Source: Pyropia yezoensis
Lineage: Eukaryota; Rhodophyta; Bangiophyceae; Bangiales; Bangiaceae
Direction: 5' to 3'
DNA: 64,000 nucleotides
NCBI GenBank assembly: GCA_009829735.1
Contig: CM020619.1
Coordinates: forward strand, 12,949,777-13,013,776
Made by a program: the position numbers and the translations under genes. Positions 1 through 64,000 of the stretch are shown here, piece by piece; the first letter of the stretch is position 1; each line of letters opens with the position of its first letter. The notes below the pieces were generated by a model. The model did not search any database and was not told the origin of the DNA. It was given only the letters and a program-made list of their open reading frames with translations.

Positions 1-3000
1 CCGCAGGCAGTGAGGGGAGGTGCTACGCTTCCAAAGCACGCGCCCAAGCTGGGTCGCCTGCAGGCGGTGGTGCAACTTTGACCACGTCCTGTCCGTTCAC
101 TGTGCGGACCCCATCGTCACTTTCGATGGTGAAGCGCCGCCCATCAGTACGAAGGACCTGGTACGGTCCCTTCGTCTGGAATACCAGCTTACCCCCAGTT
201 GGGGTGTGCGAGTGTACCAGCACCCAGTCACCCTGCTCGGGGACATGTTTAGCATTGCGCACCTTTTTGTCAAAGGTACGCTTGTAGCGCTTTTGTGCTT
301 TGTCCATCTCAGCCCTGACTTTAGGGATGAGGTTTTCAAGCCTAGCGGCGAACTCCGCCTTACTCTCAGTAGGAGTAGGCGTACTGCCACCATCCTCCCT
401 AGTTGGGAGCGACCGCCGCACGGCAATAGACCGCACGCGACGGGGGGTCACAAAAGCGAGGGGTACTTCCCCTGTAGATGAGTGAACCTGCGAATTGTAG
501 GCAGTAGTAAGGATAGAAATGTATTGGTCCCACGTCTTCACGTGCTCACTCACATAGTGGCGCAGCTGCCTAACAATAGTTTTGTTGAAGCGCTCCACCT
601 GCCCATTAGTTTGTGGGTGGTAGGGGGTGGCATAGTTTGCCTTAACCCCCAACATATCCAGCACTCCCTGAAACAGTACAGACGCAAATTGCGGTCCATT
701 GTCCGATAGTGTACTATCTGGGATGCCATACGCGGCAACCCGGTAATCTAGGAAGGCTGACACGACCGACATGGCCGTGATCTCTGCCAGTGGGATCGCT
801 CGCGTAAGTTTCGTGAAGCGGTCACAGATGACCAGGAGGTACTGGTTGCCCTCCTCGGTCACGGGCAGTGGCCCAAGGATGTCCATCGCCAACGCGGCGA
901 AGGGCTCCTTGGCCGGGAATAATAGCATAGCCGTACTAGGCCGCCGTTCCATCAGACGGTTCTGTGCACAACTTGTGCAGGCAGCCACCCAACTGTAGAT
1001 GTCCACCACCATGGACGGCCAGTAGTACCTGGTCCTCAGGGTCTGGTACAGTTTACTAGACCCCAGGTGTCCACCCGTGGGAGCGTTGTGCTCCCTCTCA
1101 AGGATACTGTCCTTGAGGGATGCGGGGACGACAAGTTGTTCGGTCCCCTGGAATACCCCCCTCCTCATGAGGAGGCCATCGTCTCCCAGAAAGAAACGCG
1201 TCTCTACCACTGTATCCAGTATATCCCTCTGCGACTTGCAGAAGGGATCCTCGGCCTGGGCCTTCACCACCTCCTCCAGGGACAGGGGCAAGTACTTCTT
1301 GTTCCCTGGCGCCTCGGGGTTCAACGCCTGACCCGAGCGCGTGACTACCCCCACGATGGGGATGTCCTCATCAACTGGGTTAGTGTCCAGCCCCTCGGTA
1401 GGTACCCGAGAGAGGCCGTTGGCAAGGGCATGTTGCCTGCCAGGTCGGTACTCAGTATCAAAGTTGAACGGTGCCAGTCGCACCCTCCACCGGTTGAGAC
1501 GAGTGTTCGTTCAGTCCGTCTTGCAGATAAACTGCAACGCGCGGTGGTCACAGCGGATGAGGAACTTCTCACCCTCTAGGTAGTGACGAAGTGACGTCAC
1601 CGCCCACACCACTGCGAGTCCCTCCAACTCGTTGACTCCGTAGCTCTTCTTGGCCGAGTTCAGCCCTTTACTGAAGTATCCCACCGGCAAGTACTCCTTG
1701 TCCGGCTGCTGCTGAAGCAACACACAACCAAGTTGGTCGTAGCTAGCGTCCACATCCAGGATGTAGTGGCCTCCCAACCTGGGAATAGCCAAGATAGGGG
1801 GCTTCAGCAGTAGGTCCCGAAGAGTCTCAAAGGGTTCCTGCTCCACCCGACTTAGGGAAGGCAGGTTCTTCGGTAGCGTCGAGCTAACTAGCTCAGTCAG
1901 TGGCTTAGCCACCTTGGCGAAGCCCTTGGTGAAACGTCGGTACACGCTACACATCCCGAGGAAGCTCCTCATCTGGGTCTGGGTCCGGGGGTACTGAGCC
2001 TTACGAATGGCCCTCAAGATCTTCTCGTTAACACTGAGACGCCCCGGATGGACAACATGTCCCAAGTACTCCACCTCTTAAGTAAAGAGGTGGCACTTAC
2101 TCGCCTTCAGTGACACACCGGCGTCCGCAAGTAGCTTGAACACCTGGCCAAGATGGCCAATGTGTTCCTCCGGACTTCGGGAGAACACAATGATATCGTC
2201 TAGGTACACAAGACAGATCTGCCACCGTACTCCGGCCAGAATCATGTCCATAGCGCGCTGGAAAGTTGCCGGCGCGTTACACAGACCAAACGGTTGTCGC
2301 TTGCACTGGCAGGTACCACAGTGACAGGTAAAGGTAGTTTTATGCCTGTCTTCCTGGGCAATGGGAATTTGCCAATACCCCGCGTTACAGTCCAGGGTAG
2401 AGAACACTTTTGCCTCCCCCAGAGAGTCCAGACAGTCATCCATCCTAGGTAGGGGATAACTGTCCTTCACCGTGCTCTCGTTGAGCTTACGGTAGTCGAT
2501 ACAAAACCGGGGGGTCCCATCAAATTTGGGGACGATAACCACCGGACTCGCCCACTCGGCGTTGCTGGCCTCAATCACATCGAGGGCCTCCATGCGAGCA
2601 ACTTGCTCCTTAACGAGGGCCCTTGAACGAGGTCCTCCCCTATACGGTTGTTGGCGTATAGGGGGTGCACCGGGCTTCAACTCGATCCGGTGTTGGGTGG
2701 CTCTCATGAGTCCCAATTGACCATCCCACAACTTGTGATATTGGTCCAAGAGGCGTTCAACTTGAACCCTCAACCTGGGGGGGACACCCTCCATGTTCAC
2801 ATGGGGCCGAGGAGAGGCGGCCGACTTGGCTTGATGCTTCTCCTTTCCGGACTTCGGGTCGCTACTTGCGCCCGCGTTGAGGGTGAGCGCTACTACCGGT
2901 CCCTCGTGTTGGTCGATATAGCCGAACTTGGCTCCCGACTTGAAGTACTTGGGCGTCGGGCTCAGGTTCATCACCTGGATCCACCACGGGACTCCGGCTT

Positions 3001-4071
3001 TGGAGTCCATCGCGCCCAGGGCAACATGCACTTGGTGCTTGCGAGCAAGACGGGGGTGAGGGTGCACCAACCCGTTCCCCGTAAAATCAGTTACAACATC
3101 AACGTGCGCCACCGAGTTGGGGGGCAACGTGACTTTGCGGGCTAAACGCAGGGTAGCAGTAAACCCTTCCCTCACCGAACAAACAGGCTTCGACTGTGAG
3201 ACTGTCACAGGAGCCACAGACATTCCCTTACCAAGGATGGGGATAGTCTCCCCATTCATCAACTTGACCCAGTACTCAGGGCCACAAATCAAAGGCACTT
3301 GTGTAACAACATAAGGGGTACCCAGAAGCAGGGGTACCGATATATTCTCAACTACGCCATAGGTCACGTCGACCTCATGGGTCCCCAACCTAGTTGGTAG
3401 GGTCACGGCACCAACGATGGGAAGTACCCCACCATTGACGTCAATCATATGGTCAGCTTTGGACCTCCAGCGTTGGAGCTTCACCTCCTTTGGTAATAGC
3501 GACTTGCGTATCAAGGAGGCTCCTGACCCGGTATCAAGTACGATACGGGCACAACAGGCACGGCCGGGGGCTAGTTGCACCCGTCCAGCCACCTGGAAGT
3601 TTGCACCCGTCAGCACCGCGATGACCCGACGTGGGTTTACGTTCTTGGGGAGTCCTACCCGAGGTGGGCGGACTCCCTTAGGTCGCCGCAGTATCCGGCA
3701 CGGCTGGTTCGTCCTCCTGGCCCACTTGGCCGAGGCTGCCGTTGTGAGCTTCGGACGACCAGCCCCAACGGTCATTCGTTTCCCGCCGACTTGGCGTCCG
3801 AATCTGAGGGCGGGGAGGAAGACGACGAGTCCGAGGACGACGTGTCCGCCTCCTCCGCCGAGGGTGTGGCGACCGCAACGACCGGTCGAGACCCACCCTC
3901 GCGGGTGAACGTACTTCGTTCGTAGCCGACTTTTTACTCGCATTCCTAAACAAGTTGTTGGATGCGTTTACTCAACTTGGGGCAAATCATATGCCCAGTG
4001 ACCATCGGAGTTTGCAGTTCCAACACCGATGGTCCGTTCCGGGAGGGGACTTCCCAACTGGGGAAGACGAA
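1..4071 (-). mobile_element. Partial family A Ty3/Gypsy element, duplicate of 4741-8813
   Basis: This stretch carries, on the minus strand, the last part of gag (CCHC region, near 4071), protease, RT, RNase H and integrase of a chromovirus-type Gypsy element. It matches 4741-8813 essentially base for base. The differences I see are mostly one-base indels: gttttcaag versus gtttttcaag near 333/5072, cacgaccgac versus cacgacgac near 765/5504, and several close to the edge of the N gap at 3900-4071. All substitutions that break the pol frame are shared by both copies. This is more easily explained by the same locus assembled twice than by two independent insertions. The 3' LTR is not present before base 1. 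Confidence 0.85.
23..3775 (-). pseudogene. pol: Family A pol (PR-RT-RNaseH-IN), copy 1, with in-frame stops
   Basis: Minus-strand polyprotein starting at 3775 (MTVGAGRPK), which in the second copy overlaps the gag stop as ATGA. In order: aspartic protease with VLDTGSGASLI (about 3540), RT with CIDYRKLNES (about 2490), WQIPIAQEDR and the YLDDIIVFS active site (about 2190), RNase H with LDVDASYDQLG, and integrase. The integrase has an HHCC zinc motif (EHNAPTGGH then CTSC), catalytic Asp in MDILGPLP and SDNGPQF, and Glu in GQVERFNK. Three in-frame stops interrupt it: CAA to TAA at 2075-2077 between RT and RNase H, TGC to TGA just above 1484, and TGG to TAG at 23-25 before the chromodomain. The residues are inferred by comparison with the copy at 20577-24362. 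Not translatable as one protein. Confidence 0.88.
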
Positions 4072-4571
4072 NNNNNNNNNNNNNNNNNNNNNNNNNNNNN
4101 NNNNNNNNNNNNNNNNNNNNNNNNNNNNNNNNNNNNNNNNNNNNNNNNNNNNNNNNNNNNNNNNNNNNNNNNNNNNNNNNNNNNNNNNNNNNNNNNNNNN
4201 NNNNNNNNNNNNNNNNNNNNNNNNNNNNNNNNNNNNNNNNNNNNNNNNNNNNNNNNNNNNNNNNNNNNNNNNNNNNNNNNNNNNNNNNNNNNNNNNNNNN
4301 NNNNNNNNNNNNNNNNNNNNNNNNNNNNNNNNNNNNNNNNNNNNNNNNNNNNNNNNNNNNNNNNNNNNNNNNNNNNNNNNNNNNNNNNNNNNNNNNNNNN
4401 NNNNNNNNNNNNNNNNNNNNNNNNNNNNNNNNNNNNNNNNNNNNNNNNNNNNNNNNNNNNNNNNNNNNNNNNNNNNNNNNNNNNNNNNNNNNNNNNNNNN
4501 NNNNNNNNNNNNNNNNNNNNNNNNNNNNNNNNNNNNNNNNNNNNNNNNNNNNNNNNNNNNNNNNNNNNNNN
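4072..4571. other. Assembly gap, 500 N
   Basis: Exactly 500 N characters, a placeholder length. It separates two stretches carrying the same element, so its true size and even its existence are doubtful. Confidence 0.99.
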
Positions 4572-7500
4572 GCACAGTATGCCCGGACCTTCTCAGCGGG
4601 AAGGTCCTCCACATAGTCCCACGTATCATCCTTGGCTTTGTAGCCAAACCAACGCACCCTCAACATGAGGCGGTCAGTGTCTTCATCCCATCCGTGGTCG
4701 ATGAACTTATCAAACACGTACTCCTGCGGGCCCTGTTTGGCCGCAGGCAGTGAGGGAGGTGCTACGCTTCCAAAGCACGCGCCCAAGCTGGGTCGCCTGC
4801 AGGCGGTGGTGCAACTTTGACCACGTCCTGTCCGTTCACTGTGCGGACCCCATCGTCACTTTCGATGGTGAAGCGCCGCCCATCAGTACGAAGGACCTGG
4901 TACGGTCCCTTCGTCTGGAATACCAGCTTACCCCCAGTTGGGGTGTGCGAGTGTACCAGCACCCAGTCACCCTGCTCGGGGACATGTTTAGCATTGCGCA
5001 CCTTTTTGTCAAAGGTACGCTTGTAGCGCTTTTGTGCTTTGTCCATCTCAGCCCTGACTTTAGGGATGAGGTTTTTCAAGCCTAGCGGCGAACTCCGCCT
5101 TACTCTCAGTAGGAGTAGGCGTACTGCCACCATCCTCCCTAGTTGGGAGCGACCGCCGCACGGCAATAGACCGCACGCGACGGGGGGTCACAAAAGCGAG
5201 GGGTACTTCCCCTGTAGATGAGTGAACCTGCGAATTGTAGGCAGTAGTAAGGATAGAAATGTATTGGTCCCACGTCTTCACGTGCTCACTCACATAGTGG
5301 CGCAGCTGCCTAACAATAGTTTTGTTGAAGCGCTCCACCTGCCCATTAGTTTGTGGGTGGTAGGGGGTGGCATAGTTTGCCTTAACCCCCAACATATCCA
5401 GCACTCCCTGAAACAGTACAGACGCAAATTGCGGTCCATTGTCCGATAGTGTACTATCTGGGATGCCATACGCGGCAACCCGGTAATCTAGGAAGGCTGA
5501 CACGACGACATGGCCGTGATCTCTGCCAGTGGGATCGCTCGCGTAAGTTTCGTGAAGCGGTCACAGATGACCAGGAGGTACTGGTTGCCCTCCTCGGTCA
5601 CGGGCAGTGGCCCAAGGATGTCCATCGCCAACGCGGCGAAGGGCTCCTTGGCCGGGAATAATAGCATAGCCGTACTAGGCCGCCGTTCCATCAGACGGTT
5701 CTGTGCACAACTTGTGCAGGCAGCCACCCAACTGTAGATGTCCACCACCATGGACGGCCAGTAGTACCTGGTCCTCAGGGTCTGGTACAGTTTACTAGAC
5801 CCCAGGTGTCCACCCGTGGGAGCGTTGTGCTCCCTCTCAAGGATACTGTCCTTGAGGGATGCGGGGACGACAAGTTGTTCGGTCCCCTGGAATACCCCCC
5901 TCCTCATGAGGAGGCCATCGTCTCCCAGAAAGAAACGCGTCTCTACCACTGTATCCAGTATATCCCTCTGCGACTTGCAGAAGGGATCCTCGGCCTGGGC
6001 CTTCACCACCTCCTCCAGGGACAGGGGCAAGTACTTCTTGTTCCCTGGCGCCTCGGGGTTCAACGCCTGACCCGAGCGCGTGACTACCCCCACGATGGGG
6101 ATGTCCTCATCAACTGGGTTAGTGTCCAGCCCCTCGGTAGGTACCCGAGAGAGGCCGTTGGCAAGGGCATGTTGCCTGCCAGGTCGGTACTCAGTATCAA
6201 AGTTGAACGGTGCCAGTCGCACCCTCCACCGGTTGAGACGAGTGTTCGTTCAGTCCGTCTTGCAGATAAACTGCAACGCGCGGTGGTCACAGCGGATGAG
6301 GAACTTCTCACCCTCTAGGTAGTGACGAAGTGACGTCACCGCCCACACCACTGCGAGTCCCTCCAACTCGTTGACTCCGTAGCTCTTCTTGGCCGAGTTC
6401 AGCCCTTTACTGAAGTATCCCACCGGCAAGTACTCCTTGTCCGGCTGCTGCTGAAGCAACACACAACCAAGTTGGTCGTAGCTAGCGTCCACATCCAGGA
6501 TGTAGTGGCCTCCCAACCTGGGAATAGCCAAGATAGGGGGCTTCAGCAGTAGGTCCCGAAGAGTCTCAAAGGGTTCCTGCTCCACCCGACTTAGGGAAGG
6601 CAGGTTCTTCGGTAGCGTCGAGCTAACTAGCTCAGTCAGTGGCTTAGCCACCTTGGCGAAGCCCTTGGTGAAACGTCGGTACACGCTACACATCCCGAGG
6701 AAGCTCCTCATCTGGGTCTGGGTCCGGGGGTACTGAGCCTTACGAATGGCCCTCAAGATCTTCTCGTTAACACTGAGACGCCCCGGATGGACAACATGTC
6801 CCAAGTACTCCACCTCTTAAGTAAAGAGGTGGCACTTACTCGCCTTCAGTGACACACCGGCGTCCGCAAGTAGCTTGAACACCTGGCCAAGATGGCCAAT
6901 GTGTTCCTCCGGACTTCGGGAGAACACAATGATATCGTCTAGGTACACAAGACAGATCTGCCACCGTACTCCGGCCAGAATCATGTCCATAGCGCGCTGG
7001 AAAGTTGCCGGCGCGTTACACAGACCAAACGGTTGTCGCTTGCACTGGCAGGTACCACAGTGACAGGTAAAGGTAGTTTTATGCCTGTCTTCCTGGGCAA
7101 TGGGAATTTGCCAATACCCCGCGTTACAGTCCAGGGTAGAGAACACTTTTGCCTCCCCCAGAGAGTCCAGACAGTCATCCATCCTAGGTAGGGGATAACT
7201 GTCCTTCACCGTGCTCTCGTTGAGCTTACGGTAGTCGATACAAAACCGGGGGGTCCCATCAAATTTGGGGACGATAACCACCGGACTCGCCCACTCGGCG
7301 TTGCTGGCCTCAATCACATCGAGGGCCTCCATGCGAGCAACTTGCTCCTTAACGAGGGCCCTTGAACGAGGTCCTCCCCTATACGGTTGTTGGCGTATAG
7401 GGGGTGCACCGGGCTTCAACTCGATCCGGTGTTGGGTGGCTCTCATGAGTCCCAATTGACCATCCCACAACTTGTGATATTGGTCCAAGAGGCGTTCAAC

Positions 7501-8514
7501 TTGAACCCTCAACCTGGGGGGGACACCCTCCATGTTCACATGGGGCCGAGGAGAGGCGGCCGACTTGGCTTGATGCTTCTCCTTTCCGGACTTCGGGTCG
7601 CTACTTGCGCCCGCGTTGAGGGTGAGCGCTACTACCGGTCCCTCGTGTTGGTCGATATAGCCGAACTTGGCTCCCGACTTGAAGTACTTGGGCGTCGGGC
7701 TCAGGTTCATCACCTGGATCCACCACGGGACTCCGGCTTTGGAGTCCATCGCGCCCAGGGCAACATGCACTTGGTGCTTGCGAGCAAGACGGGGGTGAGG
7801 GTGCACCAACCCGTTCCCCGTAAAATCAGTTACAACATCAACGTGCGCCACCGAGTTGGGGGGCAACGTGACTTTGCGGGCTAAACGCAGGGTAGCAGTA
7901 AACCCTTCCCTCACCGAACAAACAGGCTTCGACTGTGAGACTGTCACAGGAGCCACAGACATTCCCTTACCAAGGATGGGGATAGTCTCCCCATTCATCA
8001 ACTTGACCCAGTACTCAGGGCCACAAATCAAAGGCACTTGTGTAACAACATAAGGGGTACCCAGAAGCAGGGGTACCGATATATTCTCAACTACGCCATA
8101 GGTCACGTCGACCTCATGGGTCCCCAACCTAGTTGGTAGGGTCACGGCACCAACGATGGGAAGTACCCCACCATTGACGTCAATCATATGGTCAGCTTTG
8201 GACCTCCAGCGTTGGAGCTTCACCTCCTTTGGTAATAGCGACTTGCGTATCAAGGAGGCTCCTGACCCGGTATCAAGTACGATACGGGCACAACAGGCAC
8301 GGCCGGGGGCTAGTTGCACCCGTCCAGCCACCTGGAAGTTTGCACCCGTCAGCACCGCGATGACCCGACGTGGGTTTACGTTCTTGGGGAGTCCTACCCG
8401 AGGTGGGCGGACTCCCTTAGGTCGCCGCAGTATCCGGCACGGCTGGTTCGTCCTCCTGGCCCACTTGGCCGAGGCTGCCGTTGTGAGCTTCGGACGACCA
8501 GCCCCAACGGTCAT
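4572..8514 (-). pseudogene. pol: Family A pol, copy 2, frameshifted, with C-terminal chromodomain
   Basis: Same polyprotein as at 23-3775 but including the C-terminus. Pol starts at 8514, and its ATG overlaps the gag stop codon (ATGA) so that pol lies in another frame. Protease, RT (YLDD), RNase H and integrase follow in order. The integrase coding region is cut by one-base indels near 5072 and 5504 that are absent from copy 1, so these may be sequencing errors. The TAA between RT and RNase H and the TGA between RNase H and integrase are shared with copy 1. Beyond about 4762 lies a chromodomain-like stretch with YVFDKFIDHGW, RVRWFGYKAKDDTW and EDLPAEKVRAYC, as in chromovirus integrases, which is thought to steer insertion to heterochromatin. 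Confidence 0.85.
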
Positions 8515-10457
8515 TCGTTTCCCGCCGACTTGGCGTCCGAATCTGAGGGCGGGGAGGAAGACGACGAGTCCGAGGACGACGTGTCCGCCTCCTCCGCCGA
8601 GGGTGTGGCGACCGCAACGACCGGTCGAGACCCACCCTCGCGGCGTGAACGTACTTCGTTCGTAGCCGACTTTTTACTCGCATTCCTAACAAGTTGTTGG
8701 ATGCGTTTACTCAACTTGGGGCAATCATATGCCCAGTGACCATCGGAGTTGCAGTTCCAACACCGATGGTCCGTTCCGGGAGGGGACTTCCCAACTGGGG
8801 AAGACGAAGGGATACCCTGGGAAGTTCCCACGGCAGCTACTACCCTCTCCTTGCGGATTCGGCGTGCCTCTCTCAACTCTCTGGCCTGGCGCGCCTCCTC
8901 CCGTTCCTTGGCCAAGTCGGCCTGACGCTCCTGGCGTTGTTCCTCCCGCAACTTGCGGTAGGCCTCGCCTCTGCGATAGGCGAACCTGGCCAACTCGGCC
9001 AGGGTCGCCCGGGCAGTGTTATGCTCCCGGGTCTCCATCCGGACTGACCAATGGAGTCCCTCCACAAACCGACTCTTCACCACAGCTTGTGGATGAAGAA
9101 ACCTACAAAGATTGTTGAGCTTACGGACTCGCTCCGCAAAGGAGAACTCGTCCTCCGCCTCTTCCTGATGGGCTTGCGTAAACTCCTCGACTTGAGAAGC
9201 CAACGCTGCCTCATCAACCATGGCTCTCATCAACCAGTTGACGAGCTCCAAATAGGACGTCACCTCCCCAGCGCCTCCACTTAAGGGGCTGGGCATGACG
9301 GACATAAGTTCTGTCCGTAGGTCGCCCTTCGTAAACTCCTGTAGCATGTAAAAAGCCATGCCTTCATTTATGGCATTGTCGTCGCAGCCTTTTGTGAAAC
9401 GACGTAGGAACTCAAAGACACGGAGGGGGGGAGTTCCATCCCACTCCGCTTTGTGCCGAAAAGCATGAAGTGCATTCTTCTTGGCACGGCCCATGGCTCG
9501 GGCCTGGTCAGGACCATACGCCACCGACTTGTTGTGGAGGGCGTAGGTCTCACAGTCAAAGATCCTCTGGTAGACCGGGTTGGCTACCTGGATCTTGGGC
9601 GGCACCTCACGTTGAGGGAAAAGCCGCTGTGGCACTGGGGTAAGTTCACTCTCAGTGCCTGTAGTCCGGCGCGGCGCGCTTGGTGTAGCCGCCGGCGTTT
9701 CCGGGGCGAACTCCCCCGTGAAGGGCGTACGCCCCACCGAGTATGGTGTGGCTCCCTCGTTGGGAGTCACAGGTGTCGCCCCCAGTTCGGGGCGACCAGA
9801 GATAGGCGTAAGGGGGGATTACCCCTGCGCCTGCGGGCTCGAAAGCCCCAATCCGGTTTGGACATTAAGGCCATCTGGCAAACTCGCCACAATCTGATTC
9901 AGAATAGTATTCTTCATCGTGACCACCAGGTCCGGCAAAGTCTGCCGCAACACATTGGTCGCCTCCCGACGGACAATTTCCGCGAGGAGTGGATTGACGA
10001 CTCCAGTTGAGTCCCGGTCCGCCTCCGGGAGTCCACCTGAGGGGTAACCACGTTCCTCAGGGGTCTCAACCGGGGGCATGGGCGCGAGCCCATCGCCGAC
10101 CAACGGAGGTCCGCCGTCCTCCGAAAGCCTAGTTGGCGACGACTCCTAGCCAAAGTTGGCTCCAACCAGAGTGGAACCCGCGGGGACAGTCCTCACCCCT
10201 TGGGACGTTCCCGTTGAGTATACCACACGGTGGCCAGACTTCGGCCCACCCACATCAGAAGTGTCACCCGAGTGAACTCCCGACTGAGTCGGGGTGGCCT
10301 GTTGCCCGCCCGTACTTCCAGTCCTGCTGGCTTGAGCGACCTCTAGTCCCTCTGCGACCCCAGGTACACCTACCTGTGTCTCACCAGGATTTGAAGGCAC
10401 TGAAGTACGTGCGTCACCCGTGTACTCCCCGGACGACGGGGGGTCCGAACTAGCCAT
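8511..10457 (-). pseudogene. gag: Family A gag, 648-codon frame with two in-frame stops
   Basis: One continuous minus-strand frame from ATG at 10457 to TGA at 8511-8513, 1947 nt, exactly as long as the gag of the element at 18634-20580. Codons 1 to about 210 are Gly/Ser/Thr/Pro-rich. The middle (about 9600-9000) is a capsid-like domain with VYQRIFDCETYALHN and FLRRFTKGCDD. A basic, Arg/Glu-rich coiled-coil-like stretch follows near 8950-8860. The CCHC zinc knuckle CWNCNSDGHWAYDC lies near 8750, with an acidic Ser/Asp tail after it. Two stops occur in frame: TAG at 10146-10148, private to this copy, and TAA at 9819-9821, which is shared with the other element. The last bases form an ATGA overlap with pol. 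Gag would form the virus-like particle. Confidence 0.85.
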
Positions 10458-10556
10458 GTTGGCTGACGATCCGTATGACACGGTCCAAGACCACCGTTCC
10501 TCTGAGACAGAGGAACCCCTACACCCGGGTGCACCCGGAGGTAAAGTTTACCTCTG

Positions 10557-10574
10557 TCCCCTGCTGCTCCACCA
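10557..10574 (-). promoter_or_regulatory. Primer-binding site of the family A element
   Basis: Two bases inside the 5' LTR, reading on the minus strand, lies TGGTGGAGCAGCAGGGGA. It starts with TGG, the complement of a tRNA CCA end, and is identical in the element at 18045. I cannot say which tRNA it pairs with. Confidence 0.75.
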
Positions 10575-10576
10575 AA

Positions 10577-11045
10577 TGTGGCAAAAACCACTAGCACACA
10601 CGGCACCCAAGTTGGGGCGGTGTGCTAGGGCTGCCTCCCGTGTCGGGGGAACCGGAAGAAGTGCAAGTCGCACACACTCTGTCCCTGTTGTGGGGCAAAC
10701 CCCCCACGGACAAACAAGAGGATGGTGTGTGGTCCAACAGTTTCTTGGTCGGGACGGGGACGCCGGGCCAAGCCCCGCTGTCCCTCCCCTTATCCCCCCA
10801 GGGTCCACTCAGAATCTCGCCACTCAGAATCTCCCATCCCAGCACCTGCCCACCGGGCCACACGAAAATTCAAGACGATAAATGCAGAAAACCCTGGAAT
10901 CCAAGTTGGATTTACTACTAAGCTAACTATCCCAAACTTAGGGAATATGGACCCAAATGCAGGGGGAGGAACGGATCAGGCTAGTGGCCTGCCGCCCCTT
11001 GCATGGCACGTGTTGCCCCCTTACCTGGGGGTCAATACTGCCACA
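10577..11045 (-). repeat. 5' LTR of the minus-strand family A element
   Basis: 469 bp, TGTGGCA...TGCCACA on the minus strand. It is homologous along its whole length to the LTRs at 18045-18514, 26753-27217, 30294-30759 and 33836-34303. The long open frames that cross it on either strand are not conserved coding sequence. Confidence 0.9.
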
Positions 11046-14000
11046 CAGGCGGCCAAGGATGAGGAGGCGGCGGGCCCCCTCGACGGCGCCGGCGAGGACC
11101 TCGTCGCGGCCATCACAGGCGCGGCAGAGGCGTTCAGCGTTTACTGCGGTGGCCGGGCGGCGGCAAGCGAGACAGAGGTGGAGCTCGCCGCACGTGCCAA
11201 GACGGCCGCTGGTCTGATTGGCGTGGCCGCCGCGGGCCTCCCCCGGCGCGAGGCTCCCTCGGACGCATCGCGCGCCCGCAAGGGGCGGACGCAAAATTGT
11301 GGCGGATGTGGCAAGCCGGGGCACAGGGCCAGCTTTTGCAACGCCCCTGCTGGTGCCGTTCCGGCAGCCTCGGCCGCCGTCGCTGGCCCGGCGGCGGCCG
11401 CGTCAAAGTGTCGTGACTGCCTTGGAAGGGGCCACAGCCGCGGGGACCACGCCTGTCCGGTGCAGCGGCACTGTGGGGGTGGGTCGGCGGCGTAAGACCG
11501 CGGCGTCGACCCCGACTGCAAGGACCCGCGGCAAAGCAGTGGACGGCAGACGCGGGCGTGTATCGTGCGGGTGGGCGTCCTCTCTAGGGCGGTGTTTAGG
11601 GACGACAAGGACGACGCCGAAACGCGTGCGGCGGTGGTGACGGTGCTGCAAGCAGAGCTGGGGGAACTCTCTGGGGCGGCTACCGAGCTCCGCTTCCTCA
11701 TGCTCCGCGTCCCCGGCGGGGCATTGCGGCGCCTTGTGGCAGCCGTCGCGGACGCAGCCGGCGACACCGACTGGACGGCGGCCGTGCTCGCAAACTGGAC
11801 GCCCGTTTGGCCGTGATCGGGGTACGCCTGCGACTGCGAGGGTGCGTCTTGCAGTCCCCTCAAGACCGGCACCGTGTGTGCGGGGTGTGGCAAGGGGTGA
11901 GCTAACACGCGGTTGGCGCGCGCCCACTCCGTGGTGATGAAGAGCCACCCGCTGCTGGCAGAGGCGCTCTCCTACGCCTTGACGCAGGTGATGGCCGTCA
12001 CGGCAGCCGCATGTGACAGGTACCTTCCGGCAAGCAAAAGCACGGCACAATGGGAGCCCGTCGCAACCATCGGGGCCACCCATGCCGAGCGGTGGGTGAA
12101 GGCGGCGTGTCGCAAACTGGGCGCCAAGGCGGTCTAGGACGTGCTGGCCACACTCCCTGCTGCCACTGCTGATGCGCGCGGCGCCTGCGGCTCTCGCTGG
12201 GACACAGAGCGGCGGCTAACGCGGTGGGCGGCCGCGCGCTTCCGTGCGGGTGCCGCGAGCCAGGCAAGGCCGGGCCGGTGGGGCCTCGACAGCGTCTCCC
12301 AAAACCTCGTCCAGGCGCTGGTGCAACGGGTGGCCGTCATGTGGGCGGCCATGCCACCCTCTGTGGCGAGCCTCTTTCCAGCAACGCCTGCAAAGAAGCG
12401 CCGCTGGTGGCGTACGTGCCGTTTCTCCTCCACGTCCTGAATGTGGGTGTGGATAGCCCGTACGCCCTCATCCCGGGCGTCCGGGATGTGCATCAGGGGC
12501 ACTGCACGCTGGAGCCGAGAAAGATGCTCGCGCTGTAGCGGGCAGTGGCGGACGCCACAGGCGTGGGGGTGCGTGGCCGACCCAGTCTTCGGGCATGGCC
12601 AGAACTACAAATAGAAGGTGCAGCAGTGCTGACCGCCATGGCTGGTGTCGGTTGCCGCGCCAACCGTGCCGCCTCCCAGCTGTCTACCCACGGCGAGGCC
12701 GTGACGTAATTTCTGTCGCGACCCGACACGGCCCCAGAGGCCGAGGCGCGGGCGGTGCCCTGGGCAAAGAAGCTGTGCGGCGGTAGACCTGCACAGGGCT
12801 GCAGTGTCAATGGCTTTGCGTCCCGGGAGGGGGCGCTGACGCAGCTGGGGTAGGCTGCCCTGCCGTTGGCGCTCTGTTGAGGCTCCAGACGGTCGGCGGA
12901 GACCCAGAACGGTCTCCCGTATTGTCGGGAGCCGCGGGTGAGCGCGTGGCGACGGCAGACCTCCCCGCCCGCCCCGTAGTTGACGCGATGCGCGCCTCGT
13001 GTTCCCGCCCTATGGGCCTGGCCGCGCTCAACCGTGGCGCTACTGCGTGGTGCGGGCGTCCAAGACGGGGTGGCAGCAGACGAAGGCATGCCCGGGGGCC
13101 GCTTACCCAGTGGGTCTAGGAAGCGGGCGGCCGCGGGCGCCCCGGCTGCAGGGGCGGCGAGAAGAGGGAGGGAGCGCTCCAAGCGGCAAGCGCGGCGGTC
13201 GTCACTTGCGAGGAGCAATGATGCGGCGGCGGTGGCCCCGGCAGCGGGAGGTGAGGCGGCGGCGGGTGCGGCGCCCCCCCCGGCGATGACTTACCAGACG
13301 GGCAGCCCCAGCAGTGGCCTCGGGCGTGTGCGGCGAGGGCCACAGGCGTCGATCGAACGGGGCCGCCGCACCCAGCTCGCCACTTCGGTGCGGCGCGTAC
13401 TGCGTCTCACGCGCCTGTCCCGGTGGACTGTGCCCCGTCACGAGGCGGAAAAGATGGCACGGTGGCTGGTGGACCCCACTGCCTACCGCGAGCGGTTCGG
13501 CGCGAATGCCACGCGACAACTGCAGGCGATGCGTGTGCGCAAGGCCATCCAGCGCGGCCGCTTCGCTGGCTTGGTGGCGCGGGACCTGACCGGCGGCCTC
13601 CTTCGCCAGGTCCGTGGCGGCCGCGCGGTCTTCGTGGCCATGGGCAGCGAGCACGTGCGCGCGGGGGACGCCTGGCTCCGCCGCTACCTCCGACCGCTGT
13701 GCCGGTTTATCGACCAGGACGACTTCAACACGAGCCAGGCGTGCTCAGAGTGTCATGAAAAGATGGTGCTCATCTACTCGACGGGCGTCTCCCGCCCCAA
13801 GATTCCAGGGGAGCAGTATGGGCCACCCATCGGCCCGCTGCCGTCGACACGGCGTGTGGGGGTGGCGGCCAGATCGCGTCGGGGGCGGCCAAAGCGGGCC
13901 ATCCACTCTGCTACCCACGTGAAGCGGCGAGGGGTGCACCACGACGCCTACCGGGCGGCCTTCCCAGCCACTTCCCGTTCTGCCGCTGTGGCGCGAAGCG

Positions 14001-14055
14001 CGGCCGCGCTGGCCGCCTGTGCCGTTGAGGACCGCGCCGTCTATGCTGACCCGAG
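11046..14055 (+). pseudogene. Decayed mobile-element ORF with Fanzor/TnpB-like C-terminal part
   Basis: A roughly 3-kb plus-strand coding fossil in several frames. The best part is 13200-14055, frame of 12980. It has a helical Arg-rich stretch (ATRQLQAMRVRKAIQRG), then VFVAMGSEHVRAGDAW, then LCRFIDQDDFNTSQACSECH. This order matches the Fanzor/TnpB C-terminus: a strand with G-S before a loop, a polypeptide step, then D-E-x-x-TS-x-x-C-x-x-C of the RuvC-II and zinc-ribbon region. A later VKRRGVHHDAYRAA may be the remains of the second zinc-ribbon half plus the RuvC-III Asp (family consensus WHRDVNAARN), with its cysteines lost. Upstream, 11046-13200 is broken by stops at about 11492, 11814, 12135 and 12536. 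The reading frame ends where the LTR at 14056 begins. Assignment rests on motif order only; a distant IS605-like or other zinc-ribbon transposase is the alternative. Confidence 0.45.
11283..11494 (+). pseudogene. Two zinc-knuckle motifs in the N-terminal part of the decayed element
   Basis: Plus-strand frame of 10722, real sequence only from 11046 because the part before is LTR. It shows CGGCGKPGHRASFC, a perfect C-x2-C-x4-H-x4-C knuckle, and then CRDCLGRGHSRGDHAC with the same start and a longer tail, separated by an Ala-rich linker. The frame stops at 11492-11494. The knuckles could be the nucleic-acid-binding end of the same decayed protein as the Fanzor-like segment or of a separate gag-like ORF. 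Confidence 0.5.
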
Positions 14056-14627
14056 TGTGGTATAAAACTCGATCCGCTCAGACACGTGTCTATATCCCTC
14101 GGGGAAAAGGGACAGGTAACACAGAAAGAGGAACTAAGAGAGTGGTACGCCTGTTGCCTCCCGTTCCTGTCGGCAGGGCCACCAGATACGCACGGTAGTG
14201 TACACGGGGAAGAGGAAAGCAAACGCGCAGTTGTCTTTTTCCTTGAGGGCGCGGGCCAAGCGCGCCTCGCAGTCCCTCTCAACGTGCATCTGGGGAAGCC
14301 TCGGCACGTTGGCCAGGTAGCCCCCTCCTACCCCCGAGTGTTCCCGACCCGAATCTAACCTCGTCAGGTCGGGGGCCGCTATCGCAACTAATTCTATTCT
14401 CCCTCATTAAGCTCACACTCAATTTCTATCAGGTCAAGTCCCCCACAAATATGCTGCCACCCATCAGAAGTCCCTCTCTCACGTGTGCGTAGCGTAGTCC
14501 ACCGCATCCCCGTGCCGGGCACAAGCTACGGCCGCCAACCATCCCCACACGGCGGGCGTGTTCTGGCACCTGGTGTCCCCTGGTCGCCTTCTCGGGTCGA
14601 CGCCAAGTCAGGGCCAGGGATGCTACA
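14056..14627. repeat. LTR of family D, copy 1
   Basis: 572 bp, starts TGTGGTATAAAACTCG and ends GATGCTACA. It is homologous along its length to 15566-16136. Flanks are CCGAG on the left and TAGCT on the right, so there is no target-site duplication; the copy is either one end of a larger element or a recombined remnant. It cuts off the Fanzor-like frame on its left. Strand relative to its parent element is unknown. Confidence 0.75.
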
Positions 14628-17214
14628 TAGCTCCCTCCCTAGTCCGGCACGTCCTCGGGCCGTACCAGGTTCCACCGTGCACAGCCTCGAGCACGCCCAC
14701 ACCGGTGCCGAGGTCGAGCGTCCCCACCCTGCGCCGTGATCACCTTCCTCTTGCCCCCGCCTCCTTCTTCCTTCATCTTGGCCTTCCCGTTCCCCTTGGG
14801 TTCTGGACGGCATTTCCAGCACCGAGATTCAGGTTGGGCCCGAGGCTCCTGTGGCGGGTCCCGCGGAGAAGAACTCGGGTGGTCTTGCCCCTCTCCTGCC
14901 TCCGGTTCCTGGGGTGTCGGCGCGGACACCCGTCGTCACAGCGGAGGATGCGGATCCAGAGCCCCCGGCTCCGGCGTCGCGCCCGATCGAGACCCCCCCC
15001 GTGGGTCTCCCGGAGATGCTTATCGGTCATAATCCCCTGGCGGCCCGGCGCTACACCACGGTGGTCGGGAACGTCAGCACTTGACCTGTGACCTCCGTCC
15101 AGAGATGGTCGCTCGGGAGCCGCCCTTCTTGACCTCGAAGTACTCAATGCTGTCGCCGGCTCGTGAGCAAGGCGAGCTTCGGAGGCGCCAACGGGACTAC
15201 ATCGTAAGCTGCAATCACCAAGCGTTCTGGAAGCTCGACATAGCCAACCAGGCGGCGCACTACCCCACGTTCATCCCGCAGCAGCATGAAATTGACATCC
15301 CGGTTGTGTTCGCACCATCGAACATCCCCTTCACCTGGTACTTCTTGGACGCCCTCAACCAGGCGTCGATCAAGGGCTTCTCCCACTCGATCCCGTACAT
15401 GATGTACACCTCCGAGATGACGGTCTTGGCGGCCAACCACTGGCTTCACGAGGTCTTGGTGTCCATCCGGCTCTGGCTCCTCTCGAATCTCATGATTGTC
15501 TGAATTGTCGAGAAGCTGACGGTCGACTTCTTGTGCAGCCAGGATGTAGAGTACAAGGAGCTCTTTGTGGGGTAAAACTCGATCCTCTCAGACACGTGTC
15601 AATATCCCTCGGGGGAAAGGGACAGGTAACACGGAAAGGGGAACTACGAGAGTGGTATGCCTGTTGCCTCACGTGCCTGCTTGCAGAGCAAACAGATACG
15701 CACGGTAGTGCACACGGGGAAGAGGAAAGCAAACGCGCAGTTGTCTTTTTCCTTGAGGGCGCGGGCCAAGGGCGCCTCGCTGTTCCTCTCAACGTGCATC
15801 TGGGGGAGCCTCGGCACGTCGGCCAGGTACCCCCCCATACCCCCGAGTGGCCCCGACCCGAGTCTAACCTCGTCAGGTCGGGGGCCACTATCACTACTAA
15901 TTCTATTCCCACTCACTAAGCTCGCACTCAATTTCTCTCAAATCAAATCCCTCACAAGTATGCAAAAACCCATCAGAAATCCCTCTCTCACGTGCGGATA
16001 GCGTAGTCCACCACATCCCAGTGCCGGGCACGGGCCACGGCCGCCAACCATCACCACACGGCGGGCGTGCTCTGGCACCTGGTGCCCTCTGGTTGCAGTC
16101 CCGGGTCGGCGCCAAGTCGGGGCCAGGGATGCTACACTCTTCCAAGCGATGATCGACTTCCGGCGTCAACTCCCGGTGCACGACGGGACATTCTTGAGCT
16201 CGATCGCGGATAAGAATAGTCCGCGTCGGGATGGCTCGGGTGTGGTGCAGGTAATCAACCAGACTTCTCCTGCCAAGGTGCAGCTGGCAATGCCGTTGCC
16301 GGCGTGGCCGCAGCTGGGATGTCCTCCTGCGCCGGCCGCCTTGGACCTGCTGCCACCTGGTCCGGCGGTACAAGAGTCGGGGTGAGCTGCGGCGATTGGT
16401 CGGGCGTCTGCGAGTGTTCAAGTTCCTCTGGTTACTCCTGCTGCACCGGTGGCTTCGCCTTCGCCTTTGCCGGCCCTTGCGCACCAGGCCCTTCCTCCAC
16501 CGGTTCTTCAGGTTCCTCCGGCATCGTTTTTGCCGGCTGCGGCTCTCGGCGTCGCTCCCGGCAGTACCATCCGGTCGCCTGCTACCCCAGGCGCTCCTCC
16601 TCGTGTGACTTCCTCGGCTGGTGGCGTCTCGGTGCCCACCCTCGAGTTGGGTAGTCCTGTTTCCGGCGTCGGTCCTAGCCGTCCGGGTGTGGCGTCATCA
16701 GGTCTGTTTGAAACTCTGGCGCCGACGCTGCGCCTTTCCCGCTTCCGGGTGCCCGACTGGTACCTGACGCAAGGTGGCCTGTCGTGTGACCGGTACGATG
16801 TGGGCATGATTAAAGATCAGCTGAGCCGACTTCCGGTACAGGTTGAGGGCGTCGAGTCATCCTTGGTGATGTGCACGTATGCCAGCGTCTTGGACGACGT
16901 GGTCGACAGCGTGTTTGCTTGTGCAGACAGCGGCCAGACGTCGGACAGTCCGGTGGTTGCTGAGGACCTTTCGACCTTGACCCGGCATGGCTTGGCCCAG
17001 GGCTGGTCAGGGACCTTCACGAGTTTCCAGGAGCGTCGGCGGGTGTACTTGGAGGAGCGGGAGCATCCGGTGGTCAGTAGTGATGTTCCGTTAGCGGAGT
17101 ACGTCGAGGCGTCTTGACCGCTGGACTACGTCATCCGGTCATCCTCTGGGTCCCGTCGTGCTGCTGACGAGGCGCTGGAGGACGTTCCTGCGGCGCAGCG
17201 CGCGCGTCGGGATT
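14628..17214 (+). pseudogene. Decayed ORF of unknown function, split by a solo LTR, distant relative of the antisense ORF at 24474-26504
   Basis: From 15081 one plus-strand frame runs to TAA near 17212, apart from TGA stops at 15501, 16383 and 17115 and the inserted LTR (15566-16136 plus 5-bp duplication, 576 bp, so frame is kept). Joining across the LTR restores KELFQAMIDFRRQL. An earlier frame, 14851-15084, is probably the same protein before a frameshift. The segment 15110-15500 aligns by eye with the 676-aa protein encoded at 24474-26504. Both have a PP-[FY]-L block, a [GD]-[PD]-Y-x-V block, then YP...P, an IP, and a helix NHWLHEVL versus TQWLLEVM at matching spacing. The later part is Pro/Ala/Val-rich and ends in an acidic helical stretch. 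I do not recognise a described family. Confidence 0.5.
15566..16136. repeat. Solo LTR of family D with target-site duplication CTCTT
   Basis: 571 bp, TGTGGGGTAAAACTCG...GATGCTACA, homologous to 14056-14627. It is flanked on both sides by CTCTT (15561-15565 and 16137-16141), a 5-bp duplication typical of LTR integrases. Removing the LTR and one CTCTT joins two halves of an open frame, which confirms that it inserted into an existing ORF. Confidence 0.88.
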
Positions 17215-17365
17215 AATACTTGAGGGCGAGGAAGGTAGGAGTCACGGGAGAAAGGAGGAGAGACAGCGAGGCGGAGAGACGGGTTGCTCGAGCGGGTGCT
17301 TGCTGGTTTTTCTAGTAGTTCCATGCTCGTACTGCTTGCTTCCTTGATACACAAGTTCCCTTTTC

Positions 17366-18044
17366 TTATTCTTCTTGTTCCGCGTCCGTTGCGGCCGAGC
17401 TCGCTTCGTCCAGCAAACCCCGGTCAGCTCCTTCCTTCTCGTCATCCTCCGAGTCCGACTCTAGGATCTTCCCAGCCCTGGCCACCGGGGTGCCCTCAAT
17501 CCTGTTCCGCCGTGCGTAGGCGCAGACATCAGCAATGGGCAACCGGTTGGAGGGCTCCCTGGTATCATTAGATGGGTTAATACCGAACCAGCGCACCCGC
17601 AGGTACAGGCGTCCCTCCATCCAGGCATGGTCTACAAACAAGACGTAGACGTATTCTCGGCCTTCTTGTCGGGACAACCAGGGTACTGCGGCGCGCTTAC
17701 GCCGGGTCAAGTCCCGCTTGCTTGGCGGTGGAGCTCGAGTGACGTGGTCACTGCTCACCAAGTACGGAGATATCCACGTCTCGGAGTAACTTCCAGCCTT
17801 CCGTGCTCAGGGTTTCAAAAGGCCCATCCGTCGTGGAGTCCAGCTTCCCCCGGGTCTTGCTGGAGTTATCCACGAAAACCGAGTCGCCATCACCCAGTTC
17901 CTCGTTCTTTTCCCGGACACCCTTGTCATAGTCCCGCTTGTATCGCTCCTGGTTTTTCGAGATTGACTCCTTGACTCGTGGTGTAAGGAGCTTTAGTTGT
18001 TCCAGAAACTCATCCTTTTCCTTGGGCCCGGCTTCAGGGCAGGC
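17366..18044 (-). pseudogene. pol: Family B integrase C-terminus and chromodomain (displaced 3' end of family B element)
   Basis: Minus-strand remnants in two frames. 18039-17748 has KNQERYKRDYDKGVR, then DGDSVFVDNSS and GPFETLSTEGWKLL, the C-terminal SH3-like part of Gypsy integrases (compare KAQKRYKRTFDKKVR in family A). After a frameshift near 17755 comes REYVYVLFVDHAW, RLYLRVRWFGINPS and VCAYARRNRI, a chromodomain-like segment, then an acidic tail ending at 17366. The rest of this integrase starts again at 27218, on the other side of the family A element that begins at 18045. It is therefore the far end of the element whose pol lies at 27218-34308. Confidence 0.8.
18040..18044 (+). repeat. 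Target-site duplication CAGGC, left copy
   Basis: CAGGC directly before the 5' LTR of the complete family A element; the same five bases occur at 27218-27222 directly after its 3' LTR. Confidence 0.8.
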
Positions 18045-18514
18045 TGTGCGGCAGTATTGACCCCCCGGTAGGCGGCAACACGTGCCATGCAAGGGGCGGC
18101 AGGCCACTAGCCTGACCCGTTCCTCCCCCTGCATTTGGGTCCATATTCCCTAAGTTTGGGATAGTTAGCTTAGTAGTAAATCCAACTTGGATTTCAGGGT
18201 TTTCTGCATTTATCGTCTTGAATTTTCGTGTGGCCCGGTGGGCAGGTGCTGGGGTGGGAGATTCTGAGTGGTGAGATTCTGAGGGGACCCTCGGGGGATA
18301 AGGGGAGGGACAGCGGGGCTTGGCCTTGCTTCCCCGTCCCGACCAAGAAACTGTTGGCCCACACACCATCTTCTTGTTTGTCAGTGGGGGGATTGCCCCA
18401 CAACAGGGACAGAGTGTGTGCGACTTGCACTTCTTCCGGTTCCCCCGACACGGGAGGCAGCCCTAGCACACCGCCCCAACTTGGGTGTCGCGTGTGCGAG
18501 AGGTTTTTGCCACA
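18045..18514 (+). repeat. 5' LTR of complete family A element
   Basis: 470 bp, starts TGTGCGGCAG (the others have TGTGGCAG) and ends TTTTTGCCACA, directly before the PBS. Confidence 0.9.
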
Positions 18515-18516
18515 TT

Positions 18517-18534
18517 TGGTGGAGCAGCAGGGGA
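18517..18534 (+). promoter_or_regulatory. Primer-binding site
   Basis: TGGTGGAGCAGCAGGGGA two bases after the 5' LTR, identical to that of the minus-strand family A element; complementary to the 3' end of an unidentified tRNA. Confidence 0.78.
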
Positions 18535-18633
18535 CAGAGGTAAACTTTACCTCCGGGTGCACCCGGGTGTAGGGGTTCCTCTGTCTCAGAGGAACGGTGG
18601 ACTTGGACCGTGTCATACGGATCGTTAGCCAGC

Positions 18634-20580
18634 ATGGCCGGTTCGGATCCCCGGTCGTCCGGGGAGTACACGGGTGACGCACGTACTTCAGTGCCTTCAA
18701 ATCCTGGTGAGACACAGGTAGGTGTACCTGGGGTCGCAGAGGGACTAGAGGTCGCTCAAGCCAGCAGGACTGGAAGTACGGGCGGGCAACAGGCCACCCC
18801 GACTCAGTCGGGAGTTCATTCGGGTGACACTTCTCATGTGGGTGGGCCGAAGTCTGGCCACCGTTTGGTATACTCAACGGGAACGTCCCAAGGTGAGAGG
18901 ACTGTCCCCGCGGGTTCCACTCGGGTTGAAACCAACTTTGGCTCGGAGCAGTCGCCAACTAGGCTTTCGGAGGACGGCGGACCTCCGTTGGTCGGCGATG
19001 GGCTCGCGCCCATGCCCCCGGCTGAGACCCCTGAGGATCGTGGTTACTCCTCAGGTGGACTCCCGGAGGCGGACCGAGACTCAACTGGAGTCGACAATCC
19101 ACTCATCGCGGAAACTGTCCGTCGGGAGGCGACCAATGTGTTGCGGCAGACTTTGCCGGACCTGGTGGTCACGATGAAGAACACTATTCTGAATCAGATT
19201 GTGGCGAGTTTGCCAGATGGCCTTAATGTCCGGACCGGATTGGGGCTTTCGAGCCCGCAGGCGCAGGCATAATCCCTCCTCACGCCTGTCTCGGGTCGCC
19301 CCGAACAGGGGGCGACCCCTCGGACTCCCAACGAGGGAGCCACGCCATTCTCGGTGGGGCGTACGCCCCTCACGAAGGAGTTTCCCTCGGAAACGCCGGC
19401 GGCTACACCAAGCTCGCCGCGGCAGACGACCGGCACTGCGGGCCAACTCACCCAATTGCCTCAGCGGCTTTTCCCTCAACGTGAGGTGCCGCCCAAGATC
19501 CAGGTAGCCAACCCGGTCTACCAGAGGATCTTTGACTGTGGGACCTACGCCCTCCACAACACGTCGGTGGCGTATGGTCCTGACCAGGCCCGAGCCATGG
19601 GCCGTGCCAAGAAGAATGCACTTCACTCTTTTGGGCACAAAGCGGAGTGGGATGGAACTCCCCCCCTCCGTGTCTTTGAGTTTCTACGTCGTTTCACAAA
19701 AGGCTGTGACGACAATGCCATAAGTGAAGGCATGGCTTTCTATATGCTACAGGAGTTTACGAATGGCGACCTCCGGACAGAACGTATGTCCGTCATGCCC
19801 AGTTCCTCAAGTGGAGGCGCTGGTGAGGTGACATCCTATTTGGAGCTTGTCCACTGGTTGTTGAGAGCCATGGTGGATGAAGCAGCTTTGGCTTCTCAAG
19901 TCGAGGCGTTTACGCAAGCTCACCAAGAAGAGACTGAGGACGAGTTGTCCTCTGCGGAGCTGGTTCGTAAGCTCAACAATCTTTGTGGGTTTCTTCATCC
20001 ACAAGCTGTGGTGAAGAGACGGTTTGTGGAGGGACTCCATTGGTCAGTCCGGATGGAGACCCGGGAGCATAACACTGCTCGGGCGACACTGGCCGAGTTG
20101 GCTAGGTTCGCCTACCGCAGAGGTTAGGCCTACCGCAAGTTTCGGGAGGAACAACGCCAGGAGCGTCAGGCCGACTTGGCCAAGGAACGTGAGGAGGCGC
20201 GCCAGGCCAGAGAGCTGAGAGAGGCACGCCGAATCCGCAAGGAGAGGGTAGTAGCTGCCGTGGGAACTTCCCAGGGTACCTCTTCGGCTTCCCAAGTCAG
20301 GAAGACCCCTCCGGGAACTGACAATCGGTGTTGGAACTGCAACTCCGATGGGCACTGGGCATATGATTGCCCCATGTTGAGCAATCACATTCAACAACTT
20401 GTTAAGAGTGCGAGTAAAAAGTCGGCTACGAACGAAGTACGTTCACGCCGCGAGGGTGGGTCTCGTCCGGTAGTGGCGGTCGCCACACCCTCGGCGGAGG
20501 GGGCGGACACGTCGTCCTCGGACTCTTCGTCTTCCCCTTCGCACTCGGATTCAGACGCCAAGTCGGCGGAAAACGAATGA
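18634..20580 (+). pseudogene. gag: Family A gag, plus-strand copy, two in-frame stops
   Basis: One frame of 1947 nt from ATG 18634 (MAGSDPRSSGEY) to TGA 20578-20580. TAA at 19270-19272 follows SSPQAQA and is at the same place as in the minus-strand copy (SSPQAQG-TAA). The frame then continues open through a conserved stretch (TPNEGATP, VGRTP) in both copies. A second stop, TAG at 20125-20127, replaces a Glu codon and is private to this copy. Domains: low-complexity N-terminus, capsid-like middle, basic helix rich in Arg/Glu/Ala, CCHC knuckle CWNCNSDGHWAYDC (about 20329-20370), and a Ser/Asp-rich tail. The final ATGA overlaps the pol start. Role would be particle formation and RNA binding. Confidence 0.85.
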
Positions 20581-23500
20581 CCGTTGGAGCTGGCCGTCCT
20601 AAGCTCACAACGGCAGCCTCGGCCAAGTGGGTCAAGAGGACGAACCAACCCTGCCGGATACTGCGGCGACCTCAGGGATTCCGCCCACGTCGGGTAGGAC
20701 TCCCCAAGAACGTAAACCCACGTCGGGTCATCGCGGTGCTGACGGGTGCGAACTTCCAGGTGGCTGGACGGGTGCAACTAGCCCCCGGCCGTGCCTGTTG
20801 TGCCCGTATCGTACTTGATACCGGGTCAGGAGCCTCCTTGATACGCAAGTCGCTATTATCAAAGGAGATGAAGCTCCAACGCTGGAAGTCTAAAGCTGAC
20901 CATCTGATCGACATCAATGGTGGGGTACTTCCCATTGTTGGTGCCGTGACCCTACCAACTAGGTTGGGGACCCATGAGGTCGACTTGACCTATGGAGTAG
21001 CTGAGAATATATCGGTACCCCTGCTTCTGGGTACCCCTTATGTTGTAACACAAGTGCCTTTGATTTGTGGCCCTGAGTACTGGGTCAAGTTGATGAATGG
21101 GGAGACCATACCCATCCTTGGTAAGGGAAAGTCTGTGGCTCCTGTGACAACCTCACAGTCGAAGCCTGTTTGCTCCTTGAGAGAAGGGTTTACTGCTACC
21201 CTGCGTTTAGCCCGTAAAGTCACGTTGCCCCCCAACTCGGTGGCGCACGTTGACGTTGTAACTGATTGATGATACGGGGAACGGGTTGGTGCACCCTTAC
21301 CCCCGTCTTGCTCGCAAGCACCAAGTGCATGTTGCCCTGGGCACGATGGACTCCAAAGCCGGAGTCCCGTGGAGGATCCAGGTGATGAACCTGAGCTCTT
21401 CGCCCAAGTACTTCAAGTCGGGAGCCAAGTTCGGCTATATCGACCAACACGAGGGACCAGTAGTAGCGGTCACCCTCAACGCGGGCGCAAGTAGCGACCC
21501 GAACTCCGGGTAGGAGAAGCACCAAGCCAAGCAGGCCGCCACTCCTCGGCCCCATGTGAACATGGAGAATGTTCCACCCAGGTTGAGGGTTCAAGTTGAA
21601 CGCCTCTTGGACCCGTATCACAAGTTGTGGGATGGCCAATTGGGACTCATGAGAGCCACCCAACACCGGATCGAGTTGAAACCCGGTGCACCCCCTATAC
21701 GCCAACAACCGTATAGGGGAGGGCCCCGTTCTAGGGCCCTCGTTAAGGAGCAAGTCGCTCGCATGGAGGCCCTCGATGAGACCGAGGCCAGCAACCCCGT
21801 GTGTGCGAGTCCGGTGGTTATTGTCCCCAAAGTTGATGGGACCCCACGGTTCTGTATCGACTACCGTAAGCTCAACGAGAGCACGTTAAAGGACAGTTAT
21901 CCCCTACCTCGGATGGACGACTGTCTGGACTCTCTGGGGGAGGCAAAAGTGTTCTCTACCCAAGACTGTAACGCGGGGTATTGGCAAATTCCCATTGCCC
22001 CGGAAGACAGGCATAAAACTACCTTTACCTGTCACTGTGGTACCTACCAGTGCAAGCGACAACCGTTTGGACTGTGCAACGCGCCAGCAACTTTGCAGCG
22101 CGCTATGGACATGATTCTGGCCGGAGTACGGTGGCAGATCTGTCTCGTGTACCTAGACGATATCATTGTGTTCTCCCGGAGTCCGGAGAAGCACATTGGC
22201 CATCTTGGCCAGGTGTTCAAGCTACTTGCGGACGCCGGTGTGTCACTGAAGGCGAGTAAGTGCCACCTCTTCACTCAAGAGGTGGAATACTTGGGACATG
22301 ATGTCCGCCCGGGGCGCCTCAGTGTCAACGCGAGGAACTTGAGGGCCATCCGTAAGGCTCAGTACCCCCGGACCCAGACCCAGATGAGGAGCTTCCTCGG
22401 GATGTGTAGCGTGTACCGACGTTTCACCAAGGGCTTCGGCAAGGTGGCTAAGCCACTGACTGAGCTAGTTAGCTCGACGCTACCGAAGAACCTGCCTTCC
22501 CCAAGTCGGGTGGAGCAGGAACCCTTTGAGACTCTTCGGGACCTACTGCTGAAGCCCCCTATCTTGGCTATTCCCAGGTTGGGAGGCCATTACATCCTGG
22601 ACGTGGATGCTAGCTACGGCCAACTTGGTTGTGTGTTGCTTCAGCAGCAGCCGGACAAGGAGTACTTGCCGGTGGGATATTTCAGCAAGGGGCTGAACTC
22701 GGATGAGAAGAACTACGGAGTCACCGAGTTGGAAGGACTCGCAGTGGTGTGGGCGGTGACGTCACTTCATCACTACCTAGAGGGTGAGAAGGTCCTCATC
22801 CGCTGTGACCACCGCGCGTTGCAGTTCAACTTCAAGACGGATTGCACGAACACCCGCCTCAACAGGTGGAGGGTACAGCTGGCACCCTGCAACTTTGATA
22901 TTGAGTACCGACCTGGCAGGCAACATGCCCTTGCCGACGGCCTCTCTCGGGTACCTACCGAGGGGCTGGACACCAACTCAGTCGATGAGGACATCCCCAT
23001 CGTGGGGGTAGTCACGCGCTCGGGTCAGGCGTTGAACCCCGAGGCGCCAGGGAACAAGAAGTACTTGCCCCTGTCCCTGGACGAGGTGGTGAACGCCCAG
23101 GCCGAGGACCCCTTCTGCAAGTCGCAGAGGATACGCTGGATACGGTGGCGGAGACGCGGTTCTTTATCGGAGACGATGGCCTCCTTTTGAGGAGGGAGGT
23201 AATCCAGGGGACCGAACAACTTGTCGTCCTCGCATCCCTCAAGGACAGTATTTTGAGAGGGAGCATAATGGACATCCTTGGGCCCCTGCCAGTGACCGAG
23301 GAGGGCGACCAGTACCTCCCGGTCATCTGCGATCGCTTCACGAAACTTACGCGAGCGATCCCTCTGGCAGAGATCACGGCCATGTCGGTCGTGTCAGCCA
23401 TCCTAGATCACTGGGTTGCCGCGTATGGCATCCCGGACAGTACACTATCGGACAATGGACCGCAATTTGCGTCTGTACTGTTTCAGGGAGTGCTGGATAT

Positions 23501-24362
23501 GTTGGGGGTGAAGGCAAACTATGCCACCCCCTACCACCCACAAACTAATGGGCAGGTGGAGCGCTTCAACAAAACTATTGTTAGGCAGCTGCGCCACTAT
23601 GTGAGTGAGCACGTGAAGACGTGGGACCAATACATTTCTATCCTTACTACTGCCTACAATTCGCAGGTTCACTCATCTACAGGGGAAGTACCCCTCGCTT
23701 TTGTGACCCCCCGTCGCGTGCGGTCTATTGCCGTGCGGCGGTCGCTCCCAACTAGGGAGGATGGTGGCAGTACGCCTACTCCCACTGAGAGTAAGGCGAA
23801 GTTCGCTGCTAGGCTTGAAAACCTCATCCCTAAAGTCAGGGCTGAGATGGACAAAGCACAAAAGCGCTACAAACGTACCTTTGACAAAAAGGTGCGCAAC
23901 GCCAAGCATGTCCCCGAGCAGGGTGACTGGGTGCTGGTACACTCACACACCCCAACTGGGGGTAAGTTGGTATTCCAGACGAAGGGGCCGTACCAGGTCC
24001 TTCGTACTGATGGGCGGCGCTTCACCATCGAAAGTGACGATGGAGTCCGCACAGTGAACGGACAGGACGTGGTCAAAGTTGCACCACCGCCTGCAGGCGA
24101 CCCAGCTTGGGCGCGTGCTTTGGAAGCGTGGCGCCTCCCCTCACTGCCTGCGGCCAAACAGGGCCCGCAGGAGTACGTGTTCGTTAAGTTCATCGACCAC
24201 GGGTGGGATGAGGACACTAACCGCCTCATGTTGAGGGTGCGTTGGTTCGGCTATAAGGCCAAGGATGATACGTGGGAGTATGTGGAGGACCTTCCCGCTG
24301 AGAAGGTCCGGGCATACTGTGCCCGGAATGAGATAGACCCTAACAGCCCTCCCTCAACGTGA
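20577..24362 (+). pseudogene. pol: Family A pol, plus-strand copy; integrase lacks its zinc domain
   Basis: Starts MTVGAGRPK at 20577 within the gag stop. Protease VLDTGSGASLI is near 20812. A small insertion at about 21267 creates TGA, and TAG follows at 21511-21513. RT (YRKLNES, YLDDIIVFS near 22150), RNase H (LDVDASYGQLG) and the linker to about 23130 are in one frame, then there is a frameshift. The integrase frame (from about 23145) passes from SLKDSIL straight to MDILGPLP: about 200 bp carrying the whole HHCC zinc motif of the other copy are gone without frame loss. Catalytic MDILG, SDNGPQF and GQVERFNK are kept, as are the C-terminal domain and the chromodomain (RVRWFGYKAKDDTWEY), which ends at 24362. 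Not functional as it stands. Confidence 0.88.
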
Positions 24363-24473
24363 GGGAAGGCCGAGCAACAGTGCCAAGAGAGTGCTTCAAG
24401 TCGAAGTGGTACGCAGAGTGGCTTTTAACCACAGCCCTAACCCTCACACTCTCACAAAAAAAGCAGCTGCCAA

Positions 24474-26504
24474 CTAGGCACGCATGCTAGAATCTCCAAC
24501 CCCACGGCCCTCGCCCTCACGTGGAGGCGAGCGGCGAGACCCACGCCGATAACGGTCTCCACTTGTTGGAGGGGGCGGCGGCTCCAAGTCGGAACCGTCG
24601 CGCCCCTCACGGTCGCGCAAGTGGCGACGACCGCGGCCACCCTTCTGCTTGGTCTTGCGCGCAAGTTGGCGACGCAGACGCCGGACCGACTCCGACTCCG
24701 ACGGGGTAGAGGACTCCGAGACCGAATAAGACAACTCGTCTTCCGACACGGAGGGAGAGCGCCGCGAGAGACGGCGACGACGGCGAGGAGGCGAGTATTT
24801 CCGGCTCGCCCGACGCTTGCCACGCCCAAGAGGGGCTGGCTGGGGCTCAATAGACCCAATAAGAGCCATCTCGGCCGTCATAAACCCCGCCACCGACTCG
24901 CAACTCGCGGTCGCCACCGCAGTACGAACGCGCTCCTCAAGTTGAGGAGTCTCGGAACTCTGTAGGGTTGCGGTCGACGCGGCCAACCAGGAAATGGTGC
25001 GCACCAACGTGGTGATCATCATCTCTGAGGTTAGAGGCGTGGGCGGTAACACCAACTTGGGGTATACCGTCAGGAGGGTGGCCCCCAAGTTGGGGGACAC
25101 CGGGGTGGAAGACTCCACGGCCACGCTGATCGGGATGTTCCCGTGAGGCTGGAAGGGGACAGGAGGAAGCGGAGGGGCACGCCGAGGTGGCGGGACCCGG
25201 GTGTAACTGCGACCCCGACTTGGGGCCCCCGCAGTGGGTTGAGTCATATGGTCATCATATGAGGGCACGGCCATAACTATGGGCTTGTCCGGGGGTGGCG
25301 CAGTGTGGCGATCCACCCCCAGGGCATACGGGTAGTCCCCGATGCCCAACCCCTCTCGTAGGACCACACGGCCGTCGTGAAGTTCACGAGCGACCCACAC
25401 CAACTGGCGAAGTGCGCCATCGTCCTTGGGCCCACGAGTGGGGCGGCGCAACTTGTGCTCAATGCTCTTCCATATGATAAGCTTGTGGAGGCGGAGCATC
25501 TCCTCAAGTAGAGTGAGTTGTCCTGATGAGCACCCCTCAGCAACTAGCTGAGGGGTGAGCTGTTCCAAACCTTGGATAAGCCGGAGGGGGAGATGCCAGA
25601 GCATCCCCCGCCGCTGAACACAAGACACCCAGGTCGACATGACCTCGAGGAGCCACTGGGTGGCCAACATGGCCCACACCAGGTGATCAGGGCCAGCCGT
25701 CAACATGACGGAGCCGAAGTGGTCAAGCAACCGTGGCAACAACGCCGGAATCCCGTAGGGGACCTCAACTTGAGGCCACCACTCGGGCTTCTTGGGATAG
25801 TACTGCTCCTTGCTAGCAGCAGACTGCTGCGGAAACTCAAGTTGAGCCGAGGTCACCAAGTAGGGACCTCGCCGGAAGTCCTTCTCCATCCGCACATCAA
25901 AGTGAAGAGTGTGCGGATCGACCTCGTGAAGGTACGGGGGACGAGTTGTCACCGCGTCCAAAGTGAAGGTCGGCACGTCGCCGGGGCCCCAGGTAGTTCC
26001 CCCGCGGTCCACCATGGCCTTGGCCCGCTGCACGTCTTCGACTTCGTCCTCGTCCAGGAAGGCAAACTGGTCCGTCCTGAAGCCGGCAGGGAACCCGACC
26101 CTACGGGGGAACTTCTCCCGTAGGCGGTCCCATACCCGACTCATCGCTGTGCCAAGTCGGCCACAGCGGAGAACAGTCAACCCCTCCTCATATAGAGGCC
26201 AAGCGGGGTAAAACCACCGCCCCAAGGCCTCCCGTGGGATGACGCGGCCCGTCTTCGGGGGAGATCCCGCCGCCAACCCAAAGCCGGGTGACGCGGGAGT
26301 CCCATCCCCCGGAGCGATTGCGGAGCCCCCGCCGGAAGTCCCGGCGGGCGCTACACCGTAGGAGGTGTCCTCAATACGTTCATCCAGGGAATCAGTCTCC
26401 ACCCCCGGGGTCACCATGGCTCTCCCCAAGCTAGGGAGGGACGATCTGGCTGCAGCTGCACGAGACCCACCTCGAGTTGAGGGGGGCTCGGATCGCGGGT
26501 ACAT
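24474..26504 (-). CDS. Intact antisense ORF of 676 aa between pol and 3' LTR; family not recognised
   Basis: Minus-strand frame without a stop from ATG 26504 (MYPRSEPP) to TAG 24474-24476. It lies inside the complete family A element, after pol and before the polypurine tract, in the opposite direction to gag-pol. The N-terminal third is Pro/Gly/Ser-rich. The middle (about codons 110-360) looks folded: Trp- and Leu-rich helices, with RWFYPAWPLYEEG, YYPKKPEWWPQVEVPYGIP and ATQWLLEVM. The C-terminal part is Pro-rich and then strongly basic and Ser/Arg-rich (RRRRRLSRRSPS), as in nuclear RNA- or chromatin-binding tails. Antisense extra ORFs between pol and the 3' LTR are known from some plant Gypsy elements. 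A decayed distant relative lies at 14628-17214. Its promoter would have to lie in or near the antisense strand of the 3' LTR. Function unknown; a Gag-like or nuclear-targeting role is only a guess. Confidence 0.7.
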   Translation of the reverse strand: MYPRSEPPSTRGGSRAAAARSSLPSLGRAMVTPGVETDSLDERIEDTSYGVAPAGTSGGGSAIAPGDGTPASPGFGLAAGSPPKTGRVIPREALGRWFYPAWPLYEEGLTVLRCGRLGTAMSRVWDRLREKFPRRVGFPAGFRTDQFAFLDEDEVEDVQRAKAMVDRGGTTWGPGDVPTFTLDAVTTRPPYLHEVDPHTLHFDVRMEKDFRRGPYLVTSAQLEFPQQSAASKEQYYPKKPEWWPQVEVPYGIPALLPRLLDHFGSVMLTAGPDHLVWAMLATQWLLEVMSTWVSCVQRRGMLWHLPLRLIQGLEQLTPQLVAEGCSSGQLTLLEEMLRLHKLIIWKSIEHKLRRPTRGPKDDGALRQLVWVARELHDGRVVLREGLGIGDYPYALGVDRHTAPPPDKPIVMAVPSYDDHMTQPTAGAPSRGRSYTRVPPPRRAPPLPPVPFQPHGNIPISVAVESSTPVSPNLGATLLTVYPKLVLPPTPLTSEMMITTLVRTISWLAASTATLQSSETPQLEERVRTAVATASCESVAGFMTAEMALIGSIEPQPAPLGRGKRRASRKYSPPRRRRRLSRRSPSVSEDELSYSVSESSTPSESESVRRLRRQLARKTKQKGGRGRRHLRDREGRDGSDLEPPPPPTSGDRYRRGSRRSPPREGEGRGVGDSSMRA

Positions 26505-26739
26505 GGGTGGCCTCCCCAGCGTGGGGCGGCCCAGGGAAAGGTGAAGGGGATGCGTTGGTGGTGGTGAGGTGAGAACCGAGGAGAGCAAGCTGCCGAGTGG
26601 GCAAGCTTGAGGAAAGGGGCGGTCAACGGAATCACCACCACGTCCACGTTACGTACCAGGGGGACAGCAAGTCGCGCCCCCAACGCCGAGACGTGCGTTT
26701 ATACGCCCCCTCGCAGGGCCGACCGAGTCGGTCGGAACT

Positions 26740-26752
26740 GAGGAGAGGGGAG
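26740..26752 (+). promoter_or_regulatory. Polypurine tract of family A element
   Basis: GAGGAGAGGGGAG lies directly before the 3' LTR, the position of the plus-strand primer in LTR retroelements. It shows that 26753-27217 is a 3' LTR and not a solo insertion. Confidence 0.8.
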
Positions 26753-27217
26753 TGTGGCAGTATTGACCCCCAGGTAGGGGGCAACACGTGCCATGGCAGG
26801 GGCGGCAGGCCACTAGCCTGACCCGTTCCTCCCCCTGCATTTGGGTCCATATTCCCTAAGTTTGGGATAGTTAGCTTAGAGTAAATCCAACTTGGATTTG
26901 AGGGTTTTCTGCATTTATCGTCTTGAATTTTCGTGTGGCCCGGTGGGCAGGTGCTGGGGTGGGAGATTCTGAGTGGTGAGATTCTGAGGGGACCCTCGGG
27001 GGATAAGGGGAGGGACAGCGGGGCTTGGCCTTGCTTCCCCGTCCCGACCAAGAAACTGTTGGCCCACACACCATCTTCTTGTTTGTCAGTGGGGGGATTG
27101 CCCCACAACAAGGATAGAGTGTGTGCGACTTGCACTTCTTCCGGTTCCCCCGACACGGGAGGCAGCCCTTGTGCACCGCCCCAACTTGGGTGTCTCGTGT
27201 GCGAGAGGTGCTTTTCA
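26753..27217 (+). repeat. 3' LTR of complete family A element
   Basis: 465 bp, TGTGGCAG... to GAGGTGCTTTTCA, followed by the target duplication CAGGC (27218-27222). Marker bases: ccatggCagg near 26797, and a one-base deletion in gcttagagtaaat near 26880. Confidence 0.85.
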
Positions 27218-30200
27218 CAGGCGGGAGACCGTCCGGTATTTTTTCCAGGGAGAAGTTGGGCAGCCGCCTTGGGACAACAAAGTCTAGTGGAGCTACCCCT
27301 GTTGTCCGGTGAACACGACAGTTTTATGCTCAAGTGAGGACGGCCAGGAGCTCGTCCCATTCTTTTTGATGCTCCTAGACGTAGTGCCGAAGCATGTCCA
27401 CTAGGGTCCGGTTGAATCGTTCCACATGACCGTTCGTCTGTGGGTGGTACGTCGTAGTAAACAAGTTCTTGATACCCATCAGGTCACAGACTCCTTGGAA
27501 GAAAAGGGATGCAAACTGGGGACCATTTTCGGTTAAGACGGAGTCCGGAGGTCCATAGGCAGCTATCCAGTACTCGCAGATGGCCGACGTAACATCCAGG
27601 GCCGTGATGGTTCTTAGTGAGATTGCTCGGGTGAACTTGGAGAGCCGGTCACAGATAATGAGCCGGTAAAGGTTGCCACTGGGTGTCTCAGGTAGGGGCC
27701 CCAGGATGTCCATGCTCAAGCTTGCAAGGGGTTCCGCCGCAGGAAGCAGTCGTAGCTTAGAAGTCTTCTTCCTCTGGGTCAACCGATTCCTTGCGCAGGA
27801 GACACAGGCCTCTAGATGCTTGTGGACGTCACTTGCCATGGTTTCCCAGTAGTAGTGTCGCCGCATTGAGGCGTACATCCGGTTGATGCCAGGGTGTCCA
27901 GCCTGGAGAAGCGAGTGTTCCAGGCGGAGGATATCAGCTCGTTGGTTTTGGGGTACGTAGACTTGAGTTGCCCCATCAAATGGTGATACCCATATCATGA
28001 GTCCATCCGTAGACTCGGAGAAGCGACTATTCCGGTTCAGGTCCATCTGGTGACGGATCTCTAAGCAATGAGGATCCTTGAGCTGTGCCTCCAGCATTCG
28101 GTGAATGGTTAACGGTTGGTGGGCTTCAGGCGACTCGTATAAGGGAGCATGCCAACCACATCCGACATTTGGGAGGATAAAACAGGGTATTTCTTCCGGG
28201 ATAGGGCCCGTATCGGCTGCAGGAGTCTCCAACCGGGACATGGTGTCGGCGCAGTGGTGCTCCCTCCCTGCTCTTGTGCACACCTCGTCCTTGAATTCCG
28301 AGAGGCGTAGACGCCACCGGGCGACCCTTCCTTGGCTGCTGTCCAAGCATAGCAGCCACCTTAGGCTGGCGTGGTCCGTCCGGATGAGAAACTCTTGTCC
28401 TTCTAAATAGGGGCGTAACAGGAAACAGGCCCAGACGACTGCCATGCACTCGCCTTCCGTCGTAGAATAGTTCTTCTCTGCTGGAGTAAAGACGCGACCG
28501 TAGTAGCCCACCGGGAGGAAGTGCCCATCAGGTTGTTGCTGGAGTAGAGAGCACCCAACCTGGACGCCACAGGCGTCGGTTTCTAGGACAAACTGGCCCT
28601 TCCGCTTGGGTAGCGCCAGTACTGGAGTCGTGGTCGGGCGCTTTTTAAGCTCCTCGGAGGCGGCTGTCTGTTTCTCGTCGAACACCGGGGGTTGTGCAGG
28701 GAGCTTCTTGCTGGTGAGCTTGGTCAACGGCCTGGCAATCAGGGCGTAGTCGCGTACAAACCGGCGGTAGACGTTGCACATACCCAGAAAGCTCTTGAGT
28801 TCCGTCTCGGCCTTGGGTTGCCGGGCTTGCCGAAGAGCTTTGACATTCTTCTCGTTGACACGAAGCTCCCCCGGGCTCAGTACATGCCCCAGGTATTCAA
28901 CCTCGGGCTCCAACAGGTGGCACTTTTCTGCCTTCAGGGTGATTCCACTCTTGTACAGGAGAGCCACGACCTCTCGGAGGTGCTCTAAGTGTTCCGCCGG
29001 AGTTTTGGAGAAGACGATGGCATCGTCCAAGTAAACCAGACATGTCCTTCATCTTTGCCCCGACAGGATGATGTCAATCGCTCTCTGGAAGGTATCCGGA
29101 GCAATGGTGAGGCCAAAAGGAAGTCGCTCGCACCGGAATAGCCCTATATGGCCCGTGAGGGTGGTCTTGTCCTTATCCTCGTCGGCCAGAGGGATCTGCC
29201 AGTATCCCGCGTTACAATCCAGAGTTGAGAAGAGGGTGGCGTCACCGAAAAAGTCGATGCATTCATCCAGCCGGGGTATTGGGTATACATGCTTGACCAT
29301 CATCTCGTTCAAGCGCCTGTAGTCGACGCCAAAACGGAAGTGATCGCCAGGTTTCGGGACGACCACCACCGGGAAGGCCCACTCGCCATCTGAGGGCTCG
29401 GTAACATCCATCTTGAGCATCTTGGTAATCTGCTTCTCAATCTCATCCCGGCGATGTGGTCCAGCCCGGTACGGTTGCAGGTGTACTGGGTTAGCATCCG
29501 GCTTCAGTTGAATCCGATGTAGGGTGCCGTCCATCTTGCCCAGCTCTCCCGACCACAGGTGCCGATGTTCTTGGAGAAGCTTCTCCAGAGCCTCCTTCAG
29601 GTCGGGAGGAAACTTTTTTTGGTTAACGTTCGGCATTTTGGGCGGTGCTTGCTCGGGATTTGGGGCAACGCCAGCAGCCTGTGCTTGTTCCGGAGGTACG
29701 CCCAGGACGGATAGGTTGAACTCCAGTACTTGCTGCAGGTTCAAAAGGTCCTCCTTGCTCAGGGCTCGGGCAGAGCCTCGAAAGGGTTCGGCTGTTCCAA
29801 CTCGGGTGTTCTTGGCAAGAGTTATCGGTTTACGGCTCACGTTTACGACGAACACGGAGAATAGGACGTCCTTTCCACCTTCCGGTCGTGCCCATGGGCC
29901 AGATATAACCGGTGTTTCGCCAGAAATTCCTTGCGTCCGAAAATCAGGCATTGACCCGTTGTCCGGGTAGTCACTTGAACCTTGGCTTCCGAGCGAGGAG
30001 GAAGAAGCACTGGTATGAAGAGCGTCAAGGTAGAGGGTGGGATACGGTCCTTCTTGCTCTTGACTACACGAACCTTGGTGTCCAGATGCTCCAGCACCGG
30101 CGACACAAATCCATGGTTGAACTGTACCCTTCCTTCTCCTGGCAGGATACTCTTGACATGCTGCTTCTGGGAGTCCCAGCCTAGGATGAGGGGGACGGAG

Positions 30201-30293
30201 AGGGTCTTAACTACAAGAGAGGGAAAACAGCATTGGTTCATTGTTGACAAAAATGGTGACAGGAAGGCGGCCAAGCGGTCATACAGTATGACC
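27218..30293 (-). pseudogene. pol: Family B pol, tandem copy 1 (protease end, RT, RNase H, integrase start)
   Basis: Minus strand from 30293. Protease end with SVPLILGWDSQKQHV (about 30180). RT has FRFGVDYRRLNE, TLDCNAGYWQIP and, after TGA at 29031-29033 replacing the Trp codon of RWQICL in family A, LVYLDDAIVFS. RNase H has LETDACGVQVG and FLIRTDHASL. Integrase has HHCC (EHSLLQAGHPG, CVSCARNR) and catalytic MDILGPLPE, TENGPQF and GHVERFNR. TAG at 27375-27377 follows MLRHYV, then TGA and TAA occur a few codons on. Recognisable integrase (TTGVAPLDFVVPRRL) goes on to the LTR junction at 27218. The copy at 30760-33835 differs at only a few bases. Confidence 0.88.
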
Positions 30294-30759
30294 TGTGGCA
30301 GTATTGACCCCCAGGTAGGGGGCAACACGTGCCATGGAAGGGGCGGCAGGCCACTAGCCTGACCCGTTCCTCCCCCTGCATTTGGGTCCATATTCCCTAA
30401 GTTTGGGATAGTTAGCTTAGTAGTAAATCCAACTTGGATTTGAGGGTTTTCTGCATTTATCGTCTTGAATTTTCGTGTGGCCCGGTGGGCAGGTGCTGGG
30501 GTGGGAGATTCTGAGTGGTGAGATTCTGAGGGGACCCTCGGGGGATAAGGGGAGGGACAGCGGGGCTTGGCCTTGCTTCCCCGTCCCGACCAAGAAACTG
30601 TTGGCCCACACACCATCTTCTTGTTTGTCAGTGGGGGGATTGCCCCACAACAAGGATAGAGTGTGTGCGACTTGCACTTCTTCCGGTTCCCCCGACACGG
30701 GAGGCAGCCCTTGTGCACCGCCCCAACTTGGGTGTCTCGTGTGCGAGAGGTGCTTTCCA
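30294..30759 (+). repeat. Hybrid family A LTR at the joint of the tandem duplication
   Basis: 466 bp. Its left flank is TGACC (30289-30293), as at the solo LTR 33836-34303. Its right flank is CAGGC (30760-30764), as at the 3' LTR 26753-27217. Left of about 30423 its variable bases match the solo LTR (ccatggAagg, gcttagTagtaaat). From about 30518 on they match the 3' LTR (gagtgGtgag, acagcGggg, tgtcTcgtg, gaggtGCttt). This is the product expected of an unequal crossover between those two LTRs. Confidence 0.85.
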
Positions 30760-33700
30760 CAGGCGGGAGACCGTCCGGTATTTTTTCCAGGGAGAAGTTG
30801 GGCAGCCGCCTTGGGACAACAAAGTCTAGTGGAGCTACCCCTGTTGTCCGGTGAACACGACAGTTTTATGCTCAAGTGAGGACGGCCAGGAGCTCGTCCC
30901 ATTCTTTTTGATGCTCCTAGACGTAGTGCCGAAGCATGTCCACTAGGGTCCGGTTGAATCGTTCCACATGACCGTTCGTCTGTGGGTGGTACGTCGTAGT
31001 AAACAAGTTCTTGATACCCATCAGGTCACAGACTCCTTGGAAGAAAAGGGATGCAAACTGGGGACCATTTTCGGTTAAGACGGAGTCCGGAGGTCCATAG
31101 GCAGCTATCCAGTACTCGCAGATGGCCGACGTAACATCCAGGGCCGTGATGGTTCTTAGTGAGATTGCTCGGGTGAACTTGGAGAGCCGGTCACAGATAA
31201 TGAGCCGGTAAAGGTTGCCACTGGGTGTCTCAGGTAGGGGCCCCAGGATGTCCATGCTCAAGCTTGCAAGGGGTTCCGCCGCAGGAAGCAGTCGTAGCTT
31301 AGAAGTCTTCTTCCTCTGGGTCAACCGATTCCTTGCGCAGGAGACACAGGCCTCTAGATGCTTGTGGACGTCACTTGCCATGGTTTCCCAGTAGTAGTGT
31401 CGCCGCATTGAGGCGTACATCCGGTTGATGCCAGGGTGTCCAGCCTGGAGAAGCGAGTGTTCCAGGCGGAGGATATCAGCTCGTTGGTTTTGGGGTACGT
31501 AGACTTGAGTTGCCCCATCAAATGGTGATACCCATATCATGAGTCCATCCGTAGACTCGGAGAAGCGACTATTCCGGTTCAGGTCCATCTGGTGACGGAT
31601 CTCTAAGCAATGAGGATCCTTGAGCTGTGCCTCCAGCATTCGGTGAATGGTTAACGGTTGGTGGGCTTCAGGCGACTCGTATAAGGGAGCATGCCAACCA
31701 CATCCGACATTTGGGAGGATAAAACAGGGTATTTCTTCCGGGATAGGGCCCGTATCGGCTGCAGGAGTCTCCAACCGGGACATGGTGTCGGCGCAGTGGT
31801 GCTCCCTCCCTGCTCTTGTGCACACCTCGTCCTTGAATTCCGAGAGGCGTAGACGCCACCGGGCGACCCTTCCTTGGCTGCTGTCCAAGCATAGCAGCCA
31901 CCGTAGGCTGGCGTGGTCCGTCCGGATGAGAAACTCTTGTCCTTCTAAATAGGGGCGTAACAGGAAACAGGCCCAGACGACTGCCAAGCACTCGCCTTCC
32001 GTCGTAGAATAGTTCTTCTCTGCTGGAGTAAAGACGCGACCGTAGTAGCCCACCGGGAGGAAGTGCCCATCAGGTTGTTGCTGGAGTAGAGAGCACCCAA
32101 CCTGGACGCCACAGGCGTCGGTTTCTAGGACAAACTGGCCCTTCCGCTTGGGTAGCGCCAGTACTGGAGTCGTGGTCGGGCGCTTTTTAAGCTCCTCGGA
32201 GGCGGCTGTCTGTTTCTCGTCGAACACCGGGGGTTGTGCAGGGAGCTTCTTGCTGGTGAGCTTGGTCAACGGCCTGGCAATCAGGGCGTAGTCGCGTACA
32301 AACCGGCGGTAGACGTTGCACATACCCAGAAAGCTCTTGAGTTCCGTCTCGGCCTTGGGTTGCCGGGCTTGCCGAAGAGCTTTGACATTCTTCTCGTTGA
32401 CACGAAGCTCCCCCGGGCTCAGTACATGCCCCAGGTATTCAACCTCGGGCTCCAACAGGTGGCACTTTTCTGCCTTCAGGGTGATTCCACTCTTGTACAG
32501 GAGAGCCACGACCTCTCGGAGGTGCTCTAAGTGTTCCGCCGGAGTTTTGGAGAAGACGATGGCATCGTCCAAGTAAACCAGACATGTCCTTCATCTTTGC
32601 CCCGACAGGATGATGTCAATCGCTCTCTGGAAGGTATCCGGAGCAATGGTGAGGCCAAAAGGAAGTCGCTCGCACCGGAATAGCCCTATATGGCCCGTGA
32701 GGGTGGTCTTGTCCTTATCCTCGTCGGCCAGAGGGATCTGCCAGTATCCCGCGTTACAATCCAGAGTTGAGAAGAGGGTGGCGTCACCGAAAAAGTCGAT
32801 GCATTCATCCAGCCGGGGTATTGGGTATACATGCTTGACCATCATCTCGTTCAAGCGCCTGTAGTCGACGCCAAAACGGAAGTGATCGCCAGGTTTCGGG
32901 ACGACCACCACCGGGAAGGCCCACTCGCCATCTGAGGGCTCGGTAACATCCATCTTGAGCATCTTGGTAATCTGCTTCTCAATCTCATCCCGGCGATGTG
33001 GTCCAGCCCGGTACGGTTGCAGGTGTACTGGGTTAGCATCCGGCTTCAGTTGAATCCGATGTAGGGTGCCGTCCATCTTGCCCAGCTCTCCCGACCACAG
33101 GTGCCGATGTTCTTGGAGAAGCTTCTCCAGAGCCTCCTTCAGGTCGGGAGGAAACTTTTTTTGGTTAACGTTCGGCATTTTGGGCGGTGCTTGCTCGGGA
33201 TTTGGGGCAACGCCAGCAGCCTGTGCTTGTTCCGGAGGTACGCCCAGGACGGATAGGTTGAACTCCAGTACTTGCTGCAGGTTCAAAAGGTCCTCCTTGC
33301 TCAGGGCTCGGGCAGAGCCTCGAAAGGGTTCGGCTGTTCCAACTCGGGTGTTCTTGGCAAGAGTTATCGGTTTACGGCTCACGTTTACGACGAACACGGA
33401 GAATAGGACGTCCTTTCCACCTTCCGGTCGTGCCCATGGGCCAGATATAACCGGTGTTTCGCCAGAAATTCCTTGCGTCCGAAAATCAGGCATTGACCCG
33501 TTGTCCGGGTAGTCACTTGAACCTTGGCTTCCGAGCGAGGAGGAAGAAGCACTGGTATGAAGAGCGTCAAGGTAGAGGGTGGGATACGGTCCTTCTTGCT
33601 CTTGACTACACGAACCTTGGTGTCCAGATGCTCCAGCACCGGCGACACAAATCCATGGTTGAACTGTACCCTTCCTTCTCCTGGCAGGATACTCTTGACA

Positions 33701-33835
33701 TGCTGCTTCTGGGAGTCCCAGCCTAGGATGAGGGGGACGGAGAGGGTCTTAACTACAAGAGAGGGAATACAGCATTGGTTCATTGTTGACAAAAATGGTG
33801 ACAGGAAGGCGGCCAAGCGGTCATACAGTATGACC
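30760..33835 (-). pseudogene. pol: Family B pol, tandem copy 2
   Basis: Same content and same stop codons as 27218-30293, shifted by 3542 bp: RT Trp-to-TGA before LVYLDDAIVFS at about 32573, and integrase stop after MLRHYV at 30917. Only about three base differences were noticed over 3 kb (near 31913, 31987 and 33768), so the duplication is much younger than the LTR insertions beside it. Confidence 0.88.
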
Positions 33836-34303
33836 TGTGGCAGTATTGACCCCCAGGTAGGGGGCAACACGTGCCATGGAAGGGGCGGCAGGCCACTAGC
33901 CTGACCCGTTCCTCCCCCTGCATTTGGGTCCATATTCCCTAAGTTTGGGATAGTTAGCTTAGTAGTAAATCCAACTTGGATTTGAGGGTTTTCTGCATTT
34001 ATCGTCTTGAATTTTCGTGTGGCCCGGTGGGCAGGTGCTGGGGTGGGAGATTCTGAGTGCTGAGATTCTGAGGGGACCCTCGGGGGATAAGGGGAGGGAC
34101 AGCAGGGCTTGGCCTTGCTTCCCCGTCCCGACCAAGAAACTGTTGGCCCACACACCATCTTCTTGTTTGTCAGTGGGGGGATTGCCCCACAACAAGGATA
34201 GAGTGTGTGCGACTTGCACTTCTTCCGGTTCCCCCGACACGGGAGGCAGCCCTTGTGCACCGCCCCAACTTGGGTGTCGCGTGTGCGAGAGGTTTTTGCC
34301 ACA
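33836..34303 (+). repeat. Solo family A LTR inserted in the family B protease
   Basis: 468 bp, TGTGGCAG...TTTTTGCCACA, flanked by TGACC at 33831-33835 and 34304-34308. The minus-strand protease is split: RILDASGH on the right and the rest of the protease on the left. Private bases gagtgCtgag (34060) and acagcAggg (34104) distinguish it from other copies. Confidence 0.92.
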
Positions 34304-34600
34304 TGACCCGAGGCGTCTAGAATTCGGGTCTTAATAGGAGCTCTCCAGGATTGTTGGCGCCAGCCCGGAGGTAGCAGGTTCTAAGTGATGACGCTTGGTC
34401 CGGCTCCCGTGTCGACCACCGGAGTAACAGCTTGGGGGAGGCAATCCCCCACACGAATACGAGCATTAATCTTAATGTTGTCTTGACGCAGGATGAGCAC
34501 GGTCCCCTTGAACAAACAGGGTGTCCAGGCGGCTACCGGTTGAGCCGGTCACTGCCGTCCTTTCTCCCGGCACGCAAGGGGAGAATGGGAAGAAGTACCC
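34304..34600 (-). pseudogene. pol: Family B protease, N-terminal part
   Basis: Minus strand: LFKGTVLILRQDNIKINAR, then VGDCLPQAVTPVVDTGAGPS, with the active-site DTGAG of retroviral-type aspartic proteases near 34415. In-frame TAG or frameshifts follow (VIT-stop-NLLPPGW). The protease continues after the solo LTR at 33835. Low-complexity gag-pol linker lies to the right. Confidence 0.75.
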
Positions 34601-34799
34601 TGCCGTCGAATACTCGGGAAGGCACTTGGGGGGAGCGCCTGCCCTACTCGTTTCCCGAGCCACAGGATTCCTTGGAGGTCTCGGTCTCCAGGTCAATGTC
34701 CGTCTGAGCTTCCTTCGTCAGAGCCTCGGTAATGCTCTGCAAGGTCGCCACCCGAACCGCGTGTACCTGTGCCTTCGCCATCTTGGTAGGCGTTCACCG

Positions 34800-35440
34800 G
34801 TCAGCCCAGTTGACCCCCTTAGCGAACACTAGTCCTTGACGCTTGAGCCTCTCCTGGAGATCCTTAGGGATGGTCGGGCACTGGAAAGACAGATGGTCCT
34901 CCTTCCGGCACAGCTAACAAGGCCGGAAGCGCTGGTTCTCGACTTGTTTAGGGGCCACCAAGGAAGGCTGCTCCTTGGAAACGAAGCCACCCCACTTGTC
35001 ACCTGACGCCACGGAAGAGGTCTCGCCAACAGCCAGTACCGGTACTGGGTTATCGCCTCCCTTATACTTGTCGGGTCCGCGACGAGCTCGCGACAACGGC
35101 TTAGGAGTCGACACCATGGGGGTCTGGAGTGCCTTGGCTTGCCGGTACTTGCCCTGGGTGCAGGCCATCAGCTGTTGGAAGGTATGCTCTTGGTGTTCCT
35201 GGTTGTAGCTCTCAGCATCAACTTGAATATATTCAGGAAGCCCTTCCGAGAAGGTCATCTCAAGCCTGTCCTCAGGGTGAACGTTGCCACAAGCCTTGCT
35301 TATCTCCCGGACACGGCGGGCGAAGGCCTCTGGAGTCTCTTGTCGCTCCATGGTTCCGCGGTTCAACTTTCCCACCGCCTTGCGCAGGGAGTCCGCGTCG
35401 GCGTAGTTGGACAGGAGCCAGTTGACCGCTTCCGGATAGC
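34800..35440 (-). pseudogene. gag: Family B gag, capsid C-terminus and zinc knuckle with stop
   Basis: Minus strand from about 35440: SYPEAVNWLLSNYADADSL, TPEAFARRVREISKACGN and FSEGLPEYIQVDAESY, the C-terminal half of a Gypsy capsid (compare SYLELVNWLMR and FVEGLHWSVRMET in family A). A basic linker leads to the zinc knuckle. The knuckle reads C-stop-LCRKEDHLSFQC: the C-x2-C-x4-H-x4-C spacing is perfect but its second residue is a TAG codon at 34914-34916. The frame then goes on as PTIPKDLQERLKRQGLVF. Hence a once functional nucleocapsid, now broken. Confidence 0.78.
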
Positions 35441-35489
35441 TACCAACGCACCCCCAAAAGGCTCACTACCCGTCACACCCGGGGTTGGC

Positions 35490-35856
35490 GTGGTCAAACA
35501 GGGGTGAGCCCGAAGCAGGGGGAGTCTCTTCACGTCTCAGGGGGGGTGCGGTCCCCCCATGACTGTGACTCTACCACCTGTGGCGGATGTACGGTCCTCT
35601 GCGTCTCGGAGGCGATTCGACCCTCATAGTACACCTGCGGCCGCTTCCCCGGGGCATCTCAGAGATGTCTGAGAATGCCCGGGGTAACAGCGACAGGAAT
35701 GGGGTTATTGATGGGGGAAGGGCTGTCACCTTCAGACCCCAGCGGGGGCAGGGTTGAAGGGGGAGGCGTCAAGGCGACGGGAGGAGTGGGGGGAGGGGTG
35801 GAAACGTCGTGAAAGGGGTAGGGTAGACTCAAACGCGGGGACACACTCATGCGCAA
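35490..35856 (-). pseudogene. Possible family B gag N-terminal region
   Basis: Minus-strand open stretches: a Pro/Thr-rich segment (35856-35659) and then RPQVYYEGRIASETQRT in the same direction after a stop. Position upstream of the gag capsid and composition suit a Gag N-terminus, but there is no clear motif. It may be unrelated. Confidence 0.3.
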
Positions 35857-36023
35857 GATCCGGGTGGCCGCGACACCGGGGCGGCGCCCGACCGTCCCTC
35901 ACGGCCTCTGTGGCGTGGGGTGAAAGTTGGGGTCATGAAAAAACCCCAATTTTCTTCTTAGCCACTCACAGGGCTGCACGTTTCTTTAAAAATACTTGTG
36001 TAAAGAGACTCAGGATGCACACC
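35857..36023. other. Short interval without recognised feature
   Basis: GC-rich sequence passing into an A/T-richer stretch (about 35935-36040). I see no gene, repeat or motif here. Confidence 0.5.
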
Positions 36024-36617
36024 TTAACTAAATTTAGGCGTGCCCCCGCACGTACAGTAGCAGAGCAGCGCCGCTGGGTGAGCGGCCAGCGGCTGGAGCA
36101 GGTACACAGCAAAGAGGGGCAAAGAGCCCGTGCTGCCTTCGGCCAGCTGCCGAAACACGCCCACCATGGCACCGTAAAAGGTGCGCTGGGCGGGGGGCAG
36201 CGCCAGGCGGAGGGAAACGTCCGTCTTGGGTGGCAAAAGAGGGGCGAGCACCGACGTCGGCCGCCGGAGGACGACGGGCTGGAGCTTGCGGTGAAGGCAC
36301 CATGCACGACGACGGGCCTTGGAGTCGGCCACCGACACGGGGCCTCCGGTGCCCCCAACCACCCCGCGGCCGTCAAACGCCGCGGAGGCGGCGGCGGCCC
36401 GGCGGGAGCCCGCCACGATGACCTTCTCGTAGAGGCGCTCAAAATATTCGGCAGAGCCGAGCAGAGTGAAGGATGGGACGGCGCGGGACGAGGCGGATTG
36501 GGGTTCGCAGGGGACGACGGTGGCAGCTGGCTCAGGCGGAGGGTGTCGGGTCGGTACCAGAGGGGGCGCGACCGGCGTCAGGGTGCCCGCAGTGCGCCCA
36601 ACCTCAGACCGGAACAA
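36024..36617 (-). pseudogene. Fragment of a SNF2/RAD54-like ATPase
   Basis: Minus-strand frame of about 197 codons. From about 36473 it reads SFTLLGSAEYFERLYEKVIV, then an Ala-rich loop, then WCLHRKLQPVVLRRPTSVL, PLLPPKTDVSLRLALPPAQ and finally LLQPLAAHPAALL. In SNF2 translocases of the RAD54 type the same order occurs between the two RecA lobes: a loop with LG-x-x-x-E-F-x-x-x-[FY]-E-x-P-I, the L-x-x-x-V-[IL]-R-R-T block, [LY]-L-P-x-K, and L-x-x-x-x-x-H-P-x-L. The DEGH box, the second lobe and any flanking exons are not found, and the C-terminal end shifts into unrelated sequence (CYCTCGG). It is bounded by retroelement remnants on both sides. Probably a truncated gene or duplicated exon; an intact exon of a broken-up gene is less likely. 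Confidence 0.6.
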
Positions 36618-36715
36618 AAGGGTTCAAAGAAAAAGAATAGGCGGAGCTTGTATCTGGACAACCTTGACACACTCTCACGCCAGCTCCACGACGAGGACCA
36701 CCCCACGCAACATTC

Positions 36716-36829
36716 GGAGAACACTATGATATCGTCGAGGTATACAAGAGTGAGCTGCCACTTGACCCCGGCGAGTATTATATCGATCGCACGCTGAAAA
36801 GTCGCAGGTGCTTCGCAGAGCCTAAAGGG
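36716..36829 (-). pseudogene. Reverse transcriptase scrap (Gypsy YLDD box)
   Basis: Minus strand: PFRLCEAPATFQRAIDIIL then WQLTLVYLDDIIVFS, the palm segment of a Ty3/Gypsy RT, 38 codons, open. It differs from families A and B, so a third family is likely. It ends 15 bp before the stop codon of RPL19. Confidence 0.8.
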
Positions 36830-36843
36830 TAAATGTGAACACC

Positions 36844-37782
36844 CTATGCAGTCGCCTCCGCCTCGGCCGCCTTGGCAGCCTTTTTGGCACCCTGCGCCAC
36901 AATGTGGGCCTCGCGACGCTCGTCCTGGCGCAAGGCCTTCCGCTCGCGCGCGGCCTTGTTCTTGATGCGGCGCGCCTCGAACTGGTCGGCCAGCGTCTTG
37001 TCGCGGGACTTCTCTGCCTTCGCCTTGTGGATGTACTCCATCAGGACGCGCTTGTTCTTGAACACGTTACCCTTGCACCGCACGTACAGCTCGTGGTAAA
37101 GGTGCTTGTCAATCTTCTTGCCGTCCCGGTACTTCCGCAGCATGTTGCGGAGGACGCGCTGCCGCCGCATCCACTGCACCTTCTGCGGCAGCCGCGCGTC
37201 GCGGGTACCCAGGCGCTTACCGATGCCGCTGTGCCGGCCCTTGCGCTTCGCCTCATTGTACTTCCGGACCCGAGCGCGCGAGTGGACCGTCTCGGGCTTG
37301 CGGATCACAAACCCGTCCTTGACCAGCTTGCGGATGTTCTGACCTGCGAGGCGCAACACAAAACAGAGCAAAGCAGAAAAAACGACGTACAAATAGAAAG
37401 GTCAGGTCAGAATGCGCGAATTCTGGGGGACAGTAGACGATCCGCAGAGCGGCCGCCGACAGGAACAAAACGCACTCGGCCCCCCCACCTAGTATGCCTG
37501 CCCCACGCCCCACATGTGCTCGTGCATAGGCCAGGGCAGCAGCACAATACCGGAAGGATATCGCAGCGTCCCCGACGTGGCATACATTGCTACAACGGCG
37601 AGAAGCACAGTATCCTCGCGGTAACAGTGCACGCCCCTCAGCACACGAGAAGGGCAAGTACCAAGCGTACGAGAATTGGCGAGCGTGATGACTTGAACTT
37701 CATTGGGGTCCAACCACACCTTCCGCTGGCCGCACCGCAGCACAGACGCAGCAAGCCGCTTCTGCAGCTTAAGCGACGTCAT
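36844..37782 (-). CDS. RPL19: 60S ribosomal protein eL19 (two exons)
   Basis: Structural protein of the cytosolic large ribosomal subunit. Exon 1 is 37782-37671 (112 nt: [19 protein letters not shown]..., ending ANS plus one base). Exon 2 is 37343-36844 (500 nt, beginning with the last two bases of an Arg codon and then [11 protein letters not shown]). The intron, 37670-37344 (327 bp), has GTACGC and CGCAG ends and restores the family sequence exactly at NSR-QNIRKL. Total 203 aa against about 196 in animals. Family blocks visible: [67 protein letters not shown], and the Ala/Lys-rich tail. The first ATG in frame is used; codons upstream are not conserved. The 3' flank holds an RT scrap within 15 bp, so the terminator region is retroelement-derived. 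Confidence 0.96.
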
Positions 37783-39021
37783 GATGACGCGCACCACCGA
37801 CAGGGACAGAGGTACGCCTAGGAATCCAAGGCGGTCGTCGACCACAGAGAACACCACCGCCAGCTTCGTCGTCCGGCACCGAGCTGGCACCGTCGCCCTG
37901 GACGCGAGCAGAACGAACGGGGGCGCTCACGATCGGGACAGCGACGATCGTGGAACGTGGACACGCAGGTGCTACGGTCGATACGTTTGTCCTGTGGTGC
38001 TCAGGAAAGACAACCTGTCGTAGAATAAACCACAGACTGCTTTAATACTTGAATCCAATTTGTACCAAACAACTTCATATTAAGTCATCTCTCAAACGAG
38101 CGCCACGACGTGGCCCGTCGTGCTGAATGTTTAGTACAGCGTTTAAGTACGCCCAATCAGACCATTCTCGCCCCAATGAAACCATAATATATTTATATGT
38201 ACGGACTAATTCTCGCTCCTATCAATCCATCCGCGCCCGAACGCTACTGTACATACAGTACCTTCACCCACCACTCTCCACGACGTCGACGAGCACACGG
38301 CCGTCGGTCGCCCTGTCCTTCTCTCGACACCCTGAACGCACCTTCATGCCCCCAGCCCGGGTGCATCGCTACTGCACGTACGCACAAGAGGGGGGGGGGG
38401 AGGCGCCGCGGGCGGCCGAAATTGCCGCCCCCGCCACCACCGCTGCGCCTACCACTGCCCGCTTCCGCTGCCGCTGCTACTGCCGCCGCCGCCGCCGCTG
38501 ACGCCGCCGCTGCCTGCTGCCTGCTGCCGCTGCCCGTGGCCGCTAGCTGCCGTGGGCGCTGCCACGGCCGCGCGGCCGTTCGCCCCCCCGGCGGCGTCAC
38601 CGCACCGCCGTCGCCGCTGCCGCGACCGCCGCGGTGACCGCCGCCACGCGCTCCTTCACGGCCGTGGCGGCCGTGGCGGCCAACCCAACGGCATTGACAC
38701 GAGCGAGAAAAGGAGTTTGAGGCGAGGGGGCGCGAGGAGGCGGGGGGGGTCGGGCGGTCACCTCCCACCCCTCCCCCGCTGCCCTCCGCCGTGCCCCGGC
38801 CGTCGGCGTCTGACGGCACCATCCACCCACCAGCGGTGCGTATAGCGGTGGCCTCGCGCCAACGGGGGAACGCATGCGTGGGGGGGTCTTGATGTAGCAT
38901 CTGTACGTACGGCCGTCTCCTCTTCCCGCCCATGTGGAAGCGCCGCCCCACCCCAGAGGCAAGCCCTGAATTCAAAGCGCTGCAATATGTACGTACTGTA
39001 GCGCTCGAGGGAGTTCGAACA
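37783..39021. other. RPL19 upstream region and low-complexity interval
   Basis: 37783-38240 is moderate in GC and presumably contains the RPL19 promoter; no TATA box or initiator could be assigned. 38240-38860 is very GC-rich with Ala/Arg/Pro-rich open frames on both strands, none convincing. I see no gene here. Confidence 0.5.
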
Positions 39022-39767
39022 GAGGCGTTCACAAGAAATCACAGGTTTTCTTTGCACATGAAATCACATTTGCCTTCTCCCGCCAGATCTTCACCGCCAG
39101 ACCCCCCCCGCCGAGAACTGTGGACAGCTTTGTTAAGAGAACCGTCCCCCAAGCGACGAGCGGCACACCGTTACAGTAGGCTCTCCAGAGCATGTGCTTG
39201 GCATCCATAATATAGATATATTATGCCTTTTCCTACAAAATTAATGAGAACAGGCCACGTGGTGATGTCAACCGTGTGTCATCTGAGGTACTCACTTGTT
39301 CGCTACTCGCTCTATGATCTCTCTACCACCAGATGACTACAGACAAAACCACACCCCCAGGTACCTCGCCCACTCTTCCTGCGTCTACAGGTGCAAAAAA
39401 AAGCGGTGAGTTTCTATGGTGTGCTGCCCTGGAGAGCGCCCTCTTTCGATAACTTTCGTGCCAGAACAGCTACTTTTGTCCCCCCCCCCTCACAGCCTGG
39501 ATAAAGACGGCGGTCATGTACCGGCACAGCCCAGACTCTAGCTATGTGTCCCTGTGAGCCACTGAGAGCACGAAAGTCCCACTGGCAGCAAGTCAACATG
39601 GACCCAGGGGGGCGATTTTGCTCAGTGTCACACCCGTCCCCCCGAGCATGTAGCTACAAAAAAAGAGTGTACACACCAAGGGATGAGTAGTTCTCTCTAG
39701 CCAAGTATCTTCCAAAAGACCCCTGTACGGATACAGGCCGAAAAAGACGGAAATTAAAGCAAGCATG
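39022..39767 (+). repeat. Left arm of 746-bp inverted repeat
   Basis: Pairs with 40179-40924. Intra-strand pairing would give a hairpin with a 411-base loop. Confidence 0.95.
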
Positions 39768-40178
39768 TGCGCCGCTGGGCGAGCGCTAACAAGGCATGCA
39801 GATAAGAGCTCGCTTCTTGCGTGTACACACCAGTTGCATGAGCCACTTTGCGTCGCGCCCGTCCCCGACTGGCATCAGCTGTCATGCTTGCTTCGCTGTT
39901 CGTCAGTCTGTTGTATACGGTGCATCCTTCATGTTTTGGAGCAAAGTCTGCCGTCATTCTGTCCATGCCATGTGTCATCATATCGTGACCATGAACTGGC
40001 TGGAAGAACCATACCGCTGTTTGCTCAGCATGAGCATACAAGGGCCCGAGCAACCTTGTCTATGCTAGGAAAAAAGGAAAAACTGAACGTCAGACTGGGA
40101 AGATCGATGCAAACGCCTCTACAGAGTGAAAATAGTGAGCACGCGTAGCGTTCAAACTTGCAGTCCGCTTCAAGCGCC

Positions 40179-40924
40179 CATGCTTGCTTTAATTTCCGTC
40201 TTTTTCGGCCTGTATCCGTACAGGGGTCTTTTGGAAGATACTTGGCTAGAGAGAACTACTCATCCCTTGGTGTGTACACTCTTTTTTTGTAGCTACATGC
40301 TCGGGGGGACGGGTGTGACACTGAGCAAAATCGCCCCCCTGGGTCCATGTTGACTTGCTGCCAGTGGGACTTTCGTGCTCTCAGTGGCTCACAGGGACAC
40401 ATAGCTAGAGTCTGGGCTGTGCCGGTACATGACCGCCGTCTTTATCCAGGCTGTGAGGGGGGGGGGACAAAAGTAGCTGTTCTGGCACGAAAGTTATCGA
40501 AAGAGGGCGCTCTCCAGGGCAGCACACCATAGAAACTCACCGCTTTTTTTTGCACCTGTAGACGCAGGAAGAGTGGGCGAGGTACCTGGGGGTGTGGTTT
40601 TGTCTGTAGTCATCTGGTGGTAGAGAGATCATAGAGCGAGTAGCGAACAAGTGAGTACCTCAGATGACACACGGTTGACATCACCACGTGGCCTGTTCTC
40701 ATTAATTTTGTAGGAAAAGGCATAATATATCTATATTATGGATGCCAAGCACATGCTCTGGAGAGCCTACTGTAACGGTGTGCCGCTCGTCGCTTGGGGG
40801 ACGGTTCTCTTAACAAAGCTGTCCACAGTTCTCGGCGGGGGGGGTCTGGCGGTGAAGATCTGGCGGAAGAGGGCAAATGTGATTTCATGTGCAAAGAAAA
40901 CCTGTGATTTCTCGTGAACGCCTC
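40179..40924 (-). repeat. Right arm of 746-bp inverted repeat
   Basis: Near-perfect reverse complement of 39022-39767. Confidence 0.95.
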
Positions 40925-41351
40925 ATTGGATGTTGAAGGTACTCATGGGAAATACAACGATGGGTACCCAGCTATTGCCTGAGGCCGCGCCCTGTACCGA
41001 CCATGCGAGAAGGGCACTGTGGGTCCATGGATCAGGGGTGCGTGGACATACATATGCACAGATCATGGCACGCCGTCTTGTAGGGAGGGCTCCCGCGTCG
41101 ACCAGTACATTCTTTAGGGCATGTCTGCCGCCACGACTGTAGTGGTGGAAGGGCGCCGGTGAACGTCCGGCCGCGTCTACTGGCCCCTCTTCATTTACTC
41201 GGCCACCTATTTCTGTACACACTTTGACAAACTCACGACAACCACTGTCGAGGCACGAAAGCCGCCTGGGTGTCGCAGCTCGCGACCCATTCACGCAAGG
41301 CCCGTGTAGGTAGATGGTCGCCGCAGTTGTCATTGTCACGGCTATTGATAT
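40925..41351. other. Interval between the inverted repeat and the Cys-rich exon candidate
   Basis: An open minus-strand frame of 138 codons (41339-40923) covers it, but I recognise no domain and it may be chance in GC-rich DNA. Confidence 0.3.
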
Positions 41352-41684
41352 CTAGCGGTAATGGGCCCACGCCTGTTGGCACCTGCCGGTCCGACCGCAC
41401 GTGAGCCCCTTGGCGCACGCCCAGCACGGGTCGGTGCACTTGTGTCCAAGGCGCATCGGCTTGACACAGCTCAGGACCCCCCGGTTGCTTCTGGCACATA
41501 TCCCCGGCCTCCGCGACGCCATCTCCGCATGTCCTGCAGGCGGGGGGACGACCGCCGCCTGGCACGTGCCGCTGCGCCCGCACGTCAGCCCCGTGGCGCA
41601 CGTCCAACACACCGTGGCACGTCCAACACACCGTGGCACGTCCAACACACCGTGGCACGTCCAACACACCGTGGGTGCTGGCAA
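41352..41684 (-). CDS. Possible exon of a cysteine-rich repeat protein
   Basis: Minus-strand open frame of 110 codons ending HYR-stop at 41352. It contains two clear copies of a Cys pattern, CWTCATGLTCGRSGTCQ and CWACAKGLTCGRTGRCQ (C-x2-C-A-x-G-L-T-C-G-R-x-G-x-C), and earlier CWTC units generated by the 19-bp tandem repeat. The second copy is preceded by CTDP. Such regular small-loop cysteine modules usually belong to secreted or cell-wall proteins. There is no ATG in frame; a plausible acceptor (GGTTGCCAG) lies just upstream, so this would be a last exon. Decay of the reading frame by the tandem repeat is possible. Confidence 0.35.
   Translation of the reverse strand: MPAPTVCWTCHGVLDVPRCVGRATVCWTCATGLTCGRSGTCQAAVVPPPAGHAEMASRRPGICARSNRGVLSCVKPMRLGHKCTDPCWACAKGLTCGRTGRCQQAWAHYR
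41599..41674 (+). repeat. Tandem repeat, four units of 19 bp
   Basis: Unit CACGTCCAACACACCGTGG at 41599, 41618, 41637 and 41656, identical in all four. Because 19 is not a multiple of 3, each unit shifts the reading frame. Confidence 0.95.
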
Positions 41685-43421
41685 CCAACACAGGACGCCA
41701 AGACAGGGTGTACGTACCGTTTCGACATCCTAACGTGGCGCGGCTTCCCCCCCGCAACCCCGCCCACCCTACACCCCCTACTCGCAGAAGACGTAAAAGC
41801 CCTGTAGCCTCCAGTCCCGTACCCAGTCAACAACAGACGCACCCGTCAACCATCCCCTCAACCACACGCACTGAGTCGCTCCCCCGACCACCCACTTCCC
41901 CGACAACACCTGACCTCTTCCCCCCCCCCCCCCCCCCCCCCCCCGACGCACATTTGTCGTACCTTTCGGTGTTCCCTCTCGCGCCCCCCCCTCCCCCTGC
42001 CCCTCACGCCGCACCTCCCCAGCGTCGGGGGTGGCGTCGGCGGCGGCGGAGACAATCCACTGGGGTGGTTGCCATGCCGGCGGCAGTGGTGAGCCCGACC
42101 GGCCCGCGGCCGAGCCCATCACGGCGGCGGCGGCGGTAGCCACCGGCACTGTCGCGGCCATGGCGGTGGTGGTGGGGACGTCCGCCCATCGACGGCCAGG
42201 ACGCCCGAGACTCGTGGTACCCGCTGATGCGCCGCCGGTGCAACCGACGCCGGTGCCGTCACCGCCGAAGCTAGCTGCCTCTTTCGCTGCCGTGCCTCCC
42301 TCCCTCCCCGTCCCACGCCGGCGGCCTGGACGGCCGCGCAATGTACCTATGCCGGCGGCATGCTGACTGGAGCCTCTCTTGCGGCGTTGGTCTCGGTTGC
42401 CACGGCGGGCGCCATCCCTTCTCCCTCTCCCTCTTCACAGCCGCCGCTCGGGGCGGCCGCTGTGGGCCGAAGGTTGTCGCCACCTCCGCGGCGGCCGCTG
42501 CCGCCGACACAGCCGTCGCCGCCGCCGCGGACTGGGCATGCTGAGGGGGGCACACGGCGCCTGCGAGCCCCCTCTCTTGCCCCCCACCGAGGCCGACCAT
42601 CTTTTCTTGTCGCAAGCCCAGAGCACTGGCGGCGGTGGCGGCTGTGGATGCTACTGGAGTGGCCCAGTAGCGGCAACAGTGACTGCGGAAGCAGTGGTGG
42701 CAGCAGCGGCTGGGACACTGGCGGCCATGACCGCGGCAGGAAGAGCGATTACACAGTGGGAAACGGGGGCCGCAGCGGCGGCGACAGAAGCGGGCGTGAC
42801 GGCAGCAGCGACCTTTTTAGCTGGACCGCTTCGCCCTTCCCGCCTCCTGTCAGCTGTGGCGCTGCTGGAGCGGCCCTCTCCGCCCCCGGCGATGCCGTTG
42901 ACGTCTCTGCACCTGTCGCTGCTGCCGTTGACCGCAGCGGCAGCGGTGGTCGTGGCGTCGGCGGCCAGGGCTGTAATGGAAGAGGCGGCGGCCAGACAGG
43001 CCGTCTTGTCAGCCCCGCAGTGGTTGCGGTGCGGCCGGTGATAAGCGGCTGTGGCGCGGATGGAGAGGGAGGGTGTGTGAGGTGGACACGGGGGGCTGAC
43101 GGACCTTCTGCTCATTAAATGGGCCAGAAAAAGACCTATCGACAGAGGAACAGACGAAGTCCATCAAGGCACTGCCAGAGAGCAGAAAAAACGACCCTCA
43201 AAAATGGTCGCCTTAAGGGGGTCGTTGCCACTTTCGGAGAACCCCCCCCAAGGTCCCCATATGAGCGCCTATAGACACCTTGACACCACCGGTTTAGCGA
43301 CCAACATCACTGACTGTTTTTTTTACGGCATCATACTGTACGCATGATGCGCACCCAGGCTCTACATTTTTATGGTCTGGCTCCAGCGGGAAGGGCTTGG
43401 TAACATGCAGTTACTAAACAG
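41685..43421. other. GC-rich low-complexity region, no gene supported
   Basis: Contains a run of 25 C (41920-41944). Ala/Val/Thr-rich frames overlap on both strands. A plus-strand segment around 42660-42850 (AVVAAAAGTLAAMTAAGRAI) resembles in composition the helical-repeat protein at the window end, but stop-free frames on the other strand are just as long. Confidence 0.4.
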
Positions 43422-43463
43422 AAGGGAACAGCTGTTCCCTTTGTTATCAGCTGCTTTAGTAAC
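43410..43463. repeat. Nested palindrome
   Basis: A perfect 20-bp palindrome AAGGGAACAGCTGTTCCCTT (43422-43441) sits between GTTACTAAA (43410-43418) and TTTAGTAAC (43455-43463), giving a possible cruciform. The surrounding DNA, 43120-43500, is less GC-rich than its neighbours and I see no gene in it. Confidence 0.7.
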
Positions 43464-44080
43464 CGCAGTTACTGCTACCTTCCCGCCTCTGTTCGGGTGC
43501 GTGCTGCACAGGGCTGTGATGCCCCCATGAAGGAGACCTCATTTCCGTTGCCAGTTGCCTGCTTCACCCGCGCACACTCTCGGCATGGCGTGCTTGCTCT
43601 TCTCCCTACACCCCCCCCAGAGCCCCTTGTAGCGCATGTCTCTTCCGAGCGAAATCCGTACGTGGGTATAATTTCGGTGATAAATATGCTTCTGTGTCAC
43701 GACTGCTCCAGATCCGCCAGAGGACTCCAGCTGTCGACCGACTGGCAGTCGTCCAACGATCGTAGGGATCGGCCCACCAGCCGGGTCGTCGCCTGCATTG
43801 CCTTTGGGTCTTTTTTGACTGGGTGGTCGCGTGCATACGCTTTGGGTCACCACCGCCGCCACCCAAGTCAGTGCGGCCGGTCGTCCAGGTGGGCTCGGGT
43901 CGTCGTGCGAAACGCACGTGTCGGGTCACAGTCCCCATCTCCGTTTAGCACCCTGACACGCCTCCCCACCCGCCCCGCTCCATCGACGCCCACACCCAGC
44001 GCTTCACGGAGCTGCATGAGCTAGTATGGAGACGTCTGGGGGACGGGGAGAGGGGGTGGTGGGGGGTAGGGTGGGGGGTT

Positions 44081-44806
44081 GTGCGGGGTGAGGCTGTGCG
44101 CCTCTGCACGCCGGGTGCTCGTCTTCCTTCTCGTCTTCTTTGTGGTGGTAGTGCGGGTAGGGTGGGGGGTTGTGCGGGTGAGGCTGGTGTGGTGGGTGAC
44201 GCGGTGGCGGCGCTGGGGGCGGCCGCCGCCGCCGCGGGCGGTGCGGCGGTGGCCATCGCGTCGGACGCGCGGGCGGCGGAGCCCCCCAACTGGGTGGTCA
44301 ACTCGGGGCTCTGCCATTTTATCAGCGGCTCCCCGCTGCCGCCCAGTGGCAGGGATGGCGACGGCGACGGCGACGGCAGCAGCCGGGACGGCGGCCTTGA
44401 CATTGTCGTCGACGACGGCGAGGCGGTTGCGCCGCCGGGGAGGGCGGCGGAAAGGGGCATGGAGCGGCTGCTCTGGGCGGTCGCCCGCTGCGCCAGCAGG
44501 CGGCGGCGGTCGGATCACAAAAGATTGAAACACGGTTGCGTGTGGGGCGCTCGAGGATATCCCCAGCGGGCCGGGTCGCCGGGTCGGCACCTCCGCCTGT
44601 GCCAACCGGGGGCTGTGGGTGGCCGTCATTGGCATTGCCGCCTTCCCCAACGGCGCCGACGACGACATGCGGCCGGCGGCGGCGGCGGGGGGGGGGGGGG
44701 GGCGGGGGCGTCGGCACGCCCGCGCGGGGGGGGGCGGGCGTTTATTGGGCGACATCGGGCGATCCCTCCCCGCCGTGCCCCCTCCGAAGGCGAGGCCAGC
44801 CGCTGA
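44081..44806 (+). CDS. Candidate coding segment, function unknown
   Basis: Plus-strand frame that looks more protein-like than its surroundings: an Ala-rich helix (GDAVAALGAAAAAAGG), then PPNWVVNSGLCHFISGSPL, an Asp/Gly repeat, DIVVDDGEAV and RGMERLLWAVARCASRRRR. The opposite strand is also open over the whole length (44836-44021), so strand cannot be proven. No family recognised. Confidence 0.25.
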   Translation: MRGEAVRLCTPGARLPSRLLCGGSAGRVGGCAGEAGVVGDAVAALGAAAAAAGGAAVAIASDARAAEPPNWVVNSGLCHFISGSPLPPSGRDGDGDGDGSSRDGGLDIVVDDGEAVAPPGRAAERGMERLLWAVARCASRRRRSDHKRLKHGCVWGARGYPQRAGSPGRHLRLCQPGAVGGRHWHCRLPQRRRRRHAAGGGGGGGGGAGASARPRGGGRAFIGRHRAIPPRRAPSEGEASR

Positions 44807-46323
44807 CCACAACGAGAAGCCATGAAGGGGCGGCATGCGGCGGCGGCGCGCCGCCCGCGGCGCGGGTGATCGCCGGTGACTTCCACTGGTGGCGACAGCG
44901 GGGGGGCGGGGGGGGGTGCTGCTGCCGGCGGCGGCTCTGCGTCCGCCTCTGCCAGTGGCAGCACGCCGTCCCCAGTGCCCGTCGCTGGCGGGCCGTGGCG
45001 ACGGCGGCGGCGGCGGAGGCGGAGGCGGCGGCGGCGGCGGCGGCCTGCCGCCTCAGCCGTCGCCGCCGCTGCTGCCGTTGTTGTCCCGCGGGGTGGCGGC
45101 GGGCGCCGGCGGCAGCAGCGTCGGCGGCGTGGCGACCGCCGGCAGGAGCACCGCCGCCGCCGCTGGTGGGAGTGTGGGTGTTCGCGGCCGGCCGCGGCGG
45201 CCACCACTGATGGCGGCGGATGTTGGCCTGCCGCCGCCGTCGCCGCTCGCGGCGATAGCGGGGGTGCGGCCGCCGCCGCCGCCGCCGCGGCCGACGGAGC
45301 GCCTCCGCGCGCTGCGGCTGCTCGAGCCGCAGCGGGGGGGGGGCTCCGCCGCCACTCGCGGCGGTGGTGGTGGTGATTGTGAGGGGGGTGGGGGGGGTCC
45401 TCCCGGGGGGGGCAGAAGGGGCGGCGCCGCTGCAGGGGGGCACCGCGACGACCCCGCTGGCCGGGGCGGCAGTGGCGGTGGCGGTGGCGGTGGTGGCGGT
45501 GGTGGCGGTGGTGGTGGCGGTGGTGGCGGTGGTGGCGGTGGTGGCGGTGGTGGCCGCGGCGGCTGCGGCGGCGGCGGTGGCAACGGCCACGTTCGGCACC
45601 GCGCGGCAGGCGGCAGCGGCAGCAGCCGCGGCAGCGGTGGCGGCCGCCGCGTCGGGGGGCGGCGCGGGGGGCGGCGCAGCTCCTCGTGTCGGCGCTTTCA
45701 CTCCCACCACCGCCGCTGCCTCCCCCACCCCCCTGGCCGCCGCCGCCTTCCCCGCGGCCACCCTCACCCCTATTATCATTGTCGTCCGCTTTTCCCGCGG
45801 CGTGGGACAGCAAGGTTGGGGCACGTGGCGGCGGCAGCGGCGGCGGCTGCGCACGTGCAAGCACAGGCGCAAACACAGGCGCAAATACTGTACAGGTCCG
45901 AGCGCAAGGGCAGGCACACCCGCAAGCGCAGGCGCAGGCGGAGGCGCAGGCTCAAGCATATGCCCCAGCGCAGGCGCAGGCGCAGGCACAGGCGCAGCCA
46001 GCAGCGGCGGCGGCGGCAGCAGCAACATCGGCGGCGGCGGAGGCAGGGCGCGCCCCCCCATCCCCGAGCCACCCCCCCCCACGGCAGCGCCGTTTGGGCC
46101 CACCCCGCTGGCTGCCGCCACGCGGCTGACGCGCGCGCAGCAGGCGCAGCGGGCGCAGCTGGTCCCCTCCCGGCAGGCAAGGTGGGGGCGGCGGCGCGGG
46201 CGGTGGCCGCCACCGCCGCCGGGGGAGGGGGAGGACGCGGGGCGGACGGGGCGCCGCCTGGCGGCGGGGGGGGGGGGGGGGGGATTGACGCCGCCGCCGT
46301 CCGCAGCGGTGGTGGCCCTAACA

Positions 46324-46360
<37 letters not shown>

Positions 46361-47640
46361 CGGTGGCGGCGGCGGCGGCGCCGGTGCGCTCACCGGGCTG
46401 GGCGTCCCCGGCGGCGGCGGCGGCGGCGGCAGCGGTGGTCGCGGTGCGGGCGGCACCTCCCCCCGCGGCGGCGGGGTGGGCGTGACGGCTGGCCAGCACC
46501 CGCAGCAGCACCTGGCCAAGCTGGTTGCCGCGGCGGGGGCGGCGCCCGCACCCCCCGCGCCCCCCGCTGCTCACATGGGCAGCTTGTTCCCCGGCACGCC
46601 GAGCGGCGGCGGCGGCGGCGGCCGGCCGGGGAGGTGGGGGGGGTGGAGGGAACCTGCCGGGGGGGGGGGGCTTGCCGGCTTGCCGTGCTGCTGACGCCCG
46701 TCGTCCGTGGCGACGCGCAGGGCGTGGACGCCGCCGGCAGTATGTGTGAGGATCCAGGGGTGTGCAGAACGGAAACGGGGGGGGAGGTGCGGTCCACGCC
46801 CCGCCGTTTGTCCCACCGTTTCCGAGGCGTAGGGGGTGGGGAGGGGGAGGAGGGATGGCTCGCCCTGCCGCCGACCGGCCGAACCGCCGCTGGTGCGTCA
46901 GTGGCGCGCACTGCGCCTGGGGCGACGCGCGACGGGCAAGCCTTGGCGGGGAGCCCCCGCGTGAGTGGCGAAGAGTTTGGGGGCCGTGGCCGCGCGGGCG
47001 CTCCTGCTTTTGTTTCTCGTTGGGGTGTAACCCTGTGGGTGGCGCGCGCCGATACCGACGCGCAGCTGCCACGGAGGCCGCGCCGCCCACCCAATCAGCC
47101 GCCAAGGGGAATGGGATCGGCTGTGGGGGGCCTACGCGCAGCGCCGCGGCGGCCGTCAACCACGGGCCTCGCGGCGGCGGCGGCGGCGGCAGCGGCGGCG
47201 GCGGCGGCGGCGGCGGCGGCTGCGGCGGCGGCGGCGGCGACGGCGGCTGCGGCGACGGCGGCTGCGAATGTACACATTCACGGCGGTGGGGGTACCGGCG
47301 GCGGCGGGGCACCCACTGCGCGCCCCGAGTGACCGTCGCGGCTGCCGCCGTGTCGTGGCCGCGGGCGGTAACCGGGCAGTCGCCCCGGTCTCCACCCCGG
47401 CCGCGCCACCTGCGCTGCCCCTCGCCCCCCCCTCCGCCCTCCCAGGCTCTCGCAAAACTGCCGGGATGCCTGCAGGTGCGTCGGTGCGTGGTGGAGCACG
47501 CGCCACCGCTGAGGCGCTGCAGCTCTCAACCCCCCAACACCCACCCCTCACCCCCCCCCACCCCCCCCGGCGCCGTAGCAGGGCGCTCCTCTAGGGCTGC
47601 CGCGACGCCCACGTGTCGCGGGCGTGGTTGAGGAAGCGCG
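44807..47640. repeat. 2.8-kb GGC/CCG-rich low-complexity block
   Basis: Dominated by GGC/GCC triplets, G and C runs, a (GGTGGC)n tract at 45470-45553, GGC tracts at 46323-46380 and 47166-47250, and an imperfect CAGGCG/CAGGCA array at 45858-46002 that in one plus-strand frame encodes Gln-Ala repeats. Frames of up to 856 codons are open on both strands at once. Some plus-strand patches look like a disordered protein (TRLTRAQQAQRAQLVP near 46130; AGQHPQQHLAKLVAAAG near 46500) but lie in different frames. A gene for a Gln/Ala/Gly-rich regulator is possible; I cannot define it. Confidence 0.5.
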
Positions 47641-48540
47641 CTAGCTCGGTGCCCATGTAGGTGTTACTCCCGACGGGGCTTGAAAAAAAACCACAGTGAC
47701 CGCCATGGTTATTGTACGACTGAGGAAGGAAGCAAGGGGATAAAAGGTGAGGAAGGGAAACGGAGGGAGAAAAGCAAGCACGACGAGAAACAGAAAACGG
47801 AGTTGCAAGGGAAAGGGAATGGGGTCACACCACGGGAGGTCGGGCGGCAAGATCGCTCAACGGCGTCAGCAACAAGAGTGACTGACGGGGACAGGGCAGG
47901 CGCGGTAAGCGATTGAGAATTGCGATAAGACCCTAGATTTGGACTGTCACGCGGCTCACTAGTGAGAGCCAAAGCCAAACCGCTAATACGGCTGCCATGT
48001 AGTTGGCTTTTGGCTTTTGGCGCTCTTCAGGGCGCATTGAGAGCACCCCTACCAGTGCTTCCTTGGCGTGAGCCAGTTCCTGGACCAGGCTGGCCTGAGC
48101 AAGAAAACGCTGACTCGGTTCGGGGAGCCGAGTTTAGTAAGCGACGTGTGACGGCTGGAAGTGAGAGGCCGAGTCGAGCCTGTCACTGTCTTCTTTCTGC
48201 CAGTCCAGCCTGTCGACGCTCAGTTCCTGCCTCGTGACGCCACCGACGCCGAAGCCGCCGGCAAGGCCGCTGGCCTGCGGGGGGGTTGGTCGAGCAGGAT
48301 GCGACTGCCTGTGCGACGGGTCTCAAGCGGTCTCCGCCTCCGTGGCACGGCGGCCACCTGACCTTCGACGCCAGTGGCCAACATCGCGGTCGCGGTCGGT
48401 GCATGGGCGGTGGCGATAACTGCCATGCTCTTGGGCGGGGGGGGGGGAGGGAGGGGAGTGGCGAGCGGGCGGGGGGCGCAGCAGCTACCCCGTTCCCTTC
48501 CGCAGCGGCCACCATCCTGTCGCTCGTCGCGTCGCTGTTC
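47641..48540. other. Interval without supported gene
   Basis: 47670-48230 is less GC-rich, with purine-rich stretches (47720-47830); 48230-48540 returns to GC-rich sequence. No motif or repeat recognised. Confidence 0.4.
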
Positions 48541-48747
48541 TCATTGTCGCTCCGTACCGGCCGTGCAGCGGCCGCGGATGGTGCCGCCGCATGGCAGGCA
48601 CTGGCGGAGGGTGGGTGCTGCCCACCACACAGCCGCAGCGTGTGGTGCGGTGGCCCTGACAGAGGCGGGTGCAATGATGGCGGCAGCGGTTGCGGCCAGG
48701 ATAGCGACGGTGACGAGCACCCGCATCGTGACGGGGCGGGGCGCCAT
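48541..48747 (-). CDS. Possible first exon encoding a signal peptide
   Basis: Minus-strand frame from ATG 48747. MAPRPVTMRVLVTVAILAAT and then AAAIIAPASVRA look like a signal peptide with a short basic start, a hydrophobic core and small residues before a possible cleavage site, followed by two nearby cysteines (CLPC). It is only 68 codons before a stop, with no recognisable downstream exon. Confidence 0.25.
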   Translation of the reverse strand: MAPRPVTMRVLVTVAILAATAAAIIAPASVRATAPHAAAVWWAAPTLRQCLPCGGTIRGRCTAGTERQ

Positions 48748-51700
48748 GTCAGCCTGCCTTGGCGGTCGTCAAAGGGCGGGGGGCTGTGGAGGGCTTGTGG
48801 GGAGGCCGTTGTAGGGGGGGTTGTTGAGGGTGTAGCGGCCTAGAGGTGAGGGTGAGAAGGAAGGGGCGGGTGGAGAGGCGTCGCTCGCCGCGGGCCTTGG
48901 TGCTGGTCGGCGGCTGGGCGTGGCGCACTCGAGGTCGGGGCGGCATCGCCCCCCGCCCTTATACGCCATCCCCCCCGGATCCTCGGCCCGCCGCCACCGG
49001 GGGGTGCCCCCACGCCCGGCGGGAGTGCGCGGGCATGATCAGGGCACACCCCGGCGGCGCCCCCGTGGGGGTTGCACTCGAGACCAGAGGCGCGGGGAGG
49101 GTGGATAGGTAGCGACGGGGCACGCTCGGGGGGGGGCGGGCGGGGGCGGGGGGGGGGCGGGCGGGGGCGGGGGAGGGGCAGACAGGCTCACAGCCGCCAC
49201 CGAGACAGGCGCGGCGACATGGCCCCGTCACTCTCCCCCGTCCCCCCCACGCCAACCTTGCGTGGCAGGCGTGGACGGCACATCCGCTGACGGCAACAAA
49301 AAAGAAAAAAGAAAGGAGAGGGCTGGGGGGGGGAGAGAACTGGCGGGTGCACGCAGCGCTCTCGCGATAGCGCTAGTGGTGAGTGCGCTCGCGGGTAGTG
49401 CGGGAGGCGGACGGCAATGGTTTCGTGACGGCGGTGGGGGCATCCCCGCCCGTCGTCCCGGCGGTGGACTGTTTGCCCGTACCACGCCACCGTCGCCACT
49501 GCCGCCACTGCCGCTGCCACCGCAGTTTTCTTCTTTGCACTGCGCAAGAGTGCACCCTCCCCCCCCCCCTCCTCCCCCTCCCACGGTCTATCTTTCCCCC
49601 CCCTTTGTTGCCTTTGAACGCAGCCCCCGTCTGCATTCTTCCCCTCCCCGTGACCTGGACTGTGGGCCGTCGCCCTGGCGGGTGCGCGTGCCTTTGCCGC
49701 CACCCCGCCACCCACCGCTGCTGCAGGGGTTGCGCGTGCGCGACGTACGCGGGGGGGGATCCGCCCGCGGGGGTTATTATCGTCGTGCCCCTCCTCCCCC
49801 CCCCCACCACGCTCCACAGGCGTCCCAAACCTCCACTCATCGGCGCCACATCGGGAAGGGGGTTCGGGAGGGGGGAGGGAGAGTGGGGGGGGCGTAGGGC
49901 TGCGGCCCAAGTCAAAGGGCGAGTGGGGAGTGCTCTTGGGGCTTGGGGTGCCAGCCGGCAAGGAGGAGGGAGGGGGGGGGGGTGTCACGCGGCCAAGTTG
50001 AGGGGCGGGAGCGGAGCACATTTGGGCGTGGATCGAGGGATCGGAGGGGGGAGCGTGGGGCCAGGCACCCGGGTGTGAGGGAGGGGGTGAAAGCCGCCCG
50101 CGCCAACGGCAGCGATGACGACACGGACGGCACGCCAGTGCCGTCCCAGACGGCCACGACGGCAGACAGGGAGCACTGGTGCCGGCCGGGAGGGGGGCAT
50201 TCCCCCTCGCCGCTCCCTGGCCGGCAGGCTGACGGTCTGCCTTTCGTGGATACCCACCCCTGTCGCCCCGCGCGCGGCCGACGGGTGAGCAGGTGGGGCG
50301 GGTGGAATCGGGTGGCGGTGAGTCGCTCCGATTGACGGGACGGTGCGTCCCCGCCGTCGAGCCACGTGGATCGCGTCCCGCTGCGGCCAACCAACCAATG
50401 GAGGCGTCCTCGTGGATTTCCAAGACATCATTCCGGTAAAGTGCTGGACCTCTGCTGATCAAGTCCAGGTGCGACAGCAAGAGGAATGCCCTGCCAACGT
50501 TTACCGTCACCGCCACGGTGCCTCAACTTCGGTGCTCTTGCCCCTCAGCCACGACCTATCTTCTTGTGTAAAAGCCCACACTCCCTCCTGGTCTAAAGGT
50601 GCGACGGCCTTCTGGCTCTCGTTTCATTGCGTCCAAGCCAAGCTGGTTTCGGTGGGGGGGCCTCACCGACCACTTGTTCGTCCAGACACCGGGCTCCCGC
50701 GGCTCATGTGGTCCGGGTCGGAAGCAGACGAGTCGCGGGGTGCTCACCGGCCACCGCACCAACGAGAACCCTCCCCTCCCGTGCATCTGATGCCTCTGCT
50801 CAGGCCCCTCCGATCCTTCCCGTTACCCACAGCCAGGCTGCGCCGCCAAAATGTACGGCCGGGAGCCGCCGTTCCGCCTCGCGTGTGATGTGGTTGATCC
50901 TCTTTGCCAGCTGGGGATGAAGGGAGGAAGGAGGTGACCGCTCCAAACACGACCGGTACTGTCTGTCAGCGCTCTGCTCCGCGGTCAGTGCAATCGGCGA
51001 CGCGGGGACACGGAGGCAGAAATTGTGTGCAATTGGGGAACGGATCAACGACCGAGAGCCGTCGTGGGGCCGATCGTCGCTGCTTGCTTGGTCCGTCGAC
51101 ACGGTCATGCGCTAGATGGTGGCCGCCGCACAATTGAGGTGGGTGGCTGCTGACGGCGAGGCACCGGTCGCTTGGACCAGCCAGAGGCGCCGCTGGCTCC
51201 CCCAAACCTCAGTCGCCTGCCCCAAGGACTGTCGGGTGACACGTCCGAGGCGCGCGACTGTGCCGGTGGCTCTGGGACCTCAGCCGTAAGGGACAGATTC
51301 CCTTGGCCTGCCAGAGAGGCGGCGCGATGGGCTCATCCAGCGGGGCGCGTGCCTCTCTGACATGCGGGAATGGCGCAGTGGGGGGGGTCCCCTGCTAAGC
51401 GCTGGCTAGTTTGCTGTGTGGAACACTCCGTTGGTGCACCATGGGGACAGACAGACGCCCGGAATCACTCGGTGCGAGGTCCTCAGGAGGCCCCCTGCCC
51501 CGCTCCGCAGAGCTTCCTCCCCTGCTCTGCATGGCGGACAGAAGCCACCGCCGTTGGCAAGGGAGCGGCAAGGCGCAGTCTCACCGCGCCTGACGACAGT
51601 CTGCTCGAGATTGCGGTTCTTTGACGCCTGTGTGGCCACCCTCGAGTCGGCCACGTCCCAAGCGGCGTGGCCAACAGCTCTGCTCTCCGCGGTGACCCAT

Positions 51701-53916
51701 CGCCCAAGCGCACTGCGGCATGAGTGTCCAACGGCGGGGCATTCTCTCCACTCGCCCTCTGCAACTCCCCCCAACCCTCTCCCCCCCCGCCACCTCTTGT
51801 TCCCCCGCCCCATCCCTCACACCGGGGCCCACGCGAGCTGCAACCAGCTGGTCTCGGTCCACAGCATTGGTCTCCAGCACGAGCGGATGGCCCCGAGAGG
51901 ACCCCCTCCCCACGGGGGGGCTGGCCCTTCGGCATTGGTTGGAAGCTGTGGCCGAGGCGGCGCCCCCTTTCGCCGCCGTGGCGACCACGATCCAAGGGGG
52001 AGGCAGCAGACAAGGTGTGGCGGTGAGTGGGTGGTGGGAGCGCGGTGAAAGAGGTTGGAAGGGGCCTTGACGGGGGGGTGGCGGTTCAACCGCCACCCCC
52101 GCAAAGCCCCCCTGCAACCAACTTGGCCGCGTCGCCCGCGCACACGAGCGGGAGGCGGGTCGGGTGGCGCCGCGGCCCGTCGGCTGCAACCCGACAGCAC
52201 ACGCTGTGCGCCATCGGCCAGCCCATGATGGAGCCAGCCTGGCCGAGGGGCGGCGGCAGCGGGTGCGCGGGAGGCGAGGGGAGGGTTCTGCCTCCGCTGG
52301 GCTCTGTCGACCCGCGGCGGAGGTGGCTGGGCAGGAACCCCCCCCTCACCGGCCTCCACCGGGACGCGACCCGGCTGCCTAGCCCGCCGTTGCCCCCCCC
52401 CAATGGCCGCCGGTGACCTCGAGGGGCAGCGAGACCATGAGCGGCATCGCGTGGGGTGGTAGGCACCCATGCAGGGCCCGGCGCCAACGGCGGCGGCGGT
52501 GGGGGACCACGGCTGCAGGTCGGACGGGTGCCCCAGAGGGAGGGTCGGCCGGCGCGTCGGGCCGACTCCCCACGCCCCGTCGGCCGGCGTGGCCGCGTCA
52601 ACCGCCAACGGTGACACGCACCCCCCCCCCATGACCTCTCGTCGACAGATCGAGGGTGGTGGCGGGGGCAGCCGCCGCCCGCCGTCGCCGCCGCAGCCGC
52701 CGCTGTGGCCGGCGGCTCGACGCACACCCCCCCCCCCCCCCCCCCCCCCACCCCCTACCCCCCACTCGACCCCCCCGGCCCCGGCGTGACGATCCTCCTT
52801 GACCACCTCTCCCCCCCCCCGCCCCAACGGACACCTCAGCGGCCGGCCTGGCGACGTGGCGGCTTGGCGGGTGGACAGCACACCTCCCTTCCCTGTCCCG
52901 CTGCCACCGCCCCCCCCCCTCCAAGCGGATCGACCGCACACTGCGGAGCTGGCATTAACCGGCGGGTGGAGGGGGGGGGGGGGTTGTGGAGAATGGTGGG
53001 GAATGGGGCGTGAGCCTGGCAGCGTCCACGTCAAATAAAGCACTACCAACCATTCCCCCGGGAGGCAGCGGCGACGGCTGCGTGCATGCGTGGGCTGTCG
53101 TGGACGGCCAGCCGCCGGTGGGGCGGCGGGCCGCCTCGTCAGCCGCCACGCCCGCGCGCCCGCCGGCGGCGACTGGCGTGCGCGTGCGGCTCGGCCCCCT
53201 CTTCCCCCTCGTGTGTGGTTGGGTGCGCGTCGGCCGTGCTTACAAGCCCGTTGGCACACCGCCAACGTGGGCGGGCGAGGCGCCCTTGACCTTGACCTTG
53301 CTCCACCGGCGGGGCACTGTTTTCCTCCGACTCGGTCCCCCCTACTTTCTTTTTTTTTTTCTCTTCCCCGACGCCTATCGCCTACGCCTCGTGGCGCCGG
53401 CGGCCACAGTACCCAGGCAGGTGGTGCCTACTCACACGTGCCCCGTGGGGGCGGGCCGGGGGAGGGGGGGCAGACTGGCGCCGTGCCTCTGCCCCAGCCA
53501 CCGTGTCGGCGGCCGCCGCGCCGGCCGCCCCGGCGGGTGGCTGCACCAACGCTGGTGGGCGGCGGCCGCGGGCGGCCGCCCATTGTCGGCGCCGCTGCCC
53601 CCCCCCCACCTTTTCCCCTCGCTGCCCCTCCCTTCCACCACCGACGGTGCCGCCAAGACCGGCGGCGATCTCCGGCACGCCAACCTTCCCCCCCCCCCCG
53701 CCCCCGCCCCGCGCGCGTAGACGCCACTTGGCCGCGGCACGTGTTTGGCCCCCCGGTGGCGGACGTCGGATGAGCGCCTTGGCAAGCAGTCGCAGGCGTT
53801 CCCCTCCAACCCCCCCCCCCCCCCCCCGTCCCTTCCCACTCTCCCCCCCTCGCTGGGCCACCGCACACGCCGGCCCCACCAGCTGCGCCGCGCCTGGCCA
53901 CCGCCCGCCGACGGCG

Positions 53917-53949
<33 letters not shown>

Positions 53950-54878
53950 GCCGCCGCCGCCCGGCGCCACGCCGGCATCTCACGGGATTGGACTATCCTT
54001 GTAGGCCGCCGGCCACGGCGAGGTGCGTGTCTGTACGCCCTGCCCCCGCCGCCGCCCGCCGCCCGCCGCCCGCCGCCCTCCGCCCCCGGCCCGCCGCCCG
54101 CCGCCGCCGCCGTCGTCGAGTTTTGGTGCCCCGCGTGTGGGTACACGTGCACGTGGCAGCCGGGTGTGGGGTGTGAGGGGAAGGGGGGTCCGAAGCGGGG
54201 GGGGGGGGGGGTGGTGTATTGGAGGGGGAGGTAGCGTGGCGAGGCCACTGCCCCCCTCTGCGGTGGCGGTCCCGCATGGAAGCGGCGGGCGGAGCGCGAC
54301 GATGCGGGGGGGCGCAGTGCGCGGGGGGCGTCCCCGCGTGGCCAGTGCCGGTCCTGTTGGCTCCCCGCCGGGGGGCAACGGCAACGGCGGATGGGCGGCC
54401 GGCCGGCGGGCCGGCCGGCCGCCCATCGGTTGGCGCCGTGGCCGCCCCCCTGCGGTGCACGTGTGGTGGGTGGGAGGCGCCGGGGGGGTGGCCAAGTCTG
54501 CGGGGCGCACCCCGCGGGGCGCACCCTGTGGGCGCGGCGGGGGTGTCGGCCACGGCCATGGCGGCCGCCACTCCCGCCCCGCCTGGCCCAGCGGGACGGA
54601 TACAAGAGGGGCGGGGGGGCCCTCCCTGACCGCTGCTGACCGGGCGCCCGCCAACCCGCCGGTGACTACGCTCGTCCAAGGCACTCGCCCCTCATCGACG
54701 ACCGCCACCGCCACGGCCGCTCCGGTAGCAGCACCCAGACACCTGACCGTCAAGCGCCGCGGCTGACGTAGCCCCGTCGTGTCACCGCTGCACCCCCCAT
54801 CTCTCCCAACCCCCCCCTGCGGAGCCAGCCGCGTTGGCCGTGGCCCCGAGTGCGGGCGTTTGACCAGCAGGAGCGCGC
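48748..54878. other. 6.1-kb GC-rich region, no gene supported
   Basis: Many frames above 100 codons overlap on both strands (for example 49188-50516 and 51817-53265, minus), all Pro/Gly/Arg/Ala-rich and without domain motifs, as expected by chance at this GC content. A C-run of 23 lies at 52727-52749 and several shorter ones around 53810 and 54200. A less GC-rich island at 50340-51700 has no recognisable gene either. Confidence 0.45.
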
Positions 54879-56198
54879 ATGGAAGGTCGGCCACCTCCCG
54901 CGGGGCGGTGTGGTGCCGCCGCCGCCGCCGCGGGACGGCAGCCCCCCCGCTGTCGGTGCCGACCGGCGCGTCGTCCCCAGCTGCGGCTGCTGGTGACCAC
55001 CCTCCTCATCGCCGTCGCGGCCGCCACGTCCGCCGCCCACCATGCCGCCGCCCACAGCTTCCTGACCGTCCCCCTCCCCATGTCCTTGATGGCCGGCTGC
55101 CGCATTGGTGGCAGCGGCTCTGGTGCGGTGCTCAGCCACTGTGGCGGGCCGTGCCCCAACGGGGGCTACCGCGCCGACTCGTCCGCGGCCAACCCCGCCG
55201 CCGTCTACCGCCGCGGCGGCCGCTACGAGATGCGGTGGTCGCGCAACAACCACGAGGGCGGCTTTGTCCGCTGGGCACTCGTGCCGGTCGACAAGAGGTT
55301 CGACCGCGCAGCGCACGAGCGCTACGCCTTCCACTGGAGCTGCTGGTCCATCAACCGCTTCAAGTGCGACTCGATGAGCAAGCACCGGGACTGTGACTTT
55401 GACCGCAACGGGGAGGGCTTTCGGGACTGGGTGACCATCCCCGCCGTCTTTCCCGACGGCGACTACGTCCTCGGGTGGACCTGGTACGGCGGCGGGCAGG
55501 GGGACATTGGCCACTTTGGCGACTACTATGACTGCTCCTTTGTCCGGGTGGAGGGGGGGGCGTCGCAGGTGGGCGAGCACACCCCCACCTTTTCGGGCGG
55601 CTCGTGCCTCTCCACGGTCGACCGGCTGGGCATCTGCTGGCGGGAGCCGTGCGCGCCGATGCGCAAGGTCCGCCAGCGGGTGCCGATGGAGTTTGCGGGC
55701 GGCGCTAAGCCACCACCCATCCGTTCGTCGTCCCTCCCCGTCCCTCTCGGGGGCCCCAAGTACGCGCTCTTGTCGTCGGGGCAGTCGGCCTTTTCCGAGA
55801 CCGTCGCGGGCCTCCGCCAGACCCCCATGCGGGTGTCGTACCTGCGCCTCATCAACACGCACACAAGGGAGGTGCTGCCGTTTGTGCCACTCGGCTCCAA
55901 GCGCATCATCCTCGGGCCGGGCGCCAAGTTTAGCCTCTACGCCGAGACGACGGGCGACGTCAGGTCGGTCCAGTGGTTTGTCAATGGGGTGACCAAGTTC
56001 ATGGACACCACCCGCCCCTTTACGTCGGCGGGTGACGACCACCTCGGCAACTACTACCCGTGGCAATACCCCGTCTTCAACCGCCGGGTGTACGTATCTG
56101 TGCGGGCACAGGGGCCTTACGGCGAGCAAGACTGGCTCTCCCTGGACATGCAGTTCAAGCAGGACTACAGGAAGCCACGACACTATGTTGGCGTATGA
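54879..56198 (+). CDS. Secreted LPMO-like protein (chitin-binding type 4 / AA-type) with C-terminal Ig-like domain
   Basis: 439 aa in one exon. An N-terminal basic stretch and hydrophobic core (QLRLLVTTLLIAVAAATSA, residues 34-52) form a signal peptide. Cleavage after AAA would expose His59 (HSFLTVPLPMS), the N-terminal His needed for the copper His-brace of lytic polysaccharide monooxygenases. A second His fits in RNNHEGGFVRWALVP (His125), and the axial aromatic in GDYYDCSFV (about 216-219). Cysteines at about 74, 88, 92, 154, 163, 172 and 219 suit disulphides of an extracellular fold. The domain ends near 225. A Pro-rich linker follows, and a second domain (about 320-435; TTGDVRSVQWFVNGV, TTRPFTSAGDD) resembles Ig-like modules. 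Substrate, family number and activity cannot be told from sequence. Role would be oxidative attack on a cell-wall polysaccharide outside the cell. Confidence 0.72.
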   Translation: MEGRPPPAGRCGAAAAAAGRQPPRCRCRPARRPQLRLLVTTLLIAVAAATSAAHHAAAHSFLTVPLPMSLMAGCRIGGSGSGAVLSHCGGPCPNGGYRADSSAANPAAVYRRGGRYEMRWSRNNHEGGFVRWALVPVDKRFDRAAHERYAFHWSCWSINRFKCDSMSKHRDCDFDRNGEGFRDWVTIPAVFPDGDYVLGWTWYGGGQGDIGHFGDYYDCSFVRVEGGASQVGEHTPTFSGGSCLSTVDRLGICWREPCAPMRKVRQRVPMEFAGGAKPPPIRSSSLPVPLGGPKYALLSSGQSAFSETVAGLRQTPMRVSYLRLINTHTREVLPFVPLGSKRIILGPGAKFSLYAETTGDVRSVQWFVNGVTKFMDTTRPFTSAGDDHLGNYYPWQYPVFNRRVYVSVRAQGPYGEQDWLSLDMQFKQDYRKPRHYVGV

Positions 56199-57035
56199 GG
56201 CGGAGGGCGTTAACGGCGGAGACGGTGGCCAGCATGTACAGCTGCCAGTCACGACCTCCACCATCACCACCACCAGCACGACATCCACATGCTTATGCGC
56301 GCGTACGTCTTGGCTGGTCGCCACTATCTTGGCGCGCCACACCCTGGCTCATGCCGCGGTGCAGAGCTATCGGCAGCGTCGGGCAAGCCCTGAGCGGATG
56401 GCTGCCCTGCGTGCGCGCCAGGTCAGCCACCGTAAGCGCGGCCCCCCACTAACGTCGGAGGGGGGGCGAGGATGGAGGAGACGGCGCAAGGCAGCGCTGC
56501 TTTCGTTGCCAACGTCAAGTCACCCTTGTCCCAGAGTGCCCTTCCCCCCCCCTCCCACACCTGCATTCGCCTGCTGGGCACCATACCTCCCGACGCGCGG
56601 CCATTGTTCACCCTGCGGTGAGGCGCGCGGCGCTTCCTGGACGTGTATGTATGTTCAACTCTTTCCGTCCGTAGACACACAAGAAACACTCGAACCGTTT
56701 GCGAAGCATGACATCTCCATCACAAAATACGTCCATCATGTCAACGTCAATGAGGCCGCCACCCAGTCGCCGAGGTTGGCGCGCCCACTCCAGCCAACCA
56801 TCAGCTTGCTTGGGCGCTGCCGCGTATCCTGGCACTGCGGACCACTCGGCAGAAGCGCGTCGACCGTCCCCCACTCCCCAACGAGCCGGTTGACCACGTC
56901 GTCGCAAAACGCCCGCAACACGACGCGGCGCAGGCCACGCCACGCAATCGACAACCGTCCTTTCTTCTCCACCCCCCTGCCACCCCCCGCCCGTCAACCG
57001 AGCCCAGCACACACACGCGGCCGGTGCGGGGTTGG
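56199..57035. other. Intergenic region between convergent genes
   Basis: The LPMO-like gene (plus) and Prp28 gene (minus) converge here. Open frames cross it but none has a motif. Confidence 0.5.
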
Positions 57036-60000
57036 TCAGTCCACAATGGCGCTGCCAAAAGCCGAGCCGCCCGCCGCGGCGCGGCGGCTGGAGCCCTTGT
57101 GCAGCTCAGGCGGCACATGCGCGCCGGCCGCCTCGAGGCGGGCCTTGAGGTCGAAAAACAGCTCCCGGTCGTCGGCGGTGGCAAGCGACCACGCCACCCC
57201 CGACCGCCCCGCGCGGCCGGTCCGCCCAATCCGGTGGGTGTACTGCTCAATCTTTTGGGGGAGCTCCCAGTTGATCACGTGCGCAACGCCCGCAATGTCA
57301 ATGCCCCGGCCGAGGACGTCGGTGGCGACCAGCACTCCCACCCGGCCGGCCTTGAACGCCGCCAGCGACTCCTCCCGCGCGTCCTGCGCCTTGCCCGAGT
57401 GCAGGACCACCGTGCGGAGGCCCGTGTCCGCGTCAATGGCCCGGGCGACCGCGTCGACCGACTTTTTCGTGTTGCCAAACACAATGACGGGGGGCTCCAG
57501 GCGGCGGAGCAGGTCGGCCAGGCGCTGCCGCTTGCGCGCGTCGGTGGAAAAGTATTCGACGCGCTGCTCCACCGCCGCCGCGGAGCCGCCCGTCTCGCCA
57601 ATCGCCACGGTGACGGGTCGGTAGAGGAACTGGCGGGTCAGGCGCTCCACAACGGGCGGCATTGTCGCGGAGAACATGAAGGTCAGGCGCGTCGTGTCAG
57701 CGGCGCCGTCCACGTGCGGGTCATCCTCCCCGCCGCCGCCGGCCAACGCGGGGGCGGTCGACACCGCCGATGAGGGCGGCTGCCGCAGAGCCCCACCGGG
57801 GGCCGTGGCGGCCGCGGCGGCGTTGGCCGGTGCCGGGGCGGCCGCCGCCCCTGGTGCCGTCCCCCCCCCTAAAGGCTGCCGGCTGTCGGGGGGCATGGCT
57901 TCGAGGATGGTGCGCACCTGCGGCTCAAAGCCCATGTCCACCATCCGGTCCGCCTCGTCCAGCACCAAGAAGCGGCACTGGGCGAGCACGCAATAGCGGC
58001 GGTCGAGGCAGTCCACCAGCCGCCCGGGGGTGGCCACCACCAGCTCCGCCCCCGCCCGCAGCGCCGTGCCTTGTGCCTCAATGGCCAGGCCACCCACCAC
58101 CGACGCGACGCGGAGGCCCAGCGGGCCAGCAAACCGTGACGCCTCCGCCTCAATCTGCTGCGCCAGCTCCCGAGTGGGCGCCAGCACCAGCCCATAGGGC
58201 CCGTCTGCGGTGCGAGCGCCCGCCAGCGGCGGACACGCGGCAATATGAACGAGCAGGGGCAGCACAAACGCGGCAGTCTTGCCAGACCCCGTCTCGGCGA
58301 GGCCAATGAGGTCCCGCCGGGCGAGGCCCAGCGGGATGGCAGCCATCTGGATGGGCGACGGCGCGGCGTAGCGGGCCACCTCCCGCACCAGCCGGAGGAT
58401 AGAGTCGGGGAGGCCCGTCTCGTCCCACGAGCGCGCCAGCCGGGGGGCGGCCTTGCCGCCGCCCGCGCGGACCGCAATCGAGTGGTCCTCCCGAAAGATG
58501 CGCCAGTCCCGGTCGGTCATCTCCAACACCGCCTTGGCCGACCAGTGCCGCGCATCGTCGGTGCGGGCGCCCGTCGCGCGCCGCGCCCGCCGGCCTGTGG
58601 GGGTGCCGGCCGCGCCGCCTGCGCCGCCGCCGCCGCCGCCACCACCACGCGGCCGCCCCGACGGCGGTGGCGCACCGTTCCTGTCATCCTCATCTGACAG
58701 GTACCCCGCCGGCCGGGCGCGCCCGTACAGCAACGCCGCCCGCGGCGCGACCGCCGCGGCGTCTGCGTAGGTGGGGTCCACCTCGCCGGCGGCCGTGTCC
58801 TCCGCCGCGTCCCACTCAAAGCGGAACCGCGCCTTTTCCGACGGCCGCACCACAATTCCCGCCGCGGCGGCGGAGCCGCCCCCGCCGCGCACCCCAGACG
58901 CGGCGGTGCCGCCGCCACCACCGCCTCCACCCTCCCCGTCTGTCTCGTGGAGGTACCGCCGCCGGATGGCCGCCCGTTCCGCGTCGGTGAGGCCGCCAGT
59001 CACAGCGGCCGAGGTGCTCACAGGGGCCGCCGCGTTGCCGCCGCCACGCGCGGCAGACCGCGGCGGCCCACCGCCACCGCCACCGCCACCACCGCCCGGC
59101 CGCGGCAGCGAACCGCCACGCCCCGCCACGACCACCCGGGAGAAGGCGGCAGCAGCACCGCCGCCACCGCCGCCTCTGCTGCAGCCACCCGCCGCCGCTG
59201 CGGCTGCGGCCGCCCGCCTGGCCGCCAGCCGCTCCAGCGCCGCCACCTGCCGGGCGGCCTTGGACAGGAAGACGGGCCGCGCCTCCGCGGCCGCCACCGC
59301 CCGCTGGTGGGCGGCGAGCTCCGCCAGCGAGATGGGCTCCCGTCGCCTCTGCGGCTGCGGCGGCGGCGGCGGCGACGGCGACGGCGGGGTGGCAGCTCCC
59401 CCCTCAGCCCCACCACGCAGGCCACCGTTTGGTGGGGACGGCGGCTCCCCGGCGGCCGTGCCCGCCGCCGCCAGTCTGGAATGCGCGGGGGGAGGCGGTG
59501 ACCGAGGCGGCGAACGTGGGTTGCTGCCGCGGCCGGCGACCCCGTACGGGGGGGGCGACCGACCGCGGTGGGGCGCCCGGCCGGCCGGCGGGTGGCGCTG
59601 CCGCGGCTCTGCTGCAGGGGGCCGCCCCCCCCCCCCCCCCCCCCTCCCTCCGTCCAGCCACCCCCGCAGAGGGCACCGGACCGGAAGCGTACCGCCGCCC
59701 CTCCCGCAGAGGGGAAGACCGTCGTCCATCCCGTGGTGGGGGGGACCGTCGTCCATCCCGTGGTGGGGGGGACCGCCGCCCGTCCCGTGGCGGCGGCGAC
59801 CGCCGCCGGTGCCCGTGGCCGCCCCCTCGCCGGCCGCCATGCGGGGAGCGGGAGCGGGAGCGGGAGCGGGAGCCCCGGCGGCGGCGGTCCCCACCGCCGC
59901 CACCGCCGCCGCCACCGCCGCCGCCTGGCCTGCCTGGCCGCTGCTCGCGGTGCCGCCAGTCTGGGGACGCCCCCCCCCCGCCACCACCGCCACCGCCCCC

Positions 60001-60165
60001 GCCCCCGCCCCCGCCCCCGCCCCCGCCACTGTGCCACGGGCGAAGGGGGGGGTCACGGCCGCCGCCGCCGCTGCCGCCGCCGCGGTCAACTGCGGGGGAG
60101 TGGACGCGGCGGCGGGAGCGGGGCGGCGACGCGGGTGGCGGCGACCGCGAGAGCGAGCGCCCGCC

Positions 60166-60228
<63 letters not shown>

Positions 60229-60258
60229 TGCCCGCCGTCGACGACGGTCGCGGGCCAT
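57036..60258 (-). CDS. PRP28: DEAD-box RNA helicase Prp28/DDX23 (U5 snRNP 100 kDa), one apparent frameshift
   Basis: Promotes exchange of U1 for U6 at the 5' splice site during spliceosome activation; nuclear. Start at 60258 (MARDRRRRR). The RS-type N-terminus has poly-Gly from GCC/GGC repeats, RSLSRSPPPASPPRSRRR, GSRSRSRSRSP and three RRSPPPRDG repeats. It is in another frame than the rest; the change falls at a run of 20 C (59625-59644), so an error or variant in run length is likely. Then FRFEWDAAEDTA and EMTDRDWRIFREDHSI, both diagnostic of Prp28. Helicase motifs: AETGSGKT (58298-58266), PTRELAQQ, TPGRL, DEAD (57959-57948), SAT (about 57670), TDVLGRGIDI and HRIGRTGRAGR (57236-57204). A long Ala/Gly/Pro insertion lies between DEAD and SAT, where other Prp28 proteins also carry a variable insert. 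TGA at 57036-57038. No intron in over 3 kb. Confidence 0.93.
59625..59644. repeat. Run of 20 C inside PRP28
   Basis: On the coding strand a G20 run. The RS-domain frame and the helicase frame meet here, so its true length decides whether the gene is intact. Confidence 0.9.
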
Positions 60259-60667
60259 GGATAAAAGAGAAAGGAGAGAGACGCCGGCGGGGGGACCCGT
60301 GGGCGCGGCACGTGCGCAGGGGGTGGGTGGCGCAGCGAGCTGCCGACGGGCGCGGGCGCAGAGAAGAGACAACCAATACTCTGCGGGAAGGCACCGGTGG
60401 AGACGTGCGCACTAAGCGAAAACCGTGGAGGCGCCTCGACGAAGCTCATCAAATGGATCAATCGCTTGTAGCCGTACTGTACCAAGGTTCGCGAGTTCAT
60501 GCATTTTCGTCAGTTGGTGGCGGCACACCGCAGCACGCTGCTTCTGTCGAAGGTGAACACTGTCCTTCGCGGCTACTCTCCTAGAAGCGTCCCTCACCGC
60601 CTGGTTGGCTCATCCCCCCCTTGGCCTCACTCTCGTCGCCTCTTCTTCACACAAAGCTCTCTTCACT
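60259..60667. other. Upstream region of PRP28
   Basis: Presumed promoter side of PRP28. The helicase frame stays open to about 60500 by chance; no conserved sequence is seen there. Confidence 0.4.
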
Positions 60668-60805
60668 CCACCTGCCCCGTTCATCGTGGCTTCCCTCCCG
60701 CTTCACCCGGCGGGCCAGCTTGGCCACCGCGAACGCGACGTCCGGCCTGGTCTGGTTCGCCAGGAGGAGCAGCGCCGCGCGGGTGAGGTCCTGGAAAAAC
60801 TTCCG
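60668..60805 (-). pseudogene. Ty1/Copia reverse transcriptase scrap
   Basis: Minus strand: RKFFQDLTRAALLLLANQTR followed by PDVAFAVAKLARRV. Copia RTs have YR-x-x-x-G-x-L-x-Y-L-A-x-x-T-R-P-D-I-x-[FY]-A-V-x-x-L-[SA]-R at the RT end; spacing and the TRPD-x-AFAV core fit. About 46 codons; no other Copia domain is seen nearby. Confidence 0.65.
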
Positions 60806-62508
60806 AGAGGTGAGAAGGGGCCGCACACGTTGGTGTCGTGAGGAGTCAGAACACAACCGCAAGGCTGAGTGCAGGCATACATAGACCACCGCGACAAGTG
60901 CGGCGATGGGGGTGCTCCACCAGAAATTGTGTGCGGGCGCTCACGAGGCGCATGGGTGCCAGCCGCGCTCATCCGAGCCACGTCCACGCGCCCACGGACG
61001 CCCTGCAGGGTGCTCACAGAAACGGTATGCGCCGCATGGGTGCGGTCTGTGTGGGGGCACGACTGCAGCTCTCGCCGCGGTTGTGACTGAGGGTGAGGAT
61101 GTCGAAGAGGCCGCCGCCACCACTGTCACGGTCATCGCCGTCACCCCTGCGTCCGGTGGGCGCGCCGCACTACGCACGGGTGGGGCACCAAAGACGCGCT
61201 CGACTGCGCAGCTGAGCCCCCCCCGCGGCCAGAGCGGCCTGTCTGCCCAGGCGAAGGTGCGGACGAAAAGCGCGATAGTGGCGCCCGCGGAGGTCGTCGC
61301 CGCTAAGGACGTGCCTGCTGGGGGTCCACTGCGGCGGTTTGCCTCATCGGGCGTCATGGCGGTCGGGCGGCCCCGCACGCCCGCCGGCGCCACGACGAGA
61401 GTTGGTGTCATGGCAGATGCCGCCGTCGGCGCTGCAGACGGCATCCACGGTGTCCTGACGGAGGACTGTGAGGCTGCAGTAGCTCGGCAGGGGGGTGCGG
61501 TCGCCGCGCCGCTGCGGCCGTCCCTCGTGCAGGCGACCACGTCCGTGTCAGGCGGCGGCCACCCGCGGCGAACCGCCCTTTCCGGCCGTCATCCGTAGCT
61601 GGGCGGGCGCCGCGGCGCGACCACCGCTGCGGCCGGCCTGGTGGTGGGCGCCGGGCTGGCGGCTCTCGTGCGGGTGGCCACGCGGGACAACTGAAGGCCG
61701 GATGGTCCACGCATGGCCTGTGGGGGGGCGTGAAGGCCAGGCTGCGGCGGATGTGGAGGGCTGCAAGCGGATGAAGCGCAGACTGGCACGTGCGATTGTA
61801 TCCTGGTTCCTTTTTTGAGCATCGTTCATGTCTTGTTCTTGTTTGTGTGTCGCGCGTTGCAGTGCACAAGTAGACGTAGCGAAACGTGGACTGTAGCTCA
61901 CCACGGCAGACGCAGGCTTCAACCCTGCCCGCACGTCCCGCTGGTGGGCGCGTTTGGCCGACCCCTTCCCTCCCCGCCCGCCCCCGAGGCCGGAGGCGGC
62001 GGCGTCTCAAACACAAGCGACAGCGTTACCACCGTATTCTCGCCTATTCATGAAAACTGTTTTCATGGTTAAAGTACTCATACGTGTGGTGCTTATAGCT
62101 CTTTGGCGACGCATTATCGATTTGGAAGGCCAGCCGCGACCCCTCGCCGTGGCTCGGCCCAAGCGCCGTGCGCGAGGGGCCGGTGCTGCCTCTCCGCTCA
62201 CCACGACCGCCACCGCCTCCCACGGTCTTCTGGGGTTCTCAGCAGTGGCCGCCTCCGCGTCGTAGAAGACAACGGCAGCCGCCGCTGTTTCCTTCTGCGG
62301 CCGCCGCCGTGGCCGCTGTAACTGCCACTGCCACCACCCGTCTTTGCATTGTGCTGGCGCAGAGGCAATTGTGTCTGCCGCGACCACTGCCTCGTACAAC
62401 GCCGCCCTCCCAGGTGGCGACCTCGCGGGTTTCCTTCACGCGCTGCCATACAAGCGACGGCTGCTGCTCCAACGCCTACCGGGTGCGTGGCGAAAACCCA
62501 CCCCCGCC
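60806..62508. other. Interval without supported gene
   Basis: Overlapping Ala/Arg/Thr-rich frames on both strands. A plus-strand patch (VGVMADAAVGAADGIHGVLT near 61410) is similar in composition to the repeat protein that starts at 62509 and may be a decayed relative. Upstream regulatory sequence of that gene should lie at the right end. Confidence 0.35.
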
Positions 62509-64000
62509 ATGTTGTCCCGACACGCAGCGTCTGCTGCTGCCGTTGCGTTGCGACGCGGGCGCCCGTTTACATTGCCTATGACGCCCCCATGTCCATGGCA
62601 GCGGAACGTTGGGACGGTGCCCCCCCCCCCGCCCCCTCCCCCCCCCCACCCAACGATGGCCGCCTCTGGCAGGGCGCTCCCCACCGTGCGGTTCAGCACC
62701 ACCCAAGCCCCCCGCCCCCCCTCTGTGGGCGGTGGGTCCCCTCACCAAGGAGGCTACCACCCCCACGCGTCGACCCCGCCTTCCCCCCCTCCGCCATCAT
62801 CCTCAACATCATCCCACCACGCGTCAGCCGCGTCAGGCCTGACCTCCCGCCTGTACGTACGGTACGCGGACGTGGAGGCGGCGTTGGCCGCCCGTGGCTA
62901 CTCCCTCATCCGCCTGCTGGTGGGCGTCACGGCCGGCACGGGGGTGGTCCTGGCTGCCAGCTGGGGGCGGCTCAAGCAGTGGGGCGCCGCCGAAGGCGCA
63001 GACGTGGCCACCCTGACGCTCGCAGACGAGCAGCTCCAGGCGGTGGCCGCAGAGGTTGGCCGCGGCGTCGCTGGGGGGGTCCTCGCGGATGAGGGCGTGC
63101 GGCAAGCCGTGCGGGAGGTGCTGGGGCAGGCGGTCGTCGAGTTGATGCGCGGTACGTGGCGTGACAGGCGGGGGATGGGGGGTGGGGGGCGTTGTGCCCG
63201 ACTACCAGTGGGTGAGCGGTCGCCCGGACGGTTCTCTCTGCTCCTGTGGGAGGGGGCACCAGGTGGTGTGGAGCATGGAGTCGTATGTTCGAGCACGCTG
63301 CATTGGTATCCTGCATGCCCCTCGGGGGTGTTGAGCGTGCGACGGGAGCACATGCTTCTGCTGGAGGAAGTGTCCGGTTTTTATCGCCCACCCAGCAACG
63401 GGTGATGTGCGGCGCGAGGCGAACTGCTGGGCCCCGACTCGGTTCAATCGCGCCCACGCGTGGCTACGCTGGTGGTGTGACGTGCCTTGTAAGCTATTGG
63501 TATCACCCCTGGTGTCTGACCCCACATGCGGTGCGTCGGCTTTTGGTGTAGCCGCTGTCTGGCTGCGTTACGGCTTGTCCGGTTTGTTTTGTGCTTTGGC
63601 CTGCGGCGACACGTGCTGTCCTCCTCCTGTCCAATCGTGTTATCTACATCCTCTCTCTCCGTCTTTGCTTTTCGTCGCCTCGTAGACCCTGCGATGCAAT
63701 CCGCCATGTCCTCCTTTGCCGCCACCGTTGTCACGTCCCCCCCCGTGGTGGAGGCAGCCATCTCCCTCTCCAACGCCCTTCTTGCCAACCCGTCGGTCAT
63801 TGCGGCGTCGTCGTCGCTGGCCGCGGACGTGGTCGCGACCCCTCCCGTTCTGGAGGCCACCGCCAACGCACTGTCGGTTGGTGCCATTGACGCGGTCGCG
63901 CGCCCTGTGGTGGTGGACGCTGCGCGCGAAATGGTGGTGGGGCTCGTCGCCCAGGAGGCGGTACGGACCGCAGCGGCCGACGCGGCGTGGGCGGTACTCA
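62509..64000 (+). CDS. Two-exon gene for an organelle-targeted membrane protein with helical repeats, 3' end outside window
   Basis: Exon 1 is 62509-63151, the first in-frame ATG. Intron 63152-63685 (534 bp; donor GTACGT, pyrimidine tract and CGTAG acceptor). Exon 2 from 63686 is open to the window end. The splice joins MR with a split Asp codon and continues as DPAMQSAM, so the repeat pattern runs across it without a break. N-terminus MLSRHAASAAAVALRRG is rich in Arg, Ser and Ala without acidic residues, typical of a mitochondrial (possibly plastid) transit peptide. A Pro/Ser/His linker follows, then a membrane-like helix (YSLIRLLVGVTAGTGVVLAA). After it come about seven units of 17-21 residues starting [DPE]-x-x-[VLM] with conserved Ala and Leu: DEGVRQAVREVLGQAVVELM, PPVVEAAISLSNALLAN, PSVIAASSSLAADVVAT, RPVVVDAAREMVVGLVAQ. 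I do not recognise the family. Confidence 0.65.
63152..63685 (+). other. Intron of the helical-repeat gene
   Basis: 534 bp, GTACGT...CGTAG, phase 1. The alternative of reading on past 63152 gives a Gly/Arg/Pro-rich tail ending at 63403 without repeats. Confidence 0.75.

Follow-up and report, generated by a model that had tools for sequence, protein, structure and literature searches.

A probable zinc-knuckle Fanzor family occupies the end of a giant helicase-bearing element in the red alga Pyropia yezoensis

A decayed gene in the genome of the red alga Pyropia yezoensis belongs to a large family of nuclease-type genes, and this gene is the last of a giant mobile element, near 40 kb in length, with a UPF1-like helicase gene upstream. 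We consider it very likely that the family is a form of Fanzor and that the decayed stretch derives from a Fanzor-type gene; this assignment rests on ordered motifs, a weak TNB profile match under its cut-off, and a profile-profile match with a score beyond that of every shuffle. The decayed copy lies in a 64,000-nucleotide stretch (hereafter, the window; GenBank assembly GCA_009829735.1, contig CM020619.1, positions 12,949,777 to 13,013,776 of the forward strand). A first-pass annotation, made from the sequence alone, had proposed there the remains of a eukaryotic TnpB/Fanzor homologue whose N-terminus carries zinc knuckles, a proposal that the motifs and both kinds of profile match support. 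It was right in the main, while the giant element that carries the gene at its end was not visible to it.

The window copy is a pseudogene, the dead fragment of a probable Fanzor-type gene (Table 1). Its span, 11046–14055, corresponds to exactly one decayed copy of a multicopy gene at 86–88% DNA identity: against an open family copy, blastn aligned 11046–13483 at 86.0% and 13481–14055 at 87.7%, with ~372 bp deleted internally at 13483. When placed on a 1,391-residue homologue, the copy covers residues 78–900 and 1022–1215 and is without residues 1–77, 901–1021, and 1216–1391, and frameshifts and stops divide it into three tblastn pieces with 4, 5, and 0 in-frame stops. Because a Ty3/Gypsy copy ends at its left edge and an LTR starts at its right edge, these borders are exact, and together with the blastn extent they bear out the span given in the first-pass annotation. 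The VFVAMGSEHV and FIDQDDFNTSQACSECH motifs are likewise present where they had been reported. Reading the latter as RuvC-II and the first half of a zinc ribbon is supported by E-x6-CxxC occurring in every copy read; where other copies have the Glu at the catalytic position, the window copy has Asp (13721–13723). The two upstream CCHC knuckles, suspected of being part of the same protein, are so in the open copies. The placement of the second zinc half and the RuvC-III Asp at VKRRGVHHDAYRAA was wrong, because the window copy lacks the CYTC...NRD segment that forms the true second half; VKRRGVHHDAYRAA maps instead to a 110-residue insert between the zinc halves.

Table 1 Features of the decayed gene copy and its neighbours, in window positions
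Feature	Position	Strand	Evidence and remarks
Ty3/Gypsy retrotransposon copy	4572..11045	-	its end borders the remnant on the left; 97.3% to a Gypsy insertion within a different family member
gag-like ORF with CCHC zinc knuckle	8511-9770		inside the Ty3/Gypsy copy 4572..11045
Fanzor-like remnant piece 1, residues 78-548 of open copy	11046..12425	+	frame 3; tblastn 75.9% identity; 4 stops in 11031-12425
Zinc knuckle 1, CX2CX4HX4C, CGGCGKPGHRASFC	11298..11339	+	read from sequence; pattern kept in 11/12 open copies
Zinc knuckle 2, CX2CX4HX6C variant, CRDCLGRGHSRGDHAC	11409..11456	+	read from sequence; pattern kept in 11/12 open copies
Fanzor-like remnant piece 2, residues 544-900	12410..13483	+	tblastn 61.9% identity; 5 stops in frame
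RuvC-I remnant GGDPE	12895..12909	+	ORF 12877-13119; frame differs from rest of piece 2; GGDPG in 15/18 other copies
Fanzor-like remnant piece 3, residues 1022-1215	13481..14055	+	blastn 87.7%; tblastn 76.8%; 0 stops; follows ~372-bp deletion
VFVAMGSEHV	13628-13657		read in window copy
FIDQDDFNTSQACSECH, RuvC-II/first zinc-ribbon half	13706..13756	+	read from sequence; E-x6-CxxC in 18/18 copies read
LTR element truncating the gene ahead of CYTC and NRD	14056..16136	.	LTRs 14056-14627 and 15566-16136, 88.6% identical (window self-comparison)

Other parts of the window also hold repeats. Positions 1–4071 and 4741–8808 are 99.8% identical, and 26753–30761 and 30294–34303 are 99.7% identical; these repeated LTR-element stretches point to very recent copying or to tandem arrays. 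An inverted 751-bp pair (39022–39772 and 40174–40924) shows 99.5% identity.

Across the genome assembly (107,475,971 bases), at least 167 matches to the family were found in one search and at least 81 in another. Eighteen other copies were read from end to end by assembling overlapping stretches from each place; 12 of these retain a frame of 1,288–1,414 amino acids from a common start, in line with the first-pass suggestion that intact relatives may exist elsewhere in the genome. Openness alone proves little, because GC-rich DNA readily yields long frames, and several copies indeed carry frames of 752–970 residues on the opposite strand. That the open frame is merely an artefact of GC-rich sequence is nonetheless a negligible prospect, already contradicted by the codon-position pattern (variation of 0.164 at third positions vs 0.100 and 0.093 at the first two), by a pN/pS of 0.44 over 66 pairs of open copies (below 1 in 66/66, range 0.28–0.61), and by protein identities of 46–63% in other relatives. 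The nuclease family is thus under coding selection. When calculated by segment, pN/pS ranged from 0.33 to 0.65, with catalytic segments (0.37–0.65) no lower than the remainder; the ratio, being similar throughout the protein, does not mark out the catalytic region. In public annotation, family members appear as hypothetical proteins of Pyropia yezoensis, and the matches in database searches with them were confined to Pyropia proteins and unnamed relatives from metagenomes (12 in one search, 9 in another). The same genome holds a second nuclease family, ~40% identical to the first, at locus L067 (C2:15533800-15534500), which keeps GDA...E-x6-CxxC. Two more places at ~40% identity to the nuclease family were seen at C3:20621304 and C3:13038894.

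The open copies present their motifs in a fixed order: two CCHC-type knuckles (each in 11 of 12 open copies), DPG (RuvC-I), E-x6-CxxC, a second CxxC (CYTC), and NRD, with 21 residues between the last zinc Cys and the Asp of NRD. Among the 18 copies read, GGDPG was found in 15, E-x6-CxxC and CYTC in all 18, and NRD in 17. The window copy and copy L059 have GGDPE instead of GGDPG, and gaps in the set occur in the relatives P0006 (Lys for Glu), P0011 and P0012 (no DPG), and P0013 (no NRD). According to the available text of PMC10711439, DPG and a Glu exactly six residues before the first CxxC distinguish Fanzors from most TnpBs, and the available part of PMC3627910 gives as a Fanzor criterion a second CxxC followed by RD after 5–50 residues. 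The open copies have DPG, the Glu six residues before CxxC, and the second CxxC followed by RD, and their motif order agrees with the motif in that part of PMC3627910 apart from spacing. The published spacing, D-X(125-275)-[TS][TS] with zinc halves 12–18 apart (PMC10711439, available text), is violated by the family: its D-to-E spacing is ~402 residues, and its zinc halves are 110 residues apart; inserts rich in alanine and glycine account for the added length. When the core of an open copy was shuffled 200,000 times, none of the shuffles matched the three relaxed Fanzor patterns that fit the real core. From these motifs, we infer a RuvC fold for the family protein.

The profile search that had been suggested as a check on kinship gave a borderline outcome, with no library match above its curated cut-off, but with a weak TNB match and a profile-profile alignment in register. 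Pfam TNB (PF07282) was the most frequent match to the family, peaking at the RuvC-II/zinc segment and covering its first half only. It matched four of five family segments, always under the cut-off (best 17.7 bits vs 26.3; E 0.0049 for P0007 and 0.004 for one segment), and reached 28.7 bits (E 1.5e-6) on viral Fanzor1. It gave no match in the genome at E 0.001, and none to P0006, P0012, P0013, or L067. NCBIfam and PADLOC yielded no nuclease match and PHROGs none that was informative; Fanzor structures showed no sequence match to the family, searches of solved structures gave chance-level matches, and the AlphaFold prediction of the core had a pLDDT of 36.

A motif search of a viral collection led to contig L068 (IMGVR_UViG_3300042867_001586), which encodes a 671-aa Fanzor1 protein matching PpFz1 (Parasitella) at E 4.5e-35 and SpuFz1 (Spizellomyces) at 2.8e-34. 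In the protein collection, 1,183 relatives of this protein were counted. We built an alignment of 15 viral Fanzor1 proteins, comprising the L068 protein and 14 from the best 120 of these 1,183 relatives, and compared it with the family using hhalign. The RuvC-II/zinc segment (VVV-MG...E-x6-CxxC) was aligned in exact register; the probability was only 3.5–15%, low because both profiles are shallow, and the real score was reached by 0/100 column shuffles of the core and 0/300 of the 63-column segment. The sub-threshold profile scores, the roughly doubled length, and the abnormal spacings could also be expected of an unrelated zinc-binding protein or transposase resembling Fanzor by convergence, an explanation that we judge improbable in the face of three motifs in the right order and a register-true match unreached by shuffles.

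The place of the gene within a larger unit emerged from its surroundings in other copies. The tip sequence GAGGGGTTTAACCGATAGTT (≤2 mismatches) occurs at 80 places in the genome (control 0), and the DNA beyond it is unrelated among the 27 right flanks read. For 44 of the 62 listed gene ends, a tip follows on the same strand after 621–868 bp; of 11 additional partial gene ends, 6 have such a tip after 696–711 bp. Upstream of the nuclease gene, in the same direction, lies a helicase frame of 1,590 residues with a UPF1/DNA2-like domain (AAA_11, E 1.2e-21; structure matches to NAM7 and DNA2), and a nuclease gene end follows within 8.5 kb downstream in 28 of 39 helicase places. Farther upstream lies a left block, and 25 of 40 left blocks have a same-strand tip within 70 kb. 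Among these 25 paired copies, 19 preserve the order left block, helicase, nuclease, and tip, and 17 have a left-block-to-tip distance of 38–53 kb. The shortest paired element holds an assembly gap (500 N), and other insertions probably sit within some of the long ones, as was seen in one copy that we read. Similarity between elements continues to the leftmost bases examined, so the range of 38–53 kb stops short of the left end.

Several further features of the element were observed. About 50 of the 80 tips have a nuclease gene end within 0.9 kb, and some of the remaining tips may be cut-down copies of the element without the nuclease gene. Five perfect palindromes, GCGTTATGTACATAACGC, spaced 62–74 bp apart, are present at L063:882-1178 and in the matching part of L061; in each of the two elements examined, they occupy the interval from helicase gene to nuclease gene, and they are possible binding sites or an origin. 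Many copies have a tandem unit of ~230 bp (spacing ~350 bp) upstream of the helicase (L065:2841-3077), with one inverted copy of the unit in the left block (L065:459-633). Two helicase copies on opposite strands, C2:27704151-27708129 and C2:27918521-27922499, are 100% identical and 210 kb apart, which suggests recent movement or duplication.

EnSpm transposons have matching inverted ends. In the element described here, by contrast, no inverted tip (13 bp, ≤1 mismatch) was found within 40 kb before the 40 left blocks, among 100 of 105 matches listed; of 62 exact tip 13-mers, 60 are known tips, and the other two are not inverted before any left block. Within the 25 element intervals, which run from left block to tip, we found none of the 23 genome places matching tyrosine recombinase (PF00589, a search that could miss divergent recombinases), none of the 22 matching Helitron Rep (PF14214), and none of the nine matching KDZ transposase (PF18758). 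An IS607-type element, as expected for Fanzor2, was considered and rejected: serine recombinase (PF00239) had no match genome-wide at E 0.01. Insertion sites have A at position 1 in 17 of the 27 right flanks and otherwise show no strong preference.

A size near 40 kb and the presence of a helicase are also what an endogenous virus with the nuclease as viral cargo might show, and large DNA viruses are among the known carriers of Fanzor genes (PMC3627910, in its available part). The identical right ends at 80 places argue against a virus, as does the viral collection, in which a search sensitive to close relatives only found no relative of the nuclease or the helicase. From the sequence read on either side of a ~22-kb middle section, we regard a viral origin as very unlikely.

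Comparison with known systems places the family closest in its motifs to Fanzor1 (SpuFz1, PpFz1, GtFz1, and the elements in the available text of PMC3627910), with which it shares the RuvC-I DPG, the Glu six residues before the first CxxC, a C4 zinc site, RD at the end, carriage by mobile elements, and a gene near the right end. Fanzor1 proteins, however, are mostly 600–700 residues long (PMC11423790, available text), whereas members of this family reach ~1,400 and differ in their two N-terminal zinc knuckles, the zinc-ribbon insert, and the longer D-to-E distance. Unlike Fanzor1, the family is missed by the Pfam profile at its cut-off. PpFz1 also has an insert, of ~100 residues, but that one lies in RuvC (PMC11423790, available text) and not in the zinc ribbon.

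At the level of the whole element, the CMe-1A Fanzor1 elements of Cyanidioschyzon merolae (as described in the available part of PMC3627910) are similar in host (a red alga), high copy number, lack of inverted ends, and unclassified status. By that description, which is the basis of the comparison, they measure ~3 kb, in contrast to an element near 40 kb with a helicase. The MCi-2 Fanzor elements of Mucor (same source) likewise have Fanzor in a constant 3' part, no inverted ends, and a variable 5' part, but they are fungal, their constant part is 6 kb, and one subfamily has a partial Crypton transposase, whereas no tyrosine recombinase match was found in the intervals of the element here. The giant EnSpm of red algae (cited in the available text of PMC12477816) is likewise a giant red-algal transposon that carries extra genes, and it differs in its ends.

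The interval between gene and tip is close to constant. In the 27 of 29 loci with both stop and tip that make up the tail set, the stop codon lies 182 nt before the tip in 24 copies, 181 nt in two, and 184 nt in one. Divergence in this tail was 1.0% (11 of 12 copies with coding data) and 1.7% (all 27 copies), compared with a pS of 4.9% and with 4.9% over the 1 kb that precedes the gene, and conservation spans the 182 nt, as only 8 columns vary in more than one of the 27 copies. The tail is predicted to fold mildly better than shuffles (z −1.5 and −1.7), the tip pairing with a segment farther up the tail.

In TnpB and Fanzor systems, the guide is located just beyond the transposon end, and bacterial TnpB is thought to help its element to be kept or copied by cutting the empty site. 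A guide RNA transcribed from the transposon end defines TnpB/Fanzor loci in the available text of PMC10432273, and the layout of gene, tail, and end seen here is the same as the guide-RNA layout in that text. By analogy, the 182-nt tail is a candidate guide-RNA scaffold. Working copies of the last gene of the giant transposon would make a zinc-knuckle Fanzor that binds RNA from the element tail, with the guide portion of that RNA read from host DNA just past the element end. The nuclease would then cut the empty target site, so that the element is kept or copied, and the zinc knuckles would add nucleic-acid binding. Layout and motifs make this guide-RNA mechanism a tentative possibility, well short of an even chance.

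The protein may alternatively be Fanzor-derived while the tail serves only as the end recognised by the mobility enzyme, with no guide RNA. We see this as a serious prospect, if somewhat below even, since transposon ends are conserved for enzyme recognition anyway, and the weak fold, in which the tip pairs with an upstream segment, is compatible with such a role; a gene directly before the end with a near-constant spacer, conservation across the entire tail, and the definition of TnpB/Fanzor loci by an end-derived guide RNA (PMC10432273, available text) weigh against it. The guide-RNA reading in its complete form would make the family a new Fanzor branch of roughly double the usual size, equipped with zinc knuckles and acting as the RNA-guided retention or homing nuclease of a ~40-kb helicase-bearing red-algal transposon, with a guide RNA in the last 182 nt and a guide set by each insertion site. 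In all its parts together, this proposal is possible but rather doubtful.

Both Fanzor in red algae (the ~3-kb CMe-1A of C. merolae; PMC3627910, available part) and giant transposons in red algae (EnSpm; cited in the available text of PMC12477816) were already known. Apparently undescribed are the long zinc-knuckle form, the insert in the zinc ribbon, and the position at the end of a giant helicase-bearing element; our literature search, with subscription papers mostly outside its reach, found no paper joining Fanzor with Pyropia, Porphyra, or CCHC, and three that mention Fanzor together with Rhodophyta, PMC3627910 among them. These findings would extend Fanzor to a form missed by standard profile searches, in a crop seaweed, and would link RNA-guided nucleases with giant eukaryotic transposons. 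A single genome in which dozens of copies are spread over different insertion sites (80 right ends, 62 listed gene ends) would provide many natural guide candidates, and it therefore becomes testable whether Fanzor serves eukaryotic elements in keeping or homing their insertions.
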